The translations under genes and the position numbers were made by a program. From Desulfovibrionales bacterium (lineage in GTDB: Bacteria; Desulfobacterota; Desulfovibrionia; Desulfovibrionales; Desulfomicrobiaceae), in contig JAAYCS010000061.1 of assembly GCA_012729655.1 (NCBI GenBank), forward strand, positions 1 through 54,585: a DNA stretch of 54,585 nucleotides, in the 5' to 3' direction. Shown one piece after another: positions 1 to 54,585 of the stretch. Position 1 is the stretch's first letter. Every line of letters starts with the position of its first letter. The notes under the pieces were generated by a model. That model did not search any database, was not told the origin of the DNA, and saw only the letters and a list, made by a program, of their open reading frames with translations.

Positions 1-791
1 AGGACCATGTAGGCGGAATGCCAGACCAGCTGCATCAGGCCCGCGGGCCAGGACACGCGCACCAGATAGGGAAGGGCCAGACGGATCCAACGCCATGGGG
101 CCAGGCTCTGCCCCGAAACCAGGCCACATCGGAACAGCATGACGACATTGTACACCGTGCCGCAGAAAACCGAGCCAAACGTGGCCCAGGCAATGCCCTT
201 GTACCCCAGGTTGGGCAGGCCCCACAAACCCAGCCCCAGGCCCAGATCGGCCACGGTGTTCACGGCCGTGACCAGGATCATGGAATAGAGGGGGATGGTC
301 ACGATCTTCTGGGCCCGGAAAAAGGAATTGCTGATGGTGAAGATGTAATAGGCCGGGAGAATGTAGAGGCTGACCTGCAGCAGGTATTCCGCGATGGGCA
401 TGACTTCGTCAGGCATGTTCAAAAGCTGCAGAAAATGCCTGTCCATCGCCAGTCCCAGGCCGAAGATGAGGACTCCCGAAACAAGACCGAGCCCGAGGCT
501 CAAGCCCACGAACCGCTTGATGCGGCGCGGCAATCCGGCCCCGGAACTCTGGCTGATGGCGGCCACGCTGCCGTTGGCCAGGGCCACGGCCACAACCATG
601 AAAAAAAACATGGCCTGACTCATGCCCCCCATGCAGGCCTGCACCTCCCGGCTGATGCGTCCCGCCACCCAGACATCGGCGAAGCCAATGAGAAAATGGA
701 AAAACATCATCACCACCTGGGGCCAGGCCAAGTTCCAGATGGTGGCGTACGGGGCGCTGTCCAGGCGCTTGTCGAATTCAATATCTCTCAT
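1..791 (-). CDS. MATE-family multidrug/Na+ antiporter, N-terminal part (runs off the window)
   Basis: Reading the minus strand from the ATG at 791 gives an open frame to the window edge, about 263 residues. The protein begins MRDIEFDKRLDSAPYATIWN and continues with repeated long hydrophobic segments (e.g. VVMMFFHFLIGFADVWVAGR and MSQAMFFFMVVAVALANGSV). This matches the N-terminal half of MATE exporters, which use a Na+ or H+ gradient to expel cationic drugs. A GGAG lies 7 nt upstream of the ATG. MATE proteins are usually about 450 residues, so the C-terminal half lies outside the window. It is divergent from the TraB-family gene across about 150 bp. Family confidence is good; the substrate cannot be told. 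Confidence 0.85.
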   Translation of the reverse strand, partial: MRDIEFDKRLDSAPYATIWNLAWPQVVMMFFHFLIGFADVWVAGRISREVQACMGGMSQAMFFFMVVAVALANGSVAAISQSSGAGLPRRIKRFVGLSLGLGLVSGVLIFGLGLAMDRHFLQLLNMPDEVMPIAEYLLQVSLYILPAYYIFTISNSFFRAQKIVTIPLYSMILVTAVNTVADLGLGLGLWGLPNLGYKGIAWATFGSVFCGTVYNVVMLFRCGLVSGQSLAPWRWIRLALPYLVRVSWPAGLMQLVWHSAYMV

Positions 792-942
792 GTCTGCTCC
801 GCTTGTGGTGGCCGGAATGCGTCAACATGTGCTCTTTGACAAGGAAAAATCTCCTCCGCGGCATGATTGTACGTGGGCTTGCTTTCCCCCGGGGCTACGG
901 ATAACGGAATTTGGCCTTCATGCATGAAAACGAGGTCCGATC

Positions 943-2115
943 GTGAGTTTCGAAAATCTTCCTGCTAGTGTCACCGTGGTCGAGGAAGGAGACAAACGCT
1001 TCTTCCTGGTCGGCACGGCCCATGTCTCCCTGGAAAGCGTCGAGGATGTGCGGCGGACCGTGGAACTGGTCAAGCCAGACTCCATCTGCGTGGAACTCTG
1101 CCCGGCCAGACACCAGAGCATGACCCGCCGGGATGACTGGCGCAAGATGGACATCTACAAGGTCATCAAGGAGGGCAAGGCGGTTTTCCTGCTGGTCCAG
1201 CTCGTGCTGCAGGCGTTTTACCGCAAGATCGGGGACAGGCTGGGGGTCCAGCCGGGCGCGGAAATGCTCGAAGGAGTTCGCCTGGCCGACGAAACCGGCG
1301 CCACCCTGGTCCTTGCGGACCGGGACGTGCAGGTCACCTTGAAGCGGGTCTGGGGATTCCTCGGCTTCTGGAAAAAATTCCAACTGTTGACCCAACTCCT
1401 GACCAGCATCTTCACCGACGAGGACGTGGACAAGTCCATGATCGAGGACATGAAAAAGCAGGACCAGCTGGCCTCCATCATGGGCACTTTCGCGGAAAAT
1501 TTCCCGCAGATCAAGGAGCGGCTCATCGACGAGCGGGACATCTACCTGGCCCAGAAAATCCGCATGGCCCCCGGCACGAACATCGTCGCCGTGGTCGGAG
1601 CCGGACACGTCCCGGGAATGCAGAAATACTTCGGGCAGGAAATTGACCTCTCTCCTCTGGAAGAGCTGCCCCCGCCATCCAAGTGGGGTGCGTTCTGGAA
1701 ATGGGGCCTGCCCGGTTTTTTCGTCGCGCTGCTCGGAATCGGCTTTTTCCGTGGCGGCGTTGAGACGTCCATGCAAGCCGCCTCTATCTGGGTGGTGGTC
1801 ACCGGTCTGCTGGCGGCCCTGGGATCGGCCGCGGCCCTCGGACATCCCCTGACCATCCTGTCCAGCTTCCTGGCCGCCCCCATCACCACGCTCCACCCCA
1901 TTCTCGCGGCGGGTTGGGTGGCAGGGCTGGTGCAGGCCTGGGTCAAGAAGCCCACGGTATCGGACCTGGAAGAACTCCCGACCAGCGTCCTGACCGTGAA
2001 GGGCTTCTGGACGAACCCGGTCAGCCGCATCCTGCTGGTGGTCGTCTTCGCCAACCTGGGAGCGACCATCGGCGTGTTCATCTCCAGCAGCATGATTGCG
2101 GCCAAGGTTTTCTGA
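943..2115 (+). CDS. TraB/PrgY-family membrane protein
   Basis: A 390-residue protein starting at GTG 943 with GAGG just upstream; the nearby ATG at 924 is out of frame. The N-terminal domain holds the family motif FFLVGTAHVSLESVEDV near residues 21-38 and CVELCPARH near 50-58. A second conserved stretch, IVAVVGAGHVPGM, lies near residue 213. The C-terminal third (about residues 240-390) carries several hydrophobic membrane segments. TraB/PrgY proteins are known from the enterococcal pheromone shutdown system and are widespread in bacteria and archaea. Their conserved His/Glu residues suggest a metalloprotease-like (Tiki/GumN-related) fold. The role in this organism is unknown. It is transcribed alone and converges on the TtcA-like gene. 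Confidence 0.85.
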   Translation: MSFENLPASVTVVEEGDKRFFLVGTAHVSLESVEDVRRTVELVKPDSICVELCPARHQSMTRRDDWRKMDIYKVIKEGKAVFLLVQLVLQAFYRKIGDRLGVQPGAEMLEGVRLADETGATLVLADRDVQVTLKRVWGFLGFWKKFQLLTQLLTSIFTDEDVDKSMIEDMKKQDQLASIMGTFAENFPQIKERLIDERDIYLAQKIRMAPGTNIVAVVGAGHVPGMQKYFGQEIDLSPLEELPPPSKWGAFWKWGLPGFFVALLGIGFFRGGVETSMQAASIWVVVTGLLAALGSAAALGHPLTILSSFLAAPITTLHPILAAGWVAGLVQAWVKKPTVSDLEELPTSVLTVKGFWTNPVSRILLVVVFANLGATIGVFISSSMIAAKVF

Positions 2116-2254
2116 ACCCGCTTAGCGGACCTGGCGCCCCGCCACGCCGGCTGAGCCGAAACTCGCGAACCCCTCCCGCGCACATGGTCCCGTCCGGCCC
2201 TGGGAGGCATCTCCGCCCGGCTGCAGACGCGAAATTTCCGACGCTGAAATGAAA

Positions 2255-3004
2255 TCAGGTCATGCCGGGCCAGGATTCCATTTGCCAACGCCGCAGGGCG
2301 TTGAACATGTTGGTGCGGATGCGTTTGTCCTTCCCGCACAGGCTCAGGGCACTCTCAAGGGTATCCGAGCGGGAGGTACTGTCCTTGGACGGGCACCTGT
2401 TCTCCCACACGGGCAGGTCCCATTGGCGGCACGCCTGGGTGATGGTGCTCTTGTCGAGCAGAAGCATGGGCCTGATCATGGTCAGCCTCCCCCCGAAATA
2501 CCCTTCCTTGGGCGCCAACCCATAGATCTTCCCTGTGTTGAGCATGTTCATGAAAAACGTGGACACGAGGTCGTCCGTATTGTGCCCCAGGGCCAGATGG
2601 GTCAGGTTGTATTGCCGGCAAAGGTCGAAAAGACGCTTGCGGCGGTGCCAGGCGCAAAAGAAACAGGGCGACTTCTTGCGATTCTCCGGGGAATGGGCCC
2701 GGGGGCCGAAGTCCGTCGTTTCCAGATGTCCGGCCACGCCATGAACTCTCATCCACTCCGCCAGGGGGGCGTGGGTCGAACCATCGAACCCGGGGTTGAG
2801 ATGGATGACAAAAAGCTCGATGGGAAAGGGGACGATGCGCTGGCGCATGGTCATGACCTGCAGCATGACCATGCTGTCGATCCCTCCGGACACGGCCAAA
2901 CCTATGCGCGCCCCGGGCCAGGCCATGCCTGCCTGCTGCATGATCTTTCCGGCCAGACCGAGGCAGGACTGCTGGGCATACTTGAGCTTTCCCCACTGGG
3001 CCAT
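2255..3004 (-). CDS. ttcA: TtcA-family tRNA 2-thiocytidine biosynthesis protein
   Basis: A 249-residue PP-loop ATPase. The nucleotide-binding signature SGGIDS is at residues 39-44. A CFFC pair is at 114-117, and a third cysteine occurs in RCPSKDSTSR towards the C-terminus. That three-cysteine arrangement is the one TtcA uses to hold the Fe-S cluster that thiolates cytidine 32 of tRNA. The HLALGHNTDDLVSTFF motif is also typical of TtcA rather than TilS. The ATG at 3004 is preceded by AGGAG. It is shorter than E. coli TtcA (about 310 aa) but complete at both ends. TtcA paralogues exist, so the exact tRNA substrate is inferred. It is divergent from rpoZ. Confidence 0.82.
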   Translation of the reverse strand: MAQWGKLKYAQQSCLGLAGKIMQQAGMAWPGARIGLAVSGGIDSMVMLQVMTMRQRIVPFPIELFVIHLNPGFDGSTHAPLAEWMRVHGVAGHLETTDFGPRAHSPENRKKSPCFFCAWHRRKRLFDLCRQYNLTHLALGHNTDDLVSTFFMNMLNTGKIYGLAPKEGYFGGRLTMIRPMLLLDKSTITQACRQWDLPVWENRCPSKDSTSRSDTLESALSLCGKDKRIRTNMFNALRRWQMESWPGMT

Positions 3005-3234
3005 GATCTTCTCCTGACCTTTCGGATTTGACAGATGCGAAACGGGTATTAGAATTTGAGTTCACATGCCGCTACAAAGCCAAAGCTGGCCTGTAAAGTG
3101 TTCTGTTGGCGGGCACGAATTGTGCATTGACAGCCACGCGGGGTTGTGCGTAGCAAGAAAAGTTATGCCTGACTCGACGAGGGCCGGGCATTTCTTTTGT
3201 CTTCAATGCATGTCGATATATACCTGGAGGGGAA

Positions 3235-3465
3235 ATGGCCAGAATAACTGTCGAAGATTGCTTGGAAAAGGTCAACAACAGATTTTTGATCGTGCAGATG
3301 GCCATCAAGCGGGTCAAGCAGTTTCACGAGGGGTACGATCCCCTGGTGAGCAGCAAGAACAAGGAAGTCGTGACCGCCCTGCGTGAAATCGCCGAGGGAA
3401 AAGTGTTGCCTGACGTGGAACACATCGAGAACTTCAGCTTCGAAGCGGATGACCAGGACGAATAA
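3235..3465 (+). CDS. rpoZ: RNA polymerase omega subunit
   Basis: A 76-residue protein beginning [20 protein letters not shown], the conserved omega N-terminus, with the [17 protein letters not shown] helix downstream. Omega helps assemble and stabilise the beta-prime subunit of RNA polymerase. The start is supported by GGAGGGG a few bases upstream. The stop codon overlaps the dnaJ start by one base (TAATG at 3463-3467), so the two are co-transcribed and translationally coupled. A TTGACA at 3127-3132 is a possible -35 element, but no convincing -10 follows it. Confidence 0.93.
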
Positions 3466-4574
3466 TGGCGAACAAACGTGACTATTATGAGGTGCTTGGC
3501 GTTGGCCGGGAGGCTTCGGCCGACGAAATCAAGAGCGCCTACCGGAAACTGGCCTTCCAGTACCATCCGGACCGCAATCCCGACAACCCCGAGGCCGAGG
3601 ACAGGTTCAAGGAAGCGGCCGAAGCCTACGAGGTCCTGGGCGACGAGAGCAAACGCGCCCAGTACAACCGTTTTGGCCACTCCGGGGTCAACGGTCAAGG
3701 ATTCGGGGACCACTTCCATTCCGCGGACGACGTGTTCAGCGCTTTTGGCGATATTTTCGGCGATTTTTTCGGATTTGGAGCGGCTGCGGGATCGCGGCGC
3801 AGGCCTCGGGCCGGGGCCGATCTCCGCTACAACCTGACCGTGTCTTTCCGGGATGCGGCCAAAGGCACGGAAGTGGAGCTGAACATCCCCAAAAAGGAAG
3901 TCTGTTCCGAGTGTTCCGGGTCAGGCTCGGCCCCGGGGCACAGCCCAGAAACCTGCCAGCACTGCCGCGGTCAGGGTCAGGTCACCCAGAGCCAGGGCTT
4001 TTTCCGCATTTCCGTCCCCTGTCCGGTCTGTCGCGGGGAAGGCAAGGTCATCACCCACCCTTGCGCCAGGTGCCGCGGCCAGGGCATCGTGCAGACCAAC
4101 AAAAACCTCAAGGTGCGCATCCCTGCAGGGGTGGACAACGGCAATCGTCTGCGGCTCCGCGGCGAGGGCGAGCCAGGTGAGTTCGGCGGCCCCTACGGAG
4201 ACCTGTACGTCGTCATCTACGTGGAGGAAGACAAGATCTTCACCCGGCGTGGGCAGGATCTCGTCATTGTGGCGGACATCTCCATTGTGCAGGCCATCCT
4301 CGGATCCAAGATCGACGTGCCCACCCTGGATGACCCCGTAACGCTGGAAATCCCCAAGGGGACCCAGTCCGGCAAAATTCTGCGCATCAAGGGCATGGGG
4401 CTCCCGCACCTGGGCAGCAGCCAGAAGGGCGATCTCCTGGTCGAGGTATCGGTGCGCATTCCCACCAGCGTGACCAAGAAGCAGGAAGAGCTGCTGCGGG
4501 AGTTTGAAAAGCTGGAGGACAAGCGCCCCTTGAACAAGGTCAAGGATTTTTTCAAGAAGGCCATGGGCGATTAG
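3465..4574 (+). CDS. dnaJ: Chaperone DnaJ (class I Hsp40)
   Basis: A 369-residue type I J-protein. The J domain (residues 1-70) has the HPD tripeptide in YHPDRNP, which stimulates DnaK ATPase. A Gly/Phe-rich linker follows ([20 protein letters not shown] region). Four zinc-binding repeats of the CxxCxGxG type come next: [24 protein letters not shown] and CARCRGQG. The two C-terminal beta-barrel substrate-binding domains complete it. Length and order are standard. It is coupled to rpoZ by a one-base overlap and followed by an intrinsic terminator. dnaK and grpE are not in the window, so this dnaJ is not part of a heat-shock operon here. Confidence 0.95.
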
Positions 4575-4592
4575 GCCAAACATTTGCGCTGC

Positions 4593-4630
4593 AGGGCCGG
4601 AAAGCTTGTCTTCCGGCCCTTCTGCTTTGT
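4593..4630 (+). terminator. Intrinsic terminator after dnaJ
   Basis: A perfect 10-bp inverted repeat, AGGGCCGGAA (4593-4602) and TTCCGGCCCT (4611-4620) with an 8-nt loop, is followed by a T-rich stretch (TCTGCTTTGT). It lies 19 bp after the dnaJ stop. It also lies inside the possible N-terminal extension of moaC, which argues for the downstream moaC start. Confidence 0.8.
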
Positions 4631-4640
4631 GGAGCGGACG

Positions 4641-5120
4641 ATGGATGAAAAACTGACCCATATCGACGAATCCGGAAACGTGGTCATGGTCGACGTCGGG
4701 GACAAAACCGACACCAAGCGCAGGGCCGTGGTCAAGGCTCGTGTGCTCCTGAACGCCCACACCTTCGGCCTGCTGACGAAAAACGCCTTGCCCAAGGGCG
4801 ACGTGCTGACCACGGCCAAGATCGCCGGCATCCTGGCCGCCAAACGGACCTCGGAACTGATCCCCATGTGCCACCCCATTTTCCTGTCCAAGGTGGACGT
4901 GCGTCTCACCCCGGTCCCAACGGACTTCAGCATCGACGTCGAGGCCGAGGCCCGGACCACCGGGCCGACGGGAGTGGAAATGGAGGCCCTGGTCGCCGCC
5001 CAGGTGGCGGCCATGACGGTTTACGATATGTGCAAGGCTGTCCAGCGCGACATCCGCATCACTGATTGCCGGCTGACCCACAAAAGCGGTGGAAAAAGCG
5101 GCGAATTCAACGCTGCGTAA
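4641..5120 (+). CDS. moaC: Cyclic pyranopterin monophosphate synthase MoaC
   Basis: A 159-residue protein starting at ATG 4641, preceded by GGAG. The longer frame from TTG 4584 would translate through the dnaJ terminator and is rejected. Conserved MoaC motifs are present: MVDVGDKTDTKRRAV near the N-terminus, SELIPMCHPI in the middle, GVEMEALVAAQVAAMTVYDM, and the C-terminal LTHKSGGKSGEF with its catalytic lysines. MoaC works after the radical SAM enzyme MoaA to make cyclic pyranopterin monophosphate, the first stable intermediate of molybdenum/tungsten cofactor synthesis. No other moa gene is adjacent. Confidence 0.95.
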   Translation: MDEKLTHIDESGNVVMVDVGDKTDTKRRAVVKARVLLNAHTFGLLTKNALPKGDVLTTAKIAGILAAKRTSELIPMCHPIFLSKVDVRLTPVPTDFSIDVEAEARTTGPTGVEMEALVAAQVAAMTVYDMCKAVQRDIRITDCRLTHKSGGKSGEFNAA

Positions 5121-5227
5121 TCCTGAGTAAGCCGTTGCCCCGCGCGGCCATCGCTGCGGATCACACTGACGAAAACCTGACCGTGTCCGACCCCGGAGGC
5201 CCCTGGTTATCCATTGGAATGGCGAAC

Positions 5228-5255
5228 TTGCCATGATTCGCAGGTGTGCTATGAT
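5228..5255 (+). promoter_or_regulatory. Candidate sigma-70 promoter for uspA
   Basis: TTGCCA (5228-5233) and TATGAT (5250-5255) are separated by 16 bp. Each differs from the consensus at one position. The -10 ends 50 bp before the uspA start, giving a plausible leader that includes AGGAGG. Confidence 0.6.
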
Positions 5256-5305
5256 TTTTTCACTTTCATTCCACCAGAAATCCAAAGCCTGCCAGGAGGA
5301 AACCT

Positions 5306-5749
5306 ATGTCAATGTTCACCAAGATTCTGTGCCCAGTGGACTTTTCTGAAAACAGCACAGCCATCGCCGAGACGGCACGGGAGTTCGCCCTCAAATTCGA
5401 TGCAGAGGTCCTCGTCGTCTATGTGGCTCCATCCATGATCCAGTATGAGATTTTTGACCTCCCCGCCGCCTCGCTTCCGCAACTGGTGGGCGACATCGTC
5501 AGTGGGGCGGAAAAGACCATGGCCGACTTCGTGGCCAAGCACTTCCCTGACGTCAAGGCGACAGGAAAGGTCGTCAGCGGCGACGCTGCGGATTCCATCG
5601 TCAATCTGTCCCAGACCGAAAAGGCGGACATGATCATCATGGCCACCCACGGCCGTCAGGGACTGAACCGCCTGCTTTTCGGGTCCGTGGCCGAAAAAGT
5701 CGTCAAAACCGCCACAGTGCCGGTCATGACCATCCGCCCCCAGGAATAA
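5306..5749 (+). CDS. Universal stress protein, UspA family
   Basis: A 147-residue single-domain Usp. It begins MFTKILCPVDFSENS, the conserved first strand and D-x-S element. It ends with the ATP-binding motif G-x2-G-x9-GS in ATHGRQGLNRLLFGSVAEKV, followed by VPVMTIRP. Proteins with this motif usually bind ATP. Usp proteins are cytoplasmic dimers induced by growth arrest and stress; the precise function here is unknown. AGGAGG lies 8 nt before the start. It has its own candidate promoter upstream and a GC hairpin directly after the stop. Confidence 0.92.
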   Translation: MSMFTKILCPVDFSENSTAIAETAREFALKFDAEVLVVYVAPSMIQYEIFDLPAASLPQLVGDIVSGAEKTMADFVAKHFPDVKATGKVVSGDAADSIVNLSQTEKADMIIMATHGRQGLNRLLFGSVAEKVVKTATVPVMTIRPQE

Positions 5750-5756
5750 GAACACC

Positions 5757-5787
5757 GCGGCCCTGTCCAAAGGGGCCGCCCTCCTTC
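5757..5787 (+). terminator. Probable terminator after the usp gene
   Basis: GCGGCCC (5757-5763) pairs with GGGCCGC (5773-5779) around a 9-nt loop, followed by CCTCCTT. The T-tract is weak. The hairpin ends 10 bp before the next ATG, so it may equally shape the leader of the ABC permease gene. Confidence 0.5.
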
Positions 5788-5788
5788 C

Positions 5789-6571
5789 ATGTCGCTTCTA
5801 CGTCTTTTTCGACCCCGCGGTCCCTGTGGCACTTGTTGTTCCGTGCTGGCCTACGCCATGACCATGGCCGTACTGGCGTGGGCCGTGTTGCGTGGCGCTG
5901 AAAACATGGGGTATAATTGGCAATGGTTCCGCATCCCCCGCTACCTTCTTGCCCCTGACGGGGGACCCGGGCCCCTGCTGCAGGGTGCAGGCATGACGCT
6001 GCTGATTTCCGCCATGGGTTTTGTGGGGGCGTCCATCCTGGCACTTGCCACGGCCCTGCTGCGGCTGTCTCGATCCACTGTCGGGCGTGCGCTGGCCCGG
6101 ACTTATCTGGAAGTGATCCGCAATACACCCCTGCTGGTTCAGATTTTCTTTATCTATTTTGTCCTCGGCCCTCTTTTCGATCTGAACCGCCTGGCGGCCG
6201 CAGTACTTGCCCTCGCCCTGTTCGAGGGGGCCTATGCGTCGGAAGTGATCCGGGCCGGTATCCTGGCCATTCCCAAAGGCCAATGGGAAGGGGCCCTCAG
6301 CCTGGGCATGCGCACCGTGGATGTCTACCTGCATGTCATTCTGCCCCAGGCCCTGCGCCATGTTCTTCCGCCCTTGACCAGCCAGGGCGTGTCCCTCATC
6401 AAGGATTCGGCCCTGGTCTCCACCATTGCCATTTTTGATCTGACCATGCATGGACAGGCCATCGTGGCCGAGACGTTCCTCAGTTTTGAAGTCTGGTTCA
6501 CCGTGGCGGCCATATATCTCGTCTTCACGCTTCTGCTCTCGTCCCTGGCCAGGACGATGGAGCGGGTCTAA
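5789..6571 (+). CDS. Polar amino-acid ABC transporter permease (HisM/GlnP type)
   Basis: A 260-residue inner-membrane protein with an N-terminal membrane segment, then a typical HisM-type core. Conserved elements are TYLEVIRNTPLLVQIFFIYF, then FEGAYASEVIRAGILAIPKGQWEGALSLGM (the EAA loop that contacts the ATPase), then LPQALRHVLPPLTSQGVSLIKDSALVS. It would form the membrane channel together with the second permease at 7391. The three genes run in the order permease, binding protein, permease with tight spacing. No ATP-binding subunit is encoded beside them, which is unusual. The substrate is probably a polar amino acid, but which one cannot be told. Confidence 0.9.
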   Translation: MSLLRLFRPRGPCGTCCSVLAYAMTMAVLAWAVLRGAENMGYNWQWFRIPRYLLAPDGGPGPLLQGAGMTLLISAMGFVGASILALATALLRLSRSTVGRALARTYLEVIRNTPLLVQIFFIYFVLGPLFDLNRLAAAVLALALFEGAYASEVIRAGILAIPKGQWEGALSLGMRTVDVYLHVILPQALRHVLPPLTSQGVSLIKDSALVSTIAIFDLTMHGQAIVAETFLSFEVWFTVAAIYLVFTLLLSSLARTMERV

Positions 6572-6587
6572 ACTTTTTGGAGGTTTC

Positions 6588-7394
6588 ATGTTCCGAGTAT
6601 TTGCCCTGCTTTGCTGTATCCTTTTGACAAGCGGACTGTCCGTCCATGGCCATGCTGCCGACAAGAGCGTCCTGGACCACGTTCTGGAGCGCGGTGTCCT
6701 TCGCGTCGGGTTCGACACCTTCGTGCCCTGGGCCATGAAGGACAAGAACGGGGAATATATCGGATTTGAAGTTGACGTGGCCAGGCGGCTGGCTGAAGAC
6801 ATGGGTGTCAAGGTCGAATTCGTGCCCACCAAATGGTCGGGCATCATTCCGGCCCTGTTGACGGGCAAATTCGACATCATCATCGGCGGCATGGGTATTC
6901 TGCCCAGCCGCAACCTGAAGGTGAACTTCAGCACCCCATATGAATTTTCCGGCATGTCCATGGTGGCCAGCGCAACCGCCGCACCGGGGCTCTCCAGCCT
7001 GGCCGACTTCAACAAAGGCGATGTGACCCTGGCCGTCAAAACCGGGGCAACTTCCGTGGCAGCAGCCAAGAAGCACATGCCCCTGGCTACCTTGCGCATG
7101 TTCGACGACGAGGCCCAGGCCCTGCAGGAAGTGCTCAACGGCCGAGCCCATGCCATGGTCGCCTCGGCACCCTTTCCGGAGCACCAGGCCGCCCGGAACC
7201 CGAAGGCCCTTTATCTGCCCCTGGGCGGGAAGACCTTCACCAAGGAGCCCATTGGATTTGCCATCCGCAAGGGAGACGTGGATTTTCTGAACTATGTGAA
7301 CAACTGGGTGCTGGTGGTCGAATCCGATGGCTGGCTGGCTGAACGATACGCCTACTGGTTCACGACTGTGGATTGGGAATCGAAAATCAAGTGA
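6588..7394 (+). CDS. Periplasmic amino-acid-binding protein (SBP_bac_3 family)
   Basis: A 268-residue protein with a clear signal peptide (MFRVFALLCCILLTSGLSVHGHA, cleavage after HA). The mature protein opens with VLDHVLERGVLRVGFDTFVPWAMKDKNGEYIGFEVDVARRLAEDMG, in which the last stretch is the classic family signature. The start at ATG 6588 follows TTGGAGG; a longer open frame starts inside the upstream permease and lacks the signal peptide at its N-terminus. It captures the substrate in the periplasm and delivers it to the two flanking permeases. Its stop overlaps the start of the next permease (GTGA at 7391-7394). Confidence 0.92.
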   Translation: MFRVFALLCCILLTSGLSVHGHAADKSVLDHVLERGVLRVGFDTFVPWAMKDKNGEYIGFEVDVARRLAEDMGVKVEFVPTKWSGIIPALLTGKFDIIIGGMGILPSRNLKVNFSTPYEFSGMSMVASATAAPGLSSLADFNKGDVTLAVKTGATSVAAAKKHMPLATLRMFDDEAQALQEVLNGRAHAMVASAPFPEHQAARNPKALYLPLGGKTFTKEPIGFAIRKGDVDFLNYVNNWVLVVESDGWLAERYAYWFTTVDWESKIK

Positions 7395-8308
7395 TCCGCC
7401 CAGGATGCCCGGAACCCAATGGCGTCTTCCGGGCTCCACATCGCCTTGGCCCCAGGCTGGCCAGGCTGGACATCATCCTCCTTGCCCTGCTCACGGCCAG
7501 CGTCGGGGTCGTTGTCTGGCGGGCGAGCGGACTGGGTGCCTATGCCTGGGAGTGGGGTACCCTCTGGCAGTACATCCTTCGCCCCGACGGGCACCCTGGC
7601 CTCCTGCTCCAAGGTCTCCTGACCACCATCCGTCTGACCTGCTGGTCCTCCCTTCTGGCCCTTTTCCTGGGATGCTGCGCCGGACTGGCCCGGAGCAGTC
7701 CAAGCCTCTACCTTCGCCTCGTGAGCGGCACGTACGTCGAGTTGTGCCGGAACCTCCCTCCCCTGGTCCTCGTCTTTCTCTGTTATTTCTTTCTGGCAGA
7801 GCAGATCACCCCGTCCCTGGGCCTGCAGGATGCGGTGCGCTCATCCCCCCCATGGATCAAGCAGGGGGCGACATTCCTGCTTGGACATGTGGACCAGATC
7901 GATGCGTTCCTCACTGCCACCATCACCCTGGGGCTGTACGAAGGGGCCTATATGGCTGAAATCGTGCGTGGCGGCATCCGGTCCGTGGACGCCGGACAAT
8001 GGGAGGCCGGCAAGGCCCTGGGATTTCCGCGCGGTCCGATGCTTGTGCACATCATCATGCCCCAGGCCGTCCGGACCATGCTGCCTCCCCTGGCCGGGCA
8101 GGTCATCTCCACCATCAAGGATTCCGCCATCGTTTCCGTCATCTCCATCCAAGAGCTGACATTTCAGGGATCCCAGCTCATGGCCACGACCTATCTGACC
8201 TTTGAAGTCTGGACCTGCGTGGCGCTGCTCTATTTCGCCCTGACCTTCACCTGCTCCCTGGCCGCTGCCAGGCTGGAACATCGTCTCCGCGACCGCTACA
8301 GCCTCTGA
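7391..8308 (+). CDS. Polar amino-acid ABC transporter permease, second subunit
   Basis: 305 residues from GTG 7391, which overlaps the binding-protein stop as GTGA. A TTG at 7373 is a possible but less likely earlier start. The sequence parallels the first permease: YVELCRNLPPLVLVFLCYFF, EGAYMAEIVRGGIRSVDAGQWEAGKALGF (the EAA loop) and MPQAVRTMLPPLAGQVISTIKDSAIVSVIS. It has a longer N-terminal region and an insertion around residues 140-165. It pairs with the first permease to form the channel. The gene ends 123 bp before the convergent radical SAM gene. Confidence 0.9.
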   Translation: MIRPGCPEPNGVFRAPHRLGPRLARLDIILLALLTASVGVVVWRASGLGAYAWEWGTLWQYILRPDGHPGLLLQGLLTTIRLTCWSSLLALFLGCCAGLARSSPSLYLRLVSGTYVELCRNLPPLVLVFLCYFFLAEQITPSLGLQDAVRSSPPWIKQGATFLLGHVDQIDAFLTATITLGLYEGAYMAEIVRGGIRSVDAGQWEAGKALGFPRGPMLVHIIMPQAVRTMLPPLAGQVISTIKDSAIVSVISIQELTFQGSQLMATTYLTFEVWTCVALLYFALTFTCSLAAARLEHRLRDRYSL

Positions 8309-8431
8309 CCGCCGGCTTGTCTGACAACATACCCCCCCGTTTCCAGGCGTGGATGGCCCGGGCTCCGTCCCGGATCTGTCCCGCCCCGGTGCCCCGACCC
8401 GCAAAAAAACGTCACCAGACCCGCACCTGCA

Positions 8432-10090
8432 TTATCGCGGGGATCCAGCCAGGAAGGCATCCATTCCACACAGCCTGCACCCCTGACACCCGCTGTCCGG
8501 GCAGGGAGGGGTCAGCAGGGCATGGCCATATTTTTTCCATTCCGCATACAAAAATTTCCGGGACACCCCGACATCCAGGCGCTCCCACGGGAACACCGTG
8601 TCCTTGTCAGGATTCTTTGCCAGCGCTTCCCTGATGGTGGCCGCACATTCCCGGCTCGCAGCAGCGAGACCGACCTGCGCAGCCCGTTCCAGAAAGGGGA
8701 ATATCTCTTCTCCGCTTCGGGCCAGAAAGGCCTGCACCTGTGCCTGACCCGGATTTTCCCCGGTAAAGCGCATTCCCCTGAAACGGGCTGCGGCAGTTTT
8801 CAGGCGCTTCATGGCCCGCCTGATCCAGTCCTCGTCGTGCACCCCGGCCCACTGCAGTGGGGTCCAGGCCTTGGGCACCAGACAGCTGGCGGAAAGGGAG
8901 ATGAGATCCACTCCCTTTCTTCTCATACCCTGCCCCTGGCGTCTGGCCTCGTCGATTTGCCCCAGGAATTCCTCGAACTCGACCCAGTCCTCCTCTTTTT
9001 CATCCGGCCAGCCTGTGATCATGTACAGCTTGAGGGTGTTGAACTGCAGGCGACTGATGCGCCGCACCGCGTCCAGAAAGGCTTCTTCCGAGAAATGTTT
9101 GTTCATGGCGGATCGCAGCCGTGCGCTGGCTCCTTCCAGGGCCAGGGTCACCGAGCGGGTGCCGGTACGTCGCAAGAACTCGAGCAGTTCGTCATCAAGC
9201 CCGTCGGCGCGCAGTGAGGAGAGAGAGAACTTGATCTTGCGCTCCTCCAGCCAGCGCAAAAAGGGCAGCAGGTCCGGCCAGTCCGTCAAGGCCGTACCCA
9301 CCAGGCCGACCTTGTGCGGTGCGCACAAACGCACAACTTCCTGCAGACGGGCCATCTCCGCGTGGCGTGGGGGCTTGTAGATGCTCCCTGCCGCGCAGAA
9401 CCTGCATCCGTAGGGGCAGCCCCGGTTGACCTCCAGCAGAAGCATGTCCCGGAACTGGGCTTCGGAACTGACGAAACAGGAGAAACCGGGGTTGCGAAGG
9501 ATCAGATCTCCTTCCACGCAGACCTGTCGCCGCACCGGCAGCCGACTTTTTCCCGGGACGAGCACCCCCGGAAGATGGGCAATCGCATCCAGGGCCGTGG
9601 CCTTTTCCTCTCCCTTGATCCAGGCTGCCGCCACCCGATCGACCATGGCAGAGAGCCCGGCTTCGGCTTCGCCCACAAAGAGGCAATCCAAGGCCGGCAG
9701 GACCGGAAAAGGATTGAGGAACGTCAATGGCCCGCCGGCCAGGACCAGGGGCCATTCCGGCCGGTCCTCTGCCTTCAGCGCGATGCCGGCATCACCGAGC
9801 ATGCGCAGCACCGCGGGGAAATCGCCTTCGAAGTTGAGGCTGAACGCCACAAGGGGGAAGAGGCCCAGGTCGCGTCCGGAGTCAACGGACCTGGGCCTCG
9901 GGGGAATGGGATCCCAAAAAAAACGTTCCACCGCCAGATCCTCGCGGGACGCGAGAAGCCGGTACACCACCTGCCACCCGAGGGTGGAGAGGCCATGCTC
10001 CGCAGGCTCAGGAAAAACCAGAGCCACGGGCAGGCGGCCCCCCCATTCCTTCAACGGCGGGACTGTTCGCCCAAAATACAGCTCGGACAC
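8432..10090 (-). CDS. Radical SAM protein with B12-binding-like N-terminal domain
   Basis: 552 residues from GTG 10090, with AGGAGG 5 nt upstream. The N-terminal 210 residues resemble a B12-binding-like Rossmann domain (PLVLAGGPLTFLNPFPVLPALDCLFVGEAEAGL). The radical SAM cluster motif CPYGCRFC has cysteines at 225, 229 and 232. A cysteine-rich tail (PPCPDSGCQGCRLCGMDAF) may hold another Fe-S cluster. It resembles the TIGR03960/YgiQ-like group, whose reactions are largely unknown. It lies 48 bp downstream of ftsZ on the same strand and may be read from the dcw operon. It is followed by a convergent gene. Confidence 0.8.
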   Translation of the reverse strand: MSELYFGRTVPPLKEWGGRLPVALVFPEPAEHGLSTLGWQVVYRLLASREDLAVERFFWDPIPPRPRSVDSGRDLGLFPLVAFSLNFEGDFPAVLRMLGDAGIALKAEDRPEWPLVLAGGPLTFLNPFPVLPALDCLFVGEAEAGLSAMVDRVAAAWIKGEEKATALDAIAHLPGVLVPGKSRLPVRRQVCVEGDLILRNPGFSCFVSSEAQFRDMLLLEVNRGCPYGCRFCAAGSIYKPPRHAEMARLQEVVRLCAPHKVGLVGTALTDWPDLLPFLRWLEERKIKFSLSSLRADGLDDELLEFLRRTGTRSVTLALEGASARLRSAMNKHFSEEAFLDAVRRISRLQFNTLKLYMITGWPDEKEEDWVEFEEFLGQIDEARRQGQGMRRKGVDLISLSASCLVPKAWTPLQWAGVHDEDWIRRAMKRLKTAAARFRGMRFTGENPGQAQVQAFLARSGEEIFPFLERAAQVGLAAASRECAATIREALAKNPDKDTVFPWERLDVGVSRKFLYAEWKKYGHALLTPPCPDSGCQGCRLCGMDAFLAGSPR

Positions 10091-10138
10091 AGCCCCTCCT
10101 GTGGCGCTGGCGCCCCGGTGGAAGAGAATGCGGCCTGT

Positions 10139-11395
10139 TTAATCCGCCTGCTTCCTGATGAACGACGGGATTTCGAATTCCTCCTCATCAAACAGGAATT
10201 CCGCATCATCGGCGCCGTTCACGCACCGTACCCTGGACTCCATGCGGCGTTCATCCAGTGCCGGCTGCCCCTTGCCCATGCGCAAATAGGCGGGCACGCT
10301 CAGATCCGTTGTTTCATTGACCGTGATCTTCCGCCTCTGTGGCCGGATCAGCGTGGACCCTTCTTCTTGGCGGGCAGAGCCTGATCCCGAGGCCGGTGCG
10401 AAAGCCGTAACCTTGCCACCCTTCTCCACCGGGATATTGCCGTCCTGGATGCCCGTGGCAATGACGGTAATGCGCATTTCGTCCACACAATCCATGTCAA
10501 AGACGGTGCCAAAGTAGATTTTCGCATCCTCGTGCGCGGCTTCGTGCACGATACTGGCGGCCTCGCTGACCTCTTCGATGGTCAGATCCGGCCCGCAGGT
10601 GATGTTCATGAGCACGCCCCTGGCGCCGTCAATGGTCACATCCTCCAACAGCGGGCTGGTGATGGCCTTCAGGGCCGCCTCGCGTGCGCGTCCATCGCCT
10701 GAAGCGATGCCCGTGCCCATCATGGCCAGTCCCATCTCTTCCATGACCGCCTTGACGTCCGCGAAATCCAGGTTGATGAGCCCGGGGACCATGATCAGAT
10801 CGGAGATGCCTTTCACCGCGTGGAAGAGGACCTCGTCGGCCTTGGCCAACATATCCACGAAAGAAGCCTTCTTGGACGCCAGGGTCAGCAACCTGTCGTT
10901 GGGGATGGTGATGATGCTGTCCACGATCTCGCGCAGTTCCTTGATGCCCCGCTCAGCCTGCTGCTGCCGGCGCTTGCCCTCGAAGAAAAAGGGCTTAGTC
11001 ACCACAGCCACGGTCAGTGCGCCCATATCCTTGGCCACCTGGGCAATGACTGGGGCGGCTCCGGTGCCGGTGCCACCTCCCATGCCCGCCGTGACGAAAA
11101 CCATGTCGCAGTCACCCAGAACGTCGCGGATCTGCGATTGGCTCTCCAGGGCCGCATCCCGGCCCATGTCCGGATTGGCCCCGGCTCCCAGACCCTTGGT
11201 CAGCTTGTCCCCCAGCTGGATCTTGTATTCGGCCTTGGAATGCTTCAGGGCCTGCATGTCTGTGTTGGCCGCAATAAAGGTCACGCCCTGCATGGCAGCC
11301 TTGATCATGTTGTTCACCGCATTTCCGCCGCCGCCACCTATGCCGATGACTTTGATCAAAGCGTTGTCTTCGCGTTCAATTTCCAGGAAATCCAT
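10139..11395 (-). CDS. ftsZ: Cell division protein FtsZ
   Basis: 418 residues. FtsZ is the tubulin-like GTPase that polymerises into the Z ring at mid-cell. The tubulin signature [19 protein letters not shown] is present, and the N-terminal [12 protein letters not shown] loop binds GTP. The C-terminal peptide [10 protein letters not shown] matches the conserved DIPxFLRxQ motif that docks onto FtsA. A variable linker precedes it. The start ATG 11395 follows GAGGGGGA. ftsZ follows ftsA with a 74-bp gap and ends the conserved part of the dcw operon. Confidence 0.97.
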
Positions 11396-11469
11396 ACTTC
11401 CCCCTCATCGTTGACGTTGATCCCAGACTCCGTCGTCGGTTTGACCGACCCGCCCAACTTCCCCTTTGC

Positions 11470-12696
11470 CTAGCTGATGTCCACGAACCATTTCTTCATG
11501 CGCGCCAGGATGGATTGAAAGATGTTCTTGTCGCGGATGCGGATCTTGTTGTCCCGCCCGTGCTTTTCCGCGCCGTAGAGGAGCAGTCCCACCGCTGTCG
11601 CGTACATCGGGCTGTCCACCACATCCTTGAGCCCGCCCACTCCGGTAGGCGAGGCCATCCTGGTCGGCAGATTGAAGACCTGTTCGGCCAGTTCCTGAAT
11701 GCCTTCGATGCGTGCAGCGCCACCAGTCAGCACCACGCCCGCTCCAATGAGCTTCTTGAATCCGGATCGGATCAGCTCCTGATCGACCAGAGCCAGCATC
11801 TCCTCCATCCGCGGCTCGCAGATCTCGGCCAAAACCTGCCGGCTCAGCTTGCGCGGCTCGCGGCCGCCCACGCTCGGAACCTCGATGATCTCATCCTTGC
11901 GGACCAGTTCTGCCAGAGCGCATCCGTACTTGATCTTGATTTTCTCCGCAGCCTGGGTGGGCGTGCGCAGACCAAAAGCGATATCGTTGGTCAGGTTGGT
12001 CCCACCCAGGGCGATGACTCCGGTATGCTTGATGGAATTGCCATGAAAAATAGCCAGATCCGAGGTCCCGCCACCTATGTCCACCAGGGCCACGCCGATC
12101 TCGCGCTCTTCATCCGTCAGCACGGCCTTGGAGGAGGCGAAGGCTTCGAGAACGATGTCTTCCACATCAAGGCCCGACTTGTGACAGGATTTGACGATGT
12201 TCTGCGCGCTGGTCACCGCCCCGGTGACGATGTGCACCTTCACCTCCAGCCGCACGCCGGCCATGCCCAACGGATCGGCGATGCCCGTCTGGTCGTCGAC
12301 AATGTATTCCTGGGGCAGGATGTGGATGACTTCCCGGTCCAGGGGAATGGCCACGGCTTTGGCCGCGTCAATGACCCGTTCGATGTCTCGGGCAGTGACC
12401 TCGCCACCCTTGACCGCGATGACGCCGTGGCTGTTGAATCCCTTGATGTGGCTGCCGGCGATGCCCGCGTACACGGAGCGGATCTCGCAGCCGGCCATGA
12501 GCTCGGCCTCTTCCAGAGCCTTTTTGATGGATTGCACCGTCTGCTCGATATTGACTACCACACCCTTGCGCAGACCCGTGGACGGACTGGTCCCAATACC
12601 GATGATATCGACCCCGTCGGTGCCCACTTCCCCGACGACAGCGCATATTTTGGTCGTTCCGATATCCAGACCGACGATCAATTCAGATTTGGCCAT
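11470..12696 (-). CDS. ftsA: Cell division protein FtsA
   Basis: 408 residues from ATG 12696, preceded by GAGGAGG; the open frame extends far upstream but without family similarity. FtsA is an actin-like ATPase that tethers FtsZ to the membrane. The N-terminus ELIVGLDIGTTKICAVVGEV is the phosphate 1 loop. VDIGGGTSDLAIF is phosphate 2, and GVVLTGGAARIEGI is the adenosine motif. The C-terminal IFQSILARMKKWF is the amphipathic membrane-targeting helix. It sits between ftsQ and ftsZ in the usual order. Confidence 0.96.
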   Translation of the reverse strand: MAKSELIVGLDIGTTKICAVVGEVGTDGVDIIGIGTSPSTGLRKGVVVNIEQTVQSIKKALEEAELMAGCEIRSVYAGIAGSHIKGFNSHGVIAVKGGEVTARDIERVIDAAKAVAIPLDREVIHILPQEYIVDDQTGIADPLGMAGVRLEVKVHIVTGAVTSAQNIVKSCHKSGLDVEDIVLEAFASSKAVLTDEEREIGVALVDIGGGTSDLAIFHGNSIKHTGVIALGGTNLTNDIAFGLRTPTQAAEKIKIKYGCALAELVRKDEIIEVPSVGGREPRKLSRQVLAEICEPRMEEMLALVDQELIRSGFKKLIGAGVVLTGGAARIEGIQELAEQVFNLPTRMASPTGVGGLKDVVDSPMYATAVGLLLYGAEKHGRDNKIRIRDKNIFQSILARMKKWFVDIS

Positions 12697-12734
12697 GTTC
12701 CTCCTCGTCTCCCGGCACAGCCGGCATGCTTTCC

Positions 12735-13580
12735 CTAGAGTGTTTGATCCGCGTTGAGTCTGATCCATGCCCGGCCCGGCATAACGAACATGAATGCGAC
12801 ATGATCCAGTTCGTTCCGGTCCTGCAGGTCGGCCCAAAGCTTGATCAGACATGCCAACGTGGCATGCAGATCCGTACCATCCAATTGCACAAGAACCTGA
12901 GGCTTCTCCAACAACAGGCTGAACTGTTCCGCGCTGTCCTGCCTGATCCAGGCCATCTGGCTCATACCGAAAGGCAGGGCATTGCGGGTGATTTCTTCCA
13001 GCAAGGTGCGAATTCCGGCTCCCACCGGCACGCCATCCTCCTTTTCGAGCAGTGGCAGGGAAATGAATTTGTCCACTCCCACAGCCACGATGGGCTGCCC
13101 ATTGATATCGGCATAGTAGAGCTGGTCTTCGAGCCTGGTCAGGAATGCGGGCTCCCGCTCCTTGACCTCGATGGCCAGTCCGTCGGGCAGAATGCGCGTC
13201 ACGGAAACACGTTCCACCCATTCGCAGGCCTCGATCCGGCTCTGCACGTCGGCGATATTTATGCCGAGAACGTTGCTGCCCTGCTTCACGCCGCCGAGAT
13301 TGGCGATTTCCTCCGCATTCAGACGCTGACCGCCGCGGATATCGAGGTTGAGCAGGGCAAAAAATTCATGGGTGGTCACCCAACGATAGGCATAAAGAAT
13401 GCCGAAGCTCACGGTCCCAAGAAAGGCGAGCATGAAGGCCCACTGCACCGCCGTGGCCATTGTCCGTCCGAAGCCCACGGCAAACCCGTTGACCAGTTCA
13501 CCCGTGGTCACGGATTTCTTGCGTTCGGTCCTTTTGGGAATGTTCCTGCGGACCTTTTTGCCCATCACCGCCACGTTCAT
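12735..13580 (-). CDS. ftsQ: Cell division protein FtsQ
   Basis: 281 residues. A basic cytoplasmic N-terminus (KKVRRNIPKRTERKK) is followed by one membrane segment near residues 43-67. A POTRA domain comes next (FALLNLDIRGGQRLNAEEIANLGGVKQGSNVL), then the FtsQ beta domain (ACEWVERVSVTRILPDGLAIEVKEREPAFL). FtsQ recruits FtsL/FtsB and couples late divisome proteins to the Z ring. It starts 5 bp after the murC stop. The murB gene that often sits here in related genomes is absent. An internal ATG at residue 6 is an alternative start. Confidence 0.92.
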   Translation of the reverse strand: MNVAVMGKKVRRNIPKRTERKKSVTTGELVNGFAVGFGRTMATAVQWAFMLAFLGTVSFGILYAYRWVTTHEFFALLNLDIRGGQRLNAEEIANLGGVKQGSNVLGINIADVQSRIEACEWVERVSVTRILPDGLAIEVKEREPAFLTRLEDQLYYADINGQPIVAVGVDKFISLPLLEKEDGVPVGAGIRTLLEEITRNALPFGMSQMAWIRQDSAEQFSLLLEKPQVLVQLDGTDLHATLACLIKLWADLQDRNELDHVAFMFVMPGRAWIRLNADQTL

Positions 13581-13585
13581 GGTCC

Positions 13586-14959
13586 TTATTCCTTGCCTTC
13601 CAGATAGCTCTGACCAACGGTCCAGATGCTCCCGGCGCCCAGGGTCAGAAACAGGTCCCCAGGCCGCAGGATTTCAGGCAGTGCCGCCTGCATGGCCCCG
13701 AAATCCTCGAAAAACCGCACCGGTGTGGCGGTCACCTGCCTGATGGCCTGGGCCAGGCTCTGCCCACTCACTCCAGGAATCGGCGACTCGCTGGCCGGAT
13801 AGATCTCGGTCAACAGCAGCTGGTCCACCTTTTCGAAAACCTTGGAGAAATCCCCGAACAGGGCCTGCGTACGGGTGAACCGGTGGGGCTGAAAAGCCAC
13901 CACCAGTCGTTTGTCCGGGTAGCAGAGGCGCGCCGTTTCAAGGGTGGCTGCGATTTCCGTGGGATGATGGCCGTAATCGTCCACCACCAGCACGCCGTTT
14001 TTCGTGCCCTTGTGCTCAAACCGCCGTCCCACTCCGGCAAAGGAGGCCAATCCGCGGATGATGTCCTTTCTGGGCACCCCGGCTTCAATGGCCACACCGA
14101 TAGCGGCCAGGGCGTTCAGGACGTTGTGCCGGCCGGGGTGTGCCAGGGAAACCTCACCCCAGAACTCCTGGTGGCGGAAGACATTGAAACGGGATCCCGC
14201 AGCGCAGGCGATGATCTCTGCCCTCAAAGCGTTCCCATCCCCGAAGCCGTAGGCCAGGACAGGGCGCCGCACCCGATGCAGAATGGACTGCACCCCGGGG
14301 TCATCCCCGCACACCACGTTCAGTCCGTAGAATGGCACGCTGTTCATGAAATCCACAAAACTGTTTCGGATCTCATCCAGATTTTTGTAGAAATCGAGAT
14401 GGTCCGCGTCCACGTTTGTGACAATGGACATGCGCGGCAAGAGGCACAGAAAAGACCCATCGGACTCGTCGGCCTCGGCAATGAGATACCGGCCCTGGCC
14501 CAGCATGGCGTTGGCCCCGTAGGCGTTGAGCCGTCCCCCAATGATGACCGTGGGATCGAGGCCAGCCTCCATGAAGATCGTGGCCAGCAGAGAGGTGGTC
14601 GTGGTCTTGCCGTGCGTGCCGGCCACAGCCACGCCTGTCTTCAGACGCATCAGCTCAGCCAGCATCTCGGCCCTGGGAATAATGGGGATGCCCTTGGTCC
14701 GGGCCTCGGCCAGCTCGGGGTTGTCGTCGCGTACAGCCGAAGAGCGGACCAGGACCTGGGCGTCGCGCACATTCTCCCGGGCATGGCCGATGGATACCTC
14801 TGCCCCGAGAGATTCCAGGCGCTGCGCCACAGGACTTCTGACCAGATCAGAGCCGGAGACCGAGTAGCCCAGATTGATCAGCACTTCCGCGATGCCGCTC
14901 ATGCCTGCACCGCCGATGCCGACCATATGAATTCTTTTGATCTTTGATTTCATACTCAT
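13586..14959 (-). CDS. murC: UDP-N-acetylmuramate--L-alanine ligase MurC
   Basis: 457 residues from ATG 14959, preceded by GGAG; a second in-frame ATG is 6 nt later, and a longer frame upstream overlaps murG without family similarity. MurC adds L-alanine to UDP-MurNAc, the first amino acid of the peptidoglycan stem. The N-terminal [18 protein letters not shown] binds the UDP-sugar. The ATP-binding P-loop is [10 protein letters not shown], and the central domain has EADESDGSF. The C-terminal domain includes [10 protein letters not shown]. It follows murG with a 13-bp gap. Confidence 0.95.
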
Positions 14960-14972
14960 TCTTTCTCCGGTC

Positions 14973-16040
14973 CTATGCCGCCAGGGCCAAAAGTTCGTTG
15001 ACCACCCGCTCCCCGGCATCGGGAATGCCTATTTCCCGCGCGGCCCGGCCCATTCTTGCCAGTCGCTCATGAACCTCGAACAGGTCGCCTACGGCCGAGG
15101 CCAAGCTGAGGTTTTCCAGCTGACTCTGCTGGAAAACCAGGGCCGCCCCGTTTTTTTCCAAAAACCGGGCGTTCTTGAGCTGATGGTCATGCGTGGCGTA
15201 GGGAAAGGGCACCAGCACGCTTGGCTTCCCCGCTGCCGTCAGTTCGGCGATGGTTGTGGCTCCGGCCCGGCAGATGACCAGATCCGCAAAGGCATACGCC
15301 TCGTGCATGTCCTCGATGAAGGCTTCCACGCGGGCGTCCTGATGTTTCCCCGCGTAGGCGGCCCGCACCTTTTCGACTTCATCCTGCCCGGTCTGATGCC
15401 AGATCTTGAAACCCTGGCTGCGGAAACTGTCCAACTCCCGCACCATGAATCTGTTCAACGCCGAAGCACCCTGGCTTCCGCCGATGACCAGGATGTTGCG
15501 GCCCGATCCCCTCTGCTCGTCCCGAAGATGACGGATGCTCCTGCGGATGGGATTGCCTGTCAGGACGGCATTGTCTCCGCTGAATTCCGGTGCATCCATG
15601 TCCGGAAAACTGACCAGGATGCGGTCCACCCGTTTGGCCAAAACCCTGTTGGCGATACCCGGGATGCTGTTCTGCTCGTGGATGGCCGAAGGGATACCCA
15701 TGAACGTCGCTGCCAGGGTGCAGGAAAATCCCGCGTACCCGCCCAGTCCGAGGACCACGTCGGGCCTGAATGCCTTGAGCAGCTGCCAGGCCTTGACCAG
15801 ACTTTTGCCCAGCCACCACGCCGTGGCCGCGCTTTTCAGGCCGCGTCCGACAACCCCCTGAGCCGGCAGGGCTGCAAACCCGACATGGGCCCTTGCCGCC
15901 CATTCGCGTTCCGGACCACGTTCGCCACCCACAAAGAGGATCTCACATTCAGGCACCAGCGCGCGCACTGACTCAGCCACTGCCAAGGCAGGGAAAATAT
16001 GGCCTCCGGTGCCCCCTGTGGTCAGGATCAGCCGCTTCAT
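14973..16040 (-). CDS. murG: UDP-GlcNAc:undecaprenyl-PP-MurNAc-pentapeptide transferase MurG
   Basis: 355 residues. MurG converts lipid I to lipid II on the inner face of the membrane. The N-terminal glycine-rich motif [17 protein letters not shown] binds the lipid substrate. The second G-loop is [12 protein letters not shown]. The UDP-GlcNAc site includes [32 protein letters not shown]. The start ATG overlaps the ftsW stop by four bases (ATGA, 16037-16040), indicating translational coupling. Confidence 0.96.
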
Positions 16041-17158
16041 CCCTTGACCTTGCGTGAGAGGTTCAGCAGCACGCCGATACAGAAAAAACCAGCCAGGAGA
16101 TGGCTGCCGCCGTAACTCAAGAACGGCATGGGCACCCCTTTGGGCGGAATGGCTCCAAGGACCACGCCCATGTTCAGCAAACCTCCGATGATCAGGATCG
16201 CACCCATGCCGAAGGCCGTGATCCGGTTATGCATGGACGTCTGCCGGATGCTGATCGCGACTGTTCGCCACAGGACCAGCCCAAACAACATGACGATGAA
16301 TGAGATGCCCACAAAACCCAGCTCTTCGCCAACCACGGACATGATGAAATCGTTGTGGGCTTCGGGCAGGAAAAAAAGCTTCTGCTTGCCTTCACCCAGT
16401 CCCTGGCCGACCCATCCACCTGAGCCCAGACCGTAGAGAGACTGCACGAGTTGATATCCGCTGTTCTGGGCGTCCTTGAATGGGTCAAGGAAGGCAAAGA
16501 AACGGCGGAATCGATAGGGTGAATTGACCACCAGCAAGATGGCCGAAACCACCGCGAGCATTACGGCAGAGCCCAGAAAGATGATCCGGGTCCCGCCCAC
16601 AAGGCACATCAGGAAAAGCAGGGCCGCCAGAAAAACAGCACCCCCGAAGTCCGGCTGCAGCAGCAGAAGCAGGCACAGGGCTCCGGTCATCAGGATGGGT
16701 GGCAGGAATCCCACGCTGAAGGTTTTGACCATCTCCTGTTTGTTGGCGAAAAAGTAGGACAGATAAAAGACCAGAGCGATCTTTGCCGCTTCCAGGGGCT
16801 GGATGGATACCGGACCGAGCCGCAGCCAGCGGCTGGCTCCGCCGGCCTTGGTCGACAAGGGCGAGAAAACGGTCAGAAGCAGCAACATGGCCGCCAATAT
16901 CAGCCAGATATAGGTATGCCGATAAAAAAACTGCATGTCCGCGCGGGCGGTGACGGCAAGCACGCCGAAACCTGCGACCATGAACGCAGCCTGCTTCCAG
17001 AACAGGGCGTATTTGTCCCCAAAAACCTTTTCTGCCATGATTCCGCTGGCACTCATGACCATGATCAGCCCCAGAGAGGACAGGCAGATGACGGCCCCGA
17101 GCAGGACATAGTCGAAGTTCAGAAGCTGGCGGGCAACTTCACGCTGGGTGATCTTCAT
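16037..17158 (-). CDS. ftsW: Lipid II polymerase FtsW (SEDS family)
   Basis: 373 residues from ATG 17158, which overlaps the murD stop (ATGA). The longer frame upstream lies inside murD. About ten membrane segments are visible. SEDS-family landmarks include [61 protein letters not shown], and the C-terminal [18 protein letters not shown]. FtsW is the glycosyltransferase that polymerises lipid II at the septum in partnership with the transpeptidase FtsI, encoded upstream in this operon. Confidence 0.96.
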
Positions 17159-18447
17159 GTTGTACCCTCCACCCATTGGCGGACGGCTCGCTGGAAGGCC
17201 TTGCCGCGTTCCTTGTAGTTGGCAAAGAGGTCGAAACTCGCTGTGGCCGGAGACAGCAGGACGCACTCTCCGCTGCCGGCCGCGGAGGCAGCCCGGAGCA
17301 CAGCATCCTCCAGGGTCGGATCCCAGGTGATTTCAGGCCCGCACTGCTTCCAGGCCGACTCGAAGACATCCCGCGACGCCCCGAACAGATAGATTCCCCT
17401 GACCCGTTCGCGGATGAGCGGCAGCACCGCATGCAGGTCGCCGCCCTTGAAAACCCCTCCTGCCAACAGACGCACCGGCCGATCCTGACTTTTGAGGGCC
17501 GCAATCATGGAGTCGATGGTCGTGGACTTCGAATCATCCACATACACCACGCCTCCATGCTCTGTTACTGCTTCCAGACGATGAGGCAGAGAGGTAAACC
17601 CCTCGATCCCGCTCTGCACCTCTTCCTGGGTCAGCCCGAATTCGCGGCAGGCAAGGAAGGCAGCCTCCATGTTCTCTTGATTGTGTTCACCGGGCAGACC
17701 CGGACAGACGAATCGTTTGGTGGCCACGAAATAGACACGCCGGGCTGCAGTGAACCTTCTGCCCTCCAGCTCGTCCTTCATGGACAGGGGCACCACGGCC
17801 AGGTCCGCGGTATCCATGTGGGCGAACATGGACAGCTTGGCGGACAGATATTCTTCCATGTCCGCATGGTAATCCAGATGGTTGGCGGAAAAATTGAGCA
17901 GTACCCCGACCCGGGGATGAAAGGACGGAGAGTTCTGCAGCTGAAAGCTGGACACCTCCAGCACCAGGACATCCGCCTGCTCGTCACCGAGCAGGTATTC
18001 GCACAAGGGCGTGCCGATGTTCCCGCCCGTGAAGACCTTCTTGCCGTTGTGCTGCAGGATGCGGCTGATCAGGGTCGTGGTCGTGGTCTTGCCGTTGGTT
18101 CCGGTGACGGCGATAGTGGGTTCCGATACAAACCAGCTGGCCAGTTCGAGTTCTGAGATGACCTGCGCCCTTTGCGGCATGAGAAATGCCACTTTGGCCC
18201 TGGGAATCCCGGGGCTGAGCACCACTAGATGGGCGCCGGCCAAGTCCTGGGGCCTGTGTTCACCTCCAATGACGTCAAAACCCAGATCCGTCGGCACCTT
18301 CGCGGCACTGGCCGCATTCCTTTCCAGCAGGCGGACCGTCGCTCCCAGCCGGACCAGAAGCCGTGCAGCTGCAATGCCAGAGGTTCCGGCGCCCAGGACC
18401 ACTGCCTGGTGTCCGCGGAGCTGATTGGTATGGATGAATTCGCGCAT
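17155..18447 (-). CDS. murD: UDP-N-acetylmuramoylalanine--D-glutamate ligase MurD
   Basis: 430 residues from ATG 18447; the frame extends upstream into mraY but that part has no similarity. MurD adds D-glutamate to UDP-MurNAc-L-Ala. The N-terminal [16 protein letters not shown] is the UDP-binding fold. The ATP P-loop is [29 protein letters not shown] and [20 protein letters not shown] are family motifs. The start has only a weak ribosome site (GGCGGG). It begins 7 bp after the mraY stop and ends with an ATGA overlap into ftsW. Confidence 0.95.
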
Positions 18448-18454
18448 GACCCGC

Positions 18455-19531
18455 CTACCGCAACTTGAGGGTTCCCAGAGCCATGACTGCCAGGAGCAGA
18501 GAGAGGATCCAGAAACGGATGATGATTTTGGACTCGTGCAGCCCTTTCTTTTCAAAATGATGGTGCAAGGGCGCCATGCGGAAAATTCTCTTCCCTCCAC
18601 TCACCTTGAAATAGCCAACCTGCAGGATGACGGAGAGGGTTTCGACGACGAACAGTCCGCCCACAATCACCAGCAGCAACTCCTGTTTGCAGAGAACAGC
18701 AATAAACCCGAGGGTGCCGCCGATGCTCAGACTGCCTACATCGCCCATGAACACCTGGGCCGGAAAGGCGTTGAACCACAGGAAGCCCAGACCTGCGCCG
18801 ATCATGGACCCGCAGATGACGGTCACCTCACCAACCCCCGGGATGTAGGCAACTTGCAGGTAGCTGGCCATGTTCACGTGTCCGGCCACATAAACAAACA
18901 GGGCGAAGCAGCCGGCGGAAACCACGGCCGGACCGATGGCCAGTCCGTCCAACCCGTCCGTCAGATTGACGCCGTTGGAAGCTCCGATCATGACGAACAT
19001 GCCCACGGGCACGTACACCCAGGACAGGTCCGGCTGGAAATTCTTGAAAAACGGAACCATAAGCCGCGTCGAGTATTCCGGGAAGGAGACCAGCAGAGAG
19101 ACCGCGCCCAGGCTGATGACAAGCTGACCCAGAAGCTTGCCCCGGGGGGAAAGTCCGTCGTTGTGCTTGCGGACCACCTTGATGAAGTCGTCGGTAAAAC
19201 CGACCGCCCCGAAGCCCACAAAGACCATGATGGTCAGCCACACGAACTTGTTGGTCAGATCCCCCCACAGCAGGACGCTCAAAAGCATGCAGAACCCGAA
19301 AAGAAGACCGCCCATGGTCGGGGTGCCGCTCTTGCTCTGGTGATCCGGCCCGCATTCCTTGATCTGCTGTCCGAACTTGAGCTTGCGCAGCCAGTTGATG
19401 CACGTCGGACCGATGATGATGGAAAGTATGAGGGCCGTCAGCATGGCGTAGATCGACCGGAACGTGATGTACCGGAATACGTTCAGGATGCTGAACTGGT
19501 CGCTCAAGGGGTAGAGGAGGTGGTAGATCAC
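18455..19531 (-). CDS. mraY: Phospho-MurNAc-pentapeptide transferase MraY
   Basis: 358 residues with about ten membrane segments. MraY transfers phospho-MurNAc-pentapeptide to undecaprenyl phosphate to form lipid I. Family signatures are [12 protein letters not shown], the Mg-binding [35 protein letters not shown], and the C-terminal [13 protein letters not shown]. The start ATG overlaps the murF stop by four bases. Confidence 0.97.
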
Positions 19532-20886
19532 GCCCAGTTCCTCTCCAGAAAAGAATAGTAGTTTTCCATTTTACAGCTTCTCGATCCCTTGAAAAGCATC
19601 ACTCCGGCTTCCTGGCGTTGGGACTGCAACGCCTGCAGCACTTCCTCAGCGCTCTGCACCGCCATAAAGCGACCTTTGAACTCTTTCAGCCCGGCGGCCA
19701 CGTCCGCTGCATGCTGGCCGTGAAAAAAGACGTGGCTGGCCCCGGACCTTGCGATACGCTCTCCCAGTTCCCGGTGCGCGCGAGCTGCGTCCTCCCCAAG
19801 CTCACGCATGTCCGCCAGGACCAGCACCAGTCGCTTGCCCTTGGCCAGATCTTCCGCCTCGGCGATGGAACGGGCCATGGACACGGGATTGGCATTGTAG
19901 GTGTCGTCGATCAGCGTCCAGGAGCCGATACGGGTCTGCACAAAACGCTGCGCTACCGGGGCATACCCATTGAGACCCGCCTCGATGTCGCTGACGGTCA
20001 TGCCCAGTTCCATGGCCATGGCTGCTACTGCGGCCACATTCTCAGCCACGTGCACGCTGGCCGGAACATGGACCGAGTTCTTCCGCCCTTGGGCCTGCAG
20101 GGCGTACACAAAGCCCTGCTGCGTTTGTTCGCGTCCCAGACAGACGTAGTCGGCCGTATTGCTCCGTGCGGAAAAGCTGACCCGGCGCAGATTTCGCTTG
20201 TTTCCTTCTGCGACCAGGAGGGGATAATCGGCGCTGATGCAGGCAAATCCACCGGGGCGGACATGATCCAGCAGGATGCTCTTTTCCCGGGCAACGCCAG
20301 CCAAACTGCCCAGTCCTTCCAGATGACACGGTCCGATATTGACCACCAGGGCCGCGTCCGGGGCCAGGATGTATCCCAGTTCGTCCATGTCCCCCGGCCT
20401 GCTGACACCCAATTCCAGAACCCAGAAATCCTCGTCTCCACACATCTCCAGAATGGACAGGGGCAGGCCGACCTGGTTGTTCAGATTGCGGAAGTTTTTG
20501 GCCGTTTTGCCGGCCTTGGACAGCACGTGCGCCAGCATCTCCTTGGCCGTGGTCTTGCCTGCCGAGCCCGTCACTCCGACGACCCTGGCCCTGCTCCTCT
20601 CCCGCCACATCCTGGCCAAACGACCCAGGGCCAATGTCGTATCCCTGACCAGCAGCACCGGCACGGCCAGATCCAGCGGGGTGCTGGCCACAACTGCACA
20701 GGCCCCCCCGGCCACTGCCTGGGCGGCGAATTCATGTCCGTCCAGCCGCTGTCCCACGATGCAGAAAAACAGGTCGCCCTTCTGCACGGCCCGGCTGTCG
20801 ATGCAAACCCGGGTCACTTCCATTTCCCGGTTGTCATCCACACTGGCGCCAATGGCACTGGCGGCGTCATGCAGGGTCATGATCAT
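19528..20886 (-). CDS. murF: UDP-MurNAc-tripeptide--D-Ala-D-Ala ligase MurF
   Basis: 452 residues. MurF adds D-Ala-D-Ala to complete the pentapeptide. The ATP P-loop is [14 protein letters not shown], followed by [16 protein letters not shown] and [14 protein letters not shown]. The adenine-region motif is [13 protein letters not shown]. The start at 20886 is fixed by the ATGA overlap with the murE stop; a second in-frame ATG lies 6 nt on. No ddl gene for D-Ala-D-Ala synthesis is in this operon. Confidence 0.95.
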
Positions 20887-22304
20887 TGCAGGTACTCCCG
20901 TACCACCTCAAAATCGGAAAAATGACACTTCTGGGTTCCGATGATCTGGTAGTCCTCATGGCCTTTGCCGGCGATCAGCAGGGCGTCCCCGGGCTGCATG
21001 CACTCGATGGCCAAACCGATGGCCTTGCGCCGGTCCACCTCCCGGATCAGACGCCGGACCGAGGCCAGACCCGGCTGGACCTGGTCCAGGATGGATTCCG
21101 GATTCTCGGTGCGTGGATTGTCCGAGGTCAGCACAGCCACATCGGCATGGCGGGCCACTGCCTGCCCCATCAGAGGGCGCTTGCTCGCATCCCTGTCCCC
21201 CCCGCAGCCAAAAACAGTGATCAGTCGGGAGAATCCCATGGTTTTGAGGGCCATGGACACTTTCTCCAATGCGTCAGGGGTGTGCGCATAATCGATGAAA
21301 ATATCCAGACCGCGTGCGTTGGGTACCCGTTCCAGGCGGCCAGGTGCGCCAGCGGCCTCGGCCAGACAGGCCAATCGCCCGGGGTCAAGGCCCAGAAGAA
21401 GTCCAGCACCCTGGCAGGCGAGCAGGTTGTAGGCATTGTGACGGCCCACCAGTCTGGTACGCAGTTCCCATGTCCGCCCTTCCCAGCTCATGCCGAGATG
21501 CATACCCCACGTGCCAGCGGACAGGATCTGCCCATGCAGTTGAGCATCTGACGTCTCAATCCCGTACCCGACGAGATCAGGCCGACCTCGACGCAGTCTG
21601 CTTCCAAAACTGTCATCCATGTTGACCACGCCCCTGGCGCACTGCTGGTCCTCGCCCCAGAAAAGACGGGCCTTGGCCGCGAAGTAGGACTCCATGTCCC
21701 TGTGATAGTCCAGGTGATCCTGGGTCAGGTTTGAAAAAACACCGACCTCCACAGGCAACCCCGCAATACGGTCCTGGTCCAGGGCATGGGAGGAGATTTC
21801 CATGACCAGATATTCGACCCCGTCCCGGCTCATGCGCCCAACCAATTCGTGCAAAGCCAGGCAGTCAGGGGTGGTCATGGAGGAAGCATACTCCTTCCCG
21901 GCCCACGCGTACCTGACCGTGCCGATCAGACCTGTGGAGAAACCGTTTGCGCTCAAAAGGTGATGGAGCAAATGGGCAGTGGTGGTTTTACCGTTGGTTC
22001 CGGTCACTCCGATGATCTTGGGCAGACGCGCCTCGGTGCCGAATGCGGCCAGACACAAACGGCCCAGGGTCTTGGCCGGATCATCCACGCTGAGGAAATC
22101 AACGCCTCTCCTGGGCGTGACGGCGGCGCCATGCCCATGTATGACAACAGAGGCACCACGGTTCACGGCCTCATCGATGAAATATGCCCCGTCCACCCTG
22201 GTTCCGGCCAAAGCCACAAACACATCCCCGGGCTGCACCTTTCCTGAATGGGTGCGCAGCCCGGTCTTGTTTCTGAGTTTGTCCAGAACCGTCTCGAGGT
22301 TCAT
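20883..22304 (-). CDS. murE: UDP-MurNAc-L-Ala-D-Glu--meso-diaminopimelate ligase MurE
   Basis: 473 residues from ATG 22304, preceded by GGGAAGG; the longer frame overlaps ftsI and is not conserved. The P-loop is [14 protein letters not shown]. The substrate-specifying motif is TSDNPRTENP; DNPR is the form found in enzymes that add meso-diaminopimelate, so the peptidoglycan is expected to be of the Gram-negative DAP type. The C-terminal GKGHEDYQI is also conserved. It is coupled to murF by an ATGA overlap. Confidence 0.95.
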   Translation of the reverse strand: MNLETVLDKLRNKTGLRTHSGKVQPGDVFVALAGTRVDGAYFIDEAVNRGASVVIHGHGAAVTPRRGVDFLSVDDPAKTLGRLCLAAFGTEARLPKIIGVTGTNGKTTTAHLLHHLLSANGFSTGLIGTVRYAWAGKEYASSMTTPDCLALHELVGRMSRDGVEYLVMEISSHALDQDRIAGLPVEVGVFSNLTQDHLDYHRDMESYFAAKARLFWGEDQQCARGVVNMDDSFGSRLRRGRPDLVGYGIETSDAQLHGQILSAGTWGMHLGMSWEGRTWELRTRLVGRHNAYNLLACQGAGLLLGLDPGRLACLAEAAGAPGRLERVPNARGLDIFIDYAHTPDALEKVSMALKTMGFSRLITVFGCGGDRDASKRPLMGQAVARHADVAVLTSDNPRTENPESILDQVQPGLASVRRLIREVDRRKAIGLAIECMQPGDALLIAGKGHEDYQIIGTQKCHFSDFEVVREYLQ

Positions 22305-22315
22305 CGCGGCCTTCC

Positions 22316-24250
22316 CTATCCCGGCTGATGTCCCAGCCAAAGCTGACATTTTTTGTCCGATGGCCACTTCTCGCCGGGAAGCGGCTTCTGCTTATCGACG
22401 AGAACGCCCTGCCCGCTGACCGTGGGTACGATGCCGTGGGCAACAAGCATTTCCAAGGCCTTGCGGACAGTGATGCCCTGGAGGTTGGGCATGCTGTCCT
22501 GATCTACAGGAATGGCATCCTCCCTGTGCACTGAAGCCGTGAAACGTTCCGCAGCCGGCTGCGAAGCATGCTTCGTATCCGTCGGTTCGGCCAGCATCCC
22601 GGTGGAGGTCAGAAGCTGTACACCGACATTGCGCACTTCCGGAGCCACCAGGACCCCGCCGTAATGCCCGGCCTGGGGTTCGTCGACCATCATGCAGACC
22701 AGATAGCGGGGCTTGTCCGCCGGAAAGATGGCGAAAAACGAGGCCACGTAATCCCTGCCGTAGCCTCCGGTGGGACTTGCCTTCTGGGCCGTGCCGGTTT
22801 TTCCTGCCACGCGGACTCCCTCGATGCGGGATCTGGTGCCAGTGCCGTCCTCCTGGACCACCTCTTCAAGCATGGCCATGACCTTGGCTGCCACATCCGG
22901 ATCAAAGACCCGCTTCCCTTCCACCGGCCGTTCCGGTTCATACACCAGGCGAAGGGGCAGACGCACACCCTGGTTGGCGATGCACAGATACGCCTCGGCC
23001 ATCTGCAGCATGGTCACGCCCAACCCCTGGCCAAAGGCCATGTTGGCCAGATCGACCTGCGTCCATTGCCTGGCCGGCCGCAACAGTCCGGCCGATTCTC
23101 CGGGCAGGGGCAAGCCCACCGGGCGGGAGAACCCGATCTCTTCCAGATGGTGGCTGTATTTGGCGGCCCCCAGAGCCAGGCCTATCTTGGCCGCCCCGAT
23201 ATTGCTCGAATAGCGGATAATCTTGTTGACGCTGAGCTTTTCGTACTTGTGCGTGTCCTTGATCCTGCGGCCAGCAACCTGCCATTTCCCATTTTCGCAA
23301 TAAAACTCTGTTAACGGGGTACAAACCTTTTCCTGCAGGGCCGCAGCGACCATGATGGGTTTCATGGTCGATCCCGGTTCGAAAATATCCACGGCCAAAC
23401 GGTTCTTCCACTCCCCGCTTGTCTTCTTGACCGAGTTGGGGTTGAACAGCGGGTAGTTCGCCCAGCCCAAAATTTCGCCCGTGGTCACGTCCACCACCAG
23501 CCCCATGCCGTACTTGGCCTTGGCGTTCATCACGCTCCGGGCCAAGGCTTCCTCTGTGGCCAGCTGAACCTGGCTGTCGATGGTCAGACGCAGGTTCTGG
23601 CCGTCAAAACTGGTTCTGTCCCCCGCCTCGGGCGACGAAAGCCTGTTGCCCGCGGCGTCCTTCTGCACTGTGTACTTGGCGGAAGAGGGGGCCAGCAGCT
23701 CATTGAAACTCTTCTCCACGCCTTCGATGCCTTGCCCATCGACATTGACAAAGCCGAGCAGCTGTCCGGCCATGTGCCCCTGAGGGTATTGACGTGAATG
23801 TTCGGCCTCCAGATGCACCCCGGGAAGCATTTCCTCCCGGATGGCGGTCGCCTGCGCGTCGCTGATCTTCCGCGCGACCCATACGAATCGCTTTTTATCC
23901 CCCAGCATGCGGCTGATGTTGCGCGGGTTGATGCCCAGAATCCTGCCCAGGCGCTGCGAAACGGTCCATGGATCAATCACCTCGTGGGGTCGCACAGAAA
24001 CGGACTGCGTGGTGATGGACTTGGCCAGAAGCAGCCCGTTGCGATCAAATATTTCTCCACGTTTTCCGGAAACAGTTTCTGAGGCCCAGTACTGACGGTT
24101 GGCCATTCTCGCGTATTCAGGACCCTTGACCACCTGCACGAAGTATGCACGGGCCCACAGACCCAAGAGGGCCAGACCAAACACGACCCCGGCGAAAATG
24201 ATTTTGCCGCGGCTCCGGTCTTTGGGTGGTTTGTTTCCGCTTTTGGTCAC
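22316..24250 (-). CDS. ftsI: Septal peptidoglycan transpeptidase FtsI/PBP with C-terminal PASTA domain
   Basis: 644 residues from GTG 24250. A basic start (KPPKDRSRGK) leads into one membrane anchor near residues 17-36. The pedestal domain begins RGEIFDRNGLLLAKS. The transpeptidase domain has all three catalytic motifs: EPGSTMKP (SxxK), RYSSNIG (SxN) and AGKTGTAQ (KTG). The last 60 residues (SMPNLQGITVRKALEMLVAHGI onwards) form one PASTA domain, a fold that binds peptidoglycan. That domain is typical of Gram-positive PBPs such as SpoVD but also occurs in some delta-proteobacteria. FtsI cross-links septal peptidoglycan with FtsW. Confidence 0.93.
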   Translation of the reverse strand: MTKSGNKPPKDRSRGKIIFAGVVFGLALLGLWARAYFVQVVKGPEYARMANRQYWASETVSGKRGEIFDRNGLLLAKSITTQSVSVRPHEVIDPWTVSQRLGRILGINPRNISRMLGDKKRFVWVARKISDAQATAIREEMLPGVHLEAEHSRQYPQGHMAGQLLGFVNVDGQGIEGVEKSFNELLAPSSAKYTVQKDAAGNRLSSPEAGDRTSFDGQNLRLTIDSQVQLATEEALARSVMNAKAKYGMGLVVDVTTGEILGWANYPLFNPNSVKKTSGEWKNRLAVDIFEPGSTMKPIMVAAALQEKVCTPLTEFYCENGKWQVAGRRIKDTHKYEKLSVNKIIRYSSNIGAAKIGLALGAAKYSHHLEEIGFSRPVGLPLPGESAGLLRPARQWTQVDLANMAFGQGLGVTMLQMAEAYLCIANQGVRLPLRLVYEPERPVEGKRVFDPDVAAKVMAMLEEVVQEDGTGTRSRIEGVRVAGKTGTAQKASPTGGYGRDYVASFFAIFPADKPRYLVCMMVDEPQAGHYGGVLVAPEVRNVGVQLLTSTGMLAEPTDTKHASQPAAERFTASVHREDAIPVDQDSMPNLQGITVRKALEMLVAHGIVPTVSGQGVLVDKQKPLPGEKWPSDKKCQLWLGHQPG

Positions 24251-24266
24251 GATTCAGCTCTGCCCG

Positions 24267-24539
24267 TCATTCCAAGGTCCTGATCTGATCCCTGCGGGGA
24301 GGCTTCAGGCCCGCCATTTCCGCCCGTACCCTCAGGGTCGCAGGTGCCAGAAGATAGTGGCGCTCCACCTGAAGCTTGGAGTTCTGCTCCTGCTTTTCCT
24401 GCAGCTCTCTCTCCAGGCTTTTCAGTTCGTAGGCCAGATCCACGCGCTCAATGTTCACCCAGACCAGGCCAAGCCCCAGGGCGATGGTCACCAGAAACAT
24501 CAACCCCACGCTCCAGAAACCCGATCTGCTCCCGCTCAT
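24267..24539 (-). CDS. ftsL: Cell division protein FtsL-like
   Basis: A 90-residue bitopic protein. One membrane segment (FWSVGLMFLVTIALGLGLVWVNI) is followed by a coiled coil (LAYELKSLERELQEKQEQNSKLQVER). This is the FtsL architecture; FtsL proteins are poorly conserved, so the call rests on topology, size and position between rsmH and ftsI. FtsL forms a complex with FtsB and FtsQ that activates FtsWI. The start overlaps the rsmH stop (ATGA at 24536-24539). Confidence 0.85.
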   Translation of the reverse strand: MSGSRSGFWSVGLMFLVTIALGLGLVWVNIERVDLAYELKSLERELQEKQEQNSKLQVERHYLLAPATLRVRAEMAGLKPPRRDQIRTLE

Positions 24540-25498
24540 GTATTCCCCCCGGACACGCGCTCGGCCACACGCAGCTTGGCACTCCTGCTCCGGCTGTTGG
24601 CCCGCATTTCCTCTTCTGTCGGAACCAGGGGTTTGCGCACCAGCAGATTCAGTCTCTTCTTATGCCCGCACTGGCAGACAGGGAATTCGCGGGGACAAAG
24701 ACATCCGGAGCTTTCCTTGCGAAAAGCCTGCTTCACGATGCGGTCCTCCAGAGAATGAAAGGAAATGATGGCAAGGCGCGCTCCGGGTCGAAGGACATCG
24801 ATGACCCGGTCCAGAAAAATTTCGATCTGCTCCAACTCGTGGTTGACCTCGATGCGCAGCGCCTGGAACGTCTTGGTCGCCGGATGGTTCCGGGCCAGAG
24901 CCCGCCTCTTGGCAGGGTAGGCTGCGGCGACGATGCGGGCCAGCTCCTGGGTGGTTTCGATTCTCCGCTCTTGACGGGAGGAGACGATGGCCCGGGCAAT
25001 ACGTCCGGCCATGGGCTCCTCCCCGTACTCCCAGATAACCTTGCGGAGCCGCTCGTAGGAGGCGGAGTTGACGACGTTCGAGGCCGGCTCCCCGCCTGAA
25101 CCGGCATCCATGCGCATGTCAAGGGGTCCCTCATGCAGGAATGAGAAGCCCCGCTCAGGGTTGTCCAACTGCAGCGAAGACACTCCCAGGTCGGCAATGA
25201 CCCCGTCCACAAGATCCCAGCCGGCATCGGCCAGGGCCGATTCAAAAAACTGAAAGGAGCTATGCGCGGTGATCACCCGGTCTCCATAGGAAGCCAGCCT
25301 GGCCCGAGCCTTTTCCAGGGCCTGCCGGTCCCGGTCCAGTCCAAGAAGATACGCCTGTCCGCCCGTCAACTCCATGAGCCTTGCTGCGTGGCCGCCAAGA
25401 CCGAGAGTGACGTCCAGATAGCGGCCTCCAGCCCTTGGCTCGATCCATTCCATCACTTCGTGGAGCATGACTGGCTGGTGATCGGAGTGCATGTCCAT
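24536..25498 (-). CDS. rsmH: 16S rRNA (cytosine-1402-N4)-methyltransferase RsmH
   Basis: 320 residues. RsmH (MraW) methylates C1402 in the 16S rRNA decoding centre using S-adenosylmethionine. HQPVMLHEVMEWI is the conserved N-terminus. YLDVTLGLGGHAARLM is the SAM-binding motif I. GVIADLGVSSLQLDNPERGFSF and PLDMRMD follow, and the C-terminal part has IISFHSLEDRIVKQAF. Starts at 25498 (MDMHSD) or 25492 are both possible. It begins 8 bp after the mraZ stop. Confidence 0.95.
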   Translation of the reverse strand: MDMHSDHQPVMLHEVMEWIEPRAGGRYLDVTLGLGGHAARLMELTGGQAYLLGLDRDRQALEKARARLASYGDRVITAHSSFQFFESALADAGWDLVDGVIADLGVSSLQLDNPERGFSFLHEGPLDMRMDAGSGGEPASNVVNSASYERLRKVIWEYGEEPMAGRIARAIVSSRQERRIETTQELARIVAAAYPAKRRALARNHPATKTFQALRIEVNHELEQIEIFLDRVIDVLRPGARLAIISFHSLEDRIVKQAFRKESSGCLCPREFPVCQCGHKKRLNLLVRKPLVPTEEEMRANSRSRSAKLRVAERVSGGNT

Positions 25499-25506
25499 GC
25501 CCCCGA

Positions 25507-25962
25507 TCAGAACCGCAACTCAAAGCCGTTGCCCGCCAGATCATCCATGACCTGGTCGAAATTTTCCTGCATGGCCTTGCGCTGGGCCTCGAACCGCTCC
25601 TGATCCCAGATCTCGAACTTGCGGCCGACCCCGGCCAGAACTATGTCCTTCTGCAGCCCTGCATAGCTGCGCAGATGAGGTGGAATGAGCACCCGCCCCT
25701 GCCTGTCCAGGGTCACCTCCACTGCACCGGAAATGAAAAATCGATGAAAATCGCGCACACGCCGGTCGGCCATGTTCAGGCGGGAAAAATTCTGCTCTAT
25801 GACTTCCCATTCAGGCAGAGGATAGGCCGCAACACAGTCGTCGAAATTGGTCAGCACGAGCTTCCCTTCGGCCGACTGGGCAAAAACCTCGTCTCGGAAT
25901 TCAGGCGGAAGCATGAGCCTCCCCTTGGGATCCTGTGAACGCTGTGAATGCCCTCGAAACAT
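25507..25962 (-). CDS. mraZ: Transcriptional regulator MraZ
   Basis: 151 residues from ATG 25962. The open frame extends upstream to 26034, but that part runs through the promoter and operator. MraZ is a double AbrB-like (swapped-hairpin) DNA-binding protein. The two SpoVT-AbrB repeats are recognisable as DPKGRLMLPPEFRDEV and DRQGRVLIPPHLRSYA, each with the D-x-K/Q-GR signature. MraZ forms ring oligomers and represses its own dcw operon by binding tandem TGGGN-type boxes. Exactly such boxes lie 19 bp upstream of the start. Confidence 0.95.
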   Translation of the reverse strand: MFRGHSQRSQDPKGRLMLPPEFRDEVFAQSAEGKLVLTNFDDCVAAYPLPEWEVIEQNFSRLNMADRRVRDFHRFFISGAVEVTLDRQGRVLIPPHLRSYAGLQKDIVLAGVGRKFEIWDQERFEAQRKAMQENFDQVMDDLAGNGFELRF

Positions 25963-25980
25963 CGCTATCGCACCGCCTCT

Positions 25981-26015
25981 TCCACTATTTACCACTTTTT
26001 CCCACTTATACTCAC
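25981..26015 (-). promoter_or_regulatory. MraZ operator: four boxes at 10-bp spacing
   Basis: On the minus strand four 5-mers occur at exact 10-bp intervals: GTGAG (26015-26011), GTGGG (26005-26001), GTGGT (25995-25991) and GTGGA (25985-25981). Five-base AT-rich spacers separate them. Known MraZ sites are direct TGGGN-type repeats with 5-nt spacers, so one MraZ subunit per helical turn fits. The boxes overlap the -10 and transcription start region of the promoter, which implies autorepression. Confidence 0.82.
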
Positions 26016-26034
26016 CTTCCCGCCGGCGAGTCAA
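26005..26034 (-). promoter_or_regulatory. dcw operon promoter (sigma-70 type)
   Basis: On the minus strand TTGACT (26034-26029) and TATAAG (26010-26005) are separated by 18 bp. Transcription would start near 25998, leaving a leader of about 35 nt before mraZ. The -10 lies between the first and second MraZ boxes. Confidence 0.75.
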
Positions 26035-26510
26035 GCCAATCCTCCACTTTTCGGCTTTTGCGCAGGAAAAAAATTACATTTCTTCCCCCATGGAGCAGCC
26101 CGCCCCTCACCACTATCCAAGCATTCCAGCCGGACAGTTCTGTGCACAGGCAAAAGATGCTTCCTGCCTGGCAGAACAGAAAAACCGTACGCCCTTGCTC
26201 GAAAACCGCGAAATCCTGTTGCAGATCAACGTCCTTTTAGAACAAAATTCGCCTGGACCCGCTCAATTCCTTGACTCCCTATGTCGAGAGGCATATCCAC
26301 TGGTCTGGATTTGAGATCATGCTGGACGCGCTTTCATGACTACGTAATGCATGTCTTGTAATTCATCTTGAAAATATAAAAGATCATTAAAAAATAAAAA
26401 CTGCGTAGTAATTTGCATAAATAATATGCAGTATATTTAATTATTGACGTATTTATCGCCTAGAAAATTCATTATAACTGAAAAAATATATCATCGCATC
26501 CAGTTTTGCT
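26035..26510. other. 476-bp intergenic region, AT-rich towards the Hyf-like operon
   Basis: No gene supported. A short plus-strand frame at 26090-26314 has no ribosome site and no recognisable family. The last 180 bp (from about 26330) is much richer in A+T than the surrounding DNA. It includes an inverted repeat TGCATA-N5-TATGCA at 26414-26430 and a TTGACG at about 26442-26447. This is the likely promoter and regulator-binding zone for the divergent operon at 26511. Confidence 0.5.
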
Positions 26511-28454
26511 ATGGATATTTCCTTGTTACTCTTATGCTCTTTGATCGGAATGCTTGGCGGTATGGCAAGCATGTCCTTTCCCCGATGGTGGGCTGCATGT
26601 ACCTTGACTGGTGCAATCACGGCTTTTCTGGCAGGAACCATTGTGCTGACCGGCCAGCCCGGATGGTCCTGGAAGAGCGATTTCCTCCTGGGAGGAACCC
26701 CTCTTACCCTGCTCCTCGATGCCGTCAGCGCCTTTTTTCTGGTTCTCCTTTCCACCGTAGCCGCAGCAGGTTCCATCTACGCCATCAGGTACTGGCCCGA
26801 CTCGACCCATCCCCGTACCGCCCCATCCGGCCGCCTGTGGTGGAACGCCATGATTACAGGCATGGGCCTCGTCCTGACTGCCGCCAATGGACTGCACTTC
26901 CTCCTTGGATGGGAACTCTTTGCGGTCAGCGCCTATTTTCTGGTCAGTCTGGAGCGAGGCAATCCCCAAGTCCGTGCAGCCGGCTGGCTGTACCTGGCCG
27001 CATCCCATGTGGGTACCCTGGCCCTCTTCGCTTTTTTCGCATCTCTGGCCGCGCAAACAGGAAGCTGGGAATTGGGACCCATGCGGGACAATGTGGAACT
27101 CGCCCCCCTTTTCTGGCTGGCATTCCTCGGTTTCGGCATCAAGGCCGGCGTGTTCCCCCTGCACGTCTGGCTGCCATCGGCCCATGCAAACGCTCCGAGC
27201 CATGTCTCCGCACTGCTTTCGGGCGTGGCACTCAAGATCGGTATCTACGGGCTGGTTCGTTTCAGTGGCTGGCTCCCGACGCCCCCAGGCGCGGGCTGGG
27301 TCATGGCTGGACTGGGATGCACGAGCGCCGTGCTCGGCGTGGCCTTCGCCCTGGGACAGCACGACCTCAAAAGGCTCCTGGCCTACCACAGCGTGGAAAA
27401 CATCGGCATCATTCTGATGGGCCTGGGATTTGCGACCGTGGCCCTGGAGCGGGACACGCCGTACTGGGGCACCCTGGCCCTGGCTGGAGGATTGCTGCAC
27501 GTATGGAACCATGGCCTGTTCAAGTCGCTGCTGTTCTTTGGTGCCGGGGCCGTGCTGCATGCCACAGGAACGCGCCAAATGAGCCGGCTGGGTGGCCTGT
27601 GGCGGCACATGCCGTGGACCGCCGCCCTGTTCACCCTCGGTTCCGTGGCCATCAGCGGACTACCGCCCCTGAATGGTTTCGTCAGCGAATGGCTGATCTA
27701 CTCCGGACTCCTTTTGGCAGGCATGGAATGGAACGATGTGGCCATGGCTGTCATTCCGGCCGCAGTGCTTCTGGCCGTGACCGGAGCTTTGGCCCTGGCC
27801 TGTTTCACCAAGGTCTGCGGAGTGGTGTTCCTTGGTGCGCCCCGTTCTGCGCCAGCCGAACGCGCCCACGAATGCGGCTGGGGCATGCGCGGGGCCATGC
27901 TGATGCTGGCTGCCGGATGTACGCTCATCGGCCTCTTCCCGGCCATGTTCTGGCAGGTTCTCTCCCGCGTGGCCAAGGATTGGTCCGCTGTGGACATGTC
28001 CAGCCGCGCCCCGGATGCACTGTACACCCTCGGCTTGACCCATGTGGCCCTGGCTGTCCTGGGACTGGCGGCCGGGGTTGGCACGATATGGTTCCTGCGC
28101 AACCGGGTGCGCAGATCCGTGACCTGGGATTGCGGCTTCTCCGCTCCCTCTGCCCGCATGCAGTACACGGCGGGCTCCTTCGCGGGCATCATCAACGAGT
28201 GGTTTGCCTGGATTCTGCGACCCACGGTGCATGAAATCCGGCCCACAACCTTTTTTCCATCCGCGGCCCAGTGTGCGTCCCACACTCCGGAAACAGTGCT
28301 TGAACATGTGGTCGAACCCGTTGGGCATAAGATTCTGCGCTTGGCGGACAAGGCCAGCGGCTTTCAGCATGGCCGGGTCCAATCCTACATCTTCTACCTG
28401 TGCGTCGCCATCCTGGTTCTGTCTGCAGCGGCAATCCTGAGTGGCAGGTCATAG
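26511..28454 (+). CDS. HyfB/NuoL-like antiporter subunit, first copy
   Basis: A 647-residue polytopic membrane protein of the proton-translocating NADH dehydrogenase/hydrogenase-4 subunit B family. Conserved channel features are GWELFAVSAYFL (glutamate in a membrane helix), FGIKAGVFPLHVWLPSAHANAPSHVSALLSGVALK (two lysines) and LLAYHSVENIGII. The C-terminal RRSVTWDCGF is typical of HyfB. It is the first gene of an eight-gene operon and is closely similar over its whole length to the second copy at 29168. No Shine-Dalgarno is visible before the ATG. The start is supported by alignment of its N-terminus with the second copy. Probable role: H+ or Na+ translocation. Confidence 0.88.
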   Translation: MDISLLLLCSLIGMLGGMASMSFPRWWAACTLTGAITAFLAGTIVLTGQPGWSWKSDFLLGGTPLTLLLDAVSAFFLVLLSTVAAAGSIYAIRYWPDSTHPRTAPSGRLWWNAMITGMGLVLTAANGLHFLLGWELFAVSAYFLVSLERGNPQVRAAGWLYLAASHVGTLALFAFFASLAAQTGSWELGPMRDNVELAPLFWLAFLGFGIKAGVFPLHVWLPSAHANAPSHVSALLSGVALKIGIYGLVRFSGWLPTPPGAGWVMAGLGCTSAVLGVAFALGQHDLKRLLAYHSVENIGIILMGLGFATVALERDTPYWGTLALAGGLLHVWNHGLFKSLLFFGAGAVLHATGTRQMSRLGGLWRHMPWTAALFTLGSVAISGLPPLNGFVSEWLIYSGLLLAGMEWNDVAMAVIPAAVLLAVTGALALACFTKVCGVVFLGAPRSAPAERAHECGWGMRGAMLMLAAGCTLIGLFPAMFWQVLSRVAKDWSAVDMSSRAPDALYTLGLTHVALAVLGLAAGVGTIWFLRNRVRRSVTWDCGFSAPSARMQYTAGSFAGIINEWFAWILRPTVHEIRPTTFFPSAAQCASHTPETVLEHVVEPVGHKILRLADKASGFQHGRVQSYIFYLCVAILVLSAAAILSGRS

Positions 28455-28484
28455 TTTCGGAAACACTCAAATCTCACTCACATC

Positions 28485-29171
28485 ATGTACCTCAATCTTA
28501 TCCAAATTGCTGAATCCTTCGGCGTGTCAGAAAGTGTCGTCACCGACTGGGTGCGCAAGGAAGGCATGCCTCACGTCCATGACCGGGGCCGCATCCTCTT
28601 CGAACGCTCCCAGGTTATGGAATGGGCCGCCAAGCATGGGCTTGCCGCCCATACCGGCTTTCTGTCGGAACCTGCTCCGGCCCAGGCCGACACTCTGGCT
28701 CTGGGGCCTCTGCTTCGTCGTGGCGGGATCTGGCGTGACGTGCTGCAGACCGACCTGCCTCAGATCTGTGATCGCATCGTCGGCCGGCTTCCGGGCCTGC
28801 CCGGTCCCGTGCAGAACATGCTCGTGCAACGCATGTGCGCTCCCGGCGGGGTGAACATCGCCCCTGTGGGCAGCGGCTTCGCCCTGCCCCATCCGGCCAT
28901 GCGTGTCTCCCTGGGCGAAGACTGCGCCCTGGTGGCCCTGATCCTGCTCAAGACCCCCTTCACCGAGGCCGATCCGCCTGACGGAATACCCATCACGCGC
29001 ATGCTTTTTTTCATTTCCCCCACCCCCCGCCTGCACGTGAACATGCTCGGCCTGCTGGCCAAAGGCATCACCTCAGGGGCACTGCAGAACCTGGATGCAG
29101 AAATGGACGACGAGGCCATTTTCAAAGTTGTCGAGAAGGGAGCAGACACCCATAAAGGGCTGCCTCGATGA
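28485..29171 (+). CDS. HTH-EIIA(Ntr) fusion protein (PtsN-like) inside the Hyf-like operon
   Basis: A 228-residue two-domain protein. Residues 1-52 form an excisionase/MerR-like helix-turn-helix (LIQIAESFGVSESVVTDWVR, then RGRILFERSQVMEW). Residues about 72-220 resemble the PTS EIIA nitrogen-regulatory domain. The phosphoacceptor is probably H136 in GSGFALPHPAMR. EIIA(Ntr) proteins signal phosphorylation state and control transporters and kinases rather than sugar uptake. The stop overlaps the start of the second HyfB (ATGA, 29168-29171), so its synthesis is tied to the complex. Whether it binds DNA, the complex, or both is unknown. Confidence 0.82.
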   Translation: MYLNLIQIAESFGVSESVVTDWVRKEGMPHVHDRGRILFERSQVMEWAAKHGLAAHTGFLSEPAPAQADTLALGPLLRRGGIWRDVLQTDLPQICDRIVGRLPGLPGPVQNMLVQRMCAPGGVNIAPVGSGFALPHPAMRVSLGEDCALVALILLKTPFTEADPPDGIPITRMLFFISPTPRLHVNMLGLLAKGITSGALQNLDAEMDDEAIFKVVEKGADTHKGLPR

Positions 29172-31105
29172 TCCCACCGTTCTTCTTTGGGTCCCTGGCC
29201 TGCCTGTGCCTGGCCATCCTGAGCGGACGATTCCCCCGCCTCTGGCTTGCCTTGGTTCTGTCCGGAGCGGGCTGCGCCCTCATCAGCGCAGCCCAAGTCC
29301 TGGGAGACGCGGGAAATTGGGCATGGGAAGCCTCGTTCACCCTCGGCTGCCAGACCCCACAATTTCTCGTGGATGGCATTTCCGCCCTTTTCCTTGTTCC
29401 GGTCAGCGTGATCGGAGGGCTGAGCGCAGTCTACTCCCGCGAATACTGGTCCGATCACCACCATCCGGATTCGGCTCCCCGTGGCCGGTCCTGGAGCGCG
29501 GCCCTGATCCTGGGCATGATCCTGGTCTTGAGCCTGGCCAACGGACTGCATTTCCTGCTGGCGTGGGAAATCTTCGCCATCAGCGCCTACTTCCTCATCA
29601 CCCTGGACAATACCGCACCGGAAACGCGGAAGGCCGGCTGGCTCTACCTGGCCGCCTCCCATGCCGGAACCATGATCCTTTTCGCCTTTTTCTCGGCCGT
29701 GGCTGCCCGCACCGGGAGCTGGGCCCTGGGCCCCATGCGTGACCAGGCCGCCCTGGCCCCCCTCTTCTGGCTGGCCCTGTGCGGCTTTGGAGTCAAAGCA
29801 GGCCTCTTTCCCCTGCACGTCTGGCTGCCTTCGGCCCATGCCAACGCACCAAGCCACGTCTCGGCCTTGATGTCCGCCGTGGCCATCAAGATGGGCGTTT
29901 ACGGCATTGTCCGCTTCAGCGCCTGGCTCCCACTCCCCCCGGGGGCTGGATGGGTCGTGCTGGGGCTTGGGGCCATGAGCGCTCTCCTGGGCATCGCTTT
30001 CGCCATGGCTCAGAACGATTTCAAGCGCCTGCTGGCCTACTGTTCCGTGGAAAACATCGGCATCATTCTGACCGGACTGGGACTGGCCATCCTGGCCATG
30101 GCCAATGGGCAGGCAGCCTGGGGCCGGGTGGCCCTGTGCGGAACCCTGCTGCATGTCTGGAACCACAGCCTGTTCAAGTCCCTCCTTTTTCTTGGGGCGG
30201 GCTCCGTGCTCCATGCCACGGGAACCCGGGACATGAGCCGGCTTGGCGGACTGTGGAGGTTCCTGCCCTGGACCGCGTCGCTCTTTGCCCTGGGATCGGC
30301 GGCCGTGTCCGGTCTTCCGCCCCTGAACGGTTTTGTCAGTGAATGGATGATCTACCTCGGGCTGATCCGGGCTGTGGCGGCCAAAGGCCCCGTGTCCGGG
30401 GCCATCGTTCCGTCCGTCATCGTCCTGGCCGCCGCCGGAGCCCTGGCCCTGGCCGCTTTTGCCAAGGCTGTGGCCATCATCTTCCTCGGTGCCCCGCGGA
30501 CCAGGCGCACTGCCCCTGTGCAGGAGTGCGGTTGGGGCATGCGCGCGCCCATGCTTGTCCTGGCCGGGCTCATGCTCTGGGTCGGACTGTTTCCGGCCAT
30601 GGCCCTCGGCCCCGCTGCAATCGCGGCCACGGCATGGAATCCGGGCTGGTCAGGAAATGTGGATATCCCCGTCTTCCATCTGGGCAGTCTGCACCTGCTT
30701 CTGGCCTGCGGACTGCTGGCCGCAGCGTATGTGGTCCTGCGCAAGGTCTCCCGAAACGGATTGCGCGACTCCCTGACCTGGGACTGCGGCTATGCCGCCC
30801 CCACCACACACATGCAGTACACCAGCGGCTCCTTTGCCGGCATCGTGACGCGATGGTTTGCGTGGATCTTGCGCCCCGCGCGTCTGGTCCGCAAGGTGCG
30901 CGGCCAGTTCCCCGAAAAAGCCCTCTACCTGGAACGGACCCCTGAAACCGTCCTTGAGTACTGCATTCACCCCCTGGGTAGGGGTGTGGGGCTGCTCGCC
31001 GAGGGAGCCAAAAAAATGCAGCACGGCCGGCTGCACCTCTACATCCTGTATGTTTTTGCCGGGGTCGTGGCCCTGGGCGGCATGGCCTTCTGGGGAGGTA
31101 TGTGA
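29168..31105 (+). CDS. HyfB/NuoL-like antiporter subunit, second copy
   Basis: 645 residues, co-linear and strongly similar to the protein from 26511. Shared blocks include PLHVWLPSAHANAPSHVSAL, LLHVWNH-x-LFKSLLF, GSVLHATGTRDMSRLGGLWR and SGLPPLNGFVSEW. The channel glutamate and lysines are kept (AWEIFAISAYFL, FGVKAGLFPLHVW, SAVAIKMGVYG). The pair is a tandem duplication separated by the EIIA-like gene. In E. coli Hyf the comparable slot is filled by HyfD; no HyfD-like gene is seen here. The stop overlaps the next start by one base (TGATG). Confidence 0.88.
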   Translation: MIPPFFFGSLACLCLAILSGRFPRLWLALVLSGAGCALISAAQVLGDAGNWAWEASFTLGCQTPQFLVDGISALFLVPVSVIGGLSAVYSREYWSDHHHPDSAPRGRSWSAALILGMILVLSLANGLHFLLAWEIFAISAYFLITLDNTAPETRKAGWLYLAASHAGTMILFAFFSAVAARTGSWALGPMRDQAALAPLFWLALCGFGVKAGLFPLHVWLPSAHANAPSHVSALMSAVAIKMGVYGIVRFSAWLPLPPGAGWVVLGLGAMSALLGIAFAMAQNDFKRLLAYCSVENIGIILTGLGLAILAMANGQAAWGRVALCGTLLHVWNHSLFKSLLFLGAGSVLHATGTRDMSRLGGLWRFLPWTASLFALGSAAVSGLPPLNGFVSEWMIYLGLIRAVAAKGPVSGAIVPSVIVLAAAGALALAAFAKAVAIIFLGAPRTRRTAPVQECGWGMRAPMLVLAGLMLWVGLFPAMALGPAAIAATAWNPGWSGNVDIPVFHLGSLHLLLACGLLAAAYVVLRKVSRNGLRDSLTWDCGYAAPTTHMQYTSGSFAGIVTRWFAWILRPARLVRKVRGQFPEKALYLERTPETVLEYCIHPLGRGVGLLAEGAKKMQHGRLHLYILYVFAGVVALGGMAFWGGM

Positions 31106-32010
31106 TGGAAGTCCTCGACATTCTCGCACGTCTTCTGGTCTGGCTGGTTCTGGCCCCCTTGCTTCCGGGTATCATCAACAAGGTCAAGGCCTGGGTGGCC
31201 TGCCGCCAGGGTCCTCCGGTGCTGCAGCTCTACTTTGACTTGGCCCGACTGTGGAGCAAGGGCGTGGTCATGAGCACCATGGCCTCGCCTGGATTTCTGA
31301 TTGCCCCGGCCGTGGCCTGGGTGGCCGTGGTGGCGGCGGCCATGCTCATGCCCCTGGGGCGCGCCGGGTGCATTTTTTCCTTTGACGGCGACGTGCTCCT
31401 GCTGGTCTATCTCCTGGCCCTGGCCCGTTTCAGCACGGCCTGGGGAGCCATGGAGACCGGCTCTGCCTTCGAGGGCATGGGCGCAGCCCGGGAAGTGAGC
31501 TTTGCTGTCCTGGCCGAAATCGGCATCATCACCGCCATTCTGACCCTGGCCCTGGAGTCCGGCAGCATCTCCTTGGCCTCCATGTTCACCCCCCCGCCCG
31601 GACCCGGAGCGGCCCTGTTGGCCGTAGGGCTGTTCATCATCCTGCTGGCTGAAAACTGCCGGGTCCCCTTCGACGATCCGAATACCCACCTGGAGCTGAC
31701 CATGATCCACGAGGTCATGGTTCTGGATCACAGCGGCCCTCCTTTCGCCCTGATTCTGCACGGGGCCGCCGTCAAAATGATGCTGTTCTCCGCACTGCTG
31801 GTCCAGGCCGTGCTGCCTTTGGCTCACATGCCTCTCGGCCTTTCGCTGGCCGCCATGGCCGGCGGCATTGTGCTGGTCGTGGTGGCCGTGGGCCTGGTCG
31901 AATCCCTGACGGCCCGTTTGGCCTTCCGGAGGGTGCCTCTCCTGCTGACCATCGGCTTCCTGTTTTGCCTCTTTCCCTTGCTCCTGACGTGGATGGAAGG
32001 TGTCTTATGA
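31105..32010 (+). CDS. HyfC/NuoH-like membrane subunit
   Basis: 301 residues from ATG 31105; an in-frame GTG one codon earlier is possible. It has about eight membrane segments. HyfC/HycD/NuoH-type features are LLPGIINKVKAWVACRQGPPVLQLYFDLARLWSK near the N-terminus, GAAREVSFAVLAEIG in the middle, and ENCRVPFDDPNTHLELTMIHE. This subunit anchors the peripheral arm and forms the entry of the quinone/proton pathway in complex I relatives. It overlaps the following gene by four bases. Confidence 0.9.
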   Translation: MEVLDILARLLVWLVLAPLLPGIINKVKAWVACRQGPPVLQLYFDLARLWSKGVVMSTMASPGFLIAPAVAWVAVVAAAMLMPLGRAGCIFSFDGDVLLLVYLLALARFSTAWGAMETGSAFEGMGAAREVSFAVLAEIGIITAILTLALESGSISLASMFTPPPGPGAALLAVGLFIILLAENCRVPFDDPNTHLELTMIHEVMVLDHSGPPFALILHGAAVKMMLFSALLVQAVLPLAHMPLGLSLAAMAGGIVLVVVAVGLVESLTARLAFRRVPLLLTIGFLFCLFPLLLTWMEGVL

Positions 32011-32651
32011 ATGAAATCCTCAATCTTCTCACTGGGCTGGCCGTGGGTCTCAACCTGCTGGCCCTGGGCACCAGCCGACTGCGCCTGCTGATCCGGGCCG
32101 TGGCCGCCCAGGGCGTCCTGCTCGGACTGTTGCCCCTCCTGCTCGAACACGGGGCCATGGACTGGCAGCTCGTGTTCATCACCATCGCCACCGTAGCCGG
32201 CAAGGGATTCATCATTCCCACCCTGCTGCACAGGGCCATGCGCACGGCCAACATCGCCCGTGAGCTGGAGCCCTTCATCGGCTATATCTCTTCGCTCCTT
32301 CTGGGTGCAGCCGCGACCATCGCCGCCGTGGTCATTGCCCAGCATCTGCCCCTTTTTCCTGAGCATGTCGGATCCCTGCTCGTGCCGGGGGCCATTGCCC
32401 TCATCCTGACCGGATTCATCCTGCTCATCGGCAGGACCAAGGCCATTTCCCAGGTTTGCGGCTACCTCATTCTGGAAAATGGGATCTACCTCTTCGGACT
32501 GCTGCTCATCCACGCGACCCCCATGCTGGTTGAATTCGGCATCCTTCTGGACGTCACGGTCGGCATCTTCATCATCGGCATCATTGTCGATCGCATCCAG
32601 AGGGCCTTCGATTCCCTTGACACCCGCAAACTCACGGCACTGCACGAATGA
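32007..32651 (+). CDS. HyfE-like membrane subunit (NuoK related)
   Basis: 214 residues from ATG 32007, which overlaps the HyfC-like stop (ATGA). It has about six membrane segments and the hydrogenase-4 component E pattern: GKGFIIPTLLHRAM and GYLILENGIYLFGLLL, with a membrane-embedded glutamate, and EFGILLDVTVGIFIIGIIVDRI near the end. HyfE carries the NuoK-like proton channel in an enlarged form. ATGA overlap with the following HyfF-like gene. Confidence 0.88.
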   Translation: MNEILNLLTGLAVGLNLLALGTSRLRLLIRAVAAQGVLLGLLPLLLEHGAMDWQLVFITIATVAGKGFIIPTLLHRAMRTANIARELEPFIGYISSLLLGAAATIAAVVIAQHLPLFPEHVGSLLVPGAIALILTGFILLIGRTKAISQVCGYLILENGIYLFGLLLIHATPMLVEFGILLDVTVGIFIIGIIVDRIQRAFDSLDTRKLTALHE

Positions 32652-34084
32652 AATCCCTATTGCTCATCCTCATTCCCTTCCTGGGGGCCATCCTCTCGGC
32701 CTTGTGGCCGAGCAATCGCACCCGACCCCTGTTTCTGCCCGTGTTCGCCCTGGCCCACACCCTGCTGGCATTCTGGTTTCTAACTCGGCCCCCGGGCTTC
32801 GACCCTGCCGCATGGCTGGCGTTCGACCCCCTGGCCCGGGCCATCCTGCCAGGCGTGTCCCTCCTCTTCCTGGCCTGCGCGGTCTACGCCGTCAGCTACC
32901 TGCGCCTGCATCCCCAGGACAACCGGGTCTTCGTGGCAGCACTGCTCCTGGTGCTGGGACTCTTGAGCGCCGGGCACCAGGCCCGGCACCTTGGCATCCT
33001 GTGGATCGCCACGGAGGCCGTGACTTTGGCCGCCGTGCCCTTGATCCATTTCCTGGGTACACCCCGGGCCTTCGAGGCCACCTGGAAATATCTCCTCGTC
33101 GGGGGCACCGGCATCGCCCTGTCCCTGCTCGGCTCCATCTGCCTGGGCTACGCGTCCCTCCATGGCGGAGGATCCGGAGATATCACCTTCACGGCCCTTC
33201 TCGAACACGGTCCCCTGCTGTCCAAAGTCTGGGTCCTGGCGGCCTGGGTTCTTCTCCTCGTCGGCTACGGTACCAAGATGGGCCTTGCTCCCATGCACAC
33301 CTGGAAGCCCGACGCGTATGGAGAGAGCCCGGGCATAGTCGGCGCCATTCTGGCCGGTGGAGTGACCTCCGTGGCCTTCATGGCTCTGCTGCGCATAAAG
33401 TCCGTCATCGACGCGGCCGGAGAATCGGTTTTCGCGTCCCGCACCCTGCTCGGCCTCGGCCTCTTCTCCACCCTGGTGGCGGCCCTGTTCCTGCTCCGCA
33501 CGCGAGACTTCAAGCGCATGCTTGCCTACTCCAGCATCGAACACATGGGCATCCTGAGCATCGCTGCGTCCTTTGGGGCGCCGGGCGCGTGGGCCGCGCT
33601 CTTCCATATCTGGAGCAACGGTCTGACCAAAGGCGCCCTGTTCCTCAGCGCCGCCAACCTGCAGCGAGCCGCCAAATCCTCCTCCATGGATGACGTCCGG
33701 GGCATGTCCTTGATTCTGCCCCGATCATCGCGCATCTTCGTGGCCGGCATGTTCGCCATCACGGCCTGCCCACCCTTTGCCCCTTTCTTCAGCGAGCTGC
33801 TCATCATCCGGGTGGGCCTGGGCGCGGGCCAGGGCTGGGCCATCGGCCTCTTTCTTTTCTGCCTGCTGCTGGCCTTCCTGGGATTGTCCCGCATCGTGTT
33901 TGCCGTCGTTGACGGCCGGCCCCGCCTGAAAAACCCCGAACGCATTCATCTCAAGGAGACGGCCGGCATCATCGCGCCGTCCCTTGCCCTGCTTGTGGCC
34001 TCCCTCTGGCTCGGACTGTTCACCCCTCAGGTCCTTCGGGACGCATGGTCCGCAGCTCTTCTCCAACTCTTTGCACAGCCATGA
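32648..34084 (+). CDS. HyfF-like antiporter subunit
   Basis: A 478-residue polytopic protein of the NuoN/NuoL/MrpD superfamily. The HyfF signature is GYGTKMGLAPMHTWKPDAYGESPGIVGA. A channel glutamate lies in LWIATEAVTLAAVPL, and LLAYSSIEHMGIL follows. It is the third antiporter-like subunit in the operon, after the two HyfB copies. The last bases overlap the large-subunit gene (ATGA, 34081-34084). Confidence 0.9.
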   Translation: MKSLLLILIPFLGAILSALWPSNRTRPLFLPVFALAHTLLAFWFLTRPPGFDPAAWLAFDPLARAILPGVSLLFLACAVYAVSYLRLHPQDNRVFVAALLLVLGLLSAGHQARHLGILWIATEAVTLAAVPLIHFLGTPRAFEATWKYLLVGGTGIALSLLGSICLGYASLHGGGSGDITFTALLEHGPLLSKVWVLAAWVLLLVGYGTKMGLAPMHTWKPDAYGESPGIVGAILAGGVTSVAFMALLRIKSVIDAAGESVFASRTLLGLGLFSTLVAALFLLRTRDFKRMLAYSSIEHMGILSIAASFGAPGAWAALFHIWSNGLTKGALFLSAANLQRAAKSSSMDDVRGMSLILPRSSRIFVAGMFAITACPPFAPFFSELLIIRVGLGAGQGWAIGLFLFCLLLAFLGLSRIVFAVVDGRPRLKNPERIHLKETAGIIAPSLALLVASLWLGLFTPQVLRDAWSAALLQLFAQP

Positions 34085-35562
34085 ACACACTTGCCCCATT
34101 TTTCATCTTCCCCAACGGATCTAGCGTCTCCTGGCCGGCAGTGCCGGTTTTCTCCATCACCAAGCTGGTCCGGGTCACGGGCGAACTCCTGGACCGGGGA
34201 GCCCGCATCTGCTCCTGGTTCGGGGTTCAGGATCACGAGGAAACATGCCTGGTCGCAATTCTGGCCATGGATTCCGAAAGCGTCCTGGGGGTGGCCCGCA
34301 GCGAACCCATCAGCGGATCCTACCCATCCCTGACCCCCAGATATCCCCAGGCCCACCTTTTTGAGCGCGAGGTCTGGGAACAGCACGGGCTGGTGCCCCT
34401 GGGACACCCCTGGATCAAGCCCGTGCGCCATGCCAACGGGACGGCCCCGGCCAACGCCCCCTTTTTCCGCGTTGACGGGGGCGAAGTGCATGAGGTGGCC
34501 GTGGGCCCGGTTCACGCCGGTGTCATCGAACCTGGCCATTTCCGCTTCCAGTGCCAGGGGGAGGAAGTTTTGCACCTGGAGATCGCCCTGGGCTACCAGC
34601 ACCGGGGCGTCGAGGAGCACATGGGCGGCGGTCCGCACCGGGCCACCATGAGTCAGATGGAGACTGTTTCCGGGGACGCGACCATTGCCCACGCCACAGC
34701 CCATGCCATGGTCATGGAGTCCCTGGCCGGAATCGAGGCCCCCCTCAGGGCCCAATGGCTGCGCGCCCTGGCCCTGGAACTGGAACGCCTGGCCAACCAC
34801 ACTGGCGACATGGGAGCCCTGGCCGGAGACGTGGCCTTTCTGCCGACCATGTCTGCCTGCGGCAAGATCCGGGGCGATTTTCTGAACCTGACGGCCCTCA
34901 TGTGTGGAAACCGGTTTGGCCGCGGATTGATCCGCCCAGGCGGATGCCGGCATGATCTGGATCCCCAGCGGCTGCAGACCCTGAAAGCCAGGCTTGAGAC
35001 CCATCTGGCCGACGTGGAGCAGGCCACGGCTTGGTTCTGGGACGCGGCCTCGGTCCGGGTCCGCTTCCTTAACGTGGGGGTCGTGCATACGTCCCAGGCC
35101 TCGGACATCGGTCTGGTCGGGCCGGCCGCGAGGGCCAGCGGGCTGGTCAGGGATGTGCGCTACGACCACCCGGCCGGATGGCACCGATTCTCCCAGGCTC
35201 CTGTCGCGGTCTGGCCCAGCGGGGACATTTTAGCCCGCGCCCGGGTCAAATCCCTGGAAATTCAGCGGTCTGGCCGTTACCTGCTGGAACAGCTCGACGG
35301 GCCAGTGGACGGAGACATCCTCGCACCAGCCCCTGTCCCAGCGCCCGAATCCCTGACCGCGGCCCTGGTGGAAGGGTGGCGAGGGGAAGTCTGTCACGCC
35401 GCCCTGACTGACCACAGCGGTCGGTTCCGGCGCTACAAGATCACGGACCCCTCGTTCCACAACTGGACCGGTCTGGCCCTGTCCTTGCGCGGTACGGCCA
35501 TCTCGGACTTCCCGCTCTGCAACAAGAGCTTCACTCTGTCCTATTGCGGCTTCGACCTCTAG
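34081..35562 (+). CDS. HyfG-like large subunit lacking most NiFe ligands (Ehr type)
   Basis: 493 residues from ATG 34081. An N-terminal NuoC-like domain (about 1-130, with PRYPQAHLFEREVWEQHGL) is fused to a NuoD/hydrogenase-large-subunit domain (EIALGYQHRGVEEHMGGG). In NiFe hydrogenases the first ligand motif reads RxCGxC. Here the aligned region is METVSGDATIAH, with S197 and A200 in place of the two cysteines. The C-terminal motif normally ends DPCxxC; here it is DFPLCNKSFTLSYCG, with at most one cysteine (C480) retained. A standard NiFe centre therefore seems impossible. The match is to energy-converting hydrogenase-related (Ehr) complexes. Electron acceptor and reaction unknown. Confidence 0.85.
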   Translation: MNTLAPFFIFPNGSSVSWPAVPVFSITKLVRVTGELLDRGARICSWFGVQDHEETCLVAILAMDSESVLGVARSEPISGSYPSLTPRYPQAHLFEREVWEQHGLVPLGHPWIKPVRHANGTAPANAPFFRVDGGEVHEVAVGPVHAGVIEPGHFRFQCQGEEVLHLEIALGYQHRGVEEHMGGGPHRATMSQMETVSGDATIAHATAHAMVMESLAGIEAPLRAQWLRALALELERLANHTGDMGALAGDVAFLPTMSACGKIRGDFLNLTALMCGNRFGRGLIRPGGCRHDLDPQRLQTLKARLETHLADVEQATAWFWDAASVRVRFLNVGVVHTSQASDIGLVGPAARASGLVRDVRYDHPAGWHRFSQAPVAVWPSGDILARARVKSLEIQRSGRYLLEQLDGPVDGDILAPAPVPAPESLTAALVEGWRGEVCHAALTDHSGRFRRYKITDPSFHNWTGLALSLRGTAISDFPLCNKSFTLSYCGFDL

Positions 35563-35572
35563 GAGACCGTTC

Positions 35573-36355
35573 ATGTATATTTTCGATACGTTGACCAATC
35601 GTCTCAAACGCGGCTGCATGACCATGGCATTTCCCAAGGGCCCGGCCCCGGATCTGCCCGACCGCCACGGCGGGGCCTTGCGCCTGGATCCGTCGAAATG
35701 TTCCGCAACATGCGCGTTGTGCGTGGAGGTCTGCCCGAGTCAGGCCATCGTCAGATCCAACGGTCAACTCCGCCTGGATCTGGGCCGCTGCCTGTTCTGT
35801 GCGGACTGCGTCACGGCCTGCCCCCAGGGGGCCATCCAGCAGACCAACGACCACCGCCTGGCAGCCAGACGCAGGGAGGATCTGGTCCTCAGCCCCGCAC
35901 AGACGGAAATGCGGCTGGCCGAAGCACTGGACGAAAAGATGCGACGCCTGTTCGGCAGGTCTCTGCGCCTGCGGCAGGTCAGCGCGGGAGGATGCGGAGC
36001 GTGCGAGGCGGACATCAACGTGCTGGGGACCATCGGCTGGGACCTGAGCAGATTCGGCATCCAGTATGTGGCCTCCCCCCGGCATGCCGATGGCGTGCTC
36101 ATCACCGGACCCGTGTCCAAGGGCATGGAACTGGCTCTGCGCAAGACATGGGAGGCCGTGCCCGAGCCGCGCATCGCCATCGCCGTGGGCGCCTGCGCCA
36201 TCAGCGGGGGACCCTTTGCCGGACACGCCCAGACCAACGACGGGGCGGGATCCATCGTGCCCATCGACCTCCACATCCCTGGCTGTCCGCCGCATCCCCT
36301 CACCATTCTGGACGGATACCTGCGCCTGCTGGACCGGCTGGAAAAAAATCGTTGA
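35573..36355 (+). CDS. HyfH-HyfI fusion: ferredoxin domain plus NuoB-like small subunit
   Basis: 260 residues. Residues 38-90 carry two [4Fe-4S] motifs (C43, C47, C50, C54 and C73, C76, C79, C83), as in HyfH/NuoI. Residues 130-255 are NuoB-like, with the four ligands of the proximal N2-type cluster: C141 and C144 (GGCGACEAD), C208 (VGACAISGGPF) and C238 (IPGCPPHP). In E. coli Hyf these are two separate proteins. The intact cluster set shows an electron wire even though the large subunit lacks a NiFe site. TAGGAG precedes the ATG. Last gene of the operon; converges on gluQRS. Confidence 0.88.
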   Translation: MYIFDTLTNRLKRGCMTMAFPKGPAPDLPDRHGGALRLDPSKCSATCALCVEVCPSQAIVRSNGQLRLDLGRCLFCADCVTACPQGAIQQTNDHRLAARRREDLVLSPAQTEMRLAEALDEKMRRLFGRSLRLRQVSAGGCGACEADINVLGTIGWDLSRFGIQYVASPRHADGVLITGPVSKGMELALRKTWEAVPEPRIAIAVGACAISGGPFAGHAQTNDGAGSIVPIDLHIPGCPPHPLTILDGYLRLLDRLEKNR

Positions 36356-36367
36356 ACAGGTGTTGGG

Positions 36368-37357
36368 CTAGGAGAGATCAGCCAGCAGGGTCATGATCTG
36401 TGGCGGCAGGAACACCGGATGGCGTGGAATGCGTTCCCAGGAAAAGAAAGGGAGGAGTTCGGCCGGAGTCGCCGGCCCGGCCTGGGGGAGAAGCCCGGCC
36501 AGGTCGGCGAGGTACCCGGCCACTGCCCTGGGTGAGATTCCCTGCTCCCTCAGGGCGCGCAATTCCATGGATTGATGCCGCTTGGCCAGTCGTTCCCCGT
36601 GATGGTCCAGGACCAGAGGCACGTGCGCGTACTGCGGGACAGTCCCTCCCAACAGGCGAAACAGCACCATCTGACGCGGAGTGCTGGACAGGATGTCGGC
36701 CCCGCGCACGACCAGGCTGATGCCCTGGTCCAGGTCGTCCACAGCCACGGCCAATTGGTAGGAGATCACCCCGTCGGACCGTTGCAGGGGAAAGTCCCCG
36801 CCGCATTCCTCCCAACCCAGCCGCACAGCCCCTTGAATCAGGTCGTAAAATGACGTCGTGCCGCCGCCGTGCAGACGCACGGCAGGCGCGCGCCCCGCGG
36901 CTTCACGTTCGGCGCGCTGCGCCGCGGAAAGATGCAGGCAGGTCCCGGGATAAATGGGCCCCACATCCCCGGCGTGGGGGGCCGAAGCCATGGACTTGAG
37001 TTCCCTGCGCGTACAGTAGCAGGGATAGGTCCGGCCCTGGCGGGACAGAATCTCCATGACCTCGGCGTAGCGATCCAAACGCTCGCTCTGGGTGTAGGGC
37101 CCGGAAGGACCACCAAGGTCCGGGCCTTCGTCCCAATCCAATCCCAACCAGGACAGGTCGCGCATGATGGTTGAGGCGTACGTGGGCCGGGCCCGGTCCG
37201 GATCGATGTCCTCCAGGCGCAGCACCACGCGCCCACCTTGGGAGCGCACGGCCAGCCAGCATAAGAGAAATGACCAAGCGTTGCCCAGATGCAGATGACC
37301 CGTGGGGCTGGGGGCCAATCTTCCGCGTACTGAAAGAGAAGAGACAAAGGGGTGCAT
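36368..37357 (-). CDS. gluQ: Glutamyl-Q tRNA(Asp) synthetase
   Basis: 329 residues from ATG 37357; a GTG six codons earlier is a weaker candidate. The HIGH-like motif is APSPTGHLHLGNA, and the KMSKS-like loop is GERLAKRHQSM. The zinc site CYCTRRELK...YPGTC is typical of GluQ (YadB). The anticodon-binding domain of glutamyl-tRNA synthetase is absent, as expected for this paralogue. GluQ attaches glutamate to the queuosine base of tRNA(Asp) rather than to the tRNA 3' end. It is converging on the Hyf-like operon with a 12-bp gap. Confidence 0.92.
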   Translation of the reverse strand: MHPFVSSLSVRGRLAPSPTGHLHLGNAWSFLLCWLAVRSQGGRVVLRLEDIDPDRARPTYASTIMRDLSWLGLDWDEGPDLGGPSGPYTQSERLDRYAEVMEILSRQGRTYPCYCTRRELKSMASAPHAGDVGPIYPGTCLHLSAAQRAEREAAGRAPAVRLHGGGTTSFYDLIQGAVRLGWEECGGDFPLQRSDGVISYQLAVAVDDLDQGISLVVRGADILSSTPRQMVLFRLLGGTVPQYAHVPLVLDHHGERLAKRHQSMELRALREQGISPRAVAGYLADLAGLLPQAGPATPAELLPFFSWERIPRHPVFLPPQIMTLLADLS

Positions 37358-37598
37358 GACCGTTGTGGGGAGCACGGAGGCACAGGCATTGTCAAGACGT
37401 GACGTTCGTCCCGTTCAATCCGGTCCTCTCCCCGTGCGTCTCCCTGTTCCAGGACACAAAGGGACGTGTATGCTGAGCTGATGCCTTTTTTTTCCGGCTC
37501 TTCAGACTTTCCGAAAATTCCGTATCGAGCAGGATCGAGGTGTCGCGCATGGCAGATCTTCTTTCACGGGTACAGCACCGTGCCGGGCACTCCATTGC

Positions 37599-37952
37599 TC
37601 ATGTTCCATTGCACAACCCTTCAAGGTAGTCACGCAGCGCCACGGCCTGGTTCCGCTCCCGATCACGACTGGCATACAGAAGAGTGACCGGTCCCTCCTT
37701 GGCCAATGCCGCAATGCGCTGCACAACCAGCGGCCGGGCGTCCAGTTCGGAGAAATACCGCCTCCTGAATTCGGGCCATTTGTCAGGTTCGTGTCTGAAC
37801 CATGTACGCAAGTCGGAACTGGGCGCCGCATCCTTCAACCACAGACCCCGCAGCCCTTCCCTGCTCAGCCCTCTCGGCCAGAGCCTGTCCACCAATATAC
37901 GTACGCCATCTTCCCCGATCGGGTCGTACACTCTTTTGGTCATGATCCTCAT
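37599..37952 (-). CDS. DUF488 family protein
   Basis: 117 residues, cytoplasmic. It shows the family pattern: RILVDRLWPRGLSREGLRGLWLKDAAPSSDLRTWF, then RRRYFSELD and VTLLYASRDRERNQAVALRDYL. DUF488 proteins are common small proteins of unknown function; a link to stress or nucleotide-binding has been proposed but not shown. GGGAG is 5 nt upstream of the ATG at 37952; a second ATG three codons later is possible. The 240 bp between this gene and gluQRS holds no supported gene. Confidence 0.88.
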   Translation of the reverse strand: MRIMTKRVYDPIGEDGVRILVDRLWPRGLSREGLRGLWLKDAAPSSDLRTWFRHEPDKWPEFRRRYFSELDARPLVVQRIAALAKEGPVTLLYASRDRERNQAVALRDYLEGLCNGT

Positions 37953-38086
37953 GCCACTCCCGGAAACTTCGGAGGACCGGTCGTCTCCGGCCCTCCGTTC
38001 CTTTCCCGATTATCCTCATTCACGAACCGGCCCGGCAGACATGGACATGTGACATGCAGGCCAGAAGGAAAGAAGCCCCCCTTTAT

Positions 38087-39748
38087 CTACTTGCCGGCCA
38101 TCATGGCCGCGATGTCGTCCTGCACCGTGCCGATGGGCTTCAGGTCGAACTTCTCGACCACGACCTTGGCCACGGCCGGGGACAGGAAACCCGGCAGGGT
38201 GGGGCCGAGGCGAATGCCCTTCACGCCGAGAAACAGGAGGGCCAGGAGCACTGCCACGGCCTTCTGCTCGTACCAGGCGATGTCGTAGGACACGGGCAGC
38301 TTGTTGATGTCGTCGAGACCGAAGACCTCTTTGAGCTTCAGGGCGATGACGGCCAGGGAGTAGGAGTCGTTGCACTGCCCGGCGTCCAGCACCCGCGGGA
38401 TGCCGCCGATGTCGCCGAGGTTCAGCTTGTTGTAGCGGTACTTGGCGCACCCGGCCGTGAGGATGACCGTGTCCTTGGGCAGGGCCTCGGCCACCTCGGT
38501 GTAGTAGCTCCTGGCCTTCTGCCGCCCGTCACAGCCGGCCATGACCACGAAGCGCTTGATGGCGCCGGACTTGACTGCCTCCACCACCTTGTCGGCCAGG
38601 GCCATGACCTGATGGTGGGCGAAGCCGCCGACGATGGTCCCCTTTTCCAGTTCCGTGGGCGGCGCGCATTTCTTGGCCTGGGCGATCATGGCCGAGAAGT
38701 CCTTGGCCCCGCCCGCAGGACGTTCCGGGATGTGCTTGGCGCCCTCGTAGCCCACCACGCCCGTGGTGTAGAGGCGGTCCAGATAGGTGTTCTCTTTTTT
38801 GAGCGGCACCAGACAGTTGGTGGTCAACAGGATGGGGCCGTTGAACGCCTCGAACTCGGGGTTCTGGTGCCACCAGGAACCGCCGTAGTTGCCGATGAAG
38901 TGTTTGTACTTCTTGAAGGCCGGATAGTAGTTGGCCGGAAGCATCTCGCCGTGGGTGTAGACGTCCACGCCCGTGCCCTCGGTCTGCTTCAGGAGCTCTT
39001 CCATGTCCTTGAGGTCATGGCCGCTGATGAGGATGCCGGGGTTCGTGCCCGCGCCGATGTTGACCTGGGTCATCTCGGGATGGCCATAGGTCTTCGTGTT
39101 GGCCTCGTCCAGCAGGGCCATGGTCGTCACCGCGACCTGTCCGGCCTTCATGACCAGGCCGACCATCTCGTCCACGGACAGATTCTTGGTCGTCGAAGCC
39201 AGGGCCTCCAGCATGAAGTCGTCGATCTCGGGCTTGCGGAAGCCCAGCACCGCGGCGTGCTCGGCGTAGGCCGCGATGCCCTTCAGGCCGATGATGAGGA
39301 ACTCGCGCAGGGAGCGCACGTCCTCGTTCTCCGTGGCCAGGATACCGACGGCCTTGGCCTTGTCGGCGAAGGTCGCCGACGATCCGCTCCAGGTCGCTGC
39401 GTCAGGCAGGGGCTCGCTGAAGTCCTTGCCGTGCTTGGCCTTGTAGGCGGCCAGAAAGGCGCTTCTGAGCCTGTCCCGGCGGGCCAGGCCGTCCTGGATC
39501 ATGGCCGTGAAGCGGGCGTCGTCCCAGTTGGCGTTGGTGATGGTGGCGAACAGGCCCTGCAGCACGAAGTCGTCGTTGGAGCGGTCCGGACTCCCCAGTT
39601 CCTTCAGGCGTTCGCCGTACACGGCGATGCCGCGCAGAACGAAGATCAGCAAATCCTGCAGGTTGGCGGTCTCTTCCGGCTTGCCGCACATGCCCTTGAC
39701 CGTGCAGCCAGTATTTTTGGCCGTTTCCTGACACTGAAAACAGAACAT
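38087..39748 (-). CDS. hcp: Hybrid cluster protein (hydroxylamine reductase)
   Basis: 553 residues from ATG 39748 with AAGGAGG upstream. Cysteines 3, 6, 15 and 21 ([21 protein letters not shown]) have the compact spacing of class I Hcp from strict anaerobes. Hybrid 4Fe-2S-2O cluster ligands are visible in [21 protein letters not shown] and [11 protein letters not shown]. Hcp reduces nitric oxide or hydroxylamine and protects against nitrosative stress. It lies downstream of the HPP and CBS genes on the same strand, opposite nrfHA. The Hcr reductase partner is not adjacent. An imperfect inverted repeat lies in the 90-bp gap upstream (about 39817-39836). Confidence 0.95.
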
Positions 39749-39838
39749 AGAGCCTCCTTTTGTGGCCATGACAGACCGTGGCCGGTTAGTGATCAGACGC
39801 GGCTGACCAGGGTGCAAATGATGTTTCACCAATGGCGA

Positions 39839-40375
39839 TCAAAACCAGAATTCCGGATACCGCCTGCTTTTCGGCAGGTTGTTGACCAGTACGGCGACGG
39901 CGAGGAGCATGGACGCTCCCAGTCCCACCGGAGCCAGGGCGTAGAAAAAGCCCAGCCTGTGCACAGACTCCCCGCCAATGACGGCGATGAGGGCCGTGGC
40001 TCCTCCCGGAGGATGCAGTGTCCTGCTCGCGTGCATGGCCGCAATGGCAGTGGAGACCGCGACCGCTGCGGCCAGCCACGGCACGTGCCCCAGGACCTGC
40101 TGCGTGCATACGCCGATCAAGGCGGAAAGAACATGACCTCCGAGCACATTTCGCGGCTGGGCCAGGGGGCTGCGCACAGCCCCGTAGACGAGGACAGCCG
40201 TGGCGCCGAAGGAACCGATCAGGAGGCCCTGGCCCAGCCGGTCGACAAAGGCGGACCCCATGAGGCCCACCAGGGCAATGCCCAGAAAGGCACCTATCCA
40301 GGACCAGACAATCTCGACAACCCGGACCCGGGGCGGACTCTGGGTTGTGCCGCGCATTTTCTTGAAATAGTCCAC
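39839..40375 (-). CDS. HPP-family integral membrane protein
   Basis: 178 residues with four or five membrane segments. The family-defining motif is ASRTLHPPGGATALIAV. The N-terminal part has IGAFLGIALVGLMGSAF and LIGSFGATAVLVYGA. Some plant and cyanobacterial HPP proteins transport nitrite into plastids or cells; that is known for those homologues only. Its position 3 bp after a CBS-pair gene and 90 bp before hcp, near nrfHA, supports a role with nitrogen oxides, but the substrate is inferred. Confidence 0.85.
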   Translation of the reverse strand: MDYFKKMRGTTQSPPRVRVVEIVWSWIGAFLGIALVGLMGSAFVDRLGQGLLIGSFGATAVLVYGAVRSPLAQPRNVLGGHVLSALIGVCTQQVLGHVPWLAAAVAVSTAIAAMHASRTLHPPGGATALIAVIGGESVHRLGFFYALAPVGLGASMLLAVAVLVNNLPKSRRYPEFWF

Positions 40376-40378
40376 AGC

Positions 40379-40969
40379 CTACCTCCCGCGCATGGAGCCA
40401 ACGAGATCTGTCCTGGTCACGATGCCCACCGGGCAGCCCTCGTCGTCGCAGATGGGCAGGCGGTTGATGCAATGCCTGGCCAGCATCTCCGAAAGCTCGG
40501 CCACCGGCGTCTCGCGGGAAGCAACCACGGGCGGGGAGCTCATGATGTCGCCCACCAGCAGCCCTCGCAGGTCCGCGACCATGCACCCCGGGGTGCTCAG
40601 GCAGGTGGAGACCACGGTCATGAATGACGCCGTGCCGGGCAGGCCCATTTTGCGCAGATAATCCTTTTCCGAAACCACCCCGCAGATCCGGCCCTCCCCG
40701 TCGAGCACGGGCGCGCCGCTGATGCCGAGCCCGGCCATGAGCGCGGCGGCTTCCGAGGCGCTCATGCCCTTCCGCAGGCAGTGCACGGGCGCGGTCATGA
40801 TGTCCTCGGCCTTGCCCTGGGAGCGCACGCGCTTCAGGGCCAGATCATAGGCCAGCGCGTAAATCTCCCGAAACGTCCCCGGCGTTATGTCCACGAAGCC
40901 CTGCATGGAGCGCATGGCGTCGAGGACGTCGTCCTCGGTCAGGTCCATCAGTCCGCATTGGTCTTTCAT
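40379..40969 (-). CDS. CBS-domain pair protein
   Basis: 196 residues from ATG 40969, preceded by AAGGAGAGAGC. A short N-terminal helical part is followed by two CBS domains: AEDIMTAPVHCLRKGMSASEAAALMAGLGISGAPVLD with ICGVVSEKDYLRK, and VGDIMSSPPVVASRETPVAELSEMLARHCINRLPI with VGIVTRTDLV. CBS pairs bind adenine nucleotides and regulate partners. Its stop is 3 bp from the HPP gene. HPP proteins are sometimes fused to CBS domains, so a physical partnership is plausible. Confidence 0.88.
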   Translation of the reverse strand: MKDQCGLMDLTEDDVLDAMRSMQGFVDITPGTFREIYALAYDLALKRVRSQGKAEDIMTAPVHCLRKGMSASEAAALMAGLGISGAPVLDGEGRICGVVSEKDYLRKMGLPGTASFMTVVSTCLSTPGCMVADLRGLLVGDIMSSPPVVASRETPVAELSEMLARHCINRLPICDDEGCPVGIVTRTDLVGSMRGR

Positions 40970-40982
40970 GCTCTCTCCTTCT

Positions 40983-41192
40983 CTATTCAAACAACGGCCC
41001 GGGATCGCCCGGACCGCCGGGAACCACGCCGACCACCATGGCCCGCACGTCTCCTCCGGCGTGGCGGACCTACATGGTCAAGTAAGTCACGTTGGCGGCC
41101 TTGGCCACACCGATCAGGGGGCCAAGGCCCATGCCGGTGAACACGAACTTGCCCCAGGAATGCAGGATATCGCGACCGGCCAGGCTGATCAT
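40983..41192 (-). pseudogene. Remnant of an ABC transporter permease
   Basis: From ATG 41192 the frame reads MISLAGRDILHSWGKFVFTG, the usual start of a MacB/DevC-type efflux permease. It then jumps to AKAANVTYLTM, an amber stop (41070-41072), and continues in frame as VRHAGGDVRAMVVGVVPGG to a stop at 40983. The two halves look like distant parts of a permease joined by a deletion, with an added nonsense codon and a missing C-terminus. It directly follows the adaptor remnant (ATGA overlap). Family call is from pattern only. Confidence 0.6.
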
Positions 41193-41338
41193 TTCTGCAC
41201 CCCCGGAATTCGGTCCACAAACACGGTGACCGGAACGGAAGCCAACGGGCCTGATCTGAGCGCAACATACAAAAAGGCCACGGCCAGCACGCTCAAGACC
41301 GCCAGCATCAGAAATTTCCTGCGGGACATGAGGCCCAT
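41189..41338 (-). pseudogene. Short membrane-anchored ORF, probably the remnant of a periplasmic adaptor (HlyD type)
   Basis: A 49-residue frame starting in the tetR stop (TGATG). It consists of a basic start (MSRRKF), one membrane segment (LMLAVLSVLAVAFLYVAL) and a short tail (PLASVPVTVFVDRIPGVQK). The N-terminus resembles efflux adaptor proteins, which continue for about 300 more residues; here the rest seems deleted. It could instead be a genuine small membrane protein. It is translationally coupled to both neighbours. Confidence 0.5.
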
Positions 41339-41946
41339 CACGGAATGCTCCTTATGGCGCGACGAAACACGGCAAACGTCTTTGAGGCGCCCTGGCGAAG
41401 ATATTCCGCATCATCAAACAACAACGCCTTGATGATGAGCCCCTGAACAGCCCCGACAAAAAGGGAGGCCGCGGCAGGAGTGGGAATATTCGGATCCACC
41501 TCTCCGGAGGATTTCCCCTGCTCCAACTTCGATGTCAGGAGTTTTCCATATCGCTCAAGCAACGAGGCAACGGCGATTTTTGCCGGGGTTGATTCTGTTT
41601 TCTGGAGTTCTCCAAACAACATGCGGGGAACTCCGGGGTAATCAACAGCGAAGGCGACGTGGGCCATGAACATCGCCTCAAGGGAGGAAAGCGGGCTGGC
41701 GGCGCTTTCCGCCACACGTGCAACACGGGAATACAATTCCGTGGCCACCCACTCCATGGCCGCCTGCCAGATGGCGTCTTTTGTCGGGAAATGGCGGAAA
41801 ACCGCCCCCTGGGACACCCCCATGTGCGCGGCGATGGCTGCGGTGGTGATCCCAGACGGATTCTGCGTGGCAGCCAAGGCGAGAACGGACTCGACTGTCA
41901 TGACCCGCCTCTGATCGGCAGTGCAGTATTTGGGAAGGCTAGGCAT
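41338..41946 (-). CDS. TetR-family transcriptional regulator
   Basis: 202 residues. The N-terminal helix-turn-helix is ESVLALAATQNPSGITTAAIAAHMGVSQGAVFRHFPTKDAIWQAAM, the TetR_N pattern. The C-terminal ligand domain is variable as usual. An inverted repeat lies 17 bp before the start and overlaps a plausible promoter, so it probably represses itself. The transport genes that it would be expected to control downstream survive only as fragments. Confidence 0.9.
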   Translation of the reverse strand: MPSLPKYCTADQRRVMTVESVLALAATQNPSGITTAAIAAHMGVSQGAVFRHFPTKDAIWQAAMEWVATELYSRVARVAESAASPLSSLEAMFMAHVAFAVDYPGVPRMLFGELQKTESTPAKIAVASLLERYGKLLTSKLEQGKSSGEVDPNIPTPAAASLFVGAVQGLIIKALLFDDAEYLRQGASKTFAVFRRAIRSIP

Positions 41947-41962
41947 TCCAGGGCCTCACAAA

Positions 41963-41984
41963 AAAGTGATTGATGACTCACTTT
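41963..41984. promoter_or_regulatory. Probable TetR operator
   Basis: A perfect inverted repeat AAAGTGA (41963-41969) / TCACTTT (41978-41984) with an 8-bp centre, 22 bp in all. It lies just upstream of the tetR start. Size, symmetry and position are typical of TetR-family operators. Confidence 0.65.
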
Positions 41985-42007
41985 ATTTCGATATAAAGAC
42001 CTGTCAA
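41980..42007 (-). promoter_or_regulatory. Candidate tetR promoter
   Basis: On the minus strand TTGACA (42007-42002), a perfect -35, is followed after 16 bp by TAAAGT (41985-41980), a weaker -10. The -10 overlaps one arm of the palindrome at 41963-41984, consistent with autorepression. Confidence 0.5.
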
Positions 42008-42257
42008 GTTATCTTGGCAAACAATGTGACTTTCATTGGACTTGAATACCTGCTAGTTGATCAAATCAATTGAAACCCGTGCACACGGAAATCCGCCCGC
42101 ACGAGCGTGGCTGATTTTCTGTGGCGGGGCTTGAAGCGGCCTCATCGGTTCAGAATCGGCGTGCACAAGGTGGCGCCCGCAACGCGATCTGTTCTGGCAG
42201 AACTCGGCCGAGGGACGATGCGCGGTTGCCACGGAATTATCTACGCAGGAGGGAAGG
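42008..42257 (+). other. nrfHA upstream region with an FNR/Crp-like palindrome
   Basis: No gene. TTGAT-CAA-ATCAA at 42057-42069 resembles the FNR consensus half-sites but with a 3-bp instead of 4-bp centre. A second small palindrome GTTCT-GGC-AGAAC is at 42191-42203. AGGAGGGAAGG before ATG 42258 is a strong ribosome site. No clear -35/-10 pair was found. Confidence 0.4.
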
Positions 42258-42734
42258 ATGAATCGTAAGAAAGATGACTCTGGGGGCCGCAGCTGGCGTT
42301 ACGCCTTGCCTCCGGCCATCATCGGCGTTGTGCTCACGGTGGGGGCTGCCATCGCCATGAACACCACGGACCAGGCCATGTTCTGCGGCAACTGCCATTC
42401 CATGGCCGAGGCGGCCCTGACCCACAAGCGGTCTGTGCACGCCGAACTGGCCTGCAACGAGTGCCATGCCCCGCACAACATCGTGGCCAAGATCCCCTTC
42501 AAGGCCAAAGAGGGCACCCGTGACGCTCTGGCCACGGTCACCAGCAAGATCCCGGATCTGATTCATCCGGGCGAACACACCAAGGACGTGACCCAGGCCA
42601 ATTGCCAACGCTGCCACGAAGCAACCACCAGCACCGTGGTCATGCAGAGCAAGAAGTTCTGCACGGATTGCCACCGTCACGTGCCCCACACTCCCAAAAT
42701 CCCCGTAGCCAAAAGGAGCGCCGCCGATGCGTAG
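42258..42734 (+). CDS. nrfH: Cytochrome c nitrite reductase membrane subunit NrfH
   Basis: 158 residues. A basic N-terminus and one membrane anchor (about 17-35) lead to a periplasmic domain with four CxxCH haem sites, starting at C43, C66, C116 and C135. The first reads CGNCHSM, with the methionine that ligates haem 1 in the NapC/NirT family. NrfH oxidises menaquinol and passes electrons to NrfA. A strong AGGAGGGAAGG precedes the ATG. It overlaps nrfA by 8 bases. Confidence 0.96.
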   Translation: MNRKKDDSGGRSWRYALPPAIIGVVLTVGAAIAMNTTDQAMFCGNCHSMAEAALTHKRSVHAELACNECHAPHNIVAKIPFKAKEGTRDALATVTSKIPDLIHPGEHTKDVTQANCQRCHEATTSTVVMQSKKFCTDCHRHVPHTPKIPVAKRSAADA

Positions 42735-44289
42735 CACCAAAACCCTTTTCACCCTGCTGGCCGTGGGCTGCGCCCTGGCCTTGACGGCCTGCATCGACAC
42801 ATCCGATCCCAAGACACCTGAATTCAAAACAAAGCTCAAGCAGGAAGAAATCAAAAATTCGGCCTTCAAGTCCGAGTTTCCGCTCCATTACGAGACATTC
42901 CTGCGCAACAACGAATCCGAGATCATGACCGAATACGGCGGATCCGTGGCCTACAACAAGCACGACAACGTCAACCCCCTGCCCGAAGGGTACAAGCACG
43001 CCCAGCCGTACCTGAAGAACCTCTGGCTCGGATATCCCTTCAGCTACGAATACCGGGCCGCTCGCGGACATACCTATGCCCTGAAGGATATCCTGCACAT
43101 CGACCGTCTGAACCGCTATGACGAAAAGGCGGGCCTGCCCTCGACCTGCTGGAACTGCAAGGGCGCGAAAATGCTCGAATGGACCAAGGAACATGGAGAC
43201 GACTTCTGGGCCAAGGATTTCAACCAGTTCCGTGAACAGGTCGACATGGACGAGAACACCATCGGCTGCGCCAACTGTCACGACCCGTCCAACATGGAGC
43301 TGCGCCTCTATTCCGTGCCCCTGCAGGATCACCTGAAGGCCGAAGGCAAGGACTTCAAAACCCTGCCCCGCAACGAGCAGCGCGCCCTGGTCTGCGGCCA
43401 GTGTCATGTGGAATACTATTTTCAGGACAAAAGCTTTGGACCGGCCAAAAAACCGGTATTCCCCTGGGCCCAAGGCAAGGATCCCGAACAGATGTACACC
43501 TATTACAAGAATCACGGCGACTACAACGGCACGGGATTCGAGGGCAATTTCGTGGACTGGATCCATCCGGTGTCCAAGACACCCATGCTCAAGGCCCAGC
43601 ACCCCGAGTACGAGACCTGGCACAACGGCGTGCACGGGGCGGCCGGCGTATCCTGCGCCGACTGCCACATGAGCTACACCCGTCTGGACGGCAAAAAGAA
43701 GATGTCCAACCACCATTGGACGTCTCCACTGAAGGATCCGGACATGAAGGCCTGCCGCCAGTGCCATACGGACAAGACCCCTGACTACCTCAAGCAGCGC
43801 GTGGTCTACACCCAGCACAAGGTCTGGGAGCAGCTCATGGCCGCCCAGGACATCTCGGTCAAGGCCCACGAGGCCATCCGCATGGCCAACGAATTCCAGG
43901 GTGATAAGCCGGCCAATTACGATCAGCTCATGATCAATGCCCGGGAAATGTGCCGCAAAGGGCAGTTCTTCTGGGATCTCATCTCGGCCGAGAACAGCGT
44001 CGGATTCCACAACCCGACCAAGGCCCTGGACACCCTGGCCAAGTCCCAGCAGTACAGCCAGAAGGCCGTGGACATCGCCATCCAGGCCGCAGCCTTCACC
44101 ACGGCCGAGGCCCTGTCCAAGGACATCAAGGAACTGGTGCCGCCCATCATGAAGCACAGCCGCGAATTGCAGATGGATCCGGCGCACATGGCCACCCACC
44201 AGTGGTTCCAGTACCTGAAGGTCACGCCCAAGGCCGAGAAGATCTGGGAAGGCAACAAACGCCTGATCCCGGCCCCGGCCACCAGCTGA
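42727..44289 (+). CDS. nrfA: Cytochrome c nitrite reductase catalytic subunit NrfA
   Basis: 520 residues. It reduces nitrite to ammonium with six electrons in the periplasm. The N-terminus has a signal with a lipobox-like LTAC, so it may be a lipoprotein. The active-site haem uses CxxCK (C141-WN-C144-K145). Four CxxCH sites follow: CANCH, CGQCH, CADCH and CRQCH. The length fits pentahaem NrfA. It forms a complex with NrfH. In sulfate reducers the enzyme also detoxifies nitrite, which inhibits sulfite reductase. A terminator follows. Confidence 0.97.
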   Translation: MRSTKTLFTLLAVGCALALTACIDTSDPKTPEFKTKLKQEEIKNSAFKSEFPLHYETFLRNNESEIMTEYGGSVAYNKHDNVNPLPEGYKHAQPYLKNLWLGYPFSYEYRAARGHTYALKDILHIDRLNRYDEKAGLPSTCWNCKGAKMLEWTKEHGDDFWAKDFNQFREQVDMDENTIGCANCHDPSNMELRLYSVPLQDHLKAEGKDFKTLPRNEQRALVCGQCHVEYYFQDKSFGPAKKPVFPWAQGKDPEQMYTYYKNHGDYNGTGFEGNFVDWIHPVSKTPMLKAQHPEYETWHNGVHGAAGVSCADCHMSYTRLDGKKKMSNHHWTSPLKDPDMKACRQCHTDKTPDYLKQRVVYTQHKVWEQLMAAQDISVKAHEAIRMANEFQGDKPANYDQLMINAREMCRKGQFFWDLISAENSVGFHNPTKALDTLAKSQQYSQKAVDIAIQAAAFTTAEALSKDIKELVPPIMKHSRELQMDPAHMATHQWFQYLKVTPKAEKIWEGNKRLIPAPATS

Positions 44290-44312
44290 CGGTTCCTGCG
44301 AAAGCTTCCGCG

Positions 44313-44352
44313 CGAGGGGTTTCGGTCTGAAGACTGGAACCCCTCGTGATTT
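44313..44352 (+). terminator. Intrinsic terminator after nrfA
   Basis: CGAGGGGTT (44313-44321) pairs with AACCCCTCG (44338-44346). The 16-nt loop can itself form a GTCT/AGAC stem. TGATTTT follows. It lies 23 bp after the nrfA stop. Confidence 0.75.
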
Positions 44353-44411
44353 TCCTGCCTGCGCAGGAACATGAAAACTATGGCAAGGGTGTACCGCATG
44401 GGAGGTCAGCA

Positions 44412-45095
44412 ATGAAGGTCCACGTTCTGCAGCATGTCGCTTTCGAGGGCATCGGCAGTATGGAAGGATGGCTGAAGAGACGCGCGGCGACAGTCACGCA
44501 CACCCGCTTCTTTACGTCTCCGGCTCTGCCCGCCAATCCTGAATTTGACCTCGTCATCGCCATGGGCGGACCCATGAGCGTGCATGACGAGGCGGAATTT
44601 CCCTGGCTGGCGGAAGAGAAGCGGTTCCTGCGGGCGGCCATGGAGCGCCAGGTTCCGGTCCTGGGTGTCTGTCTGGGCGCCCAGCTCATCGCCAGCGCCC
44701 TGGAGGCAAGGGTCTGCCAAGGCAGGGAAAAGGAAATCGGCTGGTTTGATGTGGAGGGCCAGCCCGCAGCGGATGCGTTCTGCTTTCCGGAACGGATAAA
44801 GGTCTTCCACTGGCACGGGGAGACCTTCGACCTTCCCCCAGGGGCGCAGCATCTGGCCCGCAGCGCCGCATGCTTCAACCAGGCGTTTGCATACCGACGC
44901 AACGTCCTGGGCCTGCAGTTCCACCTGGAGGCCACGCCCGCATCCATAGAGGCCATGATCGCCCATTGTGGCCGGGAACTGATTCCGGCGCCCTTTGTCC
45001 AGGGCAGGGAGGAAATCCAGTCTGCCACGGCCCAGGATTTTCAACGCATCAACACCCTGATGGAGGATGTACTGGACTACCTCGCGCCACGCTAG
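44412..45095 (+). CDS. Class I glutamine amidotransferase (GMP synthase-like domain)
   Basis: 227 residues from ATG 44412, preceded by GGGAGG. A longer open frame starting at 44346 overlaps the nrfA terminator. The catalytic triad of class I GATases is visible: nucleophile C87 in GVCLGAQL, and H171/E173 in FHLE. The oxyanion region is MGGPMSVHDE. Stand-alone members of this group are annotated as GuaA-like; their acceptor substrates are unknown. It is not part of a purine operon here. Converges on the cobQ fusion with a 17-bp gap. Confidence 0.88.
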   Translation: MKVHVLQHVAFEGIGSMEGWLKRRAATVTHTRFFTSPALPANPEFDLVIAMGGPMSVHDEAEFPWLAEEKRFLRAAMERQVPVLGVCLGAQLIASALEARVCQGREKEIGWFDVEGQPAADAFCFPERIKVFHWHGETFDLPPGAQHLARSAACFNQAFAYRRNVLGLQFHLEATPASIEAMIAHCGRELIPAPFVQGREEIQSATAQDFQRINTLMEDVLDYLAPR

Positions 45096-45112
45096 GCGCC
45101 CGCCCTAGAGGT

Positions 45113-47686
45113 TCAGCCCTGGTTGGCCAGGAGCCCGTATATGCGTTCCATGTCCAGGCCCTGCCGAACCACCGCGGCCAGGCGGTCCAAGGCCTCTTCC
45201 AGATCGTAGGCCACCTGCACGGCCCCCAGCGGCTGCATCCCCTTGCGTCGCCGCAGGCGGTCCAGGAAAAACCGACGGAACTCATCGGCGTCGAACACGC
45301 CGTGCAGATACGTGCCCCAGACCATGCCATCCGGCCGGCCCCAGCCCATGACGGTCCCTTCGGCGCGGGCCATGACCGGCTCGACCGGTCCGACCAGCAC
45401 CCGGGTCTGGCCGTGGTGGATTTCATACCCCCGCACCTCCTGGCCGGTCGGCAGAAAAACCCCCCTGACCTGACACAGGACCTTGTCCACGGCCATTTCC
45501 GTGGCCAGGGGCAGCAGGCCCAGTGGTCGGCCCACACGTCCTTCGCTCTCCACTTGGGCCGGATCCGTGATGGCAGTCCCCAACATCTGCATCCCCCCGC
45601 AGATTCCGACCATCTCGGCCGCGCTGGACACGAGGGCCTGGGCCATACCCGAGGCCCACAAATGGTTCAGATCCGCGAACACGTTACGCGACCCGGGCAG
45701 GATGACGGCATCGGCCCCCTTCAGGTCCTCTGGGCGGCGGGCGATGATCAGGCTCACGTCGGGCTCCATGCCCAGGGCATCCAGGTCCGTGAAGTTGGAA
45801 ATATGGGGGAGGTCCACGGCCGCGATGCGCACGGCCGCGTCCCGGATTTTGGGACGTGACTGCTTGAAGGTGACGGAATCCTCCTCCGGCAGCCCGAGAT
45901 TTTCAATGAAGGGCACCACTCCCAGAGTCTGTACGCCCGTGAACCGGCGCACGTAGTCCATGGCGTCCCCCAGGAGCTCCTGCCTGCCCCGGAAGCGATT
46001 GACGATGAAGCCTGCCACCAGGGCCCGCTCCCATTCCTCCATGACCTCCATGGTGCCCACAAAGGAGGCGAACACGCCGCCGCGATCGATGTCCCCGGCC
46101 AGCAGGACCTTGGCCCCCGCATGGCGGGCCATGGCCATGTTGACCACGTCGTGGGACTTCAGGTTGACCTCGGCCGGGCTGCCCGCACCCTCCAGGACCA
46201 TGACCTGGGCCGTGGCGGCCAGCTCGTCGTAGGCCCTGGTGATGGTCTGGAAAATTTCCGGCTTGAAACGGATGTACCGGGCCACGCCCATGTTCCCTAC
46301 AGGTTTGCCCAGGACAATGACCTGGGATCCTGTATCGGAATTGGGCTTCAGCAGCACCGGATTCATGCGCACGTCGGGGTCCAGGCGGCAGGCCTGGGCC
46401 TGCAGGACCTGGGCCCGGCCCATTTCCCCCCCGTCCCGGGTGACGTAGGAATTGAGGGACATGTTCTGCGCCTTGAACGGGGCCGCCGTCAGGCCGTCCT
46501 GCAGGAAAATGCGGCACAGGGCCGCGGTCAGGACCGACTTGCCCGCGTTGGAGGACAGTCCCTGCACCATGATGGCCGGGGTTCGCCGGGACACCGCAGG
46601 ACGGGGACGCTCTGGGGCCAGAATTCCGCTCAGGGCGGCCACCAGGCGTTCGTTCTCCCCGGCCGAACGCACGGCCACCCTGAAATAACGGGCGTCGAGC
46701 CCCGTGTAGTTGGCGCAGTTACGGATCAGGATGCGGCTGGACAGCAGCCGCTCCTGCAGGGCAAAGGCGTCCATGCTTCTGCACTGGCAGAGCAGGTAGT
46801 TGGCCTGGCCAGGGAACACGGTCAGCCCGAGTCCGGCCAGATCGTCATGCAACCGGTCGCGCAGCTCCGCCACCGCGGCCACGGTCCTCCGGGCATACTC
46901 TTCGTCCTCCAGCGCCTTCTCCCCCACGGCCTGGGCCAGGGCATTGACGCTCCAGTCCGGCAACAGGGCGGACAGGGCCGCGCAGATGCCCGCGCTGCCG
47001 TATCCCAGGCCAAGGCGCAGGCCCGGCACGGCGTAGAACTTGGTCAGGGAATGAAGGACGAAGAGGTTGGGCCGCATGACCGTGGCCAGGCGGAAAAGGC
47101 CAGGCACGAAATCGGCAAAGGCTTCGTCCACCAGGAAAAAACTGGACCGACGGCTTTCCGCCATCTCCAGGACGCGTTCCGGATCCAACAGCACCCCGGC
47201 CGGATTGCCCGGCTGACCCAGCATGACCAGGGCGGGCTTTTCCAGCCGGGCGGCAAGAGCGGCCCAGTCCAGGGCGAAGTTGTCCTCGGGGCCCAGGGTC
47301 AGGGTTTCCACCTTGAGCCCGGCCGCCGCGCAGGCCCGGGCATAGTCTCCGTAGCAGGGCCCGGGCAGTACGGCCCGGCCAAGTCCCATTTCCCGGCAGA
47401 CCCGGGGCAGGGCGTAGAGGAGTTCTGACGACCCGTTCCCGGCCACCACGTTTTCTGGGGCAAGGCCCAGACGCGCCGCGGCCCTGCGCCGCAACCCCTC
47501 GGACCTCGGCTCCGGGTACCGGGCTGTCCCGGCCAGGGCGCGGGCCACCACAGGCCGCAGCCACTGCGGCGGACCCAGGGGGTTCAGACTGGACGAAAAG
47601 TCCAGAATCTCCTCCGGCGCGCAGCCCAGGTTCTGGGCCATGGCCCGGACGTTGCCGCCGTGCACGGGAAGTTCCGAGGTGGTCAT
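45113..47686 (-). CDS. Fusion of threonine-phosphate decarboxylase (CobD-like) and cobyric acid synthase CobQ
   Basis: 857 residues, two enzymes of cobalamin synthesis in one chain. Residues 1-360 are a PLP aminotransferase-fold domain ([23 protein letters not shown] lysine K216 in [15 protein letters not shown]) like CobD, which makes aminopropanol phosphate. Residues about 370-857 are Cob[20 protein letters not shown] (ATP site), [12 protein letters not shown], and a C-terminal amidotransferase half with [10 protein letters not shown]. CobQ amidates four side chains of adenosylcobyrinic acid diamide. The next step (CobD product added to cobyric acid by CbiB) links the two activities. Its start overlaps the alaX stop (ATGA). 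Confidence 0.9.
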
Positions 47687-48135
47687 GCGGGTTTGGACAG
47701 CTTGAAGCGGAGCCGGAGCACGCCGTCCGCATGGGAGTGGGTGGTCAGGCGGAAGGTGCCCAGGGCTCTGGTGCGGGTCGCGTGCTCGCCGATGCAGGGG
47801 CAGGCGTCGTAGTCCCCGATGCGTATGACCCGAATGGCAGCCAGTTCCGCGGCCGCCTCCCCGGGCAGACGTTCCAGGCTGAAGCGGGATTGGGCTTCAA
47901 ACCGGTCCATGGTCTCGGCCGCAACCGGCAGGTCGGCAGCGATCACGGCGTTAACCCGCGCCTCCACCTCCCGCGCCTCGGCCTCGGTCAGGTCCCGCCC
48001 AAAATGGTAGTCGCACTTGGCCTTGTCCGGGTTGACGTGGGCCGAAAAGCAGCGGCCACAGGCGAAAAGCCGGTCCATGGTCTGGTTCAGGATGTGTTCC
48101 GCCGTGTGCATGCAGGGGTCGTATTTCTTGGCCAT
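47683..48135 (-). CDS. AlaX-like trans-editing/second additional domain protein
   Basis: 150 residues of the threonyl/alanyl-tRNA synthetase SAD family. Zinc-binding elements are [11 protein letters not shown] near the N-terminus and [11 protein letters not shown] near the C-terminus, separated by [22 protein letters not shown]. Such proteins usually hydrolyse mischarged Ser- or Gly-tRNA(Ala). It is smaller than typical AlaX and has extra cysteines (CGRC). GGAGG precedes ATG 48135. It is coupled to the cobD-cobQ fusion by an ATGA overlap, which is an odd pairing with no evident pathway link. Confidence 0.8.
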
Positions 48136-48803
48136 GGTTCCTCCGATGGGAGGGTGATAGCTGGCGGAGGTTCAGGGGTAAAGGGGGAGGATGACAGCGC
48201 CGGAACCACCAGGGAGGCGGCCACCCCCCACATGGTCAGACCCACCAGGATGTCGAGCACGGCCCAGGACCGGGGATGGCGAAACAGGGGCAGGAACAAT
48301 GGAGCGCCCAGGCCCAGGGCCAGGAACCAGAGCAGGGACGCCGTGGCCGCCCCCGCCCCGAACGCCACGCGCTCCGGCAGGGGGTACCGCCCGCCGATGG
48401 AACCCAGAAGCAGGACAGTATCCAGATAGACATGGGGGTTCAGATAGGTCACGGCCAGGGTGGCGGCCACGGTGGCCCAGAACCCCAAGCCCGCCCGCTG
48501 GCCGGGTTCGAGTCCGCCTGACCCCAAGGCCGACCGGAAGGACCGCAGTCCATACCAGAACAAAAACAAGGCCCCGAGCCAGGTGGCCCAGGACAGAAGT
48601 GCCGTGTCGGCCTGCAGGACCGCGCCCATGCCGGCCAGACCGGCGGCGATGAGCAGCGCGTCGCTGAGGGCGCAGATCAGGACCACGGTCAGATGGTGAT
48701 TGCGGGCCAAACCCTGGGTCAGCACAAAGGCGTTCTGGGCGCCGATGGCGATGATCAGTCCGGCCCCCGTGCCCAGACCCTGCAGAAACGGGATCGCGGT
48801 CAT
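48087..48803 (-). CDS. LysE/ArgO-family amino-acid exporter
   Basis: 238 residues from ATG 48803 with GGGAG upstream. Six membrane segments. LysE-family motifs are GAGLIIAIGAQNAFVLTQGLARNHH, the N-terminal signature, and AVTYLNPHVYLDTVLLLGSIGG. The family exports basic amino acids such as lysine or arginine. The last 16 codons overlap the start of the AlaX-like gene by 49 bases in another frame, and that tail is hydrophilic and probably dispensable. Confidence 0.9.
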   Translation of the reverse strand: MTAIPFLQGLGTGAGLIIAIGAQNAFVLTQGLARNHHLTVVLICALSDALLIAAGLAGMGAVLQADTALLSWATWLGALFLFWYGLRSFRSALGSGGLEPGQRAGLGFWATVAATLAVTYLNPHVYLDTVLLLGSIGGRYPLPERVAFGAGAATASLLWFLALGLGAPLFLPLFRHPRSWAVLDILVGLTMWGVAASLVVPALSSSPFTPEPPPAITLPSEEPWPRNTTPACTRRNTS

Positions 48804-48870
48804 GGTTTCTCCCTGCCGGAGTCCCCTGGCACAGACCAGGGCCTGCCGCAATTCTCAGGGGTCTCCGCGA

Positions 48871-49473
48871 TCACTCCTCCTGCACCCAGGACTGCACCAC
48901 ATCCGATCCCGAAATCAGCCCAGCGATCTGCGTGTTTCCCTCCGGGTCCGGATGAATCCCATCGCCCAGTGAATTCAGAAAGTCCCTTTTCCCGCGCAGG
49001 GGGCTGAAGATGTCCAGGAACGGAACCCCCGCCTCATGGCAGAGCGTTGCGTAGCCCCGGATCAAGGCCGCAATCCGTTCGGAATGACTTTCGTCCCGAA
49101 CTGGAGGAGGGCTCATGAGCAGAACCCTGCCCGCTTCTTTTGCCCCGGAAAGGATCAGACGGGCATTGTTCTCGGATTCACCTACGTCAACATTGGGTTT
49201 TCCATCGGCAAGGACCGTGTCCACCGTGCCGAAACAAAAGATCAGGTAATGCCGGGCGGATTGCATCCGGCGGACGCTGAATTCTGCTGCCCAGCGGCCC
49301 AGGATGTCCCGGCTCGAATTCCTGCGGACTCCCAGATTGTAGAAGGTGGTGGGCGGCACCGGCAATGTGTACTCGTCGATGGCCCTGTGGATGAACCGAC
49401 CCACCCATCCGTTGCCCTTGGGGTCGTTGACACCCAGGGTGATGGAGTCCCCGAAAAAGAAGAATTGTTTCAC
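48871..49473 (-). CDS. SGNH/GDSL-family hydrolase
   Basis: 200 residues from GTG 49473, with GAGAGG upstream. The catalytic serine block is FFFGDSITLGVND near the N-terminus. The other blocks are less canonical (NLGVRRNSS, CFGTVDTV), and the Asp-His pair is in LGDGIHPDPEGN. No signal peptide is present, so it is likely cytoplasmic. GDSL hydrolases act on esters or acetyl groups; the substrate is unknown. It lies 67 bp upstream of lysE on the same strand. Confidence 0.85.
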   Translation of the reverse strand: MKQFFFFGDSITLGVNDPKGNGWVGRFIHRAIDEYTLPVPPTTFYNLGVRRNSSRDILGRWAAEFSVRRMQSARHYLIFCFGTVDTVLADGKPNVDVGESENNARLILSGAKEAGRVLLMSPPPVRDESHSERIAALIRGYATLCHEAGVPFLDIFSPLRGKRDFLNSLGDGIHPDPEGNTQIAGLISGSDVVQSWVQEE

Positions 49474-49506
49474 TGTGACCTCTCAGGTTGAACATCGGGA
49501 ACGGGT

Positions 49507-49713
49507 CTAGATGCGCGCCTCCGCCAGACACCTGTTCCATTGGCGGACTGCAGCGGGTCGCGAGACAGACCATTGCTGCGCCGCATTGCCACAGGAACAC
49601 ACAACGCGCCAGAGCTCACGTGTATGCCCCAGGGGCTTGCAGGACTCTATCCGCAAATCCGTGCTCTTGCATTTGGCGCAGGGCAGCATTCGAAGAAGTT
49701 CATTGTCGTGCAT
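49507..49713 (-). CDS. Small zinc-ribbon protein, Lar-like (restriction-alleviation family?)
   Basis: 68 residues from ATG 49713 (or 72 from 49725). Two cysteine pairs, LPCAKCKSTDLRIESC and VVCSCG, form a zinc ribbon, followed by SRPAAVRQWNRC. The order matches Lar-type proteins (PCPFCGS...C-x2-CG...EAIxxWNRR). Rac-prophage Lar modulates type I restriction; most homologues are uncharacterised. The first ribbon is degenerate. No restriction system or phage gene is in the window. No clear ribosome site. Confidence 0.55.
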   Translation of the reverse strand: MHDNELLRMLPCAKCKSTDLRIESCKPLGHTRELWRVVCSCGNAAQQWSVSRPAAVRQWNRCLAEARI

Positions 49714-49725
49714 TGGATGTCCCAT

Positions 49726-50210
49726 CTTCAGGAGTCCAGGCTAACTTTGCGGGGCCTTCCGGTCAGTTGCAGCCAGCGACTGCTGCCAACCGGGCGGGGC
49801 CGTCTGGTGGTTGTGCCTCTGCTCATGCCTTCCCGGGTGGATTCCCGCGTCATGGAAAATGAAAAGGCGCACCCAAGCCCCTTCCTGAGCGGCGGCGATT
49901 TTGGACACGGTATGTTCTGCCCGGGTCAAAATCAAGAAGCTTGGCGAACATGCGGCCGCATGCAACAGTCTCGATCATGGGACCCTGGAGACGCTAGGGC
50001 CGAAAGCGGGGAAACGTTGCCGCGCAAACCGATCGTCTGGACCTGAGTCATGGGCAGATCCTGGCGCTTCCGATCCTGTGTCCGAGAAAATCCCGTCCCC
50101 AGGCAGGTCGACAAATGGGTGCAACACAACCCGCAGATTGACATTTGTACCATTTTCGGCTGTCAGGAATCCAACTTCACCTGGATGCAACCAGGCCGAG
50201 AACATCCTGC
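49726..50210. other. 485-bp region with no supported gene
   Basis: Several short frames exist on both strands, but none has a ribosome site together with a recognisable motif. The base composition is like that of neighbouring coding DNA, so decayed coding sequence is possible. A TTGACA at 50138-50143 is the only promoter-like element noticed, with no good -10. Confidence 0.4.
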
Positions 50211-50402
50211 ATGAGAAACACAACCACACAACGCCAGATTTCCCGAGTTTATGACATTCTCGGGGCCAGGATTCTGCGACTCCAGGACCAGCTCTCAGAT
50301 CTGCCTGCCGATGACGGACAGCGGGCAGTGCTCATTGCCATCCTGACAGAGCTTGACGACCTGAAAAGAAAATTTGCGGAGATTCTTGACAATGCCGATT
50401 GA
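50211..50402 (+). CDS. Small hypothetical protein with a C-terminal coiled coil
   Basis: 63 residues, MRNTTTQRQISRVYDILGAR followed by ILRLQDQLSDLPADDGQRAV and a Leu/Lys-rich helix (LTELDDLKRKFAEIL). The helical repeat and the hairpin placed exactly at the stop codon support translation. There is no convincing Shine-Dalgarno. A longer frame begins at 50145, but that part looks random. No family recognised. Confidence 0.45.
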   Translation: MRNTTTQRQISRVYDILGARILRLQDQLSDLPADDGQRAVLIAILTELDDLKRKFAEILDNAD

Positions 50403-50427
50403 AACAGCATGGCCGGGCCATGCTGTT
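50403..50427. terminator. 11-bp perfect hairpin at the end of the small ORF
   Basis: AACAGCATGGC (50403-50413) and GCCATGCTGTT (50417-50427) with a 3-nt loop begin at the base after the stop codon at 50400-50402. There is no T-tract afterwards, so it may protect the 3' end or block reverse transcription rather than act as a standard terminator. Confidence 0.5.
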
Positions 50428-50596
50428 CCGGTTGCATGCGGAGAACCGCAGCGCTGTTTCCCGTGCAGACTGGACCTGTCTTTTCCTGGATGTATCCGGC
50501 GGGTTGGATCTGCGCCCATGGGCACATCCCGCACCGCCTGGTCCGGGGCGGGAGGGACAAAAACACCTGGCAGATGTGGCCACTTGCATGAACTGG

Positions 50597-50640
50597 AACA
50601 AGCTGTTACGAATGGCTTGTTTTTGTTTTTGTATTTTCAG
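50597..50640 (+). terminator. Intrinsic terminator without an assigned gene (possible small RNA 3' end)
   Basis: AACAAGC (50597-50603) pairs with GCTTGTT (50615-50621) around an 11-nt loop, followed by TTTTGTTTTTGTATTTT. The long T-run makes it the most T-rich terminator in the window. The nearest upstream ORF ends 195 bp earlier, and no credible gene lies between, so it probably ends a small RNA or a long 3' UTR. Confidence 0.6.
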
Positions 50641-50823
50641 GGAAGAGTCCCGGCTCAACTGGATGCTTCCCCTTTTTCTTGCACCAGGGACAACAGCGGG
50701 ACTCCCCAGTCCCAACAGACGACGACAATGACCCAACGCAACCAGCAAAGCCGTATATCCGAAGCAGCAGAGCTTCGCCGCCGCGTGGACACCTGATCAC
50801 GCCCTGAACATTGTGTATCACAC
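50641..50823. other. Gene-free stretch between two terminators
   Basis: No supported gene. A small hairpin GGGACT-CCCC-AGTCCC is at 50698-50713. Flanked by intrinsic terminators on both sides, so it may hold another short transcript. Confidence 0.35.
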
Positions 50824-50862
50824 AAAAGGGGGCGTGTTTGTCGCACGCCCCCTTTTCGTTTG
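50824..50862. terminator. Strong bidirectional terminator hairpin
   Basis: AAAAGGGGGCGTG (50824-50836) pairs perfectly with CACGCCCCCTTTT (50844-50856) around a 7-nt loop. The A and T flanks make it usable on both strands. On the plus strand no gene ends just before it. Confidence 0.75.
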
Positions 50863-50916
50863 CCCAAAACACAACCTGGACAAGACAGCCCACACGCAGG
50901 GGCTGAAATCCCGCAA

Positions 50917-50933
50917 CCGGCCCACCGGGCCGG
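50917..50933 (+). promoter_or_regulatory. GC-rich leader hairpin before rnk
   Basis: CCGGCCC-ACC-GGGCCGG, a perfect 7-bp stem with a 3-nt loop, ends 34 bp before the rnk start. It may influence translation or mRNA stability, or be a chance feature of GC-rich DNA. Confidence 0.35.
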
Positions 50934-50967
50934 GCCAGGTATCGACATGCCCGCACAGGAGAAAAAC

Positions 50968-51381
50968 ATGAACAGAAAACCAGACATCATCATCACGGCC
51001 CAGGATGCCGAGCGGCTTGAAATACTCCTGGACTCGATGCCCAACACCGCATTCCCCGGCAAGAGCGAACTGGAGGGGGAGCTGGAACGCGCCATCAGAG
51101 TGGATCCCAGGAAGGTCCCGCCATCGGTGGTGACCATGAACTCCACGGTCAAATTCCAGCTTCTGAACTCCAACGAGGAGTACTGTCTCAAACTCGTCTA
51201 TCCCGGGGAAACGGACATCAACGGCGGAACCATTTCCATCTTCGCCCCGGTTGGCAGCGCACTGCTGGGCCTGTCCGAAGGCGACGAAATCGAGTGGCCG
51301 AGACCCGGTGGAGGCATGTTGCGTCTGGCCATCAAGGAAGTCATCGACCAGCCGGAGCGGTCCGGAAACTACGATAGCTGA
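50968..51381 (+). CDS. rnk: Rnk-type regulator (GreA/GreB C-terminal domain protein)
   Basis: 137 residues from ATG 50968, preceded by AGGAG; the frame extends upstream without similarity. An N-terminal helical part (TAQDAERLEILLDSMP) is followed by the GreA/GreB C-terminal domain (PSVVTMNSTVKFQLLNSNEEYCLKLVYPGE, then ISIFAPVGSALLGLSEGDEIEWP). Rnk lacks the long coiled coil of Gre factors. It binds RNA polymerase and was first described as a regulator of nucleoside diphosphate kinase. Length is standard for Rnk. Confidence 0.9.
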   Translation: MNRKPDIIITAQDAERLEILLDSMPNTAFPGKSELEGELERAIRVDPRKVPPSVVTMNSTVKFQLLNSNEEYCLKLVYPGETDINGGTISIFAPVGSALLGLSEGDEIEWPRPGGGMLRLAIKEVIDQPERSGNYDS

Positions 51382-51495
51382 GGGATGCGGGCCCAGGGAC
51401 CCCTGGAGACATGCTGAAGAATCACTCCCTGATTCAGGGCAGGCATCCCCAACGCTGTTTCAGAAACCCGAAAACGTTCGTTCAAGGAGCCGGAT

Positions 51496-52563
51496 ATGTT
51501 GGACCTTTCGTCGAAAACAACGTCAGCGCTGCTGCCCACGGACATTCTGTTTCAAACCCGGTACTGGGCGCAGGTGAAGTCCCGCCTGGGCTACACGCCC
51601 ATGGCCTTCGACCTGCTCTCTTCCCGGCAGTGCGGGGACGTCCTGGTTTTGCTCCAGCCCTTCGGCCGCGGAAAGGCGGTCGCATACGTGCCCCAAGGCC
51701 CGGAATTTGCGCCGGCCGAGGAGGATTACGGCCCTTTTTTGGAGCACGTTTCCGTCAAACTGTCCCGGCACCTGGGCCCGAAGGTGGCCTTCATCCGCTA
51801 CGACCTGCCGTGGAAGTCGCAATATGCCGACGAGATGCAAGCGCAGAAATGGAATTCGTTTCCGGAGCCGCGGATCCGCGAACTGCGCATGAATATGGGC
51901 ACGCGATTCTGGAACATCAGAAAATCGTTCCGGGATATGACCGTGGCCAGCTCGCTGGTCGTCGACATTGTCGGGCAGGAGGAGCACATTCTGGGCCGCA
52001 TGAAGCCGAAAACACGCTACAATATCGGACTCGCCCACCGCAAAGGCGTGACGATACGGGCCGTGTCCGTGGACAAGCTGCGTGAATTCCATTCCCTCTA
52101 TTGCCAGACCGCGTCGCGGAACGGGTTCAGCTCCTGCAGCTACAGGCATTTCGTGGCCCTTTTCAGCGCGCAGATCCGCAGACGGAAAGACGCTGAGATC
52201 CTGTTTCTGCTCGCACAGCACGGCCGCGACATCCTGGCCGGGGCCATCGTGGCCATCACCGGCAAGGCCGCGAACTTCCTGTATGGCGCGTCCGCGAACA
52301 TCAAGAGGAACTTCATGGGGCCGTATGCGTTGCACTGGGACGCCATGCTGATGGCCCGTGCGCGCGGATGCGCTACCTACGAGATGGGCGCAGTCTCTCC
52401 CGGTCTGGATCCGGCCCATCCTTTTTACGGGCTCTACCGTTTCAAGACCGGATTCGGCGGAAGGATCGAACTGCGCAACGGTTCCTGGGACTACCCCCTG
52501 GACCACGACGCCTACCAGGACTTTTGCAATGCCGAGAGCCTGGACCGGCGCAGGGCTGAGTAA
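51496..52563 (+). CDS. FemX/FemAB-like peptidyltransferase (GNAT fold)
   Basis: 355 residues. It resembles FemABX proteins, which add amino acids from tRNA to lipid II: FQTRYWAQVKSRLGY near the N-terminus, then KPKTRYNIGLAHRKGVTIR, GAIVAITGKAANFLYGAS and the C-terminal YEMGAVSPG...PFYGLYRFKTGFGG. The last is the conserved block (GLYRFKxGFGG). In Gram-negative bacteria with DAP-type peptidoglycan the substrate is unclear; some FemAB-like proteins serve polysaccharide or exosortase systems. AAGGAG precedes the start. No synthesis genes of that kind are nearby. Confidence 0.82.
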   Translation: MLDLSSKTTSALLPTDILFQTRYWAQVKSRLGYTPMAFDLLSSRQCGDVLVLLQPFGRGKAVAYVPQGPEFAPAEEDYGPFLEHVSVKLSRHLGPKVAFIRYDLPWKSQYADEMQAQKWNSFPEPRIRELRMNMGTRFWNIRKSFRDMTVASSLVVDIVGQEEHILGRMKPKTRYNIGLAHRKGVTIRAVSVDKLREFHSLYCQTASRNGFSSCSYRHFVALFSAQIRRRKDAEILFLLAQHGRDILAGAIVAITGKAANFLYGASANIKRNFMGPYALHWDAMLMARARGCATYEMGAVSPGLDPAHPFYGLYRFKTGFGGRIELRNGSWDYPLDHDAYQDFCNAESLDRRRAE

Positions 52564-52611
52564 AGTCCGGGGCACCCCCAACCTGTTAAATCGAGACAGC
52601 GATGGAACGAT

Positions 52612-54093
52612 ATGCACACCAAACATAACTTCCCCGAGAGTACGGTCGATTACGCCAGGATCGTTGGGCGCTGCAGAGAAGGCATCGCCGTTCTGAAGGG
52701 CGGCCAGATCGCGTACGCCAACGATGCCTTTTGCGCCATGGCCGGACGCGAACACCATGCCCTCCTGGGCCAGCGGTTTTTCAGCTTGGTGGATGCGCAG
52801 GACCAGAGCAAAGCGGAATCCGGGTATCTCGACATCTGTGCGGGAAAAACGCCTGCTGAACCCTGGGAGATGCAATTGCCAGGACCTGCTGACCCGACCT
52901 GGGTGGAAATGGACATGTCCCTGCTGGAGTCTGTCCCGGTTCCCCTGGTGCTCGTTTCCCTGCTCGACACCACGGCCAAGCGTGAGGCCTTACATGAAGT
53001 CACGCGGCTGAACGATCGGCTGGAAAGCATCCTGCACTCCATGCACGATGTGGTCGTTTCCTTTTCCGCCGCCGACAGGAGGATCCTGGCCATCAATCCT
53101 GCTGCCGAACAACTCTTCGGCATCCCGCTCAGGACCCTGGCCAAGGCCCGAGAGGACGACCTGCTCGGCTTCGTTCATCCGGACGATCGCGAGGTGGTGC
53201 AGGCCTTCTACCGGGACCTCTCCAGCGAAGAGTACGGGGAGTTGGAGTACCGGATTGTCAGGGCAAACAGAAAGGTCAGATGGGTGCGCGACGAAGGATA
53301 CATTGTCTACTGCCGGAAACGCGATGTGCAGCGCATGGACCACGTCATCCGCGACATCACGGAGGAGAAGAAGGCGGTGGAAGCCCTGCATCGCAGCGAG
53401 CAGAAATACAGGGACTTCTTTCACGGCACCAAGGACATGGCCTTTTGCCTCACCCCGGACGGAATTTTTCTGGATATCAACGACGCAGGGATTGAGCTGC
53501 TGGGTTTCTCCGGCAAGGAGGAGGCCCTGCGCAGCGAGGTCAATCGGTTCTTCGAGCTGGATTCAACGAGAGCGGAAATTCTGGCCGAGCTGAACGAACA
53601 GGGCTTTGTCGCCAACAAGCACGTCCGTCTGCGGGCGATTTCCGGCGCATCCCTGGAACTGGACGTCACAGCCAGGGCGAAAACAGATGATGCAGGGTAC
53701 CTGCTCTATTACGAGGGCATCGCCACCAACATAACGCAGGCCATGGAGGATCAGCGGAACAGGGTGCTCCGCAATGCCGCCGGAGGGATGTGCCACTATC
53801 TCAACACCCACCTCATGCAGATCATGAACGCGCAGGCAGGCATGGAAGAGGAACTCGATGAAATCGATGAAGAACTCTTGAAGGCCGCCACGGCGGAAGA
53901 CAAGGACGCGGCCTGGGCTGACGGACGCGATGTCGTGAGATCCTACTCGCGGGACATCGGCAGGGCCTGCCGGAAGGTCAGCGACGTGACCAGGGCCTTC
54001 AACTCCGCATTCCTCACCTACCGGGAGGAGAAATACCTGGACAAGGCCATACTGGACATATTCAACGCTCCCTCATCGGCAACTGCCGGCTGA
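52612..54093 (+). CDS. Triple-PAS sensor protein with an orphan H-box
   Basis: 493 residues, soluble. Three PAS domains lie at about 12-125 (ARIVGRCREGIAVLKGGQIAYAND), 135-255 (LESILHSMHDVVVSFSAADRRILAIN, with a PAC segment VRWVRDEGYIV) and 265-385 (YRDFFHGTKDMAFCLTPDG). The last 110 residues open with NAAGGMCHYLNTHLMQIMNA, which looks like the histidine-kinase H-box (G-x-AHD-x-NNLL). There is no ATPase domain (no N, G1 or G2 box) before the stop. It may be phosphorylated by another kinase, act as a scaffold, or be a truncated kinase. No response regulator is adjacent. Confidence 0.8.
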   Translation: MHTKHNFPESTVDYARIVGRCREGIAVLKGGQIAYANDAFCAMAGREHHALLGQRFFSLVDAQDQSKAESGYLDICAGKTPAEPWEMQLPGPADPTWVEMDMSLLESVPVPLVLVSLLDTTAKREALHEVTRLNDRLESILHSMHDVVVSFSAADRRILAINPAAEQLFGIPLRTLAKAREDDLLGFVHPDDREVVQAFYRDLSSEEYGELEYRIVRANRKVRWVRDEGYIVYCRKRDVQRMDHVIRDITEEKKAVEALHRSEQKYRDFFHGTKDMAFCLTPDGIFLDINDAGIELLGFSGKEEALRSEVNRFFELDSTRAEILAELNEQGFVANKHVRLRAISGASLELDVTARAKTDDAGYLLYYEGIATNITQAMEDQRNRVLRNAAGGMCHYLNTHLMQIMNAQAGMEEELDEIDEELLKAATAEDKDAAWADGRDVVRSYSRDIGRACRKVSDVTRAFNSAFLTYREEKYLDKAILDIFNAPSSATAG

Positions 54094-54226
54094 TCCAACC
54101 CTCAGGACACTTTGGGTATGCTCACACTGCCGGGACCACCCAGCGCAGCAGGGGGGATGCTGAGCAGACCCCGCGCCAGGAACCTATCCCGCCATGTCGG
54201 CAGCATCTATGTCCTTTTTGGCATAA

Positions 54227-54481
54227 ACAACTTGTCAAGCCGGAAATCCCAAGGCTGGATTCCTGGTCGTGTCCATGGACTTCATGATGGCCACACTCAA
54301 GCGCGCCGACAGGAAACGCGGCTACTTCATGATCGATTCGAGCACCTGGGCGGCGGCCAGGAAGGATTTGGGCAACCTGCAGATTCTGTTCATGGGCGAC
54401 AGGTTTCTCGTGAACACCTACAATGCCTTGACCCGACCTGCGGACGGCACCGCCGGCACCCCAAGTTTGACAGCGGCCTGA
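54227..54481 (+). pseudogene. C-terminal fragment of a TupA-like tungstate-binding protein
   Basis: The frame after a TAA at 54224-54226 reads ...AGNPKAGFLVVSMDFMMATL, KRADRKRGYFMIDSSTWAAA, RKDLGNLQILFMGDRFLVNT and so on for about 85 residues. The GYFMIDSSTW block and the following FxGD-x-x-L-x-NTY stretch resemble the second half of TupA-type binding proteins, which are normally about 270 residues. The signal peptide and first lobe are missing. There is a GTG at 54269 but no ribosome site. Likely a decayed gene. Confidence 0.55.
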
Positions 54482-54585
54482 GGCTAACACCTCGAAGTTA
54501 TGACTTATATTGTTTTTTAATGCCCAATTTGTAGTACGTACAAAATAGACATAAACATTGCTATTCATGAATAATAATGCTACTC
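54482..54585. other. AT-rich terminal stretch
   Basis: About 100 bp of clearly lower GC than the rest of the window, with an inverted repeat TTGTA-GTACG-TACAA at 54529-54543 and ATTCATGAAT near 54563-54572. It may be a promoter region for a gene beyond the window or the edge of a transferred segment. Confidence 0.35.

Follow-up and report, generated by a model that had tools for sequence, protein, structure and literature searches.

By the description in the available parts of PMC7894505 and PMC8691401, the Ehr complex of Geobacter sulfurreducens (GSU0739-45, with EhrA-1, EhrC, EhrL and EhrS) has the same subunit classes as the complex encoded by the operon studied here. The name EhrA-1 suggests that the G. 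sulfurreducens complex has two NuoL-like subunits, and these parts of the two papers make no mention of an EIIA gene for the locus. The role of Ehr in G. sulfurreducens has never been investigated, according to the available part of PMC7894505, and we agree with a first-pass annotation of the present DNA that the Ehr reaction is not known. The formate hydrogenlyase of Escherichia coli (HycE, PDB 7z0s) and Hyf share the fold of our large subunit, HyfG, over both of its halves; unlike formate hydrogenlyase, the operon has no formate dehydrogenase gene. Respiratory complex I (NuoD/Nqo4) is similar in fold and in having no NiFe site, and MBS of Pyrococcus furiosus in combining a NiFe-degenerate large subunit with antiporter-like subunits. 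The HTH-EIIA protein encoded within the operon differs from PtsN/EIIA(Ntr) in the HTH fused in front and in the location of its genes, which adjoin those for an ion pump or for a ClC channel.

The window (the whole 54,585-nucleotide stretch analysed, contig JAAYCS010000061.1) comes from Desulfomicrobium, a sulfate-reducing bacterium. The operon consists of eight genes on the forward strand. HyfB1 (26511..28454) is an antiporter-like subunit with a C-terminal ND3-like extension carrying the loop motif WDCG. It is followed by HTH-EIIA (28485..29171), in which an N-terminal HTH_17 domain (excisionase/MerR-like) precedes an EIIA(Ntr)-fold domain, and by HyfB2 (29168..31105), a second antiporter-like subunit, likewise with an ND3-like WDCG loop. 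The remaining genes encode HyfC, a NuoH/ND1-like membrane anchor (31102..32010; PF00146, E=6.4e-30); HyfE, a small NuoK-like membrane subunit (32007..32651; NF008556, E=9.4e-24, below the cut-off of that profile, and PF00420, E=0.0037); the antiporter-like HyfF (32648..34084; PF00361, E=8.4e-44); HyfG, a fused NuoC-NuoD/HycE-like large subunit (34081..35562); and HI (35573..36355), a two-[4Fe-4S] ferredoxin (NuoI/HycF-like) fused to a NuoB/HycG-like small subunit. Gene content and the 4-base overlaps at five junctions agree with the single operon proposed in the first-pass annotation, with HTH-EIIA between two HyfB genes, and the profile matches of HyfB1, HyfB2 and HyfF account for its three antiporter-like subunits. 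The eight genes are probably co-transcribed; sigma-70 and terminator scans yielded numbers close to chance (3 versus 1.9 expected and 9 versus 7.9 expected, respectively).

Judged by its sequence, the operon encodes an Ehr-type complex, which is hydrogenase-related but not a hydrogenase. It has the NuoB-like small subunit, ferredoxin-type clusters, Mrp/HyfB-type antiporter-like subunits and NuoH-like anchor of such complexes, and the assignment to Ehr made in the first-pass annotation, together with its large subunit devoid of a NiFe site, is thus upheld. All four NiFe cysteine positions of HyfG are replaced (S197, A200, S487 and G490), and two of 61 relatives have a cysteine at position 197 and at no other of the four. 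HyfG matches HycE best, both by sequence and, among solved structures, by fold, as would be expected of a true group 4 NiFe hydrogenase, but the loss of every ligand position leads us to reject that identity, which is barely credible, particularly as another large subunit encoded in the same genome (contig C24), which served as a control, retains the cysteines in its RVCGIC and DPCISC motifs. HyfG keeps hydrogenase-type proton-path residues, sharing with HycE the beta1-beta2 loop Glu, the canopy Arg and the proton-path His/Arg/Glu, whereas the canopy Asp of HycE is replaced by T485 and three further cysteines are present (C158, C480 and C489).

A complex I-like ferredoxin:quinone oxidoreductase whose quinone pocket is non-canonical is a rather doubtful alternative. 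The residues of Nqo4 with quinone roles, H38 and Y87 according to the available part of PMC7684303, align with I149 and G198 of HyfG, such that the canonical pair is absent. Furthermore, the small subunit has four cysteine ligands at the proximal cluster, with a hydrogenase-type CxxC, whereas complex I is described with adjacent cysteines in the same part of that paper, and the operon, unlike complex I, has no NADH module.

The extra cysteines could instead point to the reduction of a sulfur compound or disulfide, as in MBS, by way of the proximal cluster or of the conserved cysteines themselves. C158 (codon 34552..34554) is present in 61 of the 61 aligned sequences, C480 in 59 and C489 in 60, the last two lying in the C-terminal segment (Cys480 to stop, 35518..35562) that replaces the hydrogenase DPCxxC motif. 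MBS is, moreover, a solved relative that has lost part of its NiFe ligands (PMC7684303, in the part available). However, as described there, MBS keeps C85 and C385 of MbsL, and these two leftover cysteines were shown to be non-catalytic, whereas HyfG retains no cysteine at the four ligand positions and conserves cysteines elsewhere. The MBS proximal cluster is also reported in that part to have three cysteine ligands, as against four here, and C489 falls within residues 489-493, where the predicted HyfG model has a confidence too low for the placing of this residue. We therefore regard this reaction as unlikely.

The duplication of HyfB is not unique to this locus, since several Geobacteraceae loci also carry two copies. 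Both window copies have an ND3-like extension and a machine of the complex I type has one, which suggests that HyfB1 and HyfB2 take each other's place and that the pump thus exists in two versions. By analogy with MbsH and MbsH' (PMC7684303, available part), they may also occur together in one complex. The WDCG motif is absent from 28 of 93 HyfB rows (other loci and window together). By eye, the TM5 glutamate is present in the window copies (GWE and AWE); an automatic pattern for this residue matched none of the 93 rows, including these copies, and is uninformative. Two genomes of the genus Desulfomicrobium have kept HTH-EIIA and lack HyfB2, and a deletion of HyfB2 could be read in one relative; in G005 (L063), a search for a HyfB2 remnant gave no significant match, and loss there is read from absence.

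In a tree of the large subunit, the HyfG of Desulfomicrobium nested within a Verrucomicrobiota/Planctomycetota clade, grouping with an Akkermansiaceae MAG (support 96/90) inside a clade of 15 rows (100/100). This placement indicates lateral transfer. Vertical inheritance within Desulfovibrionales, represented by a single clade of 13 rows chosen after inspection of the first tree, was rejected by the AU test (p 8e-11). All ten relatives in the clade are MAGs, for which mis-binned contigs are possible, but mis-binning is unlikely because ten different bins yielded the same clade. The Geobacteraceae copies L107, L123, L133 and L161, which do not include the G. sulfurreducens sequence, are 51-54% identical to the window HyfG; by alignment, HyfG and these copies form one homologous family, although deep branches are poorly supported, both in this tree and in the quick version of a 78-row tree.

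The HTH_17 match of HTH-EIIA (30.2 bits) exceeds the Pfam cut-off of 27, as do those of three scanned relatives. The EIIA half is strongly diverged, and its PTS_EIIA_2 match (14.9 bits) lies under the cut-off of 27, which the three relatives pass. An EIIA fold is nevertheless predicted (AlphaFold pLDDT 85.7), and the top four VIA matches of the model are EIIA-Ntr structures. The predicted phospho-acceptor, His136 (codon 28890..28892, forward strand, in GFALPHP), is a histidine in 39 of the 41 sequences aligned (the window protein among them), the exceptions being L139 and L160. The genome encodes EI and HPr, as well as a separate PtsN. The EIIA(Ntr) fold, the histidine and the EI and HPr genes together fit a PTS-linked regulator, which is presumably phosphorylated by EI/HPr, to judge from these sequence features, and probably binds DNA. 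A palindrome (TGCATA-N5-TATGCA) lies 97 bases upstream of the operon in the window; none was common to all 11 upstream regions examined, other members of the genus carrying different ones.

The first-pass annotation held a PTS-type regulator in an Ehr operon to be unusual. This did not stand: among 395 genomes, 36 of 41 strong HTH-EIIA matches lay less than 8 kb from HyfG, and the other five either preceded a HyfB gene (three) or were located at contig ends (two). G316 and G400, two fragmented assemblies, have a strong HTH-EIIA and no HyfG at E<=1e-60; in G400, HTH-EIIA precedes HyfB. The gene is common but not universal, being present in 38 of 80 named Ehr loci, or in 29 of the 47 with flanks when loci lacking HyfB or HyfC on the contig are left out; two of the other 18 (L139 and L160) have a weak HTH-EIIA-like neighbour. 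The arrangement with HTH-EIIA between two HyfB genes is less common and was found in Desulfomicrobium and some members of the Verrucomicrobiota/Planctomycetota clade. Elsewhere, where present, HTH-EIIA is usually the first gene, as in Geomonas limicola (L107).

HTH-EIIA might be carried along as a passenger, without bearing on the function of the pump, and many Ehr operons do lack it: 33 of 67 HyfG matches of at least 550 bits have no HTH-EIIA within 15 kb, and the gene is missing from all 17 operons of Desulfovibrionales other than Desulfomicrobium that have the six core genes in order (G025 set apart), 13 of them being negative by profile too. These operons imply that HTH-EIIA is not required for Ehr function. 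However, it adjoins Ehr genes commonly both within the phylum and outside it, the linkage extending across many phyla, and this recurrence rules it out as an oddity of one genome. In the phylum sample, strong matches sit by Ehr genes or contig ends, and both genus genomes without HyfB2 have retained it. A passenger role is therefore quite improbable. In another subfamily of HTH-EIIA, the gene stands immediately upstream of a ClC chloride channel gene, at 13 of 13 loci. A weak multi-term search of the open-licence literature found no report pairing HTH-EIIA with Ehr or ClC, which does not establish its absence from print.

We favour, as rather probable, an explanation of the whole locus as an Ehr ion pump with a dedicated PTS-linked HTH-EIIA regulator and alternating HyfB1 and HyfB2. 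Gene content, loss of the NiFe ligands, conservation of the HTH-EIIA gene, the predicted fold with its histidine, the ClC association and the PTS genes were all computed here. The ferredoxin-type input (two [4Fe-4S] clusters and one proximal cluster) would feed electrons to the HyfG pocket lacking NiFe, with ferredoxin as the putative donor for a putative redox reaction, and the HyfC/E/F/B membrane arm, joined to HyfG, would pump ions. HTH-EIIA proteins are best read as PTS-linked regulators dedicated to ion transporters. The EIIA(Ntr)-like domain would take phosphate from EI and HPr at one histidine, and the small HTH domain would control expression of the adjoining ion-transport genes (Ehr in one subfamily, ClC in another), here the adjoining Ehr operon, such that ion pumping would be tied to the PEP-linked phosphorylation state. 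Alternatively, unphosphorylated HTH-EIIA could dock on HyfB (or ClC) and gate ion flux directly, the HTH being a dimerisation relic; we think this somewhat unlikely, given that the window protein and the three scanned relatives all retain an HTH_17 match above the Pfam threshold.

We tentatively suggest, as a plausible though less than evenly probable reading, that HTH-EIIA proteins are undescribed one-component, PTS-driven regulators of ion flux (Ehr and ClC) in many phyla, and that the active site of their Ehr pumps is of a third kind. Within the complex I superfamily, such a site would combine the absence of NiFe and of the canonical quinone pair with a hydrogenase proton path and three other cysteines. 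The residues present in HyfG restrict the candidate reactions to ones that may use protons but do without both NiFe and the standard quinone pair. The ClC parallel suggests that ion conductance is linked in general to the state of the PEP-phosphotransferase system. Ehr, although already known as a relative of complex I, is poorly understood, and its HTH-EIIA accompanies such pumps in many phyla; a conserved dedicated regulator would provide a handle on Ehr, as the signal it responds to would reveal when the pump is required by the cell.

The Hyf-like operon of the window was borne out as the first-pass annotation had described it: eight genes on the + strand (26511–36355), with 4-base overlaps at five junctions and gaps of 30 bases between HyfB1 and the HTH-EIIA gene and of 10 bases between HyfG and HI. 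The complex it encodes is of a known kind (Ehr), which that annotation had also named. A standard NiFe hydrogenase was excluded by the residue pattern, which also speaks against a standard quinone site. The operon is flanked on the left by divergent mraZ and rsmH genes and on the right by a convergent gene resembling those of class I tRNA synthetases (tRNA-synt_1c). The draft genome containing the window is 2.84 Mb in size and 88.6% complete. The mraZ-rsmH pair was found upstream in 8 of the 12 Desulfomicrobium loci examined; three of the other four have too little upstream sequence, and no such pair was seen in the approximately 4 kb upstream in locus L063. The right-hand neighbour was found in none of these 12 loci.

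The AT-rich region upstream of the window operon contains a perfect inverted repeat, TGCATA-N5-TATGCA (26414–26430), not seen in ten other upstream regions examined. A palindrome, AAAGTGA-N6-TCACTTT, with a varying spacer, lies about 29 to 10 bases ahead of the called HyfB1 start in L053, L054, L057, L059 and L060, and we take it to resemble CRP/FNR-type sites. The reverse arrangement, CTTCTCAC-N6-GTGAGAAG, is found upstream of HyfB1 in L055.

The view of the PTS-type regulator as an oddity did not hold, since HTH-EIIA recurs beside HyfG across the phylum sample and the named loci. Among 81 genomes, the host's own and those of relatives, HTH-EIIA was found at full length in the 12 Desulfomicrobium genomes having the operon and in G025, in which it lies behind HI (C-E-F-G-HI-EIIA-B); two further matches span the HTH only. 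It was missing from all 17 of the other Desulfovibrionales operons whose gene order was mapped, G025 excepted. The 395 genomes of the phylum yielded at least 61 full-length matches; 41 of those listed reach at least 160 bits, and 36 of these lie within 8 kb of HyfG. Three of the remaining five precede a HyfB gene running to the edge of the fetched stretch; L200 is at a contig end, and the G419 match has its first base at position 6 of the contig. For two of these five matches, those in G316 and G400, the genome had no HyfG at E≤1e-60. Strong matches were present in 38 of the best 80 named loci; among the 47 of these that had sufficient flanking sequence and a HyfB or HyfC gene on the contig, HTH-EIIA was present in 29 and absent from 18. 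The named rows of the quick HyfG tree were labelled with 14 phyla. HTH-EIIA is usually the first gene, EIIA-B-(B)-C-E-F-G-HI, and the layout in which two HyfB genes flank it is one clade's variant. The partnership with Ehr is conserved and, as far as the literature searched could tell, undescribed. In a Planctomycetales MAG, a tandem pair of HTH-EIIA genes (L099, 1524–3010) lies ahead of two HyfB genes.

In the careful 38-row tree, five Desulfomicrobium HyfG rows stood beside an Akkermansiaceae MAG (support 96/90), within a clade that includes ten Verrucomicrobiota/Planctomycetota rows altogether (100/100). A single group of all 13 Desulfovibrionales HyfG rows was rejected (p 8e-11). The HTH-EIIA identities match this pattern, with 44–50% to eight Verrucomicrobiota members of the clade and 15–27% to 31 other rows outside the genus. 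Lateral transfer into Desulfomicrobium is the simplest account, with its direction read from the nesting of HyfG in the Verrucomicrobiota/Planctomycetota clade and with the caveat that all ten relatives are MAGs. A second, diverged Ehr-like operon (HyfG 35–39% identical) adjoins the first in L095 (12302–19900), and also in L242 and L243.

A passage of PMC9474812 describes the C-terminal extension of HycC as homologous to ND3. Both window HyfB copies retain the WDCG motif of the ND3-like loop, the lysine motifs of TM7 and TM8 and the glutamate motif of TM12. Complex I contains a single ND3, and given an ND3-like extension in both copies, we infer that HyfB1 and HyfB2 are alternative subunits; their joint presence in one complex is possible. 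In the quick tree, HyfB2 formed a 7-row group (support 100) with downstream copies from the Verrucomicrobiota/Planctomycetota clade, and Desulfomicrobium HyfB1 fell in the same 19-row group (support 100) without joining that clade's upstream copies. The Geobacteraceae/Pelobacter pair formed its own group (support 99), and the doubling therefore arose more than once. In two of the 12 Desulfomicrobium genomes with the operon, HyfB2 is disrupted or missing and HTH-EIIA is kept: in G001 (99% complete) the middle of HyfB2 is deleted, and in G005 no HyfB2 was seen between HTH-EIIA and HyfC.

Downstream of the operon, a hybrid-cluster (Prismane) protein gene adjoins an HPP-family membrane protein gene (38087–40375, − strand). 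A 590-residue ORF (42640–44412, − strand) gave no Pfam match at E 0.001, and a 520-residue ORF overlaps it on the opposite strand. Class I/II aminotransferase, CbiA and GATase_3 domain matches in an 857-residue protein (45113–47686, − strand) suggest a putative fused cobalamin-synthesis enzyme, presumably CobD-like plus CobQ/CbiP-like.

An EIIA(Ntr) fold is predicted for the window HTH-EIIA, His136 is conserved in 39 of 41 sequences, and genes for EI, HPr and a separate PtsN are present in the genome; the protein may be phosphorylated and may bind DNA. Thirteen further HTH-EIIA matches, of 123–145 bits, were not near HyfG, and each of the 13 is directly followed on its own strand by a gene for a ClC chloride channel homologue. 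Of these homologues, twelve are 51–61% identical to the L225 copy and two are cut by contig ends; Voltage_CLC and CBS were confirmed by Pfam for six of the thirteen, as well as for the more distant L244. The ClC genes lie directly downstream of HTH-EIIA in L225–L237 and L244. In six of the 13 close loci (L225, L227, L231, L233, L234 and L236), the ClC gene is followed by a gene of 276–291 residues, of one kind by eye. HTH-EIIA adjoins both Ehr and ClC genes and is therefore associated with two ion-transport systems that are unrelated to each other; this association gives the strongest clue to its role.
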